Shown: piece after piece, positions 1 through 64,000 of the stretch
How the letters are laid out: each line of letters opens with the position of its first letter
Numbering within the stretch: the stretch's first letter is position 1
Assembly (NCBI GenBank): GCA_964017235.1
Contig: OZ024935.1
Coordinates: 87,387,052 to 87,451,051 of the forward strand
DNA: 64,000 nucleotides
Source of the DNA: Sabellastarte sp. h YS-2021
Taxonomy: Eukaryota > Annelida > Polychaeta > Sabellida > Sabellidae
Reading direction: 5' to 3'
Notes under the pieces: model-generated
Database searches by the model: none
What the model was told of the DNA's origin: nothing
Seen by the model: only the letters and a program-made list of their open reading frames with translations
Program-made: the position numbers and the translations under genes

Positions 1-1650
1 ATTGGTCGTAGAGGATTGGGATGGTATACCAACATGTAGGAAATCATGGGCTGGGAATCTTCTGGTGTGGTCGCATTTGACCTTGGGCCCCCCCCTTCAA
101 GGTCGAACGAGCATAGCCAAACTTAAAAGTGCTTATAACTCGCTCATTATTGGTCCTAGAGATTTGGGATGGTATACCGACATATACGAAATCATGGGCT
201 GGGAATCTTCTGGTGTGGTCGCATTTGACCTTGGGCCCCTTGTTCAAGGTCAAAGAGCATAGCCAAACTTAAAAGTGCTTATAACTCGCTTATTATTGGT
301 CCTAGAGGTTTGTGATGGTATACCAACATATAGGAAATCGTGCTGGGAATCTTCTGGTGTGGTCGCATTTGACCTTGGGGCCCCCCCCCTTCAAGGTCAA
401 ACGAGCATAGTCAAACTTAAAAGTGCTTATAACTCGCTTATTATTGGCCCTAGAGGTTTGGGATGGTATACCAACATATAGGAAATCATGGGCAGGGAAT
501 CTTTTGGTGTGGTTAGATTTGACCTTGGGCCTCTCCCTCAAGGTCAAACGAGGATAGCCAGACTTAAAAGTGCTTATAACTCGCTTATTATTGGTCCTAG
601 AGGTTTGTGATGGTATACCAACCTATAGGAAATAATGGGCTGGGAATCTTCTGGTGTGGTCAGATTTGACCTTGGGCCCCTCCTTCAAGGTCACATGAGG
701 ATAGCCAAACCTAAAAGTGCTTATACCGCGCTTATTATTGGTCCTAGAGGTTTGTGATGGTATACCAACATATAGGAAATCATGTGCAGGGAATCCTCTG
801 GTGTGGTTAGATTTGACCTTGTGCCCCTTGTTCAAGGTCAAACGAGGATAGGCAAACTTAAAAGTGCTTATAACTCGCTTATTATTAGTCCTAGAGGTTT
901 GGGGTGGTATACCAACATATAGGAAATCATGTGCTGGGAATCTTCTGGTGTGGTCGGATTTAATCTTGGGCCTCTCCTTCAAGGTCAAACGAGGATACCC
1001 AAACATAAAAATGCTTATAACTCACTTATTATTGGTCCTAGAGCTTTGGGATGGTATACCAATATATAGGAAATCATGGGCTGGGAACCTTCTGGTGTGG
1101 TCGGATTTGACCTTGGGCCTCTCCTTCAAGGTCAAACGAGCATAGCCAAACTTAAAAGTGAATAACTCACTTATTATTTGTCCTAAAGGTTTGGGGTGGT
1201 AAACCAACATGTACGAAATCATGGGCAGGGAATCTTATGCTGTGGTCGGATTTGACCTTGGGGCCCCCTTCAAGGTCAAGCGAGGGTAGTCAAAGTTAAA
1301 AGTGCTTATAACTCGCTTATTATTGGTCCTAGAGGTATGGGACGGTAAACCAACATGCAGGAAATCATGGGCTGTTAATATTTTAGTGTGGTCGGATTTG
1401 ACCTTGGGCCTCTCCTTCAAGGTAAAATGAGGATAGGCAAACTTAGAAGTGCTTATGAAGCACTTATTATTGGTCCTAGAGGTTTGGGATGGTAAACCAA
1501 GATGTAGGAAATCATGGATTTGGAATCTTTTCTTGGGTTCGAATTTGACCTTGGGACCCTCCTTCAAGGTCAAATGAGGATAGGCAAACTTAAAAGTGCT
1601 TATAACTTGCTTATGAGTCGCTTATTAGTGGTCCTAGAAGTTTTGGATAT
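1..1650. repeat. 147-bp satellite, array 1 (about 11 units)
   Basis: Head-to-tail copies of a unit of about 146-148 bp, each holding the landmarks CTTATTATTGGTCCTAGAGG, GGTATACCAACAT, GGAAATCATGGGCTGGGAA, TTTGACCTTG, CAAGGTCAAA and AAAAGTGCTTATAACTCG. Spacing between the CTTATTATTGG landmarks near 289, 437 and 583 gives the period. Copies differ by scattered substitutions and short indels, so the array is diverged. It is cut by the left window edge, and its last unit decays near 1650. A 147-bp period is 49 codons, so one open frame stays open over many units; this explains the long minus-strand ORFs and is not evidence of a gene. Confidence 0.95.
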
Positions 1651-2790
1651 TAACCAACCTATAGGAGTTCATGGTTTGCAATTTTTTTTTCATTTGTGAT
1701 TTTGAAATGTTTTGCAGTTGGCCTTCATATCTGTGACAAGTGTATTTACTTTGCAACCTCTTGCTTTTGACTAAAGTTACATATATTTTTTCCTGTAGAG
1801 TACAACAACTCTATATATTACTTTGTTCTCTTTCTTTTATATTTGTAAAAAGGAATTTATAATCTTTCCCCTCCATTAATCCAACAAACAGAAACTTCAC
1901 TCAGTTTACCATATTTTGAAGTGAATTACCACTGAATTATGTTCTAATGATATATATTAGGATAGTAAGTTGCTACAGTTGTAAATGTCTGATTTACTGC
2001 TTTTTTCAAAAAGTATACAGATCCATGCCACCTTAATAGTAGATTCAACCTTTTCTTTACACTCACTCATAGCCTTGCTTAAGGCTCAAGTACCCTAGTA
2101 ATTAAGAGAAAATATACAGAAAACATGGTCATTTTGCATAATGTATTCTTACAATTAACATGTACTGGATTTTACACATGATATGTCTGCTCAGTTTATA
2201 TCTCAAAACATGCATGAGTGCTTTATGAATACGAAATATCTGTGTACAAGTATGAAAACATATGGTACAAATTTGAGCCTTAAGCAAGGCTAACTCACTC
2301 AATGAGAATTTAGAGAAAAGACACTGTTGTATACTTCAAGGATGAAAACAATCATGTAGCCTTGTTCAGGTGCACAGATTGTTTCTGTTGAAATTAACAT
2401 TTTTATCACCTTTTTAATATCAGATCACTTTGTGGCATTGTCTGATGGAATATTGGTAATCGATGTGGCCAAGATGGGCATCATATTTAACAAGTCCCTA
2501 TAATAATATACATTGCATCATACTCATTTTATTTCCTGTAATATGTCACAGAACATTGTAGAAATAATATGGTGTGCTACTCACTACTGTACTGACATTA
2601 TCTACATATGACATAGCTTTCAGATAATTTGTTTTTTTATACACCGGACACATATTTTTGTTAAGGAAAACAATGACCTACAATATTATAATTGTTGCAT
2701 TTTTCAAGCTGTAGAACTGTTTTTGAAATAAGTAAGGTTAATTGCTGGTGGTTTATATTTACAGTAACCTTGACCAAACATTCTAACCTG
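1651..2790. other. AT-rich spacer between satellite arrays
   Basis: No exon-like sequence or long ORF is seen. The only structure is the small inverted-repeat element at 2061-2300. Confidence 0.5.
2061..2300. mobile_element. Candidate small MITE with 20-bp inverted repeats
   Basis: The 20-mer TAGCCTTGCTTAAGGCTCAA at 2070-2089 recurs in inverted orientation at 2273-2292, giving a unit of about 240 bp with an AT-rich, non-coding interior. A one-mismatch copy lies alone at 37830-37849. The ends and target duplication are not clear; the 20-mer is itself partly palindromic. Confidence 0.4.
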
Positions 2791-2901
2791 TAATGACAAA
2801 TTTAAAAGTGGTTATAACTCACGTATTATTGGTCCTAAGGTTTGCAATATGAAACCAACCTAAGGGAAACCATAAGCTGGACTTGGGTCCTGCTTCAAGG
2901 T
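2791..2901 (+). repeat. Lone degenerate satellite monomer
   Basis: TTTAAAAGTGGTTATAACTC, TATTATTGGTCCTA, GAAACCAACCTA and CTTCAAGGT occur in the order of the flanking 147-bp satellite, but with many substitutions and with the TTTGACCTTG part lost. It sits between the two arrays, so the arrays may once have been continuous. Confidence 0.75.
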
Positions 2902-3112
2902 ATATAGTTATAAATAGAGACTTTGGGAAAGACTAAGATAGTTGGAAAATGCAGATGTTAAAAACACAACAAATGTATCAGTTTATGGGAATAATTTCCT
3001 CTTGAACTCTTAGATCCTTTTATAAAGGTAAACAGCAATAAAACCACACACATTGTGAAGAACTATGTATACAAACATGGTGTCGGGTGTTTTACTATTA
3101 TGGAGGAATACA

Positions 3113-3960
3113 TAGATAGATAGATCGATCTTTATTCAGCATTACATTACAATGAAATAATACAACATTTTAAAATAAATGCTGAAAGTAAATGTCAGAA
3201 GTTCAAATGAACTTATAACTAGACATCCCTAAATTTGGAGAGAACTGACAACATAAAGTTAAGAACATACAATAAATACTAAACAGAAATGCCTGAAGTT
3301 CAAATGAACTTATTAGTAAATATTACTTAACTTGGACATAACTGACAACAGAAAGTCAAGAAAGAAATACAGCAGATAAAATAGATTTTGATTTATGACA
3401 CAAAGAAGCTATTTATCAATGAATATGCTAATTTGAACTGTTTATCTGTTAATTAAATTTTAACATACTTGACAAAGTACTTAATGGTAAAAATATAGAT
3501 TAAGATACACACAGATTTAGTACACAGATCCGTAACTTCCATTTGTCATACCATAATTTGTTAGATAGGCAATGGTTTTTTATATTTAGTGAGGAATTCT
3601 TCTTTTAATCTCTTTTTGAAGCTTATTATAGATGGCAACAATCTTACATGTGATGGAATTTGATTGTACAGTTTAACCCCTATAATACTAGGACATCTAC
3701 TTTTTTGGAAAGTTTTGGGGATATTTTGATAAATGTTTCCACAGTTCCTTGTATTATAGTTATGAACATGCTTGACATATCTATATCATTCCATTAGTTT
3801 AGGTGGTAGCAAATTCCTATGAGCTTTGAAAATATGAGTACATGTTTTGAATTTTGTTATATCCCGTAACTTTAAACATTTGAATGCATTGTATGTGTTG
3901 CTTGTTGAATTTCTGTATCTTAAGGAGCCAATCAGGCACATTTCTGACAGAGGAATCTAG
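3113..3960 (-). mobile_element. LINE remnant, 3' end (Jockey-superfamily type)
   Basis: On the minus strand the stretch from about 3787 down to a TAA at 3561 reads as the C-terminus of a non-LTR reverse transcriptase. Segments include HVHNYNTRNCGN, GVKLYNQIPSHVRLLPS and FKKRLKEEFLTKYKKPLPI, a pattern usual at the end of CR1/Jockey-type ORF2 proteins. Further upstream (3790-3960) similar but interrupted frames continue. The 3' UTR runs to a GATC/GATA simple repeat at 3113-3135 (GAATAAAGATC on the minus strand), and holds an imperfect direct repeat (GAAGTTCAAATGAACTTA near 3200 and 3295). It is 5'-truncated and old. Confidence 0.8.
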
Positions 3961-4044
3961 GCGCCAATCGATATTGGGATCAATCGGGCCATAATTGAGC
4001 GATTGACGGGCGATTGATTATAAGTTCATAAAAAATTTACTACG
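3961..4044. other. Junction between LINE remnant and satellite array 2
   Basis: A short stretch with GGGCCATAATTGAGCGATTG-like low-complexity sequence. Nothing else is recognised. Confidence 0.3.
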
Positions 4045-6690
4045 ATTAAGCCTTGAACTCGCTTATTATTGGTCCTAGAGGTTTGGGATGGTGTAATCAG
4101 GTGCTGGAAATCTTCTGGTGTGGTCAGATTTGACCTGGGGCCCCTCGTGAAAGATCAAAAGAGGATAGGCAAAGTTTAAAGTGCTTATAACTCGCTTATT
4201 ATTGGTCCTAGAGGTTTGGAATGGTATACCAGCATATAGGAAATCATGTGCTGGGAATCATCTGGTGTGGTCAGATTTGACCTTGGGCCCCTCGTTCAAG
4301 GTCAAACGAGTAAAGGCAAACATAAAAGTGCTTGTAACTCGCTTATTATTGGTCCTACAGCTTTGGGATGGTAAACCAACATGTAGGAAATCATGTGCTG
4401 GGAATCTTCTGGTGTGGTCAGATTTGAACTTGGGCCTCTCCTTCAAGGTCAAATGAGCATAACCAAACTTAAAAGTGCTTATAACTCGCTTATTATTGAT
4501 CCTAGAGGATTGGGATGGTATACCAACATACAGGAAATCATGTGCTGGGAATTTTCTGGTCTGGTCTGATTTGACCTTGTGCCCCTCGTTCAAGGTCAAA
4601 CGAGTATAGCCAAACTTAAAAGTGCTTATGACTTGCTTATTTTTGGTCCTACAGGTTTGGGATGGTATACTAACATATAGAAAATCATGGGCTGGGAATC
4701 TCTTGGTGTTGTCAGATTTGACCTTGGGCTTCCTCTTCAAGGTCAAACGAGGATAGCCAAACATAAAAGTGCTTATAACTCGCTTCTTATTTGTCCTACA
4801 GGTTTGGGATGGTAAACCAACATGTAGGAGATCATGGCCTGGGAATCTTCTGGTGTGGTCGGATTTGACGTTGGGCCCCTCGTTCAAGGTCAAACGAGCA
4901 TAGCCAAACTTGAAAGTGCTTATAACTCGCTTATTATTGGTTCTACAGGGTTGTGATGGTATACCAACATGTAGGAAATCATGGGCTGGGAATCTTTTGT
5001 TGTGGTCAGATTTGACCTTGGGCTTCTTCTTCAAGGTCAAACGAGGATAGCCAAACATAAAAGTGCTTATAACTCGCTTCTTATTTGTCCTACAGGTTTG
5101 GGATGGTAAACCAACATGTAGGAGATCATGGCCTGGGAATCTTCTGGTGTGGTCGGATTTGACGTTGGGCCCCTCGTTCAAGGTCAAACGAGCATAGCCA
5201 AACTTGAAAGTGCTTATAACTCGCTTATTATTGGTTCTACAGGGTTGTGATGGTATACCAACATGTAGGAAATCATGGGCTGGGAATCTTTTGTTGTGGT
5301 CAGATTTGACCTTGGGTCTCTTCTTCAAGGTCAAAAGAGGATAGCCAAACATAAAAGTGCTTATAACTCACTTATTATTGGTCCTAGAGCTTTGGGATGG
5401 TAAACCAACATGTAGGAAATCATGGCCTGGGAATCTTTGGGTGTGGTCGGATTTGACCTTGGGCCCCTTGTTCAAGGTCAAACGAGGATAGACAAACTTA
5501 AAAGTGCTTATAACTCGCTTATTATTGGTCCTAGAGGTTTGTGATGGGATACCAACATGTAGGAAATCATGGGCTCGGAATCTTTTGGTGTGGTCAGATT
5601 TGACCTTGGGCTTCCTCTTCAAGGTCAAAAGAGGATAGCTAAACATAAAAGTACTTATAACTGATTTATTATTGGTCCTAGAGGTTTGGGATGGTAAACC
5701 AACATGTAGGAAATCATGGGCTGGGAATCTTCTGGTGTGGTCTGATTTGACCTTGGGCCCCTCGTTCAATGTCAAACAAGCATAGCCAAACTTAAAAGTG
5801 CTTATAACTCGCTTATTATTTGTCCTAGAGGATTGGGATGGTATACCAACATGTAGGAAATCATGTGCTGGGAATCTTCTGGTGTGGTCTGATTTGACCT
5901 TGTGCCCCTCGTTCAAGGTCAAATGAGTATAGCCAAACATAAAAGTGGTTATGACTTGCTTATTATTGGTCCTAGAGGTTTGTGATGGTATACTAACATA
6001 TAGAAAATCATGGGCTGGGAATCTTTTGGTGTTGTCAGATTTGACCTTGGGCCTCTTCTTCAAGGTGAAACAAGGATAGCCAAACATAAAAGTGCTTATA
6101 AGTGGCTTATTATTGGTCCTAGAGCTTTGGGATGGTAAACCAACCTGTAGGAAATCATGTGCTGGGAATCTTCTGGTGTGGTCAGATTTGACCTTTGGGC
6201 CTCTCCTTCAAGGTCAAATGAGCATAACCAAACTTTAAAGTGCTTATAACTCGCTTATGATTGGTCCTAGAGGTTTGGGATGGTAAACCAACATGTAGAA
6301 ATTAAGGGCTGGTAATCTTTTGCTGTGGTCGAATTTGACCTTGGCCCTCTCCTTCAAGGTCAAACGAGCATAGCCAAACTTAAAAGTGCTTATAACTCAC
6401 TTATTATTGGTCCTACAGGTTTGGGATGGTAAACCAACATGTAGGAAATCATGTGCTGGGAATCTTCTGGTGTGGTCGGATTTGATCTTAGGCCTCTCCT
6501 TCAAGGTCCAACGAGGATAGGCAAACTTTAAAGTGCTTATAACTCATTTATTATTGGTCCTAGAGGTTTGGGATGGTATACCTACATATAGGAAATGATG
6601 GCCTTGAAATCTTTTGATGTGGTCAGATTTGACCTTGGGCCTCTCCTTCAAGGTCAAACAAGCACAGCCAAACTTTAAAGTGCTTCTTCT
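4045..6690. repeat. 147-bp satellite, array 2 (about 18 units) with a dimeric higher-order repeat
   Basis: Same unit as array 1. Here the units are close to exactly 147 bp, so one minus-strand frame is open for 364 codons. A 294-bp dimer is duplicated almost without change: the landmark GTCAGATTTGACCTTGGGCT begins at 4711 and 5005, and a third start with a slight change is at 5299. Both dimers share private variants such as GACGTTGGGCCCC, GTAGGAGATCATGGCC and GGTTCTACAGGGTTGTG. Most units carry TTTGACCTTG and CAAGGTCAAA as an everted pair about 11 bp apart. The array ends inside a unit near 6690. Confidence 0.95.
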
Positions 6691-7479
6691 TCTTTGCAGC
6701 TGAAAACACACAGTCAGCTGATACAGAACCCGTTCATAGGCACTGAGTGTTTTTTTCGTTTTAAGGTCACTCTTGTGATCCTAACATGGTCCTTTTCACG
6801 AACATTTCTCTTCACCAATAACATTTACCTCTTCACATTAGTCCTTTAGCATTTTATATAAAGCTTAAAAGCTGTAGGGACGCTTTGTTTTTGTGTACAA
6901 AAACTTTTGTCTAGTTTTATCACCGTTTGTATGTTTGTTTGTTTGGGTTATGCAAATACAACTGGTTGGATCTTCCTAAAAATAGTTTTTTCTGTCCGCA
7001 GAAAAGGAGTCGTAAGTGTGTGTGTGTGTGTGGGGGGGGGGGGTGGGGGGGTGGGGGGGGGGGGGGGGTAGGTCCTTTTAGTCAATGCAGTGATTCAATT
7101 ACATTTGCAAACTATCAATGCTGCATGTGTATACCCATATCTTAACCTGTTGAATCCGTTTTGTACTGAGTTCATTTGTTCAATAAACTGTATTTGTGTT
7201 TACACTAGACCACACAATTTAGACTTGTCAGTCTCAAATCTGGTGCAACAGTCATGTTTACATACAATGTTTTATATGTGTGCTCCGTTTTACTTTTGGC
7301 AAGGAACAAGACAATTGACGGTATTATTTCCTGAATGTTTCATTTGTGATATAGTTATATCTTTCCCGTATTTACGGAAAACATTGAGTGACATGAACAT
7401 GATGAAGTAAAGGATACATGATCTTTGTATTGTCAAGATTATTGTTCATGGTGGTAAATGCACAATCTAACAGCATTAA
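6691..7479. other. Non-coding spacer with a G-rich tract
   Basis: No gene seen. The stretch joins the satellite edge to duplicated block A. Confidence 0.5.
7018..7068 (+). repeat. (GT)n followed by long G runs
   Basis: A short GT repeat runs into G runs of about 7-17 separated by single T residues. It has the composition of a G-quadruplex former. The ORF across it is a low-complexity artefact. Confidence 0.8.
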
Positions 7480-7635
7480 AAGAATTCTATTGTTTCAAGA
7501 TATGTTATATTGTTGAGCAGATGTATTGATTCTCTCTATCCCTTCAGGTACACACTATAAGATGACCCATACAATATCTTGTTGGTGAGGTTAAACCCAT
7601 ATTGATTAATTGCTTCTTGATTAATTGGTAAATTT

Positions 7636-7985
7636 TTCAAGGCCATCTGCAATGTATCTACTGTTTTAACTATGATTTTATCAGAGTACAGATTGCTACC
7701 TAATGTACATGATCACCTTTATGATGTCAATGCAGCTTTGTAGCAATAAGTGCACACTTTTGCTGTGGGGCTGGGGGTACACTTGGGAATAGGTTGGTCA
7801 CCTCTAAGTACTATTGGCCATCTGCAATGTATCTACTGTTTTAACTGTGATTTTGTCGGAGTTCAGATTGCTACCTAGTGTACATTATCACCTTTATGAT
7901 GTCAATACAGCAGTGTAGCAATAAATGCACACTTTTGCTGTGGACCTAGGGGTACACTTGGGAGTGGGCTGGTCACCTCTAAGTT
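7636..7985 (+). repeat. Tandem duplication of about 177 bp
   Basis: GGCCATCTGCAATGTATCTA begins at about 7640 and again at about 7817. Each copy runs through a GTGCACACTTTTGCTGTGG-like segment to GGTCACCTCTAAGT. Block B has only one diverged copy (33940-34110), so the duplication is private to block A. Confidence 0.85.
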
Positions 7986-8217
7986 AAGTGGACTCAAATT
8001 GCAGCTTTCCCTGAAGTGGGAAAAGTTACATACGTTTATGGGTCTATGGGTACATAGTTCAAAAATTTGGCAAATGGGTAAACATTAGATTAAACCAAAT
8101 GAGTCAAAATGTATGACAGTCAGTCTGAAATATAAAGGTACAATGCTCTACATTATATCTTATTTTGATCTATTTTTAATCGGTATTAAGCCGGTGTTGT
8201 TGTCTTGCTATTTTCAG

Positions 8218-8481
8218 ATATTGTTTTGCCATCAGATCTGGAATCTCATTTTACTCAGAAGGAGTATGGATGTTACCATGGAAACAACATTCAGTTCCCA
8301 GTCAAACAAAACTGTCCGAATTGCCGCCAATCTGAGGTGCGATGATAACACCCATGTAGAAATGTCTATCTACTATGAGGATGACCATGTGAGCCATTCC
8401 CAGTCATTCACCAGCGATGCCGGATTTGTTGATATTCCAAGCACCACAGTGGAGATACACTCTGTGGAGAAATGCTTCTAG
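8218..8481 (+). pseudogene. Terminal exon of an unrecognised gene, block A copy
   Basis: A splice-acceptor-like TATTTTCAG precedes 8218. From MDVTMETTFSSQ the frame is open for 71 codons to TAG at 8479-8481, ending IPSTTVEIHSVEKCF. It is about 80 percent identical to the block B exon with no indel across those 71 codons. Upstream of the shared Met the two copies differ by 13 nt in length, so the frame leaving the acceptor differs (phase 0 here, phase 1 in B). If the upstream exons are shared, this copy is frameshifted; a start at the internal Met would avoid that. The family is not recognised. A conserved AATAAA lies at 9794. Confidence 0.5.
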
Positions 8482-8695
8482 AAATGAAACACTTAGTGTG
8501 AACACTACACAAACTGAATAGATTAGCAAGCCATATTTACAACATGTGTATATATTCTTGATCTTGGGATATTATTCTACATTGTAGAGAAATGCTCTTA
8601 GAAATGACACACAGTGTGAACACCACACAAACTGTAGAGATAAAAAGGACTTATTTACTACATGTGTATATATTCTTGATGTTGGGATATTATTC
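8462..8695 (+). repeat. Tandem duplication of about 115 bp across the stop codon
   Basis: The end of the exon and start of the 3' UTR (GTGGAGAAATGCTTCTAGAA to GGGATATTATTCTAC) is repeated directly downstream, as GTAGAGAAATGCTCTTAGAA to GGGATATTATTCTG. Block B has a single copy. Confidence 0.8.
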
Positions 8696-9189
8696 TGTTG
8701 ACTTTCCAAGTTAAATGCATTAGTGACGTTGTGAAGACTAAATATATTGAATCACAAAGTAAAAGTGAAAGGATAGATACTGCTAGTTTGTTACTATCAA
8801 TAGATAATCTGTCAAGTAGGAGAATAAAGAAACGTTATGTGCCCTTTATGCACTGAGTTTGCTTGGAAATTTACTCAAGCCGAATATAACTGAACTTTAG
8901 TTTGTTTATATTACATCATGAATAAGTTTGGATGAAATATACAACATCTGAGCACACATAACTGAACTGCATTTCTTATGTTCTTGTAATGTATGAGAAG
9001 CAAAGATATTGGATGTAAAGATGTAATATTTTGCGTTAAGGACACCAGCAACACGCTGATTTTAAAAACTTAAGCCCAGCTGAGAAACTTGAATGTAAGT
9101 AATTTGAATGTAAGTACCTACCCATTACTTCTAAGGGCAAATATAGACAAGAGAACTCACAGAGTGCAATACGTCCACCTAGGTTAGAT

Positions 9190-9345
9190 TTAGATTTATT
9201 TGTTGTTTTACGTCGCGTTCAACAGCCAGGGTCATATTGTGACGGGTAGTTTACAGGTGGAGGAAACCAGTGCATACTGCACTGTAAACCACCGGGCATC
9301 AGCAAGTAACTACCAACTTTCCAACATGAAGCCAACAAAATCGAG
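9190..9345 (-). mobile_element. tRNA-derived SINE, 5'-truncated, in block A only
   Basis: Read on the plus strand it has the family tail TTTTACGTCGCGTTCAACA, a TGACGGGTAGTTTACAGG-like body and CAAGTAACTACCAACTTTCC. The tRNA-like head is missing. Block B continues across this point without the insert (near 35690), so it arrived after the A/B duplication. It is diverged from the young copy at 25359-25600. Confidence 0.75.
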
Positions 9346-9793
9346 CCCCCTATGTTCACCAAGGACATTTATCATTACTATAATGATAAAAAAAATCATT
9401 TTTTAAAAATTCGTAGATCCAGACAGTGATTACCACCAAAGTCAAACCATAAGTTCTCTGTGCCATTGTAAATATTTCAGTGTAAAAATTTGATCAATAT
9501 CTGTGCATAACTTTTTTTGAGTAATGTTGCAAACCAACACATGCCACAAAAAAAAACGAAAAAATGTATTGGTGATCACAAAATAGTGCCTTTGTCAATT
9601 TATTGTCATCACTTATGAAAAACATTGTTAGTTTCAGTGACTAATAATCCATATAGACTGTGTGTTCAGTTCTTTTTATTGTAAAAATGTATGTAATATC
9701 CACGTTACACTTGTTGCTGTATTTAAGCAGAGTCTTTTGTAGATATAGTGGATATGTGTTGGTGTGTTTCCGTCTGTGTAAATAGAACAATTC

Positions 9794-9799
9794 AATAAA
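9794..9799 (+). terminator. Conserved polyadenylation signal, block A
   Basis: AATAAA within TTCAATAAAAAGT, about 1.3 kb after the stop at 8481. The same signal and context are kept in block B at 36417, although most nearby sequence has diverged. It is probably the end of the unidentified gene's 3' UTR. Confidence 0.45.
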
Positions 9800-10579
9800 A
9801 AGTATTATTTTTTATATCTACTTCAGAGGAAGCTGTACACAACACACAGTTTATTTATTTATTTGGGATTTCTTCATTGATTCTTATGCAAGCCACCAGC
9901 AGAAGCGCTGTAAAAGTATCAATACCTTTTCAGTGACATAAATAGTACATATTTGTATGTTATACAGTTTTTGGTATGGGAGGTGTCATTGTACACAAAA
10001 ATATATATGCCACTTTGAATATCACCCTATGTGGGTCACCACATCCCGGTGGAAACTAAAATGCGATATTTAAAATTTTTATTTTGTACATTTTATTTAT
10101 TTTGCACATGTTATACCTGAAGACACAATTGAAGTTTTTAACCATTTTACTGTCACTAGGTACATTTCTCTGTAACTTTGTGTTTGGACCCCACGTACAT
10201 CATTATATACCAGTTTCCGGAGTAATTTTTAAATATTTCATTATGTGATCATGTATGAGATGTGTATACCAAAACACAAAGAAAAGGTAAATACTTCATT
10301 AGGTCCTCATGTATGAACATTAACCATTTTCAGATAAATGGTAAAATACTTTTTTATGTCCTCATATATAACAGGTTGACAATAAACCACAGAAATCTCA
10401 AATAGTTCGTTTTGATTATCCAGCATGATCCTTATTTTACCTTAATTTGGGGACATAAAGATGGGGCTATACATTTTTGAGGTATTTCCTGATGTCACGT
10501 ATAACTGATAATTAGTTTTATCGTCATCAAGATTCAATTTTACAATAACGTTTTGTCAGTTATGTAAGTTACAAACATG

Positions 10580-11080
10580 CTACATACCCCATTCGAAAGG
10601 AACTGTTATAGAGCTTCTGCTCATCTTTTTTACCATAGCTTGGACTTCAACTCTTAACAAAAACCCAGAAAATGTACTCTCCTTGATGGTTTGGAAGCCA
10701 AACATCATACTGGTATTGACATTAGAGACTGCTAGCACCTTTTGTCCTTCACTGCACCAAGTGACTGCAGAGTTGGAACATTGCACTCGAATAGTGTTTT
10801 CATTGTATTTGTGTGGTCCACTGCTGCTAATGTAGATCCATCCAGCTTAAGACTGACTTCAATCGAGTTCTGTGGCAAAAGGTTACCAGAATGCAAGGAA
10901 ACTGTGAACAAGTAGGCTCCATCCAAAGGGCAAATGGACGTGCTGTCAGTCTGATTGTAAGCCCCACCCTCATTCAGATGCACACCTTCAAATGGCACCA
11001 TCTCACCAGTACAAACATACACATGTCCCAAATTATTCATATAAGCAGAAAACTTATGTTTTGACTCTGGGTGGTCTGAA
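10580..11080 (-). pseudogene. C1q-domain exon, frameshifted and lacking its first exon
   Basis: Minus-strand copy of the C1q exon at 39685-40127. An acceptor (CTCTTTCAG) precedes 11080. The C1q core is clear: GHVYVCTGEMVPFEGVHLNE, YNQTDSTSICPLDGAY, SAVTWCSEGQKV and ESTFSGFLLRVEV. Relative to the intact copy there is a 1-nt deletion close to the acceptor, before the MNNLGHV segment, and a second frame change near 10790 in the middle of the domain. After FSGFLLRVEV the frame runs on to 10580 instead of stopping. The segmental duplication ends at about 11730, before the position of the signal-peptide/coiled-coil exon, and no such exon is seen up to 13 kb. The copy was probably dead from birth. 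Confidence 0.85.
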
Positions 11081-11730
11081 CTGAAAGAGAGATATTATAA
11101 ATACATAGACCCCAAGCTTTGTCACTGGACAGATATAGAATTTTTTTTCTGTCATTTTTTTATTTCATTTTGAGTTATGTTAGTTAATATTTCTTAAGTT
11201 ATTAGTTATATGTTAAGTATGTGTAAGTATCTACCACTTAGGTTGGTAGTTTGGCATATACCTAAAATTTGCACAAACATGAAGTAAACAGGAAATTCAA
11301 ATTCTACCCAGTCAGGCGTGTTAGTGTAAAATACGAAAAATATAACTGTAAACTATATTTGATTAGCTATATGTCAACTGAGGTGGTGACTTTCATTAAA
11401 CAAGCTACCTAAGATCAATAAGTTGGCTAATATTTTATGTATTTATAATGTACACTTGTGTCCAAGAGTATTTCAATTAAAAGAAATCTATACTCATTTA
11501 CATAAAACAAGCACAATTAATGATTTTGTGTTTCACTTGTTTTAAATTACATTAGACTTGCAGATAATGTTTAGCGCAAACAAATATCAAAGTCAGAGAT
11601 TATATGTGAATTGAAAATCCCTGGATTGAAGCCACGCGAATTTTAATATTACACAAATGTGCAAGTTCCCTTACTGACATTGTTGAAGCTAGAATAAAGT
11701 TATTCACCATGCTACAGCACTGGCAATGAA

Positions 11731-12270
11731 AAATTGTTTAGTGTAAAAAGTTAGTAAACGGATAATTGGTTGGTAAATAAAGGCACACAAATTAAATATA
11801 AATAGCATTAAACTTCTTGAATCATGAGGTTGTTGTTTTCTGTGGTAAAATAGATGTTACAACTAAATTCTTTGTTTTGTAAACTCTAGTGTCTTCAGTT
11901 TTACTCAAAATGGCCGAAATGGTTTTCTACTTACCAAAGTATTACTTGGATCTTGCATATGTTACAAGCGTTTTGAAACCAATGTGCAATTCTGATGGCC
12001 ATTTCAAAACCTAGTTGGGGGTTTTGATATGGCTTGGCCGTTTCAAAAGTATTTAAATCTACTAGCCATTTCACAACAATCTCACTTGGGTTGCATGAAT
12101 ACCATAATCAAACGAGTGTGGCAAAATGTGGGGCAAAACGTACACCCTCTTTGTGGAATGCATTTAAGCGAAAGGCTTTTTAGACCGGAGGCTCAGATTT
12201 AGGTGCCTGACTTAGCCCAAACCTGAATAAATCTAGGATCCTAGATAAAACTGGATAGAGATAAACATCA
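11731..12270. other. Non-coding, nothing recognised
   Basis: AT-rich sequence beyond the edge of the segmental duplication. Short repeats of a GGCCGTTTCAAAA/GGCCATTTCAAAA type occur near 11990-12070. No exon for the C1q copy was found. Confidence 0.4.
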
Positions 12271-12800
12271 GGGACCGATTTCACAAAGGGACTTAAGTCC
12301 AGATTTAGACTTAAATTTAAGACTTTGGTCTTAAATTTTGTCAACAGAATGTTAAGTCTGTGGTCTTAGAGTCCATGAAATTGCTAAGTCAGTGGACTTA
12401 ACTTTAAGTCTCGGACTTAGTGGGCTTAAATTTTATAAAGAGGACTTAAATATGGCCGCCATAAACTTTTCTTCACTTCAAAATTTGAAAGGGCTGTAAA
12501 TAAAATATAGTTATACAGAACACCTCACAAAAGTAGTGTTTGGGAAATTTGTATGTGATAACAAGATTTTCCATTTCAAAACAGCACTTATCCTTTGATA
12601 AAATGCATCAAATGAAGGATATAAAAGGTCATATGACACAGAAAATCACTGTGGTTATATTGTAAGCTTGGACTTAGCTAAGTCACCCTGTGTGAAATCC
12701 ATTTAAGTCCCAGACCTAGCTAAGACCAAAGTCTTAGATTTAAGTCCCTGACTTTTCCAAAAACTTGGCTAAATCTAAGTCCCTTTGTGAAATCGGCCCC
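12271..12800. mobile_element. MITE with GGGRCCGATTTCACAAAG inverted ends
   Basis: About 530 bp, beginning GGGACCGATTTCACAAAGGG and ending with the inverse (CCCTTTGTGAAATCGGCCCC). Inside, GGACTTAAGTC, AGTCCAGATTTAGACTTAA, TTAAGACTTTGGTCTTAA and related words recur in both orientations near both ends. The interior is non-coding. A second copy is at 57640-58165 and a diverged relative at 36710-37137. No target duplication was established. Confidence 0.8.
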
Positions 12801-13492
12801 AGTTTGATAAATACAAACGAGCATTGCACACCAGTGTGGTGCAGCCTTAATCAGCCCAAGGGAGTCCAAATGACAAGAAATAACACACCAATTGGGTTTA
12901 AAATTTTCTTTTTATAATTCTTTTGGCATATGCACATTTATTTTATCTATTTACACAATTGTTATATTTCTGATCATAGGAGAATCTTGGATTGAAAAGA
13001 ACTTAGAATTTTGACATGAACGTAAGGTCATATCAAAAGTCAAGGTCAAGCAATTCTAGTGACCTTGTGTCATGACAACATGAATTTACATGACAAGCAA
13101 CTCATAGTTCAAATCAAGTAAAATGGGGTCAGTCATAACATGACCTTTGGGTGACCTTGCAGGACACAAAGGTGAAGACAATATCCAGACATTTTAAAAC
13201 CACAAGAGTAGGCCAGTGGTGAGTTCATGCTTTAGTAAGGTCGTTTGAACCCCACATTACTAAATTTTATTACTAGCTTCTAATTGTGGAGGGGGGACGT
13301 GTGGAAGACCCGTTAACCAGTGATATGATGAAATTTTAGTCCAAAGTTTCATGTAATTTTTAGGATAACATTAGGAATCAGATTACTGTTTGTGAGATAT
13401 TTAGCATTTTAATTCTGCAGAATGGCACCCAAACCCCAGCTCAGCTTAATAAAATAGTAATGAAGGAAGTAGCTCACTGCTTGTATGTATGG
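12801..13492. other. Non-coding stretch with CAAGGTCA-rich dispersed sequence
   Basis: Between 13020 and 13170 several AAGGTCA and TGACCTT words occur in both orientations (AAAGTCAAGGTCAAGC, GTGACCTTGTG, TGACCTTTGGGTGACCTTG). This looks like a dispersed repeat. No gene is seen. Confidence 0.4.
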
Positions 13493-16400
13493 CCTGGTGT
13501 AGCGCAAAATAATGCATCCCTAAAAAGTGTGTGGGGATGCATTATTTTGCAAAGAGGCTTGCTATATTTTGTATCCCCTTGCAAAATAATGTATCCCCTT
13601 GCAAAATAGTGTATCCCCTTGCAAAAAAGTGTATCTCCTTTGCAAAATAATGCATCCCCTGGGCAATGAACTATCCCCTAACTATATTATATGCTGTTTG
13701 TGCATTTTATTATAAAATAATAATATAAGTTATGTTTAAGTACAAGCTAAAGAGACTATTTAAAATAATATTTATAAGTTATATTCAAGTACAAGCTAAA
13801 GAGTATATTAAAAGGAGTTTACACCTAAAAGTGTGGGATGGATTTGGGTTATTTTGCTTTGTATGTGTAATGGATATTATTTATGTAGCATTTTATGTAT
13901 CATATCCCCATCTGCATGCTTTTTTAGCTATGGGTAACGTCTCTCATTTAATTTTATTAAGTTCTAAAATTTATGTGTGATTATATTATATTTCTTAAGT
14001 TCTAAAATCTTCCCCTGATTATATTTAATATATGAGTGAATTCAACAATGTGAATTATTTATTCACTACCCATTTACAATAGTTTACCTACAATTAGGAA
14101 GACTATGTATAAGATTAAAAGTAAATAAATACATGTAAGATCTTACAGAATAAGCTATTGTTCCACCCAAAAGTAACACATCAGGCCAACAAGGATTAAA
14201 TACAATGAACTAATCACCTGTAAAGACAACACCAAACCAACATGAAGAGAATGGCTTCCTATTAACATAGACATAGGGACATAAGGCCTGTGATGATTAG
14301 TTAGTGATTAGTTAATTGGATTTACTCAGGCTGTATGTTGCTGGGTCCCCTGCAGTCTCAACAGGAAGCCATGCCTTTTATGTTGATTTTCTCAATGTCT
14401 TAGCTGATTAATAAGTTGATTACAATTAAACTTTATTGCCCTCTAGTCAGTAAGTATTTGGCTGAACAATAGAGGGGGTAAATATGATCAAACAATTTAG
14501 AGAAGTTGGAGTCATTAAATCCTACACTTAAATTACAGAACTTGCATTTATTTAGTTTGATATTACTCTTTTATACAACTTTAGCTTTCTGTGATAATAT
14601 TCGAACATATCATGTACAAGTTTCATAGAACTAATCCATTTATATGGTTTGCAAAAGTAATAAGATGAATATATATTAAAATACCTTTAATGTTAGATGT
14701 CTAATCTAATTGCCCATAGTTTGTAAAAGATTAACACATAATTTATATTGTGTTGAATTCACTCATGTGCTGAATATTCATTATATATGTTACAGTCAAT
14801 CTGTGAAACCAGTCATTACACGTAATGACTGAAAGTTTCAGTCATTTCGCGTAATGACTGAAATGACCAGTCATTACGTGCAATGACTAAAATTTTCAGT
14901 CATTTCATGTAATGACTGAAATATATGGTTCATTTTTACACAGATTGACTGAATTAATTTCAGTCAATATGTGTAATTGATTTAGAGTTTTTAGAGTTTG
15001 TAATTGATTTAGACTTCACATCATTTGCATTATTCAGAACCTTTGTACACTGTTCCCCTGCATTTTGAAAATTTTTGTGCTAGAGAACATTAAACTATTT
15101 TAATCAAATAAATAACTTTGGAATTCTCACATGCTCCCTGAATTTATAGCCAGAATTTTCAAACCTAAACGCAGACTTGTGTAATAGACTCTATTGTCAT
15201 TTTCAAAAATATTTTTAAAATATTGAATGGTTACATGTATCTAATTACATTTTAAATATTATTTACAATCTAAATTCATATTTGCAGTTTTAAAACTAAA
15301 CTCATTGTCATAGAATGAAAATATTTCTTTGTTGTCAATGAAATTTATGTTTTTTTTGAAGACTAATTCTCATTTATAAATCATAATTTATAATACATTT
15401 TGCCTTTTATGTTATTAATTAAAGACTCAGTTCTATTGTGGCAGTTTGTTAGGAAGCACAAAACCATGAAGCTTTTGAAGTGAATCTAGTCCACTCTTGT
15501 CCTAATTGCAATGCAGCTCTTTCATCCTGTTTTGTTCTTTCAGGCCTTGTTACTGTTGTTTGACCTCTCCACACAAAGAGCCTGTTTATCAAAGATGGAG
15601 TTGACCTTTAATGTTCTAAAATAACTAGGACAACTTAATCCATTCTTTTAATAGTTATTAAAGCCTGAGTAGGATAACTTAGAGCTCTAACTCACACCTG
15701 AGTACCATTGTAACTATAAATAACCATCAAGATACTTGATTTACTCTATGTTCTTCAGTTAGACATTAATGTTACACAGAACTTTAGATTATAGTAAGAG
15801 TCTATAGATTGGGTCCCCGTTAGGAATGCTACCTATCCATTGGGTCCCCTGTCATATTTTACAAGGCAGTACATATATAATATGAAGGTCATTTTTATGA
15901 CATGAATTAAAAGAAGTGGGGCTTAGTTAAAATAACTGCAGAAGAGTTTGATAATTTGATCATTTACCCATGTTATCAATCAGTAATCATGTCAGAATAT
16001 GTTCAAATCTGAAGTGATAATTTCATTACCCCTCTTTAGTAATCACATGAAAATGCAATTTAAATTACTAAGTGAGGCCAGACAATTTCAGTTTTAGTAA
16101 AGCAAGTATTTAAAAATATTTATTGCAATTCAGCCATTACGCGTAATGACTGGACCTTATTTTCAGTCATTACGTGAAATGACTGAAAATTTTAGTCATT
16201 ACGCGTAATGACTGGTCATTTCAGCCATTACGCGAAATGACTGAAACTTTCACAGATTGACTGTAACATATATACAATGAAAATATAATTTTAAAAATGC
16301 TGTAAAATTAGATTATACATGTGCCCTGATTAGTACAGGATTAGAAGGCAATAGATCTATTTGAAGAGTGATTATCATATTATTGATTTAATGACTCTAA

Positions 16401-16669
16401 TCATTAGTTAAGGCCACATTAAGTCAATTTCAATCAACATATTAAAACACCTCACCCCTATTATTCATGTCTTGTGAGACAATACCTTTGATTAAGACAA
16501 GGGAATATACACTTTTTGATGGGGATGGGGACTTTTTTGTTGCAATATTCTGCACCCCCTAATCCCCCTATTGTTTGGGATGCAAAAGGTTGCAGAAAAA
16601 TAATGCATCCCCAAAAAGATCAAAGGAGGGGATACACTATTTATGGGGATGCATTACGCGCTACACCGG
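13493..16669. mobile_element. Terminal-inverted-repeat DNA element with ATGCATCCCC iterons, host to a nested element
   Basis: The left end CCTGGTGTAGCGC at 13493 and the right end GCGCTACACCGG at 16658-16669 are inverse copies. Just inside both ends the word AATAATGCATCCCC is repeated in both orientations (13508-13548; 16598-16655). The left side also has about five tandem copies of a 21-bp unit like TGTATCCCCTTGCAAAATA (13570-13680). No transposase ORF is seen. The element at 14788-16268 is nested in it, so this one is the older. Confidence 0.65.
14788..16268. mobile_element. Palindrome-iteron TIR element, word AGTCATTACGCGTAATGACT
   Basis: Left end TGTTACAGTCAATCTGTGAAA; right end is the inverse, ending CTGTAACA at 16268. 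Each end has four imperfect copies of a 20-bp palindrome (left at about 14810, 14840, 14869 and 14897; right between about 16131 and 16246). Spacers between palindromes match in the two ends: AAATGACC, then AAAATTTT. The left end has one extra outer palindrome and the right end one extra inner one. TA-rich sequence flanks both sides. The 1.2-kb interior has no ORF, so it is non-autonomous. The transposase superfamily is not identified. Confidence 0.75.
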
Positions 16670-17388
16670 CAGCTAGAGATGTGATGCTGATATCCCTATG
16701 TAGAAAATTTTCTAATTTTTCAAAAACCGCGCGGCTTTTAACAGTTTTCCCCACATTTTCATTGACAGTTGGATTTCCCACATTTTAAGAATGGCAGTCT
16801 ATCACAGAACTGAACAAAAATATGTCAATTGGAAAACAAAATACAAAGCTAACATGGTCATGTGAAGGGATTAACTACTGGGATGGAGATGACAAAATGT
16901 GGTCTGTGACAATATTTAGACACACAAAGGGGTTTAGGACTGCAATAACCAGTAATTCTAAAATGGACACACTTGACAAGGATTATTGTTTGTAGAGGGA
17001 TTAAGTACTTATAATGAAGAAAGGGGTGTCAAGTTAGGTGATAATATATGTCAATATATGAACAATTTTACTGTATCGTTGCCTGTAAGTCTTTGTATTA
17101 AATGCAAATAGGACACTCTAATAAAATATATTCTATTTTATATATAGAAGTCAATCCAGAAGTTAATTAATTGAAAGAGGGTGTAATCTCCAGTATTATA
17201 AAAGCGATACTGGTCAAGGTTCTTTATTGTGGAGAGATTAAATGCATGTTAGTGTATCATGGGGTATTTGAGTATATGTGCGAAAACCCTGAGAGATGAT
17301 CATTCGGCAATAACATTTTGGTAATATTCCACGACACATAAATAAAACGTATGAATATTTCTTTTCATATTTTTCATATATATATATA
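16670..17388. other. Non-coding, nothing recognised
   Basis: AT-rich sequence between two transposon ends; no exon-like segment. Confidence 0.4.
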
Positions 17389-17551
17389 TGTTACAGTAAA
17401 GTTGTGTAATCAGGGATTTCGCGAAATCCCTGAATATTTTAGGGATTTCGCGAAATCCCTGATTTGGTCAGTGATTTCGCGAAATCCCTAAAATTTTCAG
17501 TGATTTCGCGAAATTACTGAAATATTCGAGCAGGGATTTCATGAAATTCCT
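17389..17551 (+). mobile_element. Palindrome-iteron element end, word AGGGATTTCGCGAAATCCCT (five copies)
   Basis: Begins TGTTACAGTAAAGTTGTGTAAT after a TA microsatellite. Palindromes start near 17411, 17441, 17469, 17498 and 17531, with spacers AATATTTT, GATTTGGT, AAAATTTT and AATATTCGAG. The first two are perfect; the later ones carry changes such as GTGATTTCGCGAAATTAC. No matching inverted end lies within the next 780 bp. The nearest inverse end is at 32187-32324. Confidence 0.8.
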
Positions 17552-18339
17552 AAATGTTACATGTAAATTAAAAGAATACTTTTAAGAGTTTTATTTCACC
17601 AATTATTTATGTTTTTATTTTATTTACACAAGATATCACATCAATAGTATGAAAATACAATACAATATAAAAAAAACAAACTTTATACTCAATATTTCAC
17701 AATAGTCTTTGCATTCAGTATTTGACATTAGTTTTATTTCATCAATTATTCCTTTCTTTCATTTTATTTACATAAGGTGTAACATCATACATGTATATAT
17801 TTTATATCCTCATAACAGCTTTTTTGGTAAATATGATAGTTTGTGTCTATTGAAGAGATCTACCATAAAATATAACTATCCCAATCCCAGAAGAATTTTG
17901 TACAAAGCTAAATACTATCACACTTTTAATTTTAGGTGTGATTTAAGTAACTAAAAAAAGTTCATTTATTTCCTCTTTATATCTTTTTATTGTTCCTTTA
18001 CTTTTTGGGGTGTAACACAATTATAAACAAATAACATAAACACAATCAAATATCATATAAAACTTAATCACCCTACAGATTAGTGTCTGTTCATATAATC
18101 CAGATGTAATACAATGTAATGTTAAAATCACAAATATCAAACTGTCTATTATTTATTTAGTATGCTGCCTTTCCAATTTTCAAAAGTTACTGTAATTTAT
18201 TGGTGGTCGGTAAGTCAAACTACAAAACTTGTTGATGTTTTAAATGAAGTGTTTCCTTTTACCATTAATGTCGAACTAAATTCTTCTATAAAACAGGGAT
18301 AATACTGAACAAAGATCTAGCTTTTTGAAACAATGTATA
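17552..18339. other. AT-rich non-coding stretch between two direct transposon ends
   Basis: Two related segments of the type TTTTATTTCACCAATTATTTATG...TTTTATTTACA occur near 17590 and 17735. No ORF of note. Confidence 0.4.
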
Positions 18340-18448
18340 TGTTACAGTAAAGTTGTGTAATCAGGGATTTCGCGAAATCCCTGAATATTTTAGGGATTTC
18401 GCGAAATCCCTGATTTGGTCAGTGATTTCGCGAAATCCCTAAAATTTT
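18340..18448 (+). mobile_element. Palindrome-iteron element end, direct copy of 17389-17497
   Basis: Appears identical over about 109 bp to the end at 17389, with three palindromes. It stops abruptly after the AAAATTTT spacer, where sequence next to the last UCP exon starts (ACTAGCTCC). It lies only 64 bp beyond the UCP stop codon. Confidence 0.8.
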
Positions 18449-18511
18449 TACTAGCTCCAGATCTTAGATGGGGAGAAGGTGATTTTATCCCATCAAGAGC
18501 TAGTTTCCTTC

Positions 18512-18809
18512 TCATTGTGAAGAGGATGACATAAGTATGACCCGACACGACCATTCCCTATCTATACTTTCACACCTCTGTTGCCACAGTTTGTAAACAA
18601 CTCTACGGTCTACACAAACCGTGAGGGTCCACTTGTGTCCAGCACTTCGTCCAGAAGGCAAGGTTTCAACCATTGGCATCATGTCATCAAAGTTGAAGTA
18701 CGGAGTCTGATCCATTGGAAGGTCTGATGAAAAGGGAAGCTTGATTTGCTCGTAGCTAACAAACATCACAATGCTCCAAGATGTGAGTCGCAGAAATGAG
18801 GGAAGACAT
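18512..18809 (-). CDS. UCP2-like: UCP last exon with an unusual C-terminal extension
   Basis: The acceptor TCTATTTCAG precedes 18809. The expected closing segment [24 protein letters not shown] follows, which normally ends the protein within about ten residues. Here the frame stays open for 74 more codons ([20 protein letters not shown], then a Cys/Trp/Arg-rich stretch ending VILMSSSSQ). No membrane segment or known motif is seen in the extension. No AATAAA lies between the stop and the transposon end 64 bp on. The extension may be real, or may be former UTR read through after the native end was lost. Confidence 0.8.
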
Positions 18810-21800
18810 CTGAAATAGACAGGATGGACAGATACAATAATACCAATGAACGGGATTCATAAAAAACATGCCCCTAAATGTACTCCATGGTAGATTTTGA
18901 TGGGTCTCAAAATCGACAAAGATATAAAATGGGGGCGTCAAGTATAAATTCCTGGTGTTCTACGTGATCATATAATGGTCACAGCCAAGGATAAGACTAA
19001 TTACAACCAAGTATATGTATGTGTAATTTTAATGTTATTGCTTATTTTAATTAATAATATATCCCACAGGCTTCATCAAGAGCACTTTGAGAGTGCATAC
19101 GTAATAATAAATAAATGGGAAAATTCAGATTTTTTTTAGTTTCCAGATGGTGTTGCAGATCACTCTCAAATTTAGTGGGATTTTAGTTGGAGCAAAATCC
19201 AAATTCTCATTTTCTGAGTAAGATCCAACCAGTAGTGTTTGCATTATCCGAACAAACAAACAGACAACTGGACAAACAAACGGTCATGAAAATAACACCT
19301 TCTTGGTTGAGTTAATAAAGATATCATAACTGAAATAACTTGAAAAAGGTTTTTGCTAACAAAAAATAATGTCACCCTGATGGAGACATGGGTTAATAAA
19401 ACCTGTAGAAGTTGCAGTATAAGACTGTAAGCAGAATGTAAGGTTTATTGTATTTTGTCACATTAAACCGATGTTATTGAACAGTAAGACAGTTTGGGGC
19501 TGAAAACCCCCCCATTTTTACTGTAACATGGCCATAGTGTCACTTGTATTGGTACTCCAAGGTGGTCAGAAAATAATAACTTCCCTTTTGTCATCCTTTA
19601 TAAGTGTGCAAAGTTTAACTGAGGTCAGTTGAACAATTAGATAGCTAGAAGCTGAAAATCCCCTTATTTCACTTTATGATGGCCATAACTTCTTTCATAT
19701 TTGGACTTAAGGTGACCATAAAATAAGAATGTCCCGTTTTTCATCCTTTATAAGTGTGCAAAGTTAAACTCAGGTTGAAAAGGTTTGTATTGGTTGAATA
19801 ATAAGACAGCTGGAGCCTGAAAACCCCTTTATTTCACTGTAAGGTGATCATAACTTAATATGTTCATTCATATCGGGACTTTACGCTGACCAAAAATAAG
19901 AATGTCCGTTTTGTCATCCTTTATAAGTGTGCAAAATTTAACGGAGATCAGTTGAACAATAAGATAACTAGAGGTTGAAAAACCCCTTATTTGACTGTAA
20001 CATGGCCAAAACTTCATTCATATTGGACTTCAAGGGGAGCATAAAATAAGAATGTCACTTTTGCCAACCTTTACAAATGTGCCAAGTTTTATTTTTAAAA
20101 TTTAAATACTTACTGAGCTTAGGATTAAAAACCATACATTTTAAGTTTAAAATGACCATTTCATTGTTAATATTTAAAGTAAACCATGAACTTCTATTGA
20201 TCTATTTCAATATCAGTGATAACTTAGACTTTAAAAATGGAAAAACAAATTAGCCGCAGGTATTATTCCAGTTTTATGACTTCAAGGAGGTCAAAGCTCC
20301 GGTAATATTTACAGTTTAAGGTCACCAGAATGTTAGGATATTCCTTTGGCAAATCTTAATATATATGTACAGTTTGGTTGAAAAAAGTGAAACATTAAGT
20401 GAACTGGAGGGTTAAAGCCCCTTTTTGGCATTAAGGTAACCTTAAGGTTGCAGATAAAAGGCTGAAAGTTCGGTATGTGAAAGATTATTGAAAAGTAGGT
20501 GAACAACTTATTCCAACAAAACACTGAAATCCTTAGCATTTGTGAGATACAAAGTACCCATTCAAAAAAAAATTATGAAAATCAGATGCCTCCCATTCAG
20601 GCATCTATGGTTTGATTAATCAGAAAAACATTTCTTGCACGTGGATTTAGCTCTAGAATGCTAAATTTTATAGCACTGGTGCTTATGTTTTTTTCTGAAA
20701 CACGATGACGGGGTGTTTTTGAAAAATGCTTAATTATAAAGGTTATCTTAAGTGGAGTTTAAGGTTTCCCCAAAGTATCTCCAAATTTTTTCCAACCCCT
20801 ATAGTTTGGAAGAAAGTTAGGAAGGAAAAATAATTGGAAAGTCAAATTAAGAAGTTATTCAAGTGCGACCATAATCCAATGGTGGCAGTTATCAGTGAAC
20901 CTAATGAAAACAAATTAGTGCCCATGACAGGGCACTTAATAATTGAGTAACAATAAGAATAAGTGAGTTAAAGAAAGGCTCTGAAACATTGTGTAAATGC
21001 TGCAGAATGGTGTAGTTTTAATATCAGTCCATGTTTTAACCTCTCATTTTGTGGTGTTAGGATATGGGCAAGCATATCAAATGTTTATGGTTGACAGTAG
21101 ATGAATCTTATCAATGGTTTTACTTAAAGAAGAGAAATAATAATACCACCAATATCATACTGGAAATATTGCTCTCAACTACAGATAATGCACAAGATTA
21201 ACTAGAAAAATGTTTTTGCTAACAAAAACTAAGCGTCCCAAAAAGGTTCAATACAATATAATATATAGTAGGAAAAGGTTTTTGAAAATAAAAACATGCA
21301 GCACTGAGAGAAGAAGTAAAAGTTAAGCAGACAGTGTGGAAGTTTATGCATTAACATGAAAGAAAAATTTAAGCTTTATTTTTTCAATGGGGTCATAAAT
21401 TGCGAAAAGTTAATTGAATAAATGCTCAGGCTCAGAATTCATAAAGCATCAATAGTTATAATAGGTAGAAAGTTACACCATAAAACTACTTAATTAAAGA
21501 GTAACAGTGCTTTATAAATGCCATATATCTATTTACATTTTAGAAAAAGGTATAGTAAAATTTGAGCCTTTAGAAAGGCAAGAAGTTTATGACACAATGC
21601 TTTGAACACATCTGTCCCAATGAGTAAATAAAAGGTCAATGTTCCCACAAGCCTATTTATGTCTTATGAATAATGCTCATTTCAATTTATATATAATTGC
21701 CAGTCTTTGATGAGTCCCCAGAGAATTAGTCCACTGGGTAAATCTGACTGGCTATCTAGACTCTTCACATATGCTTTCCCAATACCTCTTAACAAATTCT

Positions 21801-24800
21801 AAAGCTGTAAAACCAATAATAAAGCAGATATAAGGAAAAATGTCCAAATTGGCTATTTTATGACCCCAGTTTGACCCCTACAGGGGGGTCGACTGTGAAA
21901 TTTGACTTGCTTTCTAGACTCTCCACATATGGTTTCCCACTACCTCAAATTACATGTTATGGCTGTAAATGCAATACTTAAGAAGATAATAGGGGGGTTC
22001 ACATGAATTTTAAGCTTTCTGGCTGGTAGGTGAGAGAAAATCACTCATAAGTCAGTCATGTTTCATCGGATCACTACCAAAATCTAATCAGCTCGCATTT
22101 TTGATAGTATGAACACGTGTGTATAATTACAAGCTTCTGTGGTCAGTAGATTTTCCTGAGCAGTAATGACGGGCGGGTGTACCCCCAAAAAACTATTTTT
22201 TGATCATGTGACCTTGATAAAGATGAAAGGTCAAATTTAAGCATGTGGAAAAATTTTACCACGCCTAAGGTATATAAGTGTCAAATATGGTTTAAAAGCT
22301 TCAAATAATAAGGGAGGTATTGAGGAGAGACCCCAATGCGGCGGCAGCAGCAAGGAAACTGACGCGAAAATAAATAAGCGCCCTTTCAGGGACGCTTAAT
22401 TATGAAATTACAATTTTATATCTCTGATCTCACTTGCATTTAAAAAATATTGTTTATTACTAAGGATTTCCACATAACGAAGTCCATTTCAATGTAAGAA
22501 AACAGTGAACACAAATTCCTCCTTTAATTGACACATAGAAGCTGATGTGGGATAATGGGTGAAATGCATTCACACAGAACTGCCAGTTACTTATGGTACA
22601 CATGCACTAACAATACCCACAATGTCATGATACAGTCAGCATATATGTGTCTCTAAACAAGCATAAAAGATTTCACTTGTGAAAACTCAGTAAGCCATAT
22701 CAATGATCATAAATACTTGGCAAGAATATCATATTCTTTTTTTGATCTTTTTCATTGTTCTTAAGGTCTCTAATGTCTGTTTAAGGTCAATGCAGTGCAT
22801 TGATAATCAAATGTATTATAATGCAAACATCTACATCAATTGAAATCAAAGGAAAATCAGCTGTGGAGGATCCTGTGTTTGTGCCAAATGACGTTAGAAA
22901 GTTATCAATATATTGACATCTCAGCCACATGGCATGCCTGTCTTATTGATCTATTTTTGGATAGCCCACTCAGTAAGTCTGCAAAACTGGTAGAATCTTA
23001 TGATCAGAAAATAAGGTGCCTTAGGTGATATTTGTATGGACATAAATTGTATGTTTTTTGGCACAGCAAAAGCATAAATTCAAATGGCCTGATTTTAGAA
23101 GTTCTACTTTGATTTGTTTATTTGGGGTTTAACGTCACTTTCAACACTGTACAGGTCATATCACGACGGGTAGTTGGAAGGGCAGAAAGGCTGAAAGTTC
23201 GGTATGTGAAAGATTATTGAAAAGTAGGTGAACAACTTATTCCAACAAAACACTGAAATCCTTAGCATTTGTGAGATACAAAGTACCCATTCAAAAAAAA
23301 ATTATGAAAATCAGATGCCTCCCATTCAGGCATCTATGGTTTGATTAATCAGAAAAACATTTCTTGCACGTGGATTTAGCTCTAGAATGCTAAATTTTAT
23401 AGCACTGGTGCTTATGTTTTTTTCTGAAACACGATGACGGGGTGTTTTTGAAAAATGCTTAATTATAAAGGTTATCTTAAGTGGAGTTTAAGGTTTCCCC
23501 AAAGTATCTCCAAATTTTTTCCAACCCCTATAGTTTGGAAGAAAGTTAGGAAGGAAAAATAATTGGAAAGTCAAATTAAGAAGTTATTCAAGTGCGACCA
23601 TAATCCAATGGTGGCAGTTATCAGTGAACCTAATGAAAACAAATTAGTGCCCATGACAGGGCACTTAATAATTGAGTAACAATAAGAATAAGTGAGTTAA
23701 AGAAAGGCTCTGAAACATTGTGTAAATGCTGCAGAATGGTGTAGTTTTAATATCAGTCCATGTTTTAACCTCTCATTTTGTGGTGTTAGGATATGGGCAA
23801 GCATATCAAATGTTTATGGTTGACAGTAGATGAATCTTATCAATGGTTTTACTTAAAGAAGAGAAATAATAATACCACCAATATCATACTGGAAATATTG
23901 CTCTCAACTACAGATAATGCACAAGATTAACTAGAAAAATGTTTTTGCTAACAAAAACTAAGCGTCCCAAAAAGGTTCAATACAATATAATATATAGTAG
24001 GAAAAGGTTTTTGAAAATAAAAACATGCAGCACTGAGAGAAGAAGTAAAAGTTAAGCAGACAGTGTGGAAGTTTATGCATTAACATGAAAGAAAAATTTA
24101 AGCTTTATTTTTTCAATGGGGTCATAAATTGCGAAAAGTTAATTGAATAAATGCTCAGGCTCAGAATGCATAAAGCATCAATAGTTATAATAGGTAGAAA
24201 GTTACACCATAAAACTACTTAATTAAAGAGTAACAGTGCTTTATAAATGCCATATATCTATTTACATTTTAGAAAAAGGTATAGTAAAATTTGAGCCTTT
24301 AGAAAGGCAAGAAGTTTATGACACAATGCTTTGAACACATCTGTCCCAATGAGTAAATAAAAGGTCAATGTTCCCACAAGCCTATTTATGTCTTATGAAT
24401 AATGCTCATTTCAATTTATATATAATTGCCAGTCTTTGATGAGTCCCCAGAGAATTAGTCCACTGGGTAAATCTGACTGGCTATCTAGACTCTTCACATA
24501 TGCTTTCCCAATACCTCTTAACAAATTCTAAAGCTGTAAAACCAATAATAAAGCAGATATAAGGAAAAATGTCCAAATTGGCTATTTTATGACCCCAGTT
24601 TGACCCCTACAGGGGGGTCGACTGTGAAATTTGACTTGCTTTCTAGACTCTCCACATATGGTTTCCCACTACCTCAAATTACATGTTATGGCTGTAAATG
24701 CAATACTTAAGAAGATAATAGGGGGGTTCACATGAATTTTAAGCTTTCTGGCTGGTAGGTGAGAGAAAATCACTCATAAGTCAGTCATGTTTCATCGGAT

Positions 24801-27800
24801 CACTACCAAAATCTAATCAGCTCGCATTTTTGATAGTATGAACACGTGTGTATAATTACAAGCTTCTGTGGTCAGTAGATTTTCCTGAGCAGTAATGACG
24901 GGCGGGTGTACCCCCAAAAAACTATTTTTTGATCATGTGACCTTGATAAAGATGAAAGGTCAAATTTAAGCATGTGGAAAAATTTTACCACGCCTAAGGT
25001 ATATAAGTGTCAAATATGGTTTAAAAGCTTCAAATAATAAGGGAGGTATTGAGGAGAGACCCCAATGCGGCGGCAGCAGCAAGGAAACTGACGCGAAAAT
25101 AAATAAGCGCCCTTTCAGGGACGCTTAATTATGAAATTACAATTTTATATCTCTGATCTCACTTGCATTTAAAAAATATTGTTTATTACTAAGGATTTCC
25201 ACATAACGAAGTCCATTTCAATGTAAGAAAACAGTGAACACAAATTCCTCCTTTAATTGACACATAGAAGCTGATGTGGGATAATGGGTGAAATGCATTC
25301 ACACAGAACTGCCAGTTACTTATGGTACACATGCACTAACAATACCCACAATGTCATGTTTGTTTATTTATTTATTTGGGGTTTTACGTCGCTTTCAACA
25401 CTGTACAGGTCATATCACGACGGGTAGTTGGAAGGGCAGAGGAAACCAGTACATAGAGTTCGCTAGGGTTGTGTACTGTAAACTGCCGACCAACGGCAAG
25501 CAACTACCAGCTTTCCCACTTACGGCCATGACGGGGATCGATCCCCGGCCGCAGAGGTGGGAGGCGAGAGTGTTACCACTCTGCCACCGTGGCCCCCCCC
25601 ACAATGTCATGATACAGTCAGCATATATGTGTCTCTAAACAAGCATAAAAGATTTCACTTGTGAAAACTCAGTAAGCCATATCAATGATCATAAATACTT
25701 GGCAAGAATATCATATTCTTTTTTTGATCTTTTTCATTGTTCTTAAGGTCTCTAATGTCTGTTTAAGGTCAATGCAGTGCATTGATAATCAAATGTATTA
25801 TAATGCAAACATCTACATCAATTGAAATCAAAGGAAAATCAGCTGTGGAGGATCCTGTGTTTGTGCCAAATGACGTTAGAAAGTTATCAATATATTGACA
25901 TCTCAGCCACATGGCATGCCTGTCTTATTGATCTATTTTTGGATAGCCCACTCAGTAAGTCTGCAAAACTGGTAGAATCTTATGATCAGAAAATAAGGTG
26001 CCTTAGGTGATATTTGTATGGACATAAATTGTATGTTTTTTGGCACAGCAAAAGCATAAATTCAAATGGCCTGATTTTAGAAGTTCTACTTTGATTTGTT
26101 TATTTGGGGTTTAACGTCACTTTCAACACTGTACAGGTCATATCACGACGGGTAGTTGGAAGGGCAGAGGAAACCAGTACATAGAGTTCGCTAGGGTTGT
26201 GTACTGTAAACTGCCGACCAACGGCAAGCAACTACCAGCTTTCCCACTTTGAATGGATATTCCTAATAACATATACATGAAATCTACTTTGAATGGATAT
26301 TCCTAATAACATATACATGAAATCTGAGAATATGCATATGGTTTCTTAGAATCTAATAACACATGTTTCCTAAGTGCAAATGTTATACAAACTCTGTCAA
26401 CTCCAACTGAAGCTACAAGTTCATGCCATACTTTCTGATTACTCTGACAGATACTCAAGAAGATCTTTAGTATTCAGCCTTTCAATAATAATAACATACA
26501 ATATTGCCTTACTATTTCTTCACTAAATCTAATAGATCTAAACACCTTAAAACTTTAAAATTATAACCCAAAGTATATCTTTTCTGAAAAATTAAAATCT
26601 AAAGAGCTTATTAAGTAACCCCAAGCAGTTGTGAAATTTGAAAAAAGCTTTCATGTCATTTGCACCTGCTGAAACACAGCAGCCATGTGACAAGTGTAAT
26701 CAACAGCCTTCAAAAGGCTTCTTGCCAGACAATTGATTTTTACTTCCTTAAGTGTAGGGTTAACAAGTACTTCAAAACAACTTTATAGTATCAATAACAG
26801 ATACTATGAAAGATTACTGATTCAAACATATCAGGTCAGAGATGGTCATCACTGATTACAATTTCCATTCATTACCCTATACTAAACATGTCAAAATGTT
26901 ATTAATGGTACAACACATATCTGCTGCTACTTACTACAGAATCAATAACTTAGATTTTTTTTTTTTGTCTTTAACAATTTATTGTTTGCATAATTGAAAT
27001 TTTACTGATAGACTGGTCAATTGTAAACTGAATAATAGTTTTGTGAATTCTTGCTACATTTACTATTCTTCCATTTTAGTCATTTTTCATTTGATTCGTA
27101 TTCTCACATTTGTTTCAAGGATTTCCTCCCTTTATTATTGAAGCAGCTGGGTCATGTAATCATATGACTTGTTAGTTGATTCTTTTAACAGGATGACAAA
27201 GAAATTTCCGCTGATTTTCAGAAAAAGGTTATAGAAAAGATCAAGAACAATTTCACTTTGCCACAAAATCACAGCAATAAATATTGTTCATACACAGCCT
27301 GCTTATCTGTGAAATTAAGTTATTTTACAGAAAAGATGTACAGAAGAGGTGTTCAAATACAAGTTTGCTTCATCCTAAAGATTCAAAGGAAGCAAATTGG
27401 TTAAGTACCAGTCAGAGACTGTTGATTTACAGCGTAACAGCACTCTGGTGTCCAGTGGAGTGCTGTTTGGTGTGGGAAGTATTGTCTTTTCTAATGACAT
27501 GACCTATCCATTTCCATCTTCCTTTCATAAGTATTGTGGCCATATCCTGTTGGTTACAAGCAGCCAGTAGGTCTTTGCTACTTTTAGTTTTAGGCAAGAA
27601 GATACGCGTTATTTTCCTTAAACACTTTGTATGAAAAGTTGACAGTTTTTCAAGGTCTACTTCTGTCATTCTCCAGCACTCAGAACCGTACAGAAGTGTT
27701 GATAGTACACAACTCTGAGTTTGGTGCCTCTGCTATTCTGGCTGGACTTCCAGACATTATTCAGTAATATGAAGGTATTTCTTGCTTTGGCAATCCTGTT

Positions 27801-30121
27801 TTTGATGTCGTCACAAGCTCTTCCATCACTTCTTACTATGCTTCCAAGGTAAGTAAATCTCTCTATTGTTGGTAGATCCTTATCATAGACTTTTATTGGT
27901 GTGCTGTTTGTAATGTTTAAGGTCATAACCTCAGTTTTCATTTCGCTGATGTTTAGGCCGATGGTTTTGGCAATTTAAGAAAGGTGTTTGGTCTGTTCCT
28001 GCATATGTTCACTTGTATGTGATAATAGAGCAATGTCGTTATCAAAGTCAAGGTCTTCCAGGACACTTTCTATTTTCCATCGCATTCCCCTCTTCTTATC
28101 ATTGGTTGTGCTCCTTATCACCCAGTCTATGACCATATTAAAAAGGATAGCTGACATGATGCAACCCTGTCTGACACCCGTTTTCACTTGGAACATGATG
28201 TTACTAGATGTAAAGCCTTAATTCTGATGAGTCATAAATATCTTTGTTAATTTAATTAATTTTGCAACTTACATCACTGAAAATTAATTATAACACATTC
28301 TAAGGAACAACCAACATAAACCCTAATCAAAAGTCAACAAATGGTGAGGACAAGGCCAAAGTAGAAATCAGTGGCAATTAAAGCAACAAGCTAAGATTGG
28401 AAAGGTAATGGTAAAAGTCACTAACCCTTTATAAAAGGCCTGAGGTCCTTCTGTTTTTGCCATGCGAAGAGCACACTGAATTGCACTTTTGTACTGGCCA
28501 GGAGTGGAGTTCATGAACCGAGTCTTCACAACATCTACAGGAGAAGCCAGAAGAGTTGTCACAAAGCCAGCTCCAGCAGCTGACACAAAATGACATGGCA
28601 TAATGTCTTGTAAGATGTGATGACTCAGCAGATATTCTTTGAACAAATCATAGGTCACCAGTTCAGAGACATTTACAATACAGTTCCGTGTGATGTTTGG
28701 AGCCACACCTGAAAAACAAATGAAAGAGGAAATATATTAGGACAAATAATGTTATAAAAATATGTTAGGGTTAAAAACCATCACTATTTCTTTGATAAAA
28801 TATGAAAAATAATAAAACTGTTTATTTGGTTGCGGTTAAATGCTTTTGTGAGAACTATATAGAAGTTTAAAGTTCCTCCTGTGTGGCTATGGTCCTATAT
28901 GCATGTAGAGCTCCTCTGTAAAGAGGTTTAAAATGACCTTTCCTATTGTTTATTTACAATGTAACCTGTGCAAAAAGAAACATACAAAGTTTAGCCACAG
29001 CAAAGTTGACATCAATTTCAAACAAATACCAACAACAGCAGAAGCCATATCTTTTTTAGAAAAGTATCAACTGCACTGCAAAAGACAACTTCAATTAAAA
29101 GGCTATTTCAACAGAAGTATCAAAACTGTGTACAGCAGGTTTTTTTCTTCTAATATTTAACCTGCACAGTCTTGTAAAACAATAGAAAAGTTTTTTTACT
29201 TACTTTTCATTAAACAAGATCCTCACCTTTCCAGAGGCCTGTAATTCCCTCCTGTGTGGCTATGGTCATATATGCATGTACAGCTCCTCTGTAGCGCTTT
29301 TTGCCACTGGTTTGGGCCTGCAGCCGAGTTTTTACTACATCAGTGGGCTGGAAGCATGTGATGGCCAAAGCACCAGATGTGATCCCAGCCAAGATACGGA
29401 TGTGAAAGTTTGTGTGGTTTGGAGAAGCTAAAATGTTAAAATTTTGTGGAATTTCACCTATAACTGACTGCAAGTTTATATGCACATTTAACAGGCTTCA
29501 CTCTTTTTATTTGTAAAAAAATATATTTGGTCATTTGAAATTGCTACTGTTAAACCTCAAATTCTATCAAACTTAATGAAAGAAAAATATTATATATACA
29601 TGTTACAGTGAATATGTGTAATCAGGGAATACGCGTATTCCCTGAAATTTTCAGGGAATACGCGTATTCCCTGATTACACATATTCATTGTAACATATAT
29701 ATATTTTTTTTTAAATTTCACCAAATGTATTTAACTCATTTACATCAAATATAGGGCATTTGAATACATGATTTTTATACAGAAAAAAAAATAAAACAAG
29801 CTTAAAATGTAAAGATGGTACTTTATTACTGATTAAACATATCTTCTCTTTTCCATTTCTGGATATATTATTCCAAAACTTACTGTTAAAGAGGTTGCAG
29901 TATTTCTGTTTAATCACATCATACAGTCCAATTCTGACTGACGCAAAGCACATTTGCCTTTGCAGCCCTGCAGTTATTCCTTGGTACCAGGCCCGAATAC
30001 CTTCTTTCTGGGCCAAAGTACTCAGGGTGCCAAAGACTCCTTGGAATTCTAGTTTCTTGGCAATAGAACCTGTTTGATCCTTTATGGCAGTAGCTGCGAT
30101 ACTTCCCCCTTCACCTTGAAT
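18512..30121 (-). CDS. UCP2-like: Mitochondrial uncoupling protein (UCP2-like), four exons, 5'-incomplete
   Basis: Four minus-strand exons, 30121-29884, 29427-29227, 28708-28426 and 18809-18512, join in one frame through GT-AG introns (79, 67, 94 and 98 codons, counting split codons once). The product belongs to the SLC25 carriers of the mitochondrial inner membrane, which have three repeats of two membrane helices; UCP1-3-type members move protons or anions. Carrier signatures are present in repeats 2 ([13 protein letters not shown]) and 3 ([13 protein letters not shown]). UCP landmarks are [30 protein letters not shown] and the close of repeat 3, [19 protein letters not shown]. The exon coding the N-terminus and the repeat 1 signature was not found up to 64 kb. 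It may lie outside the window, or this may be a partial copy. The C-terminus is about 74 residues longer than usual. Confidence 0.8.
19120..19420 (-). repeat. Dispersed repeat, diverged copy
   Basis: The segment with CAGATCACTCTCAAATTTAG, ATTCTCATTTTCTGAGTAAG and AACAAACAAACAGACAACTGG resembles, in reverse, the dispersed repeat at 39095-39310 and 45160-45372. It is followed by AAAAAGGTTTTTGCTAACAA, which also occurs near 21206. Identity is weak. Confidence 0.4.
19480..20095 (+). repeat. Tandem repeat, four diverged units of about 155 bp
   Basis: Starts at about 19480, 19632, 19796 and 19952. Each unit has AATAAGATAGCTAG-like sequence, CTGAAAACCCC, a TTTCACTGTAA-like stretch, GGCCATAACTTC, ATAAAATAAGAATGTC, CATCCTTTATAAGTGTGCAA and GTTTAACTGAGGTCAGTTG. 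The copies are old. Two carry ACTGTAACATGGCC, a chance near-match to the palindrome-element terminus. Confidence 0.85.
20457..23185 (+). repeat. 2729-bp tandem duplication, copy 1
   Basis: Repeats at a fixed offset of 2729 from 23186 on. In the compared stretches only one base differs (T at 21439, G at 24168). The junction is at a shared AAAGGCTGAAAG; the right edge cuts through a SINE at GGGCAGA. The unit is non-coding and itself holds older repeats (two related segments near 21700-21850 and 21870-21990) and small hairpins such as AGATGCC...GGCATCT. The 62-codon ORF appears in both copies only because they are copies. Confidence 0.95.
23113..23185 (-). mobile_element. SINE piece at the duplication junction
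   Basis: Tail side of the SINE (TTTGTTTATTTGGGG, CACTTTCAACACTGTACAGG, CATATCACGACGGGTAGTTG) cut at GGGCAGA, where copy 2 of the tandem duplication begins. The uncut version of the same insertion is at 26095-26248. Confidence 0.9.
23186..26167 (+). repeat. 2729-bp tandem duplication, copy 2, interrupted by a SINE
   Basis: Matches copy 1 at offset 2729 up to 25358, then at offset 2982 from about 25601. The difference is a SINE plus its target duplication. Near-identity means a very recent duplication, or two alleles placed in tandem by the assembly. Confidence 0.95.
25359..25600 (-). mobile_element. Full-length tRNA-derived SINE, young insertion
   Basis: Read on the minus strand it starts with a tRNA-like head: GTGGCAGAGTGGTAACACTC (box A like) and GGGGATCGATCCCCG (box B like). 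The body has CCGTCGTGATATGACCTGTA and GTGTTGAAAGCGACG, and the element ends in an (AAAT)n tail. It is flanked by an 11-bp target duplication, ACAATGTCATG, at 25348-25358 and 25601-25611. The empty site with one ACAATGTCATG is at 22619-22629 in duplication copy 1. So the ends are exact, and the insertion postdates the duplication (or is allelic). Confidence 0.95.
26095..26248 (-). mobile_element. SINE, 5'-truncated (head missing)
   Basis: Same family, running from TTTGTTTATTTGGGG to CAACTACCAGCTTTCCCACT, without the tRNA-like head. It is followed at once by a 40-bp direct repeat. Confidence 0.9.
26246..26325 (+). repeat. 40-bp direct repeat, two exact copies
   Basis: ACTTTGAATGGATATTCCTA starts at 26246 and 26286; each copy continues to ATACATGAAATCT. 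It abuts the truncated SINE and could be a long target duplication or replication slippage. Confidence 0.9.
26326..27426. other. Intronic, non-coding, nothing recognised
   Basis: AT-rich, with no repeat shared with the rest of the window and no ORF of interest. Confidence 0.5.
27427..28221 (-). mobile_element. LINE fragment, RTE-like reverse transcriptase, broken
   Basis: Minus-strand pieces of one reverse transcriptase: [20 protein letters not shown] (block with RQGC), [20 protein letters not shown] (the FADD active-site block, here FDND, so a catalytic Asp is lost), [18 protein letters not shown] and the C-terminal [13 protein letters not shown] typical of RTE and related endonuclease/reverse transcriptase proteins. 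It is split by at least two frame changes and a stop, and truncated 5'. It lies in the last UCP intron in the same sense as the gene. Confidence 0.88.
28426..28708 (-). CDS. UCP2-like: UCP exon (repeat 3)
   Basis: The acceptor TTTGTTTTTCAG precedes 28708. It encodes [57 protein letters not shown] and GPQAFYKG, followed by the donor GTTAGT. The PVDVVK repeat 3 signature is intact. The split Gly codon completes correctly with the exon 9.6 kb downstream. Confidence 0.92.
28873..28921 (-). pseudogene. Partial duplicate of a UCP exon inside a UCP intron
   Basis: TTCCTCCTGTGTGGCTATGG, ATATGCATGTAGAGCTCCTC and TGTA match 29245-29292 in the exon coding [17 protein letters not shown] with only a few mismatches. 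It has no splice sites or surrounding exon sequence. It looks like a relic of exon or local duplication. Confidence 0.8.
29227..29427 (-). CDS. UCP2-like: UCP exon (repeat 2 carrier motif)
   Basis: The acceptor ACATTTTAG precedes 29427. It encodes [53 protein letters not shown] and ITGLWKG, followed by the donor GTGAGG. The PTDVVK motif is the repeat 2 carrier signature. About 50 bp of this exon recurs in the next intron at 28873-28921. Confidence 0.9.
29601..29695. mobile_element. 95-bp fold-back element, word AGGGAATACGCGTATTCCCT (two copies)
   Basis: Almost perfect palindrome: TGTTACAGTGAATATGTGTA, then two 20-bp palindromes separated by the AAATTTT centre, then the inverse of the start, ending TAACA. 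One mismatch was seen (CAGTG against CAATG in inverse). It sits in a TA-rich site in a UCP intron. It has the same terminal frame as the 14.8- and 17.4-kb elements but a different word. Confidence 0.85.
29884..30121 (-). CDS. UCP2-like: UCP exon (repeat 1 to start of repeat 2)
   Basis: The acceptor TTTTTACAG precedes 30121, and the frame opens with [16 protein letters not shown]. It continues to [19 protein letters not shown] and [13 protein letters not shown], ending in a split codon before the donor GTAAGT. The intron position directly before IQGE matches that of vertebrate UCP2. An insert, relative to human UCP2, gives a longer loop before the GVFGTL segment. Confidence 0.88.
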
Positions 30122-32186
30122 CTGTAAAAATTGATCAGTTATCCACATATAACAAACTTGGATTACTGTTAATTTTGAGACACTACCAGGGACTTCTAAA
30201 ATCTATGTTAAAGCAGGAAAACAGGTGCAACAACCACTATGTGCAGTCAAACCTTCTGAGGTAGATGTCTTCTGGGTTCAACTGTATTTTAGCATCATAT
30301 ATTAGGTATTACAGAATCATATTAATTGATAAATTTTTGGAAATGTTTAACAAAGTATTTAATCTACACCAGTAAACTAATATACAGTGTATATGGACAA
30401 GTGTTTATAAAGTTAACATATATTATGTTTTATTTCTAGAATTCTGTTGTATATTATTAATATTTGCAAAAATTTGTCGTCCATATGTCTGCAAAATTGA
30501 AGAATTAGATGATTATTTAACTATTCCTATAATTCTTTCCATTGGGAACAATTCTTGTCTACATTGTTTTTCAAATAATGAATGCATTAGAATTAAATTT
30601 CTTGAAAATTCCCATTGAAAAAATTAATTAAGAGGTCATAGAGAGCCAGTTCATCAAATTGTAGCTTGGGGCTATCATTACAAAGAAAAGCCAGTTGTCA
30701 ACTTTCCAAAACCATTTGCTAGATTAATCATACAATGCAATATTTAGGTATTAGTTTTGCACTAAACTTTCAGAAATACATGATTGATGGTGAAAAGATT
30801 TCAAATAGGATGGATTGACTTACAATATAAGCCTTTTAATGAAATCAATGTTCAAATCTGATTAATAATTAACCAACTATAATTTGTTTTTGGAAACCAG
30901 CAACCAGTTTTAAAATATTAATAAACCACTGCAACATTAACATGATTACTGTATTTAAAAATAGAAGTGTTTTCAAGCATAGTGTAATACACATCTTTTG
31001 GAATAAGATATTTTTTGTTCCTCTCATATCTCTCAAACAAATCCCTTTTAAACCTATCTTCTATAGAATCAGACATGACTTCCACTGTTAATGCTAAAAA
31101 TTTCACTGCAATCTTGAAAAAACTATAAATATCACTATAACACCATAAAGCATAAAATGATATGATGAAAAGGTCAAATTTGGGTCTCTTTATATAGCCA
31201 GAAGAGGATTAATGAGATCCTTTGATACCCAAGTTCAAAAGAAGAAGCCATTCCTTGAAGTATTTAACTGTCTTTTAATCTTTTAATACACATTACTCAG
31301 GTGTGAGCTTTCTGGTATCATTTATTGTCATGGCTTCTCACCTCCTATTTTGATGGTAAATCCCTTGAAATGATTAAAGATAACTGTTGAATAAACTGTT
31401 TGGAAGTATATTGCAATTCACATAATGGTATAAATCCCCAACCCCCTCACCCATGGCAGAGGCCAAACTCCATAAGTTAATTACAATTACTTGAAGCTAT
31501 TCATTGATTAAAGATTGCTTGACAAAGGCTTCCTGTAAAACATCAAACATATATTTCAAAATACTATGTAAATAAACAGTACAATAAAATAAACCCTAAC
31601 TCCATGTTAGAATTAATTTACATTAAAACACAGCTCCAAATGTTAAAATTTTTTAATAATATTTTCCAATTATTTCATTTCATTACATCCGATTATAAAA
31701 GATGGATTATTGTTGCTTCATTAAAATACCAGATAATTGAAAAATACCACAAATAGTAATACAAGCCATAGAATCAGCATGTCAGTCGCATACTTTCATA
31801 AATAAAAATGATATTCTAATGAAACAAAGACATTTACTTGTGCAAAGTATATGTATGGTAACACTAAGCATAAATATGTGTTGTAATTCATAATATATTG
31901 AAATGATAGTAATTGTTTTAACTTTTAGATCAGTTTCAATATTAAGACCAATCATAAAGTACTTTTATATACTCATGTACAGGTATCACATTAAATTTTG
32001 AATACAGCTATTATTATCACAAATAAAAAGTTCATCAGTTTCTAAATCTCTAGATGCACATAAAGTATTTTTGGCTTATAACATAATTAAGTTATAATTC
32101 TTCATATAAATTATGTTAAAAATGAATTCCAAAAATTTCACAAATTCACTGAATGCTGATCAGTAAAACTGTGTAAAATATTAGCA
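30122..32186. other. Non-coding stretch upstream of the UCP exons
   Basis: Searched by eye for the first UCP coding exon (ending FPLDTAKVRLQ in relatives) and not found. The only ORF of note, minus 30918-31106, has segments such as FERYERNKKYLIPKDVYYTM and is not identified. Confidence 0.5.
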
Positions 32187-32324
32187 GAGATTTCAGTAAT
32201 TTCGTGAAATCACTGAAAATTTTAGGGATTTTGCGAAATCACTGACCAAATCAGGAATTTCGCGAAATCCCTAAAATATTCAGGGATTTCGCGAAATCCC
32301 TGGTTACACAACTTTACTGTAACA
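32187..32324 (-). mobile_element. Palindrome-iteron element end, inverse of 17389
   Basis: Read on the minus strand: TGTTACAGTAAAGTTGTGTA, then palindromes at about 32302-32281, 32271-32252, 32244-32224 and 32215-32194, with spacers AATATTTT, GATTTGGT and AAAATTTT, the same order as at 17389. The copies carry more changes than the left end (GTGATTTCGCAAAATCCC). After the fourth the sequence turns unrelated. Confidence 0.8.
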
Positions 32325-33759
32325 TATATATCAGTGTGAGTTACAATACAGCATTAAGCAATATATCCGTCGTGCCACCCCCCCCCCCCCCCCACACACA
32401 CACATACTCTATAAGCCACTCTTAATAAACATACTTGACAACTATTAGTTGAGATAAGAAGAAAAAGAAAGTAAAATTTATACAAACCAACGCGGCATCG
32501 ACAGACTGTACAAGTGGATATTTTCACCAGGCATTAATTAGAATTTTATCTATTTTAGGTAATGGGCTTGGACAGTGAAAATTAATTCCAAGTGAAATTT
32601 TCAATCTGTGTTAATCTGTCAAGTAGAGACTAACCATTAATGAAAATTAATTCCAGTGAACATTTTAATATATTGGCATTGGTGAAATTTTCTTCTTTGC
32701 TAAAATTTTTACTTTTACTGTACAAGGCTTAGATCAGTCAAATAGGGTCTCGCGAGAGTGTGGCCTCCCTCTCAAGAGAATGCAGGAACTCAAGGCATAA
32801 AAAGGGGGTTGCCTGATGTGTGACAATTCAGATAACAGCAATCTGTTGGAGTGAGGAGGTATATTTTGTGCCTTTTGGATAACTTTGGAATAATTTTTCT
32901 GGCGAGTTTCTTGATACATTATAGAGCTTGTATGTACGTATACATGTGCATTTGGCTACTATTATATGATGCTTTATTTGTGATAAGCAATCTTTACAAT
33001 CCTAAGTTTATGCTTGGGGATTTTAGTCTACAAGGCTGCGATTTTCATGCATGATTGATGATTGCCGAAAATAACAAGATGAAATGTTAAATTGCACTTT
33101 AAATATGCTTTGTTTACCAGACAGAAGTATTTTAAAATATATTCATATTGTGCTAGGACACTAGTTAATTCTTGTTACCTTTGCAAAGAAGGGGTATGTT
33201 ATGGAGGTACGTTCATTTGTCAGTCTGTTTGTTTATATTGTGTTATGTATTGCTACACGAGTAATGAATTCATCTTTATGAATTATTTTTACGTGGGTGG
33301 GGGCTGGCCAAAGGTGATTGAATGATTAAATTCTGGAAAAAATATCCGAATCTTTCTCTGGACCCCCCAAATAATCCTAGGTCTGTGTTACATGAGTAAT
33401 TTCTAGTCAGTTTGGTTTTAGAAGAAGGGAATTATATATCTACTTATTATCTGTCATTTGGTATGTGTTGTATGGACGCGTATTTACTGATCATATACCG
33501 AATTTATACTTACTGTTTCTACACAAATGTGGAAAAAATGGGTCAGGCATTAGTCTTAACTAAGATTATAAGTTAAGTGTGTGTAATGTGCTGCCATACA
33601 CCACTGGTTCATAACAAAAACTTTTAGGTCCTGCTTAGAGACTAAATCCTGGCTAGAATCTGCCGCATGAAGAATCGGCTATTGAGCTTTGTTATTTGAA
33701 GAATTGCATGCTAGCCTTTCAATTCTGTATGATAAATACATAATTGAAATTATGGAAAT
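32325..33759. other. Non-coding stretch with C run and CA repeat
   Basis: A poly-C run followed by (CA)n lies at 32378-32403. A locally GC-rich piece at 32745-32790 (CTCGCGAGAGTGTGGCCTCC) could be regulatory, but nothing proves it. No exon is recognised. Confidence 0.4.
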
Positions 33760-34337
33760 AATTCTAGCGTGTTCAAGATATGTTACATTGCTAATCAGAT
33801 GCACTGTTCCCCCCTCCCCATCCTTTCAACTATCTGCCTAATGCAATGTGTGCAAGTGATGTTAAACTAAAACCAGTGGTTTCCTTCTTGTACTTGGTAT
33901 ATTGTTTAAATTTGGTTAAATGTTTCAGATGAAACACTGGGCACTTTCCAGTGTATCTACTGTTTTACTGGGATTAAATATAATGATTTGATCAGAGGAC
34001 AGATGGATAGATGTTACAGATCACCTATAGGAGGTCAATGCAGCATCTTAGACAATCAGGGCACACTTTTATTGCAAAGGCTGGGGCAGAGGGGGGCAGT
34101 GGTTGGTTAAGTGGACCCAAATTGCAAGCCTAACAGTAGGAAAAAGTTTGTACTTATTTACCAGTGTCCCTGGGATTACTGTTAAGAAATGTAGGCAAAT
34201 GGGTAAACATTAGATTAGCCCAAATAAGTCGATCGTATTAGATTGGATGTGAACTATGAAGGTATAATGTTCCACATTATATCTGAGCTTGATCTTTTTT
34301 TGCTTTAATGTGATGTTGTTCTGTTAATCTTTTTCAG

Positions 34338-34614
34338 ATATCTTGCGACCAGTTTTGAAATCTGCTTTGCACTCCAGTCTGAAAGTGTTGAAAAGAATAT
34401 GGATGTTACCCTAGAAACAACAGTCAGTTCACAGCCGAATAAAACTGTCCACATTGCTGCAAATGCCAGGTTCGTTGGTGATATCCATGTAGAATTGTCT
34501 ATCCACTATGAGGATGAACATGTGAGCCATTCCCAGTCATTCACCAGTGATGCCGGATTTCTTGATATTCCAAGCACCACAGTGGAGATACACTCTGTGG
34601 AGAAATGCTTCTAG
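34338..34614 (+). CDS. Terminal exon of an unrecognised gene, block B copy
   Basis: The acceptor CTTTTTCAG precedes 34338. With phase 1 the exon is open for 91 codons to TAG at 34612-34614: YLATSFEICFALQSESVEKN, then MDVTLETTVSSQPNKTVHIA, ELSIHYEDEHVSHSQSFTSD and IPSTTVEIHSVEKCF. No signal peptide, membrane segment or named domain is recognised. Upstream exons were not found. The 71-codon part from the Met is about 80 percent identical to the block A copy with no indels, while the nearby non-coding sequence has many, which hints at selection on the protein. An AATAAA kept in both blocks lies at 36417. Confidence 0.6.
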
Positions 34615-34865
34615 AAATGACACACAGTGTGAGCACTACACAAACTGACTAGTTTAGAAGGACATGTGTACTACATGTGTATATATTTTTGATATTGGTA
34701 TATTATTCTACATTGTGACTTTCTAAGTAAAATGCATTAGTGATGTTGTGAAGGCTAATTATCTTGAATGCGAAAGTGAAAGGATGGATACTGGAAGTTT
34801 GTTACTATCAATAGCCAATCTGTCAAGTTGGGAATTTAGAAACGTTTCGTGGCCTTTATGCACTG

Positions 34866-35395
34866 AGCTTTGTGTGCTTACTCTATGATCAAAATGTGAC
34901 TGAAGATGAATACCACTATTTGTGTCAGTGCCCCTTATATCAGATTGAAAAGACCTACGTTATGTAACTACATTCCTAATTTTGAATCATTAGTTCCAAA
35001 TGAACACTTCATTAAATTAATGACACATGAAACAACATTCCTGGCTAAATATGTTGAAAATTGCTGGAATAAGAGAAAAGATTTTTAAAATAATACTCTG
35101 GATTAGAAATCATAATTTTTATGCAGTAGTAGAACATCATAGTTATTGCAGAGTAAATCTTAGTATTTACATCCAACAGTAAATCAAAAGTAGATTAAGG
35201 TTTAAAATTTGTGATTGTACTCTTGTATATTTTGACTTTTGTTTGTGTTATTAAACCACTTACACATGTTTCTTTATAATGTGCAAAGTGACATATAAGT
35301 CCAACAGAGGGCTGGGTATATTGTGAAAAATATTTGATTATGTACATTTTATAAATACATGTCACTATAATAAATAAATAATAATAATGTCAGGT
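34866..35395 (+). mobile_element. LINE remnant, 3' end, inserted in block B
   Basis: Encodes NVTEDEYHYLCQCPLYQIEK, the Cys-rich C-terminal segment seen in many LINE reverse transcriptases. After one frame shift it reads RPTLCNYIPNFESLVPNEHF and AKYVENCWNKRKDF, then a stop. The 3' UTR ends in an AATAAATAAATAATAATAAT tail. Block A reads straight through (GCACTGAGTTTGCTTGG near 8850), so the insertion postdates the duplication and its ends are set by that comparison. Confidence 0.88.
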
Positions 35396-35639
35396 AAGAG
35401 TTTGCTTGGAATTCATTTACGCTGAATATAATTAAACTTAAGTTTTATTTTGTATGAAATCATGAGCAATTTGTGAGGAAAATATAAAAAAATCTAAAGA
35501 AACATAACTGAGGTGCATTTCTTGTATGCAGTGTATGAGAAGCAAAATTTCTTTAAATATTTTGTCAAAGTACACCAACCACAATCTGATTTCAAAAACT
35601 TAAGCAAAGCTGAGAAAACTTAAGCGTGCAAGCACCTAC

Positions 35640-35890
35640 CACTTACTTCCAAGTGCAAGCATATACAGGAGGACTCGGAGAGTGCCTACCTCTGCCAAGG
35701 AGATTTCTTATTGCCGCAATGATAAAAAATCGTTTAAACAGATTCCAACATCCAGACAGTAGTCGCGATCACTACCAAAGTCACATCATCTGTTCTTTGT
35801 GACATTGTCAATATTATTAGTGTGAAAAATTTCATCAAAATCTGTCCACAACTTTTTCGAGTAATTATGCAGACTAACACATGCCATCAA
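35640..35890 (-). repeat. Dispersed repeat, block B copy
   Basis: CTGCCAAGGAG and TTTCATCAAAATCTGTCCAC are kept; the inverse of the latter, with ACTCAAAAAGTTATGGACGG, appears in the copy at 39095-39310. Block A has the equivalent at about 9130-9550, broken by a SINE. Confidence 0.6.
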
Positions 35891-36416
35891 AATCACAACT
35901 TTCTTGGAGTAGGTAATAGGGCATTTGGAAGCCAACAAGAGTGGTTGTACACCTATAACTGAGTGCATTTGAGCAATTCTAAAGGTATTAACTTTAAAAA
36001 GCCTTTGTAAATAGAGTGCCACAAAAGAGTGCCTTTGTAAATAACGTGTCAACAGTTATAAATGACAGTATTGGTATCAATGACTAATAATCCATGTAGA
36101 CTGTGTGTTGATTTATTTTTATTGTAAAACTGTATAATATCCATGTGACACTTGTTACTGTATTTAACTAGCACTGTAAATGTTTGAATTAGACTCCATA
36201 AAATTATGTTTTTATCCACACCAAGCGTATTGACACATAACAAGGACACAAACTTAATTTAAAACCATGAATTGATCATCCTGGTAACTAACTGTATATA
36301 GACATGCATTTCTAACAAGAGTATTAAGTGAGGTTCTTATAAACCTTTATGTCGATCTTTTGTTAATATAATGGATGTGTATCTGTGTGTATGATTCTGT
36401 GTAAATGGAATAATTC

Positions 36417-36422
36417 AATAAA
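36417..36422 (+). terminator. Conserved polyadenylation signal, block B
   Basis: AATAAA in TTCAATAAAAAGTGC, matching 9794 in block A. It would end a 1.8-kb 3' UTR of the exon at 34338-34614, part of which is inserted LINE. Confidence 0.45.
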
Positions 36423-36709
36423 AAGTGCTATTTTTTACATTCAAGGAAATGTATTTGTTCACTCTGCTATACAGCCCGTTAGACCGGTGAAGTAGTGATA
36501 ATTTTTGGGCAATTTTACATTTGATGGTGAAGATTGGGAAGTTACCGACTGGTTTTTAACTTCTTTGACAACAGCTAAGTTCATCCCAGGGCCCCAGTAC
36601 ACTCCACACTTTGTTGCGAGATGTGTTTGAACCCAAGACGTCCACCCAAGACAACAGAGAGGAGCAAGCCAGTAAACCCTTTGGTCTCTTTGACCTAACA
36701 TCCAACCCC

Positions 36710-37137
36710 AGGGGTTGGTTTCACAAGGGGACTAAGTTTGGACTCGGACTTAAAGTTAAGGATTTGTCTAAAAATTTAGACTAAGTCTGCGGTCTTTGCG
36801 GATTGCACAAGTCAAAATCTTGGATAAATTTCAGCTTAAAGTTAAGTTTACCTTGGAGTGAGGTTAACTTTTGTAAGAAAGAATAACAATAATGCCACCA
36901 TAAATTTTGTCCATCTCAATATATGAATTAGCTGAAACTAAAATATAAATACATAAAACACCGCCTAAAGGGGTCTTTCGAATATCTTTAAAGTGCTTTC
37001 ATGGTTTTGTATTGCAAAACTGCATATTTGCTAATTTTAACAGCTTCACACAAAGAATATATGTCACCAGTATTAGACTTTCAGTAGAAATAAACAGACA
37101 CATCAGATGGGAAAGCTGTTTGTGAAACCATTCCTCG
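36710..37137. mobile_element. Diverged relative of the GGGRCCGATTTCACAAAG MITE
   Basis: Starts GGGGTTGGTTTCACAAGGGG followed by ACTAAGTTTGGACTCGGACT, and ends TTTGTGAAACCATTCCTCGG. Its interior has the same style of AGTCT/AGACT words as the copies at 12271 and 57640, but little direct identity. Confidence 0.5.
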
Positions 37138-37390
37138 GAGCTACAAATTTGAATTTAGAAATGTCAGTAGAAGAAGTGACAGAATCAGAAGGCTTTTAAA
37201 TCCAATTCAAGGGGTGTACTGGGTAAACGTATTTCTGACGTGAAATTTCTCAGTGATCTAATACTTGAGGACACAATAAAATACTTAAGAACTCTGTTTT
37301 ATTTTGTACGCGTTATTTATTTTGTACATGTTATACTTGAGGACATGATTGATGTATTTAACTATTAACTATCTCTAGATAGTAAATAAA

Positions 37391-37500
37391 ATTGGTAAAT
37401 AATATACATGAGAGAAAAACACAAAGCTACAGAAATGCTCAATAGTTCATTATGTCCTATGTAACTTTGTGTTTTGCTCTCATGTACATTATTTACCAAT
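37391..37500. repeat. 110-bp hairpin with 40-bp arms
   Basis: The arm at 37391-37430 (ATTGGTAAATAATATACATG...) pairs with 37461-37500 (...CATGTACATTATTTACCAAT) with three mismatches in 40 and a 30-nt loop. Block A has only one arm (near 10170-10215), so the inversion is private to B. The size is near that of a miRNA precursor, but there is no proof of transcription. Confidence 0.75.
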
Positions 37501-37615
37501 TTCCGGAGGAATTTTTTTAACATTTTCATTATGTGATCATGTATGATAAGTATGTATCAAAGCACATAGGAATGGTAAATAGTACATTATGTCCTCATGT
37601 ATGAAGATTATCCAA

Positions 37616-37655
37616 TTTATTTATTTGGGTTTTACGTCGCTTTCAACACTGACGT
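37616..37655 (-). mobile_element. SINE tail fragment
   Basis: ATTTATTTGGGTTTTACGTC and GCTTTCAACACTG match the tail of the SINE family; the rest is absent. Confidence 0.7.
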
Positions 37656-37913
37656 TGACGTTACGTGTCTTTTGAACGGTGTACTAAACCTCTGTTTTAT
37701 TAGAATATGGAGAAGAGAAGGCGAATTGCATCAGGGGATGGGGTTACAGTTGAGGAGAGAGTATACCAGGGACTGGAGCAGGCCGATAATTAAGAAACTC
37801 CACAGACTTCACAGACACATACATCACAGTAGCCTTGCTAAAGGCTCAAGTTCCTTTGCAGTTCAGATAATGGAGTTTCAGTTTCTATAATGTACACATA
37901 CATGTACTTTACT
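37656..37913. other. Unclassified stretch, possible repeat
   Basis: A + strand open frame (REGELHQGMGLQLRREYTRD and neighbours) overlaps the lone TAGCCTTGCTAAAGGCTCAA word. It is not recognised as a host gene and is probably a repeat. Confidence 0.3.
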
Positions 37914-38150
37914 TATTTACTTATTTGAGGTTTTACGTCACTTTCAACACTGTACAGGTCATATCACCACGGGTATTTGGAAGGGCAGAGGAAACCAGTA
38001 CATACAGTTCGCTAAGGTTCTGCACTGTAAACTGCCGACTAACGGCAAGCAACTACCAGCTTTCCCACTTGAGACCGTGACGGGATCGAACCCTGGCCTG
38101 AGAGGTGGGAGGCGAGAGTGTAACCACTCTGCCACCGTGGCACCTCCAAT
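37914..38150 (-). mobile_element. Full-length tRNA-derived SINE
   Basis: The minus strand begins GCCACGGTGGCAGAGTGGTT and has GGTTCGATCCCGTCACGG in the box B position, a closer tRNA match than the young copy at 25359. It runs to an (AAGT/AAAT)n tail. Older than the 25359 copy; no clear target duplication was seen. Confidence 0.9.
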
Positions 38151-39094
38151 TTCAGGCAAAATACTTTATTTGGTCCTCATGTGTAACAAGTTGACAGTAA
38201 ACCACAGATATGTTACATATTCCTTTGATTATCCAGCACGAGCCTTATTTGACCTTAATATGGGGACATGTAGAAAGGGCCTTATATTTTGGGGTATTTC
38301 TCAGTGCCATTTACTATGGATGAAATTTTTAAATTTATGTGTTGTCAAGTTTGTAAGTTACAAATGTGATACAGACCCCACTGAGAAGGTATTTAATCTA
38401 AATAATACAATACTTCTTTAAGATAAATAATGTAACACCTCTACTATGCACTAATATAATACTGTCATCCTCGTTCGTAATACCAATCTGATTACTGATC
38501 GTATATGTCATTCTGGAAGATTACTTATTATAGTTTATTGTGTCCTCGGGTATGAAAAATGTCAACAGAAAAATGGTAAATTACTCCATTATGTCCTCAT
38601 GTATAATATGTGTAAAAAGACCAATGAATTGTTAAATGTTTCATTATGCCATCAGGTATCATAGTATGCACTCAGATCGTGTCGTCATCCTAGTTTGTAA
38701 TATACTTCTCCATATATAACATTCAGAGAGGTTTCCTGCTGTATACCACAAGTGTTTGGTGCAATAGGATTTCTGTAATGTATTGCCGGTGATGTAGAAA
38801 TTATATACAGAAAAGAATCAATACACTTTACCTGCACTGGTTTTGTTTTATTACATTCCCCAAGAAGTTATGGTATTAAGAAAAGAGTTTGCCTGTCCCT
38901 CTTTCTGACCATTTATATATTTGTGTTTCTTTAGCTCCAAGAGTAATGGACTGACCTTACTGAAATGTTTTATGTGGATAGGGTCTGGCAAAAGCAACAA
39001 GATATTAAACTTTAAGAAAAATTCAGATAATATTCTGTATACAAACCCCCCCCCTCCCAAAAGTCACCCCCTCTCCCACTGAAGATCTGCACCC

Positions 39095-39310
39095 TACGAT
39101 TGTTACCTACGCCAAGGAGGTTATGTTTTCGCCTGGGTTTGTGAGTTTGTGAGTTTATTTGTGAACAAGATGATCCGGATTACTATCTGCAACTTCTGGA
39201 TCCATGAAATGTAATTTTTAAAGACAGATAGACTCAAAAAGTTATGGACGGATTTTGATGAAATTTTCAGGATATGTGCTCCCATGGCGGAGGTCTGCGC
39301 TCTCTGAGTG
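39095..39310 (+). repeat. Dispersed repeat
   Basis: Landmarks: CTACGCCAAGGAGGTTATGT, TTCGCCTGGGTTTGTGAG, ACTCAAAAAGTTATGGACGG, ATTTTGATGAAATTTTCAGG and GCGGAGGTCTGCGCTCTCTG. Related copies occur at 35640-35890 (inverse), 45160-45372 and, weakly, 19120-19420. It has no coding content. Confidence 0.7.
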
Positions 39311-39587
39311 CCCTTGTTTTTTAATGTGTTTTCCAACTCTGCCTGTTTATGATGAAAATAATGTAGTCTGATCATATTTTCCATTGCACTTAATCTCAAC
39401 ATGGACAGATTCTGAGTTGTATTGAACATAACCAAAAATGAAATAGAATATGCTGTAACTAGATCACAAAATCACACACTTGTGTAGTTTTGCTGCAGTC
39501 AATTTCTCATAATTTTTAACGATTTTTAAGCTAAAATTAATGGTACAACTTAAAAAATGAAATACAATCAAAAGAATGATTTATCAT

Positions 39588-39593
39588 TTTATT
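39588..39593 (-). terminator. Likely polyadenylation signal of the C1qDC gene
   Basis: AATAAA on the minus strand about 92 nt past the TAG stop. Confidence 0.5.
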
Positions 39594-39684
39594 TATCCAC
39601 AGACCAGATTGGCTTTAAATCTTCTTTTTCAGTCTCTGAAATTGTTCTATAATCCCAGTAAAAAAGCCAAGACAACATAATCTG

Positions 39685-40127
39685 CTAAATCGGCTGGACT
39701 TCAGCTCTCAGCAAAAACCCAGAAAATGTACTCTCCTTGTCGGTTTGGAAGCCAAACATCATACTGGTATCGAGATCAGAGACTGCTTGCACCTTTTGTC
39801 CTTCACTGCACCAAGTGACTGCAGAGTTGGCACATTGCACTCCAATGGTGTTTTCGTTGTTATTGTTGTAGTCTACTGCTGCTAATGTAGTTTCATCCAG
39901 CTTTAGACTGACTCCAGTCGTGCTCTCGGGCGAAAGGTTACCGGAATGTAAGGAAACTGTGAAAAAGTACACGCCATCCAAAGGGCAAATGAACGTGCTG
40001 TCAGTCTGGTTGTAAGCCCCACCCTCATTCAGATGCACACCTTCAAATGGCACTGTCCCACCAGCACGAACATACACATGTCCCAACTTATTCATGTAAG
40101 CTGAAAAGCTTATGCTTTGGCTCTGAA
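39685..40127 (-). CDS. C1qDC exon 2: complete C1q domain
   Basis: VQSQSISFSAYMNKLGHVYV opens the domain. Family landmarks follow: VPFEGVHLNEGGAYNQ, STFICPLDGVYFFTVSLHSG, VSLKLDETTLAAVD, SAVTWCSEGQKVQAVSDL and the closing STFSGFLLRAEVQPI. The length and order of conserved aromatic and Gly residues fit a complete jelly-roll C1q domain. Confidence 0.95.
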
Positions 40128-41936
40128 CTGAAAGAAAGATATTAAAAATACATACACACCCCAAGCTTTGTCACTGGTCAAGGATAGAACTTTTTCTATT
40201 ATGTTCTTATTTTGAGCCATGCTACTTAATATTTCATAAGTTATTAGTTTTCTGTTAAGCATGTGCTAAGTATCTACGGCTTAGGTTGGTAATTTGGCAT
40301 GTGCCTAAATGTAGACAAAAATGTGAAGTAAACAGAAACTTCAAACTCCAGCCAGTCGGGAGTATTGTTGTAAAAATATGATTTGTAAACTTTGCTTTGA
40401 TTAACTATATGTCCAACTTAGGTGGTGATTTTCATTTAAAATAGTAACATACCCTTTAAAAAGCCACGCATGATCAATAAGATGGCTAATTTTATGTATT
40501 TATAATGTACGCTTGTGTCCAAGAATCTATGCTCATTTGCATAAAACAAGCACAACTAACGATTTTCTGTTTCACTTTTATCAAATTACATTAGACATGT
40601 CAAATATGTTCTTTGGCAAGCAAATTTCAAGGTCAGAGCTGATTTTTGAATTGAAAATCTTTGGATTTGAAGTCACTAGAAGTTTAGTATTACACAAACG
40701 TGTGACTGCACTTCCTGACATTGTTGAAGCTAGAATCAAGTTATTCACCATGTTACAACTACATAAATACAAAACGAATATACTGTTTACACTAATATAA
40801 GATCTGCATGAAGTACTTGTTATGCCCAAGTCATGCACTGAAGATGGTGTTGTGAATATCTCGGCAAATATAGAAGAATACAGGCCACATCAAATTCGCC
40901 AGAATTCAACGCAAAAAGGCGGGAAAATGTGGTCACATGATAAAAAGATCTTCATACTTCTACTGTGTTCTATGATGTTCTTCGACTGCCCTGAGATTAA
41001 ACCTCAAAAAAGCAATAACATACTGAGAATACCCTATGAACTGGTGAAGCTATTTAGTGATTTTTCTACAATTTCACAATAATTAGCTACAGGTGGGGGG
41101 GGGGGGGGGGGGATGAAGGTGATGTATGAAGACTCTTCTACCACATAAAAAGAATCAGTTCTGAACAAGAAATAATGGCCGGCGATTTACTATGACCAAA
41201 TGACTTATGCGACTGGTTGACAATTGCCCTACGGCAGGGCTACGACATAGTTAAATATGTTACCTACAGTGGCGAATTGTCATGGAGAACTGAAAAATCA
41301 CCAAAAATAGGCCAATGCCTGCGATAATTTTGAACATTTGATTGTTGTCACCTTGAGTTGGTGAATAATGAAGAGGACTGAAGATAAAGACAAATGAGGC
41401 ATCCACCAAGAACAAAAAATAATTTGATGTTCACAGATATTTTCTAATAAAATTTGTCACTGTGTGACTTGGGCATTCGACAAATTTAAGAATAATTTGT
41501 GCTTCAGTTTTTACCATCACATATTTTATTGATGACATGTGAATTTGGGCAATAAGTGTTACACATGCAATTCATTCATTATGTACCAAGCAAAGTCATT
41601 ATTTTAATAAAATTGTTTAAATTATTTGAAAGTGATAAATAGATGCTCAGTATACAGATTGTTCTTGAAGGTGTTTTAATACTATTTGAAAAGTAATAAT
41701 GAGTGAATTATGCAGTGAATCCTTGTAGTATTACCTTGGTTTGCTTTCAATAATTCAAACTCGTTCCACACACTGTCAAACCGCTTATTTATATCTACAA
41801 CTGCTTGTTCTAGTCGTTGCTCCAATTTATGTATGGCATGTAGTAACAACTCCTCTGAAGGTTTGTCGGACACAACAAGTCCAACCAAAGCTAATAAAAC
41901 TAATATCCCAATCATAATGATACCTACAAAATACAT
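39685..41936 (-). CDS. Secreted coiled-coil/C1q-domain protein (C1qDC), two coding exons, 214 aa
   Basis: Exon 1, 41936-41735, and exon 2, 40127-39685, join through a 1.6-kb intron with donor GTAATA and acceptor CTTTCAG into 214 codons plus TAG. Residues 1-22 are hydrophobic (MYFVGIIMIGILVLLALVGL), a signal peptide with likely cleavage near VVS-DKP. Residues 27-66 (LLLHAIHKLEQRLEQAVVDI...) form a short coiled coil for trimer assembly. The rest is one C1q domain. Such secreted C1q proteins are multimeric pattern-binding lectin-like proteins, abundant in bivalve innate immunity. The start may instead be Met8, because TATTTTGTAG just after Met1 resembles an acceptor. An AATAAA lies at 39588-39593 (minus), about 90 nt after the stop. 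Ligand unknown. Confidence 0.9.
41093..41113 (+). repeat. Long G run in the C1qDC intron
   Basis: About 20 uninterrupted G residues after a GGT. It is C-rich in the sense of the gene. Confidence 0.85.
41735..41936 (-). CDS. C1qDC exon 1: signal peptide and coiled coil
   Basis: Ends FELLKANQ plus the first base of a Val codon, before GTAATA. Heptad-like Leu/Ile/Val spacing runs through LLLHAIHKLEQRLEQAVVDI NKRFDSVWNEFELL. There is no copy of this exon beside the block A C1q pseudogene. Confidence 0.88.
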
Positions 41937-44900
41937 TACTTGTCCTGTATACTATCAGAATGAAACTGAATACACACTGACTGTTAAAATACCTTTAACA
42001 TCTACCAGGGGTAATGTTTGTGTTTGTATGTCTGTCTATGACCCTGATAGCTGCAAAAGTAATGGCAAGATCTTCCTGAACGTTTGTTGCATGGGTCGAA
42101 CCTGATCAAGGGAAGAGGCATTAAATTTGGAGAAAGATCAAGATCATATGGATAATAAAATTACAAATTTCACCCTGAACTATGTTGTAGTTGGTTCGAA
42201 CCCAGTTCGGATATAGAACCCAGGCTTTCTCTATCTTGATACATTTTTTTTCTATTTGACTACAAAATTTAATATTGTATTAACCTCAGTAGTGTTTAAG
42301 CTGGTGCTCTAGTGAGGCTCACACTTCTAGAGATCACATTTTTGTTTCTCTTTTTTTCGTTTTTGTCACCAGACATTCATGAATCGTGGCATAACGTGGT
42401 GAGTACCCATCTCGTCACTAAAATTATGGTGCAGTAGGCTATGTTAGTACTTGGACAGGTGACTGTTTGATTTTTAGGCCAGGTATGTATCTGACTAGCA
42501 ATTTGTTTGGGTGGCCAGACTTTCATAAATTCTAGCGCAGGACACATGTTTTTGATGGCTCTGCAGCTCTACTGTAACACTTTCATGTCTTGTTTTGTGT
42601 TGCTTAACCATGCTGTTACAAAATAATGCAGCCAAGAGTGTAATGTTGCTGGTCATGTGACCTGTGGTTTGGCCTATTCGGACGGGGAGCATTATAAAGG
42701 TTTTCACCTGGATGATGAACTTATCTGATATATCTTTGACTTATCTAGTCACAATAGTACTATGTACCTGTAAAAAGGTATCCAAGTGATACCCATAAGA
42801 AGATAATTCTCACGAATCTCCCAATCAATCTTCTCTGACTTCCAAATGTTATTGTATCTTGTTAGTTCAACTTATTTTCTAGAATGATGACAGTCTGGGC
42901 AATGTCATCAGGCCATATTTTCAGATGTTTGAGCTGTATTTTCAGGCATAATGTCATAAGAGTTAAATTGGTAATTAACTTACACCTTTCCGCCATTTTT
43001 CATGGGATCACTAATGGCAGGTTCCCGGTCTTTAACATTGTCTATGCCTTGTGATTCAAAGTGCAAGTGACATATTTTCCAATTGAAGTTAGACAAGTCC
43101 TTATGATGGATGTGCATAATAGTTGAATAAGTTATGAGGTAATAAATATAAAAGTGTGTTTTTCTAGCTTTTACAAGTTAATCTCATATTGACCTACCTT
43201 CAGTTCCATAGCATGTAAGCCTGTTTTTCTTTTCTTTTTGTGTAGCCTGTTACAACAATGACATGATAACATTATGCTAGGTTCACACTTTCCCAGTATA
43301 ACGTCTCCATTTTTTTTCTAAAAAAGACTGGCAAGGTCAAGAGGAAGTCTTCACAAGAGAACTACCTTAGATGAGCTTGTGTATTTACTTAGTTTAATAA
43401 AAGAATATATTACAAACAAGGCAAATGTTGACACAGTAGCAATGACGGATCCATAATGTACTGAGACAGTGTATCAGAAAGACTAACACTTTACCAAAAA
43501 AAACCCCAAAAAACAACAAAAACCAGCCAACAAACTGCTATACTACTTTTGAATAATTTCTAGACTTAAATCTCTGATTTAAAAAGCCCTGAAAACAGAC
43601 ACTCCAATAAAAACATCAAACTTGGAACTAGACAATAACACCATGTTTGCAATTGTATGGACATATTAAGACACCTTATCGGAGATGTGGAAATGGGGTA
43701 ATAACTATTTATCTATTTTTTTGTCTTATCTCACTATAATGGGAACCTTATTATCTACTTCACAACATCTGTGAATTCTCAGTGTGGCCGTCAATAATGC
43801 ATGAGGTGATATATGTTAATATATGTTACTTGTTCATTCAATCAAAGGGTTGTTTTCTCACAGATAAATTGAACAAGAATATTCTTTGATGAAAGGCTTA
43901 TTAATTCATCACGATATGACTGGTTATTTTTTCTGAAAACATAGCTTCTGGCCATACCATCTCATATTTTTTGTACAAAATCAGGACCAAAAGCCTTTCC
44001 AAGCCACACAAAAGTAAGACTACTGGCAGTCATAGTGATAGGGTCAGTCCTATTGGCGATAGGACACAAAATATTAAACATGTTTAATATCCGTCCCGAC
44101 CTAATTATGTCTTCCAGTCTATACCACCTAGAAAAAAACTGCAACTGACCTCGAAACCGGGAAAGTAGGGATCAAAATCGGGAATATGGGACTACCCTTA
44201 AAGTCAAGAGGTGATTCTCAACTGTCAACTGCACTACAGTTCTGAAAAAAAGTATAGCCAGTAATGGGTCATTAATATCTTAATAGTATACATTCGCAAG
44301 TGTATATATTTAAATATTAACCAATTTTTGTGTACAAGGCGGATCCTTTTGTGTACAAATTCATAATGCCCATACGTCTCCTGCTCGTACAATACGAATT
44401 GAAAACAAATCTGTGCAACAAATGATCAGAATGGTGTGCAAAGTAATTAATACAAGTATTGCAACAAATAAGGCTTGAACATTCAATTGTGTCCACTTCA
44501 CTGTTTCATGTTGAAAACATTCATGATGCACTCATTCATGTAGTGTTGTGTGTGTGTCAGTCTTTGTGAAATGTAAAATTTATTTTCCTACAGAAATATC
44601 TGTAGGTAGATGAGTGTTTATTGTGCAATAAAGCTACACAGCCTTCTTTAGAAGGTATTAAATGACTTACAGAAAATATATAAGCTTGCATACTTAATCT
44701 TTAATTGGAATTGTTTATTGTAAATTTCTTGTTGTTGAAATATCCATTGATACAAACTTAACTTATAAATAGATTTCACTCCAAGAAATGCAAATTAAGT
44801 AAATATGTTAGGGGCGATAATATAATTTCTATATGGAATTTTTTCCCCCAAATTGACAAAGTTTTCTAAAGTTTTACCTTTTTGTATCAGGAGTCATGAC

Positions 44901-45159
44901 TGCCCCTACAAATTCAATTTATCGCTTACTCATTTTTTGTGGCAATTTGAGGAGCATGGCACTTTATTAAATCAAAGAGTAGACATATTGAGTGGCGTGA
45001 ATGGATCCCAGTCCAGGATTTCCTATAGGCTGGTATGAGACAAAAAAACCTTTGAACCAATACCCAATGAGATGTAGGTACTTTTAAGTTTAACCAAAAT
45101 TGGCTAAGATATCAGGCCGTTACCGCTATCAAGAAGGTACAAAATAATGACTATCCGTT
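41937..45159. other. Gene-poor stretch
   Basis: Upstream of the C1qDC start. No exon, clear TATA box or known repeat is recognised; the ORFs here are short and compositionally like the surrounding AT-rich sequence. Confidence 0.45.
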
Positions 45160-45372
45160 TGTCTTTCTGTTTGCTTGTTAGCAGGATTAGGCAAATACTA
45201 GCAGTTGCATCTTCAGAAAAGAACATGAGAAGATGGGTCATGGCTGAAGTTAGATCCTATTAAATTTTGAGTGTGAGCTAGATCACCATCTGGATACAAA
45301 AAAAAAATAAAAGATCCGGATTGTCCCATTTATTTATTATTAGGTCTGCATTTTCTGAGTGCTCTTGTTTTC
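45160..45372 (+). repeat. Dispersed repeat, diverged copy
   Basis: GTTTGCTTGTTAGCAGGATT, AGATCCGGATTGTCCC and GGTCTGCATTTTCTGAGTGC follow the order of the repeat at 39095-39310. Confidence 0.5.
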
Positions 45373-45559
45373 CAAAATGAAACCAAACATATTCCAAGGT
45401 AAGCTCTTAAGATGAAGAAAAACAAAAAAAAATATGCTGTAAATTTTACAAGTCTAGGCGTAAAATTATCTGGAAGAGAGCAGTTGGAAAACATTCTCTT
45501 TATATACTTCAGTGGCCCTGTAAGGTAGCATTATCAAAAAAAATTGTTAATAATGTTAA

Positions 45560-45930
45560 TTAATAATTAATAAATGCAGCTTTTGTGACACAGAATGTGA
45601 AACATTAGAACACATTTTTGGGGGTTGTCTATCTGACAAAAAAAAACAAATTGGGGAATAACTTAGTCATAAATCTTTAAACAAGCTACACCTGAATAAT
45701 GCTCTAAATGCAGTGTGCGTTATTTTAGGAGTGCTAGTCAAAAATGAAAAAGATTTAATAAATAATATATTCAGTATATGTAAAATTGTATTTATTATTA
45801 CTTAATTTCTGCCAAAAAATCTTCATGTACCTGAGGCTACGCAATTGATAAAGAAGATTATTGAAATTGAATATAATATAGCAATTGAAAATTGGGGTGA
45901 CTTTGACAGGACTGAATAGTAAATGGGACC
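45560..45930 (+). mobile_element. LINE remnant with Cys-rich C-terminal segment
   Basis: Reads NKCSFCDTECETLEHIFGGC, the C-x2-C ... H-x3-C segment found near the end of many LINE reverse transcriptases. Interrupted frames follow (KSLNKLHLNNALNAVCVI). The 5' side is missing, and the 3' UTR may continue to about 46230, where AATAAAGAAAAATCC and a short hairpin (ATCCACCTG...CAGGTGGAT) occur. Confidence 0.7.
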
Positions 45931-46846
45931 CAGTCAGGGAATGTTTTGTTTAAAAACCACGGCACAGCAATTTTTTCTCCTTTTTTCCTATTGTGTTATT
46001 TGATGTAAAAAAAACTCTTTTATTAAAGTGACTAACTTTTAGATATTCTTTTGCAATAATAAATATAATTCTATAATAAGTATTAATATTCTTTGCAATA
46101 ATATATGGTTGTGTAATTACATCAATTTTGTAAATAGATGGTTTTTTTTGTATTTTAGTATTGCATGTGTTATATGACTTGTGTGGAGAAATAAAGAAAA
46201 ATCCACCTGGGATCTCAGGTGGATACAAATATCTTGAATCTCACCGGACAGTAGTTTTATGTTGAGATTACCCCCAGCTTTAGTTTTAGGTCAAAGATTA
46301 GCTCAGGTTGAGTTAATTATTTTCTTGTGGAAATATTGGGAGGTAACCATAGCCTGAATTATTGAGGCAATTTCATTATTTATCTGTAATCTTTGCATCC
46401 TTCCTGACTGTAGAAGTAATATGCAGGTGTAAATATTGTTTTATCTTTGTTTGCATAAATACATTTCTTCTTTTGTTGAATGACGTGACCATTGTTGCTA
46501 AGAAGAACATAAAAATGCAAATAATAAATACATTTAACTAAAAAAATCACTGATGCAGCCATCTTCGTGACAATAACAACGGATGACATGTCAATATCCG
46601 ACTAATAGAGTTGCCATAGTAACATGGGAATAACGGAATCTAACTTGTGGCTGAAAACAGGAAAGAAAATTCAAAATAATAATCAAAATAATAAGTCCAT
46701 CTGTCTGACTTTAACAAATATCTCATTGGGTCTTTGGCACCACTCCGGATGAGCAATTTTTTTCTGAAAATATTTGTGGTATTAAATGGGCAACATGAAC
46801 GTAGGAGGTAATGTTCCAATCAACCTGCAGGAGAGCAGGTTGTTTA
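45931..46846. other. Non-coding, nothing certain
   Basis: AT-rich; possibly the 3' part of the preceding LINE up to about 46230. No gene. Confidence 0.4.
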
Positions 46847-47226
46847 GTTAGCTTTAATGTCACCTCCAGTACATTATATGGTTTATATCACAAAAGGTAG
46901 TTTTAAGGGGCGATGAAACATGCTACATACTAGTTAGTGAATATTCTGCACTTTAAACTGCCAGTGATTGGTAAGCAACTTCCAGTTTTCTTAGTGAACC
47001 AAGAGCTTAGAGGTAGTGGGAGTTTATGGTAACCACTAAACTCCTTCTTATGGTGCTAGGTCCTTAAATATAATGCTTCATATTTGTATGTACTGCAGAA
47101 ATTCGGCTGTAGAATTCACATAAACTGACAAAACAACTACCAGCTTTCCCACTTGAATTCAGGCCGGGATTCAAAATCCCGTCTCAGAAATGAGAAGCGA
47201 GTGTGTTACCACTGCACCACCATGGC
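46847..47226 (-). mobile_element. Two old SINE copies
   Basis: 46847-47062 has diverged TTAGCTTTAATGTCACC, TTGGTAAGCAACTTCCAG and GGTAACCACTAAACTCC. 47120-47226 keeps CAACTACCAGCTTTCCCACT and GTGTGTTACCACTGCACCAC plus an inverted box B (GGGATTCAAAATCCC). Both belong to the SINE family of 25359-25600. Confidence 0.65.
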
Positions 47227-48369
47227 CTCTTGCAAAGTTACTATAAAAGTATGAAAGACATTGCAGATATGACATAGTGTTCTTTCATTTTATATGGCTC
47301 TGTCATAAACCTAACCCATAATTTGCAGACGTGGTCATAACATTGTACCAATCTAAATTCTGTTCTCTAGATGTTTAAGCTAGGTAAGCTAGGTAACTAG
47401 CGTTGTCACAACATCTCAGTTAAGGCCCTGGGATTTGTTACATAATTTGCTTCAAAACAAACTTCCCCTCCACTCTTCGAGGTCAAGCATGTGGCACACC
47501 ACTGATTACTGTATAAACAGTCTTACATGTGTCAATCTGACCCTGAGTGATCTTAAGTTGAAGTTTCCGCCTTTTAGTTTACCTTTTACATCCAGACTTC
47601 ATTTTCTATCACTTTTAAACTGGCAGTGCAAGAAACAACTTCAAATTTTTACCCTCCCTCCTCCCTGTAGCATAATGTTGCTCCACCTTTACCACACCTT
47701 TTCACAGGTCAGGTACCTACTAATCCCATACCTACACCTTCTCACAGGTCAGGTCCTCACACTACACTGCCATTTCAGTCACGTGTTTATTCTTGTCTTA
47801 AATTGCTCTTAATTTCTTTAACTATTATACAAATGTATGTTTCTATGTTATGTCCTCGTGTAAAGTTCATTTTACCATACTAATTTTAGTAATTTATGTA
47901 TTTAGTATTTCTATGTGTGAGTAATTGTTAATAAAGCCTCATTTAGCCCAACCATGTGTTATCCTGTGTCACCTGCTTGTTACCCCACTTTCCTCCACCT
48001 ATCTCAGGGCTTTGACTGAGATTTTTTTTCTGACGACAATAGCCCTTGCATCATGAAAAGACATGTGAATAATTTAGTTGTGGACATTTTTCTTCGATAA
48101 TTCTGTCTCTTTTTTCCAATTGGTCCGATGTACAGCATCTTGATGCAGACTGTTGAGCCTAAAAACCTGTAGCAAACAAACTAGAAATTTTAATACTGAC
48201 AGAAAAAATCATTCTGGATTACGTCCCGGCATCTGGGTGCCGGGTAGTTCAGCCCTGAGGGGTCCTAAGAATTTCGATTTCTACAGGTATTAGCACATAG
48301 ATTGCCCTACTTTCTGATTGGTCAGTGACTGGTCACCTTGGGGCTTGACCAGACATTCGGCCATTTGAA
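47227..48369. other. Non-coding stretch left of the DIRS-like element
   Basis: The left end of the element probably lies in here but cannot be set. GTCCCGGCATCTGGGTGCCG at about 48222 is a short GC-rich hairpin. ACCTTCTCACAGGTCAGGTC-type segments repeat twice near 47700 and 47740. Confidence 0.4.
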
Positions 48370-48371
48370 AC

Positions 48372-50340
48372 TTGAAGGTGACAGGGGTGACATTGCAAAT
48401 CATCAGAAACTACTTACACTCAGTTTTACAAGTTATTTTAGGTTTTTTAGTTTTTATTTTAACTGTTTTAAATTCTTCTGACGACATGGCAGCATCCACT
48501 CGTCAGTACAACTTACGCTCGGCTGGTCAGGGCACTGTAGAGGTACCTGTGGAGCTCCACATGTCAGAGGACAACACCTTCATGAAGGAACTTCTGGTTG
48601 CACAGCAAGAACCAACAACCGGGCAAGTGTCGGACAATGATTCTTCTATAGATGAATCAGATTGTGAAGCGTTAATTGCTAGTTCTGATGATGATAATGA
48701 TTCTCGGCAACAAGTTGTAAATCAACATAAATCTGTCAAAAATTCAGATCTGACAACTTCGGATTCTCAAAGTACCTCCCAAGAAGCCATTAATATCCAA
48801 ATCCTTGCACAATTACAATCTTTTGGCAAACGGTTACATGACATGGAAAAAAGATCTTGTAAAAAGAGTACTGACACTACAAAAATCAAGAAAAAAAGTT
48901 ACAAATCAAAGGTCAGAGCTCAACCAGCGGTCACACCCTCCCCTGTTCACCATGATACTAATGTACATGACATACATTCTTTGAGGAGAGATGCTAACTT
49001 ACAAATGCAAGTCGAAAGACGGCTTCAGGAACTGGCTTCCCTCAACAAAACAGGTACCAAAGTTAAATCTTTGAGGGGGGGCCCAGTTGAAGTATTAGTA
49101 CCAAATCGTGTAAAATGGCCACATGAGTACGTTCTTTCTGGTAATTCAAAAGAAAGAATATCCTATGATCAATTGTCAATTGCACAATGGATGGCTGGCT
49201 TTGGTCGCATCATGAAAGAGGAACCAAATTCTGAAATTAAAGATTCTATGCTAGATTATTTGGTCTCGTTGATCTATGATGCGAATGACTTCTCGTGGGA
49301 TGCGGCCAAGGCCAGCCATGCCGTTCTACTATGTAGAATGGAACAGGGGGAGATAAAAGACTACACTGAGTTACATAAGATTGATAGAATTAGAAGGGCA
49401 CATGCTCAAAGACACAGTTATTCATCCCAAAACCATCAAAATGTGAACAAAATAGGTAAAAAAATGTCAAGTCCATGCCCTGCATTTTCTACAACAAGGG
49501 CACATGCAACCAGCCCAAACGCATGAAACAAAAGGGATTTTATACAGACACATATGTTCTGTTTGTTTCACCAAGGCTTTCAATCACAGTGAAGTAGAAT
49601 GCAAAAACAAATTGAGAAAATTGTCAAAAAACGAATAACTTTGGGTGCTCGACCTCAGAGTACCCACAGTTATTCTCACAGATTTGTCTTCTCTTCTAAC
49701 AATTCAACTGCTAAGTCAGAAAGTCAAATCCACAAAAAATATAGCCTTCCATTGGTACAGAAAATGGGCTAGCTTCAAAAACACATCACCTGACATGACA
49801 TACGCGCAGGCTGTGTTAAAAAATAAGGCAAATAATTGACATGTTGCTAGGGATCAGAAGGTCTTGCTTGCATCTGCCCTCAATAATCACAACAACGCTC
49901 GGTTCCACAGTAAACACCCCGTGCATGTGAACATTGCTAGTGATAAATTTGTGTACTGTGCCAGGAAAACAAAAGCCTTGCATACACAACAGAATGTAGC
50001 CGTTCCTTTGTCGAATAGATTTACAGTATTGGCTAGTACATCCCACGACAATACTGCTTGTAGTGATCAAAGTATCTCTCGACATTCAAGCAGGCACAAC
50101 ATTGATTTAAATGACGGGAATGCAAGCAAGCATTCTTTTCAGCACTCAAACGAGTGCGAACATCCCTCCAGTCTTAGTACATCTCAGCCCGGGTTGGCTG
50201 TACAAGCAAATTCACTTTCTCATGGGAATAAAAATGAAACTGGGTTTTGTATTGGGGATAAGGCAAATACCAAGACAGAATCCGACAATTGTACAGTAAC
50301 AAATTTGTCGGATTCACATGTAACTCCTTGTGCAAAGTAA
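48372..50340 (+). pseudogene. DIRS-like element: gag-like part
   Basis: Acidic and basic low-complexity regions (QYNLRSAGQGTVEV near the start; Lys-rich KKKSYKSKV later) precede a more ordered segment (YDQLSIAQWMAGFGRIMKEE). This matches the position and style of the gag-like ORF of DIRS-order elements. Fossil; broken. Confidence 0.7.
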
Positions 50341-50639
50341 CAAGTGGTTACCAACTCTTCACAGCTACCACAAGACCTTGGCATTATCCAACAGCCCCAG
50401 TTGGCTGAAACAAACCAACTTTTCTGGGGGAATAAAAACAAAACTGGGCATTTTGATGGGGATGTCATAAATGCCAATGTCTTACAAGATTTTAATGTCA
50501 TGTGTGAAAATAATGGTGATGTCATTGACATTATGGACACTGCAAATTTAGATCAGGAATCAAACCGAAACTGTAGCCTTAATATCATTGCTGACCCAAG
50601 TCACGTCCAAAATCTATCATGTGATACGGTTGATACGAC

Positions 50640-51540
50640 ACAAATACGGACACGTTTTGGCTTCATACCCAAGGGTCCACTGAAACTGTATGATGGCAAT
50701 CCAGGATTCTGTAATCGCATCCCAGATATAATAACTGCACATCTACTAATTAGGAATAGTGGTCTCCCTAATTACCTTGGCTGTAGAATACCTGTTTTCT
50801 CTAATCTTAAGTGTCATATTTGGTCTCAATATCTTACAAAATACTGGGATAGACAGTTAACTGACTTACTCAAATTTGGATTTCCTCTAGATTTTGACCG
50901 TACTTGTTCTTTACACTCAACAGAAGAAAATCACAAGTCTGCCCTATTAAATGCTTCCCATGTAGGTAAATATATTGCTGAGGAATTACACCATCAAGCC
51001 ATTCTCGGCCCTTTTGATAAGAAGCCAATCAATTTACATACCTCGCCGCTCATGGTTAGGGATAAGCAGGATAGTGATAGCAAGAGGACCATCATGGATC
51101 TCAGTTGGCCTGAGGGCCATTCAGTCAATTTTGGGGTTGCCAAAGATGTTTATTTGGGTACCGAATTTATATTGAAATATCCTTCTATAGATAGTATTAC
51201 TTCTTCACTCAAAAAACTAGGTCCTGCTGCAATGATATACAAAATTGATATCAGCAGAGCCTTTCGTCAGATCAAAGTAGATCCTGGGGACATTGATCTC
51301 CTAGGTTTCAAAGTCGATAATCACTATTTCCTGGATCTTTCGGTCGCTTTTGGATATAGAAATGGGAGCCAGATCTTCCAGAGATGTACAGATGCAATTA
51401 GATACATAATGGCCCAACATGGTTTCCATAATCTTCACAATTATATTGATGATCTCATATACACTGGTCTCCCATCAGAAATTCATGCTTCATATGACTT
51501 CCTAAAACATCTCTTATCCCTTCTAACATTGAAGTACATC
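50640..51540 (+). pseudogene. DIRS-like element: reverse transcriptase part
   Basis: RT blocks are visible: SPLMVRDKQDSDSKRTIMDL, KIDISRAFRQIKVDPGDIDL and YIDDLIYTGLP (active-site YIDD). The MDLSWPEG and FRQI features are typical of DIRS-order polymerases. Fossil. Confidence 0.88.
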
Positions 51541-51581
51541 TAGATGCATGCTTAACAGGACTAGGTGGCCATTTTGGAAAT

Positions 51582-51932
51582 ATGATATACACTTTACCCA
51601 TACCTCTGGGGTTTCATAAATACGATATCACACACTTAGAAATGGTCAACATAATAGTTGCTGCAAAGATATGGGCTTCATACTGGTCCAACCGAATAAT
51701 AAGAATATATTCTGACAATATGGCTGTAATACAGGTCCTCACTACAGGCAAAGCTAGAGATCAAATGTTAGCAACATGTGCCCGCAACTTATGGCTAATC
51801 GCAGCTCTCAACAACATTCAATTTCAATTCTCCCATATTCCTGGTAAGCACAACAAACTTGCTGATTTACTATCCAGATGGCACACGGCTCATAACAAAA
51901 TTGAAAAATTAAACTCACTCATCACCAACTAA
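51582..51932 (+). pseudogene. DIRS-like element: RNase H part
   Basis: HLEMVNIIVAAKIWASYWSN, IYSDNMAVIQVL and FSHIPGKHNKLADLLSRWHT are RNase H landmarks in DIRS/LTR-type polymerases. Fossil. Confidence 0.85.
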
Positions 51933-52027
51933 GCATGGATTCCCACCCACCTTACCCTAACATCTCTTAATACTTCAATATAGCACTTCTCACTGTATTT
52001 TCAGATCTCAAGGGTTCGGCAGCCCAG

Positions 52028-52981
52028 TTGGCCACCTTGGCGTCTTCTCGCCTGCTGCAGGGCTTCAGGCCTTCCACAATTAAGCAGTACCAAAAGATGT
52101 GGCAGGACTTCCTTCTGTATCAGGTGGCGGCTGGGCTGCCCCCCTCCCAGGTAGATATTCATTTTCTGTTGTCTTTCATGGAGTTTCTATGTCAGAATGG
52201 TCATTCTAGGGCCAACATAGCAAATTACATGGCTGCTATCAGAACCCTCCATATTCTATATGGTCTGTCAACACACCCATTTAGAGACCAAAGGATTCAG
52301 TTATACCTAAAAGCACTCAAAATTAGTGCTCCCCTTGATCCCACCATTCGTCCTACTCTAGATATTCAAAAATTACAATTATTGCTCATGTATTGTGACA
52401 CAGTTCCTCATTCCACAATCTTCAAAGCATTGTATGTAACATGTTTCTTCTCCTTCCTTAGACTTTCCAATATCCTTCCACACTCGGTAGCCACATTTGA
52501 TAACACTAGACACCTTGCCAGGGGCGATTTCATCAGGTCTGGGGAGGGGGCGGTCCTACTACTGAAATGGTCTAAAACCATTCAAGACCGGAAGTCCACT
52601 GTTACCATCCACCTCCCGTCCCTGGGGAACTCCCCCCTTTGTCCCATCAAGGCCATTAACCTCATGATAAAAAACATTCCAGCTGATCCCAATGATCCCT
52701 TGTTTACTATACAAACCACCAAAGATCTGGCCCCCCTGACAGATTCTATTGCACGTAAGCATCTTAAAAAAGCATCTCATGCTCTAAACATATCTCCCTC
52801 CTTGACATTCCATGCCTTTAGGAGGGCCGGGGCTTCCTGGGCCTTCAGCCAGGGCGCCCCATTGGAACATATCATGAGGCATGGCACTTGGAAATCAGAT
52901 GCCATTTGGACATATCTGTCTTCCTCCACTTCCACCGTCTCCCCAGTTTCTGCAGCTTTTCAAGCAGCCCTACGTCACTAG
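52028..52981 (+). CDS. DIRS-like element: tyrosine recombinase, looks whole
   Basis: About 317 codons. The N-terminal half (FRPSTIKQYQKMWQDFLLYQ, MEFLCQNGHSRANIANYMAA) is the SAM-like DNA-binding part of tyrosine recombinases. The catalytic set is visible in order: Arg in SFLRLSNI, HAFRRAG (H-x-x-R), HGTW and the Tyr of IWTYLS. In DIRS elements this enzyme inserts circular cDNA without target duplication. Whether the copy is active is unknown; its partners are broken. Confidence 0.9.
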   Translation: MATLASSRLLQGFRPSTIKQYQKMWQDFLLYQVAAGLPPSQVDIHFLLSFMEFLCQNGHSRANIANYMAAIRTLHILYGLSTHPFRDQRIQLYLKALKISAPLDPTIRPTLDIQKLQLLLMYCDTVPHSTIFKALYVTCFFSFLRLSNILPHSVATFDNTRHLARGDFIRSGEGAVLLLKWSKTIQDRKSTVTIHLPSLGNSPLCPIKAINLMIKNIPADPNDPLFTIQTTKDLAPLTDSIARKHLKKASHALNISPSLTFHAFRRAGASWAFSQGAPLEHIMRHGTWKSDAIWTYLSSSTSTVSPVSAAFQAALRH

Positions 52982-53152
52982 TCCTACCTGGGCTTTGGGT
53001 CTCTCTCTCTCTATACTTCAATTATCTGGAAAATGTCCCAAAAATTTCGAAAATTCTATTTATTAGTATCTCGGCACTAAATGCTGGTTTACAGTTGTGT
53101 ATCACGACATTCCTCCACTTACCTCCTTATCCACTAGTACTGTAACTTCATA

Positions 53153-55383
53153 AGAGGACATCCTGAATTCTGATCTAATCAAGCATCCTCACAGAACAGC
53201 CAGTTTGCTCAGTCACCAATATTTCAACACCTTGCGCAGCATTCTAGACAAGCATGCCCCAATAAAGAGGAAAATGGCTCCAGTGCACCCCGACAAAGGC
53301 TTTGTGAATTCAGACATCCTCTCAGCAAAGCGTCTGAAGCGCAAGTGTGAGCGAGTATGGCGCAGTAACAACTCTGCAATCAACCGGAGAAGATATCGAG
53401 CTGCTGTCAATCGCTACAATTTCCTACTGGAACAATCAAGACGCAGGCACTATTCCACTGTCATTGCTGAAAATAATGGTAACCCCAAGGCTCTGTGGAA
53501 CACTTTCAAGAAAATCTTGCACAAAACCTCAACTATCATCCTACCCGATCATATTAGTCCTACTGATTTAGCTAACACTTTCGGTCATTTTTTCAGTGAC
53601 AAAATTGTGAAAATCAGAGTTGCTTTAGAGTCATCAGTGCCTGTTTCCCTCACAATACCGAAGAGTAATAGCAGTGCCCTGATCTCTTTTGAGCCTGTAT
53701 CTGAGGATGACATCCTCAAAATCCTAAGGTCATCCAACACCAAATCATCCGACCTGGACCCAATCCCTACCGCACTAGTCAAAGAGTGTGCGGACATTTT
53801 GGTCACTCCAATCACCAATATTATAAACTATTCACTCAAAGAAGGGAGTTTCCCAAACTGTTTCAAAACAGCATATGTCACCCCTCTTCTCAAGAAACCA
53901 AACTTAGACAGAAATCTCCTAAAAAACTATAGACCGGTATCCAACCTTAGTTTCTTATCCAAACTGATCGAAAAAGTAGTTGCCAAACAGTTAAATAATT
54001 ATATCGATAGCGAGGGGCTCTCCAATGTCAACCAATCCGCTTACAGGAGACTCCATTCCACAGAAACAGCGCTGTTGAAAATTCATAATGACATTGCTGC
54101 TTCGTTGGACTCTGGTAAGGCTGTTGCACTCACACTGCTAGACCTCTCAGCGGCATTCGACACTATCGACCATGACATTCTTTTTAATTCCCTAAGAGAT
54201 TGGTTTGGGGTTGATGGCACTGTGTTGAGGTGGATCAGATCCTATCTCTCAAACCGGAAACAGAAGGTTAAATTAGGAAATAGCTTTTCAGATGTGTTCT
54301 CACTTCCGTATGGTGTGCCTCAGGGTTCTGTCCTGGGCCCCCTCCTTTTTACCCTTTACACAACCCCTCTCAGTAATATCATTTCCAATTTCAATGTCAC
54401 CCACCATCTATATGCTGATGACACCCAAATATATCTAGCATTGGACAATAGGAATTTTGATTCCAGTTTCGCTGAGCTTACAGAGTGTCTCACATGTATC
54501 CAAAACTGGATGGCTGGCGTGAAATTGAAACTCAATCCCGAGAAAACTGAATTTATTATAATAGGTGATAGACAAGCCAGAGAGTCCCTCATAAATAAAT
54601 TCCCTACTCAACTTCTTGGAAATTCTATTTCCCCCACTGATACAGTCAAGAACCTGGGTGTAATTTTTGACTCTGGAAACACCTTTTCCAACCACATAAC
54701 TAATATGTGTCGAGCCTGCTACTACCACCTTAAGGACCTAAGACGTATTCGTAAATTCCTCAGTGTGGAAACTGCAGCCTTGCTTGCAAACTCAATGATC
54801 AGTAGTCGACTTGACTACTGCAATTCCCTACTTTATGGCATCAGTAAGTACAATGTTGCTAAACTCCAAAAGATACAAAATGCCCTTTGTAGAATTGTTT
54901 TTAGACTTGATAGAACTAGCCATGTCACTCCTTTTCTTCAAAAACTACACTGGCTTCCTATCACTTACCGTATATTGTTTAAGTACAATCTAATTACTTT
55001 CAAGGCTATAAATTTCTCTCAACCCATATACCTATCATCCTTGATCAAAACCAGTTGTCTAACACGTGGAAATCGTCTTTCTCTTTCCTCAGCCTCTCAC
55101 AAAAAGGCCATCGGTAGGAGAGGTTTTGTAGTGGCTTCCCCCATAGAATGGAACAGACTCCCACAATCAGTACGATCACAACAAACAATAACAGGTTTCC
55201 GTAGCCAGCTAAAGACCTACTTGTTTAGATTAGCATATCCTCCACCATAGTACATCTCCCTGGCGGGCGCTAACCTTGGATCATGACCTCGAACGTCCCT
55301 CGACTTTCCCTTTTTGATTTCAAGCGCATTAGAGGATGTTGCATCAATTTTGCGCTATATAAATGTTTCTATTCTATTCTATA
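53153..55383 (+). mobile_element. CR1/L2-type LINE, 5'-truncated, young
   Basis: The homologous frame begins directly after a TAA at 53151 with EDILNSDLIKHPHRT and runs unbroken to the stop at 55250. The 3' UTR ends GCGCTATATAAATG followed by a TTCTATTCTAT tail, a form common in L2/CR1-group elements. The endonuclease domain is missing, so insertion was truncated at the 5' end. No target duplication was seen. It starts 172 bp past the DIRS recombinase stop, so it probably landed in the 3' part of that element. Confidence 0.92.
53154..55250 (+). CDS. LINE ORF2 C-terminal part: reverse transcriptase, open
   Basis: About 698 codons are open. RT blocks in order: LKNYRPVSNLSFLSKLIEKV (fingers), TLLDLSAAFDTIDHDIL (block A with Asp), GVPQGSVLGPLLFTLY (block B), HLYADDTQIYLAL (active-site YADD intact) and LKLNPEKTEFIIIG. 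The thumb/C-terminal region reads LHWLPITYRILFKYNL and SPIEWNRLPQSVRS. There is no RNase H domain. No in-frame start of its own; the protein's endonuclease portion is absent. The lack of stops across 2.1 kb indicates recent insertion. Confidence 0.93.
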   Translation, partial: EDILNSDLIKHPHRTASLLSHQYFNTLRSILDKHAPIKRKMAPVHPDKGFVNSDILSAKRLKRKCERVWRSNNSAINRRRYRAAVNRYNFLLEQSRRRHYSTVIAENNGNPKALWNTFKKILHKTSTIILPDHISPTDLANTFGHFFSDKIVKIRVALESSVPVSLTIPKSNSSALISFEPVSEDDILKILRSSNTKSSDLDPIPTALVKECADILVTPITNIINYSLKEGSFPNCFKTAYVTPLLKKPNLDRNLLKNYRPVSNLSFLSKLIEKVVAKQLNNYIDSEGLSNVNQSAYRRLHSTETALLKIHNDIAASLDSGKAVALTLLDLSAAFDTIDHDILFNSLRDWFGVDGTVLRWIRSYLSNRKQKVKLGNSFSDVFSLPYGVPQGSVLGPLLFTLYTTPLSNIISNFNVTHHLYADDTQIYLALDNRNFDSSFAELTECLTCIQNWMAGVKLKLNPEKTEFIIIGDRQARESLINKFPTQLLGNSISPTDTVKNLGVIFDSGNTFSNHITNMCRACYYHLKDLRRIRKFLSVETAALLANSMISSRLDYCNSLLYGISKYNVAKLQKIQNALCRIVFRLDRTSHVTPFLQKLHWLPITYRILFKYNLITFKAINFSQPIYLSSLIKTSCLTRGNRLSLSSASHKKAIGRRGFVVASPIEWNRLPQSVRSQQTITGFRSQLKTYLFRLAYPPP

Positions 55384-56029
55384 TCAGAAGTCAATAATTC
55401 TGGTGTCGCTTTGGGCTTGAACCACCTGTCCTCTACCTACATCATTACAGGCCTATGCCTTCAATTGTCAGTTTGACCTCTAACCCTTGAGCAAGGTCGG
55501 CCTAAATTGCTTGACCTCAGTCTCGTCATTCTGACTCAACCTTTTGACCTTGGGTCGGAGCTGGTTCAAACCGCTTGCGTTTAGTAAATAGATGTGGTCA
55601 GTTTAACAAATGTTATAGACATGTATCTGAAAGAATAAAATGTGCATTTAAAAAATAAAATTAGAAGAATATATTTTAAACCCAATTTGGTGCCTTACTG
55701 TCTTGGGGCTCTGGGGGGGCTGGTACCTTCTGACACTCACTTTCCAGTATAGCACGATGATTTACTATCAGTGCACATTAGGACACAGTTTCAGAGGGTC
55801 TTTATCAAAGTCAAACTAGGGGGTTTAATTTCCGTTTCAACAGCAGATGACATATCAGGGCAGGGCTTCAGTTTTGTTCACATGATGTCATAAGCTGGAA
55901 CCCACACCCTCACAAGTCAGAGCCAAGGGATCAAATGCTGCCAAATTTGGTAACAATCCATCCACTGAGACCTAGATTGTTGAGTTTTTGTTAGAAATAT
56001 CAGTTACTGTGGTCCTCTTTCGTCTACTC
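55384..56029. other. Non-coding, maybe the right part of the DIRS-like element
   Basis: GGTGTCGCTTTGGGCTTGAA at about 55400 loosely resembles GGTCACCTTGGGGCTTGACC near 48337, which might be terminal-repeat remains of the DIRS-like element. GACCTTGAGCAAGG-like words follow. No gene. Confidence 0.3.
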
Positions 56030-56400
56030 ATTGAATGAAATGGTACAACATACAGCTATCCAGATAAAAAGAGGTTCTCTTATAGGTTCCTCAATTCTAT
56101 CCATCTGTACATGAATAAAAAACGCTTTGGCCACAGCTTTGCTTTTGATGCTCCCATGGTTTGGAATGATTTACCTGATGCGGTCCGTTCTGTTTAGCTC
56201 TTGCCTGTTTCATAAAATGGTTAAAATCATATCTATTGAAAAAGGCTTTCCCAGCTTATCATATACTCGATCTGGTCCCTTCAAGGTGTTGGACTTGGCA
56301 ACAGCTATGGAATGATGAATATTTAATTGGATTCTGGTGTTGCTCCTTAAAGTCTGGCTAGCAGAGATAAAACACTGTAAAAGTACAGATTAGAATAGAA
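56030..56400 (+). mobile_element. LINE remnant, 3' end (CR1/L2 type)
   Basis: MNKKRFGHSFAFDAPMVWND and LPDAVRSV are followed, in a shifted frame, by KWLKSYLLKKAFPAYHILDL. This is the final segment of a CR1/L2-type reverse transcriptase (compare WNRLPQSVRS and LKTYLFRLAYPP in the LINE at 53153). It has a stop and a frame change and ends near TTAGAATAGAATAAACC. Confidence 0.8.
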
Positions 56401-57639
56401 TAAACCATTTATACAGCGGTAAAACTGGACAGAATGTGCCCACCCATACAGGAGGGAACCACATTTTGCAGTAGACAGCAGTGGTCGCCAATCTCTATTG
56501 TACTTCATTTAAAACTAACATCTACCGTAATACTGAAGGACCTGTATAGGATAGAAAAAAAGTGTCCAATATGTCTTGATACTTAAATCTTTATTTTAGA
56601 ACTGGCAGTTTTCAGGATTATAAAGATTCATAAAAAATTTATATGTCAGTGAAAAATATGCCTAACAAACTACATCTGACTGATGCAAAGAGCTGTATGT
56701 TCTCTAAACTGTGTCTGGGGTCAATATAAATACTATTTATAACTTCATCATATGCTTAAATACTAAGAATCGATCTTTGGCTTTCATTATTGTATGCAAA
56801 GTGTTTAACAGTCATTGTAACTTTTTGGGAACTGTACAAAATAATTGGCAAAATGCTGTCCACTTTTGACAGCCATGATTTTATTGCCAAAGGACAAGTT
56901 CTATAGATGTGTTTGTACTTATCACAAAATATATTTTATGATGCTACCATCATTTTACCAGTTTGAGGAACCTCTTTTCATTCTGATGACTTTTATAAAT
57001 CCACACTGCATATTTCTTCTCAAGAAACTGCATTTTGGTGTTTTTATGGACGAAATACTGCCCCTCCCCCCCCCCCCTGTATTCTGTGATGTCACAACGG
57101 AGGACAGCATAGCTGTACAGTTCTAATATACCATTTTCAAAGTGGACACCATGATTGTAAGAGGTTCTTCTAAAATGTAAAAAACATTTTAAGGTAGTGA
57201 AATAGCAAGTTCTTCTATCTTCCAGCAGGTATTTTAAATAGGAAAAGCTTTTGTTTCTGCTGCAGCGCTGGTCTATGTGTATAGTAGGTGACTTATCTAT
57301 ACACCCTTCAAAGCCAACTTAGCCATTTCATGTGATGAAACTGTCTCACTTATAGCCAATAAATCCCCCTGTTACCTAGTAAAGCTAGTCGTCTAAGCAA
57401 TGTTCCAGGCTGTTAAGTGATGACAACACAAGCCATGGAACAGCAGTAGTAAATATGAGAGAAAACCCCTGTCACACTTTCCTTTTCTAGTGTCCTGTTA
57501 TACTATCTAGTTGGGGAATTGAAAAGTCAAAGCCCCAGAATATGCCCTTTCTTGCAAAATAGCATTCTAGAATGCAGTACACACCAATGCCGATACAGTA
57601 GGAAATCTGTACAAATGACATATACAGAAAAATATATCA
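56401..57639. other. Non-coding, nothing recognised
   Basis: Short ORFs only. A C run occurs at 57061-57078. Confidence 0.4.
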
Positions 57640-58165
57640 GGGGCCGATTTCACAAAGGTACTTAAGTCTAGACTTAAACTTAAATTTAAGACTTTGGTCT
57701 TGGTTTGAAATTCATGAAAGTCCATGAAATTGCTAAGTCAGTGGACTTAACTTTAAGTCTGGGGGGTAGTGGGCTTAAATTTTGTGAAGAGGACTTAACT
57801 ATGGCTGTCATAAACTTTTCACACCTTCAAAATTTGAAAATGCTGTAAATCATGTATAATTATATAGAACACCTCACTAAAGTAGTGTTTGGGAAGTTTA
57901 TGTGTGGTAACAAGGTTTTCCATTTCAAAACAGCACTTATCCTTAGATAAAATACATCAAATGAAGAATATGTGGCACCAATATTATATTGTGAATAGAT
58001 ACAAAAGGTCACATGACACAGAAAACCACTGTGGTTATTTGATAAGCTTGGACTTAGCTAAGTCACCTTTGTGAAATCTATTTTAAGTACCAGACCTAGC
58101 TAAGACCAAAGTCTTAGATTTAAGTCCAAGATTTAGCCAATAAAAGGACTTAGTGAAATCGGCCA
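57640..58165. mobile_element. MITE, second copy of the 12271 family
   Basis: Begins GGGGCCGATTTCACAAAGGT and ends TTAGTGAAATCGGCCAC. The internal words (AAGTCTAGACTTAAACTTAA, TAAGACCAAAGTCTTAG) and a middle segment (CATTTCAAAACAGCACTTAT) match 12271-12800 well. Confidence 0.85.
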
Positions 58166-60055
58166 CAGGAATGAAGAAGCCAATATTATACGAGTGTGCA
58201 GTATGAGTATTATAATGTGATATATATTTTGTATATGTATAATGAGGTATGTTTCACTTTTATTATCCAAGAATTGTAATAAAGTTTGTAATAAATTGTA
58301 TTAAATGTGAATTGTAATAAATCATATGGTATACCTGGTTGATTCCCACCAATGATGACACAATACATTTCAAAATGATTTGTGTCTGAATCAGAAGGTA
58401 TTGCTAGTTTAAAACATACTACTCCACTTAAAACTTTAATCATTTCTGGATCTGTTGAAAAGGTTTTCATCATGTTCTTTAAGGCCTATTCACAAGGCTC
58501 CATGCAATCATAATATGTTTTTGAATTTTGCTTCGTTCTTATGACTCCAAAAAGATACCATGCAGTGCTGTCAGTGTCTGTTTAAAATCAATGTCTCCCA
58601 TATAACGATTCTGCTCTTGTCTCCACCTCTCCTGACTGTATATTTTAAAACGGCTAGCTCATGAGAGGGCACATTTCAACCATATCCAACCTTTAAATAA
58701 TCTGCTAATTATTGTCAGCACAGTCCGTGTTGTGGTGAATAAATCCTACCTAAATACGAATGATGGTTTATGTTCATTCATGAAACTGAACATATACTAC
58801 TAAAACACGAGCCACAAATGATGGCCCAAACGTTTTATGCTTGTATGTAGTTCATGGGGCCAGGATGGAACTGTGTGAACTACGTATAAGTTTCAAGATG
58901 GCTTCTCTATTAGTCCACTGCAGAATCTTGTATTGTATCATCCTTGGCGTGAGTGATCCTTTAAGTTGATTTTCCTTGCTTCTGTTCAGTCTTGTTTTTT
59001 CTTATACAAAAAGAAATTTTTGTCAATTGTATTTTATTTAATATAGAAATAAAAACTGCTGAAAACCTAGATCCTTTAAAATGAGCTATTTTTTTATTAG
59101 ACGGTCATGGTGCTCTGATGCTATTTTGTTATTTTAAGAGTTCAAATGAAATAATTGTATCACAGAAGAGATGTCATTTCGCACCAGCCAGTTGGATTTA
59201 TTTTGAGGTCAACATTTGTAAATACAATATAAACAATTTAAGAGGATTGAAACTCTCTAATGCTAAAGTTCTAATAATGTTAAATGTATTTTCTTAAAGA
59301 TCCTTAACATTTATTTTACATTGAAAAGAAGGCAATTCATTTTTCCTTAAGAGCATACTCAAGAACAGAATTTTTCTGCCTTTGGGGGAAATCTCGTTTT
59401 TCAGTTTTCCAAGAATTTAGGTTTACAAATAGGTTTGCCAACCCCGCAAATGACAGGGTAAAGGATATGAAACTGCAAATAAGTTGTGCCTTCACTTAAT
59501 GACCAGGGAAATTGCTCCACAAACTGGATTTGTTAGGTAACAGGAAATCATGTGATGGGGGCTTTATAACCAATAACTTGGCAAGTTTTCTGACATGCAA
59601 TGGACATTTTAGAGCCCCACAGGCAAATGGAAATAACATTGTAGCCCCACTTCTGTGGAATTCATAGACCTAAATATACATGTATATACATATATTAGGG
59701 ATGCTTTGGCTGACAGTTGTCTCCAGATAGAGACTTTTTTACTGAAATATGCCAACTGTGTATAATAACCAGCTTTCGCAGCCACTTGAATGAACACAGT
59801 TTGTTATTGTGAACCCAACTTCCTCTTACTGGACCTATTAGATTGTGACAATTTTAGAACATAGCCTTTTCAATATCAGGAAGTGATCATGTAATTTCTA
59901 CCTAAAAGCAATGCCATAAATTGACACACAATTAATCAACAAACAGCTTCAAAAATTGTATACTTTGTATCAACCATAATTGGTATGGGAGCTTTTTATA
60001 GTTTTGCCAATTTCAGACTGATGCAAAATTATGATTGGATGTAAAATTCTAGTGT
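58166..60055. other. Mostly non-coding; one possible small exon
   Basis: Nothing is recognised apart from the candidate at 58898-58948 (a hydrophobic reading frame ending at GTGAGT). Confidence 0.35.
58898..58948 (+). CDS. Possible first coding exon with signal-peptide-like sequence
   Basis: ATG in a good context (TTTCAAGATGG) encodes MASLLVHCRILYCIILG, hydrophobic enough for a signal peptide, and is followed directly by GTGAGT. No downstream exon is recognised. This combination can occur by chance. Confidence 0.15.
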
Positions 60056-60235
60056 TATGTAAATCTGTAGCAATAGTTATAACGTCATCCTCCCCTGACA
60101 GGTGTTTAATGGGTTACCATAGGTTACCAGGTTTAAAGACTGACACATTTCGGATTCCAGTCTATTAGAGGACTTTCATCAATCTTGGACTGTACAAATG
60201 TTTCTATTATTATTATTATTATTATTATATAATAA
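60056..60235 (+). mobile_element. LINE 3' tail remnant
   Basis: GGACTTTCATCAATCTTGGA and CTGTACAAATGTTTC are followed by (ATT)n, parallel to the 3' end of the LINE at 53153 (GCATCAATTTTGCGCTATAT, AAATGTTTCTATTCTATT). No coding part is kept. Confidence 0.55.
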
Positions 60236-61394
60236 GATTAAACTGTAATAAAATGACTAGGCATTGGTGTTTTAGCTTTTACACTTTCTTTCCAGTCAAA
60301 CGGCAACATCTTGAGAACATTGGCATAAAAATGTAAACAGGGTATTTGGTAAAATGGATTCCATCCCTCCCCAACCGCCCCCCGCCCCCGCCACCTGCAA
60401 TAAGTTAGCTAGAGTAACAAAGGACATGTCTTATTAGTCTTTTATCATTCCTTACCCAAGCACTTTTATCCCAAACTTTTACCCCATTGTAGGTTTGGTC
60501 ACTAGGTTTGTGCAGTGTAATTAAACAGACACGCAGTTATTGGCCGTTTTGGACTTTTTGTGCAATATTAGTTGGAGGATAAGGCATATCCCAGAAATTA
60601 ACACACTATATCGGTCCCTCCCAGATTCCACAGAGGGAGTTTGGGTGTTAATTACAGCATGTAGTTGATTCTGTAGTTTAGGGTGTTTTCTTTCAACTCG
60701 TTCACAGCGGGGAGGTACTAGGGTAATGTACTCACATCTGTCTATATGTTTGTCTGCATCATTTAATACCTAAATTCTGAATTGGATCGTATTGTGCCAG
60801 TTCACGTATATAGATGTTGTTCAAACTTCAAACTTGTTCAAATCAAATCAGGTTTACATACATTCCCACAAAAATACTCACAACCTCAAAGATTGGAGTA
60901 TTTATGGTCATCTTTAGTTAAAACTATTTCACTATTATCTCCAATTTAAAGAGGATTCACTTGCATTGTGTCATAACTTGGCACATACCTAAACTTGGCA
61001 CAAACTGGAACCAATTTTTATAGTGACTGTTGATTGTCATCATAGATACTTATAGTTTTTTTGGGATTTACCATATAAGGTGTCCGAAGTGACGACGGAC
61101 ATAAATTAATTGTTTTCGAGAGTTTCCGTATGCAAGTGGTACCAAGTTAATATGCTGATTTGAGGTATATTTTATACTATAGTCCCTTAAAATGCACTAT
61201 AAAAATGAATTCAATTCAATTTTAGTGGATGAAGTCTGTTTCATATCATGCGCTTGTGTCAATAAATATTCTACTCACTATAAATTTACTCTGTTATATA
61301 TAACACAAGCAAAACTGAGGCTTTTGTGGTGTAGTTGTGCCAAGTTTAGACACATGAGGGAGTTCTCCAATGGGATTGTTATAGGCTCAGGGGT
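60236..61394. other. Non-coding, nothing recognised
   Basis: AT-rich with a C/G-rich patch at 60370-60395. Confidence 0.4.
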
Positions 61395-61730
61395 TGCTTG
61401 TGGGATTACAGGTTGGACCAGGCTGACCCTGGCTCCCCCCCTCTGGAATTGACAATTTCGACCCAAATTTAACCTTTCGCTCTCTAAACTTGATCAACTT
61501 AGAGAGATTGCTTAGATCCTGTGCTTCTGATGTTCTCCTCAGATTGGTAGCCTGAGGTTGCTTAGGCATAATCCAGTTTCACACTACCCTCCTTGGCCTT
61601 GACCCCTTGTGCTGGTCCCGGCACAAGGGAGGTCTCCATGTGGATTGATGTGGGCTTAGGTGTACATGGGATAGGCTGGACCAGGTTGACCCTGGTTTCC
61701 CCCTCTCAATCATGACCTTTTGACATGACT
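61395..61730 (+). repeat. Pair of direct repeats, about 50 bp each
   Basis: GGTTGGACCAGGCTGACCCT followed by GGCTCCCCCC (61410) recurs as GGCTGGACCAGGTTGACCCT followed by GGTTTCCCCC (61675), 265 bp apart. It probably belongs to a dispersed repeat; TCAGATTGGTAGCCTGAGG lies between. Confidence 0.5.
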
Positions 61731-64000
61731 ATGACATTTCGTGCTCTGTGAGCTATGTGAGAAAGGAACAATTCCTGAGTAGACTTTATATGTTTTACTG
61801 GCTTTGCTGCAATTTGCACATGTTTTACTGATTTCACTGTAATTCTTGTTATTCTATATATTGCTTTTTACCGGGGTCTGTGACCCGCAGGGTGGTTTAA
61901 AAAATTTCTATGTTCACATATAAAATGTTTTAAATACCTTGTATCTAGTCATTCATACCATACTAACATGTAAAATAAAGTCCCGAATGAAAATTGTGTC
62001 TATCACCCCTTCCCTTAAGTGACCTTCATCTGACCTTTCTCTGACCTCCAGCTGATATCAGAGTGCAGTATCCTGGATATATTGGAAACTATGTTACATG
62101 ATTAGCAAGGTATTGTTACAGTGATTCTGCTTGTTTTATTGCATTAAAATCCATGCTTAAATGACAGAGAGATAAAAACTGAATTTTTATGTTCACTTAC
62201 ACATTAGTCCCCATTTCCCTTCTTTCTTTATGTGCGGACTTATTTTAATTATTTTGGATAATAAAAGTAATTCACCCCACAGGAAACATACACATAAAGA
62301 TATCACCCATGAAGAATAACCATAAAATACTTGTTCCACTCACTTGTATAATATTGTATAATGTCATTTGGGAAGTTCTGTTGTATGGGACCAGTTTGTT
62401 GAAAATGTTTCCCTATTCAAATTTAACAAAAATATTTTTTTGAGGTAGTTGTTTTATTCTAAAACAAGACTTAGCTGAAATAAAAACCCAAGTGAAGGAT
62501 GAAATAGCTTAGCCCTTTGACATGTGTTATAATATTACTTCATATGTTACATTTACGAAATCATTTTTTTGATATTCTCTACCCCTCCGACCCCATCCCC
62601 ACAACAAATAATAATAATAATCTGGCCTTTAACTCTTGACGAAAAGGATTTTCCACAAATGCTGATTTGTAATAAAATGACCTTTTCTTGTGTATTATTC
62701 ATTTTTAATGAAATCTTAATATTCCATCTCTCTAAGATTTTAAGAACCTGATGACGAGGCTTTGGTAAGAAATAACTCCACAAACCTCGTGACAATTAGA
62801 CTCAAAGAAACATGTTAGCTGGTGACTCCATGTCTGCAGGGTAAATTACACAAAATTACAAAAAAAGGTTTTAATTTATTTTTATATTTTCATTACTGTC
62901 TTAAAGGAATAATAATTTTTCATCTGACATTTGATTTTATTTTATATTTCATAACAGAGCTTTTTAAGGCTTATAAATCTTCAGCAAAAGATTCAGTGAG
63001 ACAGCAAACGGCATTTTAAAGAAACTAATTCACTCATGTATATTTATTACCTATGTAGTGGAAAATGTAAACAATTCACTTTTCCATTGTATTTTTTTCT
63101 TCAAAATTAAATAATGACTATAAAATTTACTGGCATAAAAACATCATCTTAAGAAGAACTGGCTAATCATAAGATTGGCAACCAAACTTAAGATCCTTAG
63201 TTGGGCTGTCAAAGTATCAATTTTAGGACAGGCGATATCTTCAGCACCATTCCATAACCATTTCTTCTCATCAACTGAGGAAACCTGATGTGGGGGGAGG
63301 GGGGACTTTAGAGAAACAGGAGAAATAGATCTATTCTGGAGAGCATTCATAGAGCGTTGACCTCAGTCGGGGCAGGAACATTTCTGAAACTTTGGATATT
63401 TTTTGTATCAGGAATGTCATCCGGATCTTTTCCAAATTTTAATCACTTATTTTTTGGGACAGTCATTATGTACACAAACAGACAAACAAACACACCCCAA
63501 ACACAGGACAAAATGTTTAAAGATTGGGCATTTTTCTTTAAAGTAATAAATGTATATATATATATGCATAACTATTGTATAAGGTAGGAAAGAGAGAATA
63601 ATAATAAGTGTCAAGTATCAGGTATCCATGTGCCTAATCTCCGAACTTGTGGATTCTAAGGCACTCCAACCAATTTGTAATATTTAAAACCAGAAGTCGT
63701 AAAACATATAGGATGGTCACCAGGGGACCATCGGTGTTCGGTAGTAAGAAAACCTATGGAGGGAAAGACTTTAAAAGCTACTGTGATTAATGTTGCTAAG
63801 ACCACCTTACCAATGAGGATACAGTGTTGACGACACCCGTTTGACCAAGGATCTCTTATTAAGGCTTTTATTGCATTAGAAACTGCAAGGAGCCTAAGTG
63901 AAGCTTACAAAAGGAGATTTGTCACTTTCCTTTTGTAAAGGGACCTTAACTATAAAGGAGGTTTTCTGAACATGGGTCACAACAGACAGGTCACATTCTG
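61731..64000. other. Non-coding to the window end
   Basis: No exon, RNA gene or repeat shared with the rest of the window is recognised. ORFs are short and AT-rich. Confidence 0.4.

Follow-up and report, generated by a model that had tools for sequence, protein, structure and literature searches.

The window, i.e., the whole 64-kb stretch of DNA that was analysed, contains ends of Ginger2/Tdd-like cut-and-paste DNA transposons that carry rows of 20-bp palindromic words. The window has 10 copies of the end sequence TGTTACAGT, where 0.94 would be expected. Six occurrences are the ends listed in an earlier note, and four lie outside that list (19520 and 19994, both within a tandem repeat of ~150 bp, as well as 42571 and 62114). 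There are 14 CGCG-centred 20-mers in which 9 or all of the 10 positions pair, all within 14788-32324, and none arose in 100 dinucleotide shuffles of the window. The words reported at these transposon ends are real and far above chance, and the tandem period of their arrays is 29 bp. The earlier note had listed five loci. The ends and words stand, but the loci make up three elements: the one at 14788-16268, a composite with its termini at 17389 and 32324 and a truncated extra end (18340-18448) inside it, and a fold-back nested in this composite. The features are as follows (strand is given where assigned):

14788..16268: family A non-autonomous Ginger2-like element, 1481 bp; TGTTACAGT at both ends; 4-bp TSD TATA/TATA
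14811..14917: family A left array of four 20-bp words, period 29 bp; centres CACG, CGCG, CGTG and CATG
16132..16242: family A right array of four AGTCATTACGCGTAATGACT-type words, two starting AGCC
17389..32324: family C composite element, 14.9 kb; TATA flanking both sides; end regions ~99% identical to the L036 element
17412..17551: five-word array at the 17389 end of the composite element
18340..18448, plus strand: second, truncated family C end (three words) inside the composite element; 18333-18448 is 99.1% identical to 17382-17497
28371..30160, minus strand: three mitochondrial-carrier-like exon stretches inside the composite element (Mito_carr E 4.4e-19, 1.5e-17 and 1.6e-8)
29601..29695: family D fold-back, 95 bp, with two AGGGAATACGCGTATTCCCT words, nested in the composite element; flanks TACA/TATA, 3/4 bases alike
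30390..32332, minus strand: family C transposase-gene part kept in the composite element (matches L036 296-1650 and 1727-2312)
32195..32301: four-word array at the 32324 end of the composite element

The composite element matches L036 at 99.3-99.5% identity over 17382-17787, 30390-30975, and 30973-32332, and about 12 kb of its interior is other DNA that is not L036-like. Its transposase gene is not intact, as the match to L036 is interrupted where exon 1 ends (its frame runs to L036 1717). The composite element has a sister copy at C1:25375389-25387096, to which 18449-23186 is 99.7% and 26283-32244 is 99.2% identical. Full-length places of the carried carrier gene were two, the window and the C1 sister, among the 40 of 1408 candidates that were scored, a list crowded by matches to the fold-back; a separate parent gene for these exons may exist. 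The fold-back is one long inverted repeat, and its transposase-bearing relative is L061/L078. The three ends that had been credited with one shared word are both ends of the composite element plus its own truncated internal end. At the 17389 end, the words read AGGGATTTCGCGAAATCCCT twice, then AGTGATTTCGCGAAATCCCT, AGTGATTTCGCGAAATTACT, and AGGGATTTCATGAAATTCCT. At the left end of the 14788 element, all four words deviate from a perfect palindrome.

Ginger2/Tdd elements have TGTNR ends, a 4-bp TSD, an RTATAY target, and a transposase with H2C2 and DDE domains without GPY/F or YPYY; TIRs of 45-297 bp are tabulated (main text and table of Bao et al. 2010, PMC2836005). All of these features are shared by the elements studied here. 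The tips are TGTTA, TGTTG, TGTCR, and TGTCA in the lineages read, with deviations in decayed single copies (e.g., TATTA at the right end of L036). In the TGTTACAGT-type families, 24/28 paired ends have identical 4-bp TSDs, five of which are not TATA (TTTA, GATA, CATA, and TATC twice). TATA adjoins 100/127 ends, and R is at position -5 in 123/127. The TIR between the ends of 17389-32324 is 142 bp long with 97.2% identity, within the published range. The proposed search for an autonomous relative led to L036, which has an open transposase frame. The matches of this frame to rve (E 2.4e-7) and H2C2 (E 0.003) fall short of the curated Pfam cut-offs, and the L036 transposase matches PFV integrase with E 4.4e-18. 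Among 12 lineage representatives, all have D193, 10 have D134 (the other two show an N and a gap), and 11 have E230 (one gap); most retain the zinc-finger residues, whereas three have Y or D there and two have gaps. The GPY/F and YPYY motifs were absent from the 537-aa L036 frame by pattern search, with exon 1 checked by eye only. Hence, the reading of the loci as transposon ends holds. Ginger1 (CCGG/CCGT target, OTU or Ulp1 domain) was rejected because the target is RTATAY and neither domain is in the L036 frame. The target and the integrase-type core also exclude piggyBac (TTAA target, piggyBac-type transposase), and the DDE core excludes RAYT/REP (tyrosine transposase of the IS200/IS605 kind).

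We fetched 33 loci around transposase matches in this genome, and 26 of them carry word arrays. No array of at least two words was seen in the fetched DNA of the other seven (L055, L060, L069, L077, L079, L081, and L128). Together with family C of the window, 13 lineages coexist in one genome, each with its own word, ranging from AGTCATTACGCGTAATGACT to GTACAAGTTATAACTTGTAC. Lineages D, H, K, M, and N are each represented by a single transposase locus with an array. The supposed link between word and element lineage is supported, as the word goes with the transposase lineage for the 12 that the tree covers (A, B, C, D, E, F, G, H, I, J, K, and M; N is outside it). Because lineages had been labelled by word beforehand, part of this agreement is built in, and descent alone could account for much of it. 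Between sister lineages, the word changes in a single part, which is bases 3-4 for B/C and D/I, base 3 for A/M, and base 2 for F/K. The separation of B from C in the transposase tree is weakly supported, and their integrase regions are 95% identical. The layout is similar across lineages; rows often hold five 20-bp palindromes, with 29 bp as the usual spacing. In H, I, J, G, and K, whose integrase regions are 47-78% identical to that of C, most neighbours are spaced by 29 or 30 bp, with 30-33 bp to the innermost word. In family E, the number of near-identical words varies from 3 to 6 among copies.

The tip of the element resembles the half-word of its own lineage beyond chance, with exceptions. 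Matches between tip and own half-word numbered 87/120 against 58.9 when words were dealt at random, and 0/200,000 shuffles reached 87. Within the eight AG..CGCG lineages, the matches were 57/80 against 48.6 (P 0.0002). The own word was strictly the best for the tip in 5/12 lineages (E, F, G, H, and I), tied in five (A, B, D, J, and M), and beaten in two, namely C (5/10 for its own word, 7/10 for those of B and I) and K (4 for its own, 5 for that of E). The transposase must act on the tip, and this resemblance together with the word-lineage link fits a protein and its sites changing specificity together, as had been suggested. The mirrored, wholesale replacement that formed the other part of that suggestion is not supported.

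The earlier note had described each change as mirrored in the other half of the word and spread to all copies in the element. Of 28 consensus words (7 end types × 4 positions), 15 are asymmetric, one of them at the CpG centre only, and the inner words are often fixed hybrids that persist across copies. The asymmetric words occupy fixed array positions common to most copies examined and are thus mainly inherited. Among minority half-sites, 6/16 are identical to the main half-site of another lineage, against 0.82 expected (P 0.0001). In 326 words, we counted 79 private mutations (present in one or two copies), of which 68 break symmetry, 10 make it, and one is neutral. Mirrored private mutations showed no excess in this small sample, with one pair against 0.38 expected (P 0.34). 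L056 belongs to a different lineage and was left out of the C1 group; with it included, there are four mirrored pairs (P 0.0007), three of them from L056. The earlier note's own test for concerted replacement of all copies was intermediate mixtures of words within one element. Such mixtures were found and refute wholesale replacement; they look like stepwise turnover.

These results bear on two rival accounts. By descent with correction at the DNA level, hairpin-templated repair would keep the palindromes and unequal exchange the arrays, while the words drift under constant protein specificity. Arrays do gain and lose units in register, and words and transposases share one tree. However, hairpin (quasi-palindrome) correction as the source of symmetry is not supported by the private mutations, whose mirrored pairs did not exceed chance in this small sample. 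Further points against the account are that hybrid words stay fixed from copy to copy and that the tip, which lies outside the 29-bp array, also goes with the word. We regard this account as rather unlikely. Symmetry might instead reflect nucleic-acid structure (a hairpin, cruciform, or RNA stem) with compensatory changes, since the main words of lineages differ in a mirrored manner as in a stem and the 95-bp fold-back is one long inverted repeat. Yet there is hardly room for a loop in a 20-bp palindrome, many of the words are asymmetric hybrids that stay stable, and the tip shares the half-word sequence without being its paired arm, which makes structure highly improbable.

C-to-T or G-to-A changes affect 67/828 CpG positions in words against 10/1187 other C/G positions, a decay that would be expected from germ-line methylation. 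It agrees with the palindromes being sites for a host protein by which the elements are controlled or silenced, e.g., a transcription factor or some methyl-CpG-related factor. Thirteen words coexist in one host, however, and a single factor would not explain lineage-specific words echoed at the tip; hence, a host protein is an improbable reader.

The earlier note had proposed testing whether the DNA-binding part of the transposase varies with the word. Partial Mantel tests that allow for the catalytic core compared word distance with nine transposase regions, and shared ancestry may inflate the values. The barrel region tracks word distance (r 0.57, P 0.0006, 12 lineages), as does the zinc-finger region (r 0.51, P 0.013, 11 lineages). 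Two results of these tests count against the stepwise reading given below. Within the eight AG..CGCG lineages, a piece of the core itself (179-230) tracks the word as well (r 0.32, P 0.02), and the CXC-like tail, the first candidate for the word reader, shows no such tracking once the core is allowed for (r 0.07, P 0.38). Pfam TCR matches 8/8 of these tails (5 lineages), below the cut-off in the member shown (best E 0.0021), and their only match to a solved structure is LIN-54 (E 0.53). The AF2 model of a 510-aa frame is poor (pLDDT 47). For the 201-aa C-terminal part, AF2 gave a long helix and a barrel (about pLDDT 67-92) and no resolved fold for the CXC tail; among solved structures, its best matches are mostly barrels of the Tudor/SH3-like type (best E 0.016, none reaching 0.001).

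These elements differ from the published Ginger2/Tdd elements in their word arrays, half-word tips, and CXC-like tail, none of which the main text of that paper describes; it also lacks the terms palindrom-, subterminal, CXC, and tesmin (PMC2836005). Likewise, palindrom- is absent from the texts of the IS481EU paper and a bivalve transposon paper. The word cores and TGTTACAGTAAAGTTGTG had no match in a text search of a library of papers.

Partial parallels exist elsewhere. In excerpts on piggyBac and piggyBat, dimers of a C-terminal Cys-rich domain bind subterminal palindromes, related transposases read unrelated palindromes, and the core reads a tip-proximal motif (PMC7351741, PMC11707139). 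Subterminal palindromes that differ between related transposases are common to both systems, whereas transposase and target (TTAA) differ. Moreover, piggyBac has one palindrome per end and piggyBat three at the left and none at the right, compared with a row at both ends here, and tip motif and palindrome differ in those elements but are alike in ours. For REP palindromes and RAYT transposases, the excerpt reports agreeing trees, coevolution, and many repeats per genome (PMC2817692). The agreement of palindromic sites with the transposase tree is the same, but those are bacterial IS200/IS605-like tyrosine transposases, whereas ours are cut-and-paste elements with an integrase-type transposase and arrays. 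According to its abstract, Galileo has several sites for the transposase DNA-binding domain within long repetitive TIRs (PMC3688188). Multiple putative transposase sites near the ends are shared, but the domain is a P-superfamily THAP domain and that abstract does not mention palindromic words.

On balance, we consider it probable that the words are transposase-binding half-sites turning over stepwise with transposase specificity; binding, reading by dimers, selection, and orthogonality are what we infer from the patterns above. The lineage-specific words look like a record of transposases and docking sites changing together. Each end comprises a tip (TGTTAC, TGTCRT, or similar, then the half-word) and a row of 20-bp words, often five and mostly 29 bp apart, each word formed by two inverted half-sites. 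Dimeric binding is plausible. Most likely, a dimer or multimer of the element's own transposase, which is of the integrase type, uses one and the same DNA-binding part for both the tip and the words, and a row of dimers would mark and synapse the ends. Half-sites would mutate singly, gain or loss of 28/29-bp units would spread some of them, and selection for a match to the lineage's transposase would restore the symmetry of the main word. When specificity shifts, a new half-site would spread piecemeal through the array and leave hybrid words that are fixed. Sibling lineages within a genome would eventually arrive at different words and should cease mobilising each other. In family C, the outermost words differ from those of B on both sides, and some inner half-sites and the tip carry B's half-site. 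B and C may thus be caught between words, with the outermost C words converted, and the direction of change could be either.

More tentatively, the genome may hold at least 13 sibling transposase lineages, each with an address word of its own that can evolve and that recurs both at the cut tip and along the palindrome row. With B and C caught between words, they would form a natural series of stages in which the DNA specificity of an integrase-type transposase shifts and the enzyme parts from its siblings. Such a joint change of specificity in a transposase and its sites, without loss of function, is hard to watch. As many sibling lineages, fixed half-converted arrays, and thousands of ends occur in one genome, single steps are testable by half-site and domain swaps. 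The system could show where in an integrase-type transposase subterminal DNA is read and whether a word change keeps sibling transposons from mobilising each other's copies.

Ten copies of TGTTACAGT occur in the window against 0.94 expected, and all 14 CGCG-centred 20-mers found by the window scan with at least 9 of 10 positions paired lie inside 14788-32324; at the same threshold, 100 shuffles gave none. The five loci that the earlier note had described are transposon ends and belong to three elements.

14788-16268: 1481-bp element, with TATA repeats on either side
17389-32324: composite 14.9-kb element, end regions about 99% identical to the L036 element (family C, with a transposase frame), interior mostly other DNA
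18340-18448: extra, truncated end inside the composite element
29601-29695: fold-back nested within the composite element

The composite element has a sister copy on another chromosome (C1:25375389-25387096), with long matching blocks of 99.2-99.8% identity (98-99% for window 18449-30390 and L041/L042). Its start is rearranged (window 17376-18448 versus 136-1147 of L041, a locus of the sister copy), and a stretch matching the outer flank of the C1 copy separates the full left end from the truncated one. The element also contains a direct duplication of 2173 bp (20457-22629 and 23186-25358, 99.95% identical) and three mitochondrial-carrier-like exon stretches (28371-30160, minus strand), which are a captured or transduplicated gene piece. 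Elsewhere, a 147-bp tandem repeat forms two arrays (1-1614 and 4095-6685, 86-87% matches), and at 50344-55250 a tyrosine-recombinase-like frame adjoins reverse-transcriptase open frames, a pairing that we take to be as in DIRS/Ngaro-type retroelements.

L036 (C3:82582400-82587300) measures 4297 bp end to end. Its open frame of 537 aa has rve and H2C2 matches, both under the Pfam cut-offs, and resembles PFV integrase (E 4.4e-18). Reading by eye adds a 5' exon with a GTAAGT...AG intron after it. Element ends are TGTNR, the target is RTATAY, and the TSD is 4 bp in 24 of 28 end pairs. These ends, target and TSD, together with the rve/H2C2-type frame, match the description of Ginger2/Tdd in PMC2836005. 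The element class itself is known; palindromic word arrays were not found described in the literature searched, which did not include Repbase and most subscription journals. All eight transposase tails examined (C, B, H, E, G, I, and extra H and C copies) have a CXC-like Cys-rich segment; for the one member displayed, the match falls short of the curated threshold.

One family C element carries a portion of its transposase gene three times over, 551 bp apart (L037 3431-4856). Inside a family A element (L040 5463-6083) lies another integrase-type open frame, with rve and H2C2 domains and 22% likeness to the transposase of family C. Open frames with MADF/Myb-like and DDE_Tnp_4 domains within a family B element (L038 1719-5470) are presumably a nested PIF/Harbinger-type transposon. 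At a distant integrase relative (L128, C8:85976413), the downstream sequence resembles, by eye, an Ulp1 protease and a PHD finger, a likeness to Ginger1; the 981-bp stretch retrieved there, which hardly extends past the gene, showed no palindrome array.

Across the 1.786-Gb genome, the TGTTACAGT tip plus first half-word pattern (up to 2 mismatches) gave 1616 + 1576 ends, and its reversed control 0. Family E ends (TGTCRTGTACAAGTTGGG...) numbered 286 + 261 (control 0), and the exact word AGGGATTTCGCGAAATCCCT was found at 61 places. The copies studied were among the pattern matches listed (100 places, C1 and the start of C2), the genome word matches and the protein matches. The transposase protein search gave at least 102 matches (identity 100% to 34%; 81 of 5009 candidates scored) and a second query at least 114. 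Around protein matches, 33 loci were taken (L055-L077, L079-L085 and L126-L128, with L078 as the end of L061). Arrays of at least two words are present in 26 of them, which together with family C supply the main words tabulated below.

Words are mostly spaced 29 bp apart, the last step to the innermost being 30-33 bp in H, I, J, G and K; exceptions are one 40 in F, one 49 in M and 72 between two sets in K. Spacings in family E are 28, 29 and 39, plus one 57. Because five family E copies vary, with 3, 4, 4, 5 and 6 near-identical words, units are gained and lost in register.

Table. Lineage, main word; integrase-region identity to C (%); tip versus half-word
A, AGTCATTACGCGTAATGACT; 71 (one of three copies)
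B, AGTAATTTCGCGAAATTACT with AGGAATTTCGCGAAATTCCT; 95
C, AGGGATTTCGCGAAATCCCT
D, AGGGAATACGCGTATTCCCT; 72
H, AGGGAATTCGCGAATTCCCT; 78
I, AGTAAATACGCGTATTTACT; 70; AGTAAATATG versus AGTAAATACG
J, AGGCATTTCGCGAAATGCCT; 68
M, AGGCATTACGCGTAATGCCT (2/8 half-sites, weak label); 67
F, GCCCATTTC(RY)GAAATGGGC; 46
K, GTCCATTTC(RY)GAAATGGAC; 47
G, GTTGAATGTATACATTCAAC; 52; ATTGAATGTA versus GTTGAATGTA
E, GTACAAGTTATAACTTGTAC; 57; GTACAAGTTG versus GTACAAGTTA
N, AATCCGCCTAGGCGGATT (read from imperfect copies, spacing 21 or 28 bp)

Lineage labels were assigned from the words. In the transposase tree, whose lineages are thus labelled by word and which leaves N outside, same-word copies cluster and sister lineages have similar words; the B/C split is weakly supported. 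Immediately outside a family A end (L085, reverse strand, 1713-1886) lies a further row of 20-bp palindromes of the GTAGTTCCAATTGGAACTAC type.

Element bases 7-16 resemble the outer half-word of the same lineage, and base 3 sets A apart from M in the word and likewise in the tip. Over 12 lineages (N left out), own tip/word matches were 87/120 versus a shuffled mean of 58.9, with 0 of 200,000 shuffles as high; the eight related lineages alone gave 57/80 versus 48.6 (P 0.0002). The own word was strictly best in 5 of 12 lineages, tied in 5 and beaten in 2, namely C, which has B's tip, and K, whose tip fits its own word poorly. If the words were read by a host factor, or served structure only, this resemblance of the tip would be poorly accounted for.

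Mixed words were analysed in 127 ends (119 distinct): 87 were placed in seven end types and 32 remained unplaced (indels or other lineages), giving 326 words once L056, a different lineage, was left out. Consensus words were fully symmetric in 13 of 28 cases (outermost 7/7, inner 6/21); among the 15 asymmetric ones, one differs solely at the CpG centre. Perfect outermost words are no rule, because the search pattern presets part of the outermost word and H (one locus) has a hybrid word there. Of 16 minority half-sites, 6 were identical to the main half-site of a different lineage, versus 0.82 expected (P 0.0001), under a null in which every single or double change is equally likely and with several lineages represented by one locus.

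The 79 private mutations comprised 68 symmetry-breaking, 10 symmetry-making and 1 neutral. No excess of mirrored private mutations was found in this small sample (1 pair versus 0.38 expected, P 0.34), which gives no indication that hairpin correction acts once an element has inserted. C-to-T/G-to-A changes, counted with shared variants included and pattern-fixed bases excluded, affected 67/828 CpG versus 10/1187 other C/G positions.

With the catalytic core allowed for, nine transposase regions were compared with word distance. Divergence of the barrel (query 426-475) tracks the word with 12 lineages (r 0.57, P 0.0006) and with 8 (r 0.40, P 0.018). Other regions do so in one set: the zinc finger with 11 lineages (r 0.51, P 0.013) and not 7 (P 0.19), the first N-terminal stretch with 7 (P 0.039) and not 11 (P 0.09), stretch 476-500 with 12 (P 0.045) and not 8, and a core piece (179-230) with 8 (P 0.02) and not 12. 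Tests of this kind can be inflated by common descent, and with nine regions compared these putative word readers are a lead only. CXC tail distance does not follow word distance beyond the core (P 0.38). The tail stays a candidate word reader because C-terminal Cys-rich domains of piggyBac/piggyBat, as dimers, bind subterminal palindromes (PMC7351741, PMC11707139).

The best reading of these sequence comparisons is a putative transposase-read array with stepwise half-site turnover, which would best explain why words go with lineages, why tips resemble half-words and why hybrids occur. A candidate transposase, possibly dimeric, would read the array words, and their half-sites would turn over step by step.
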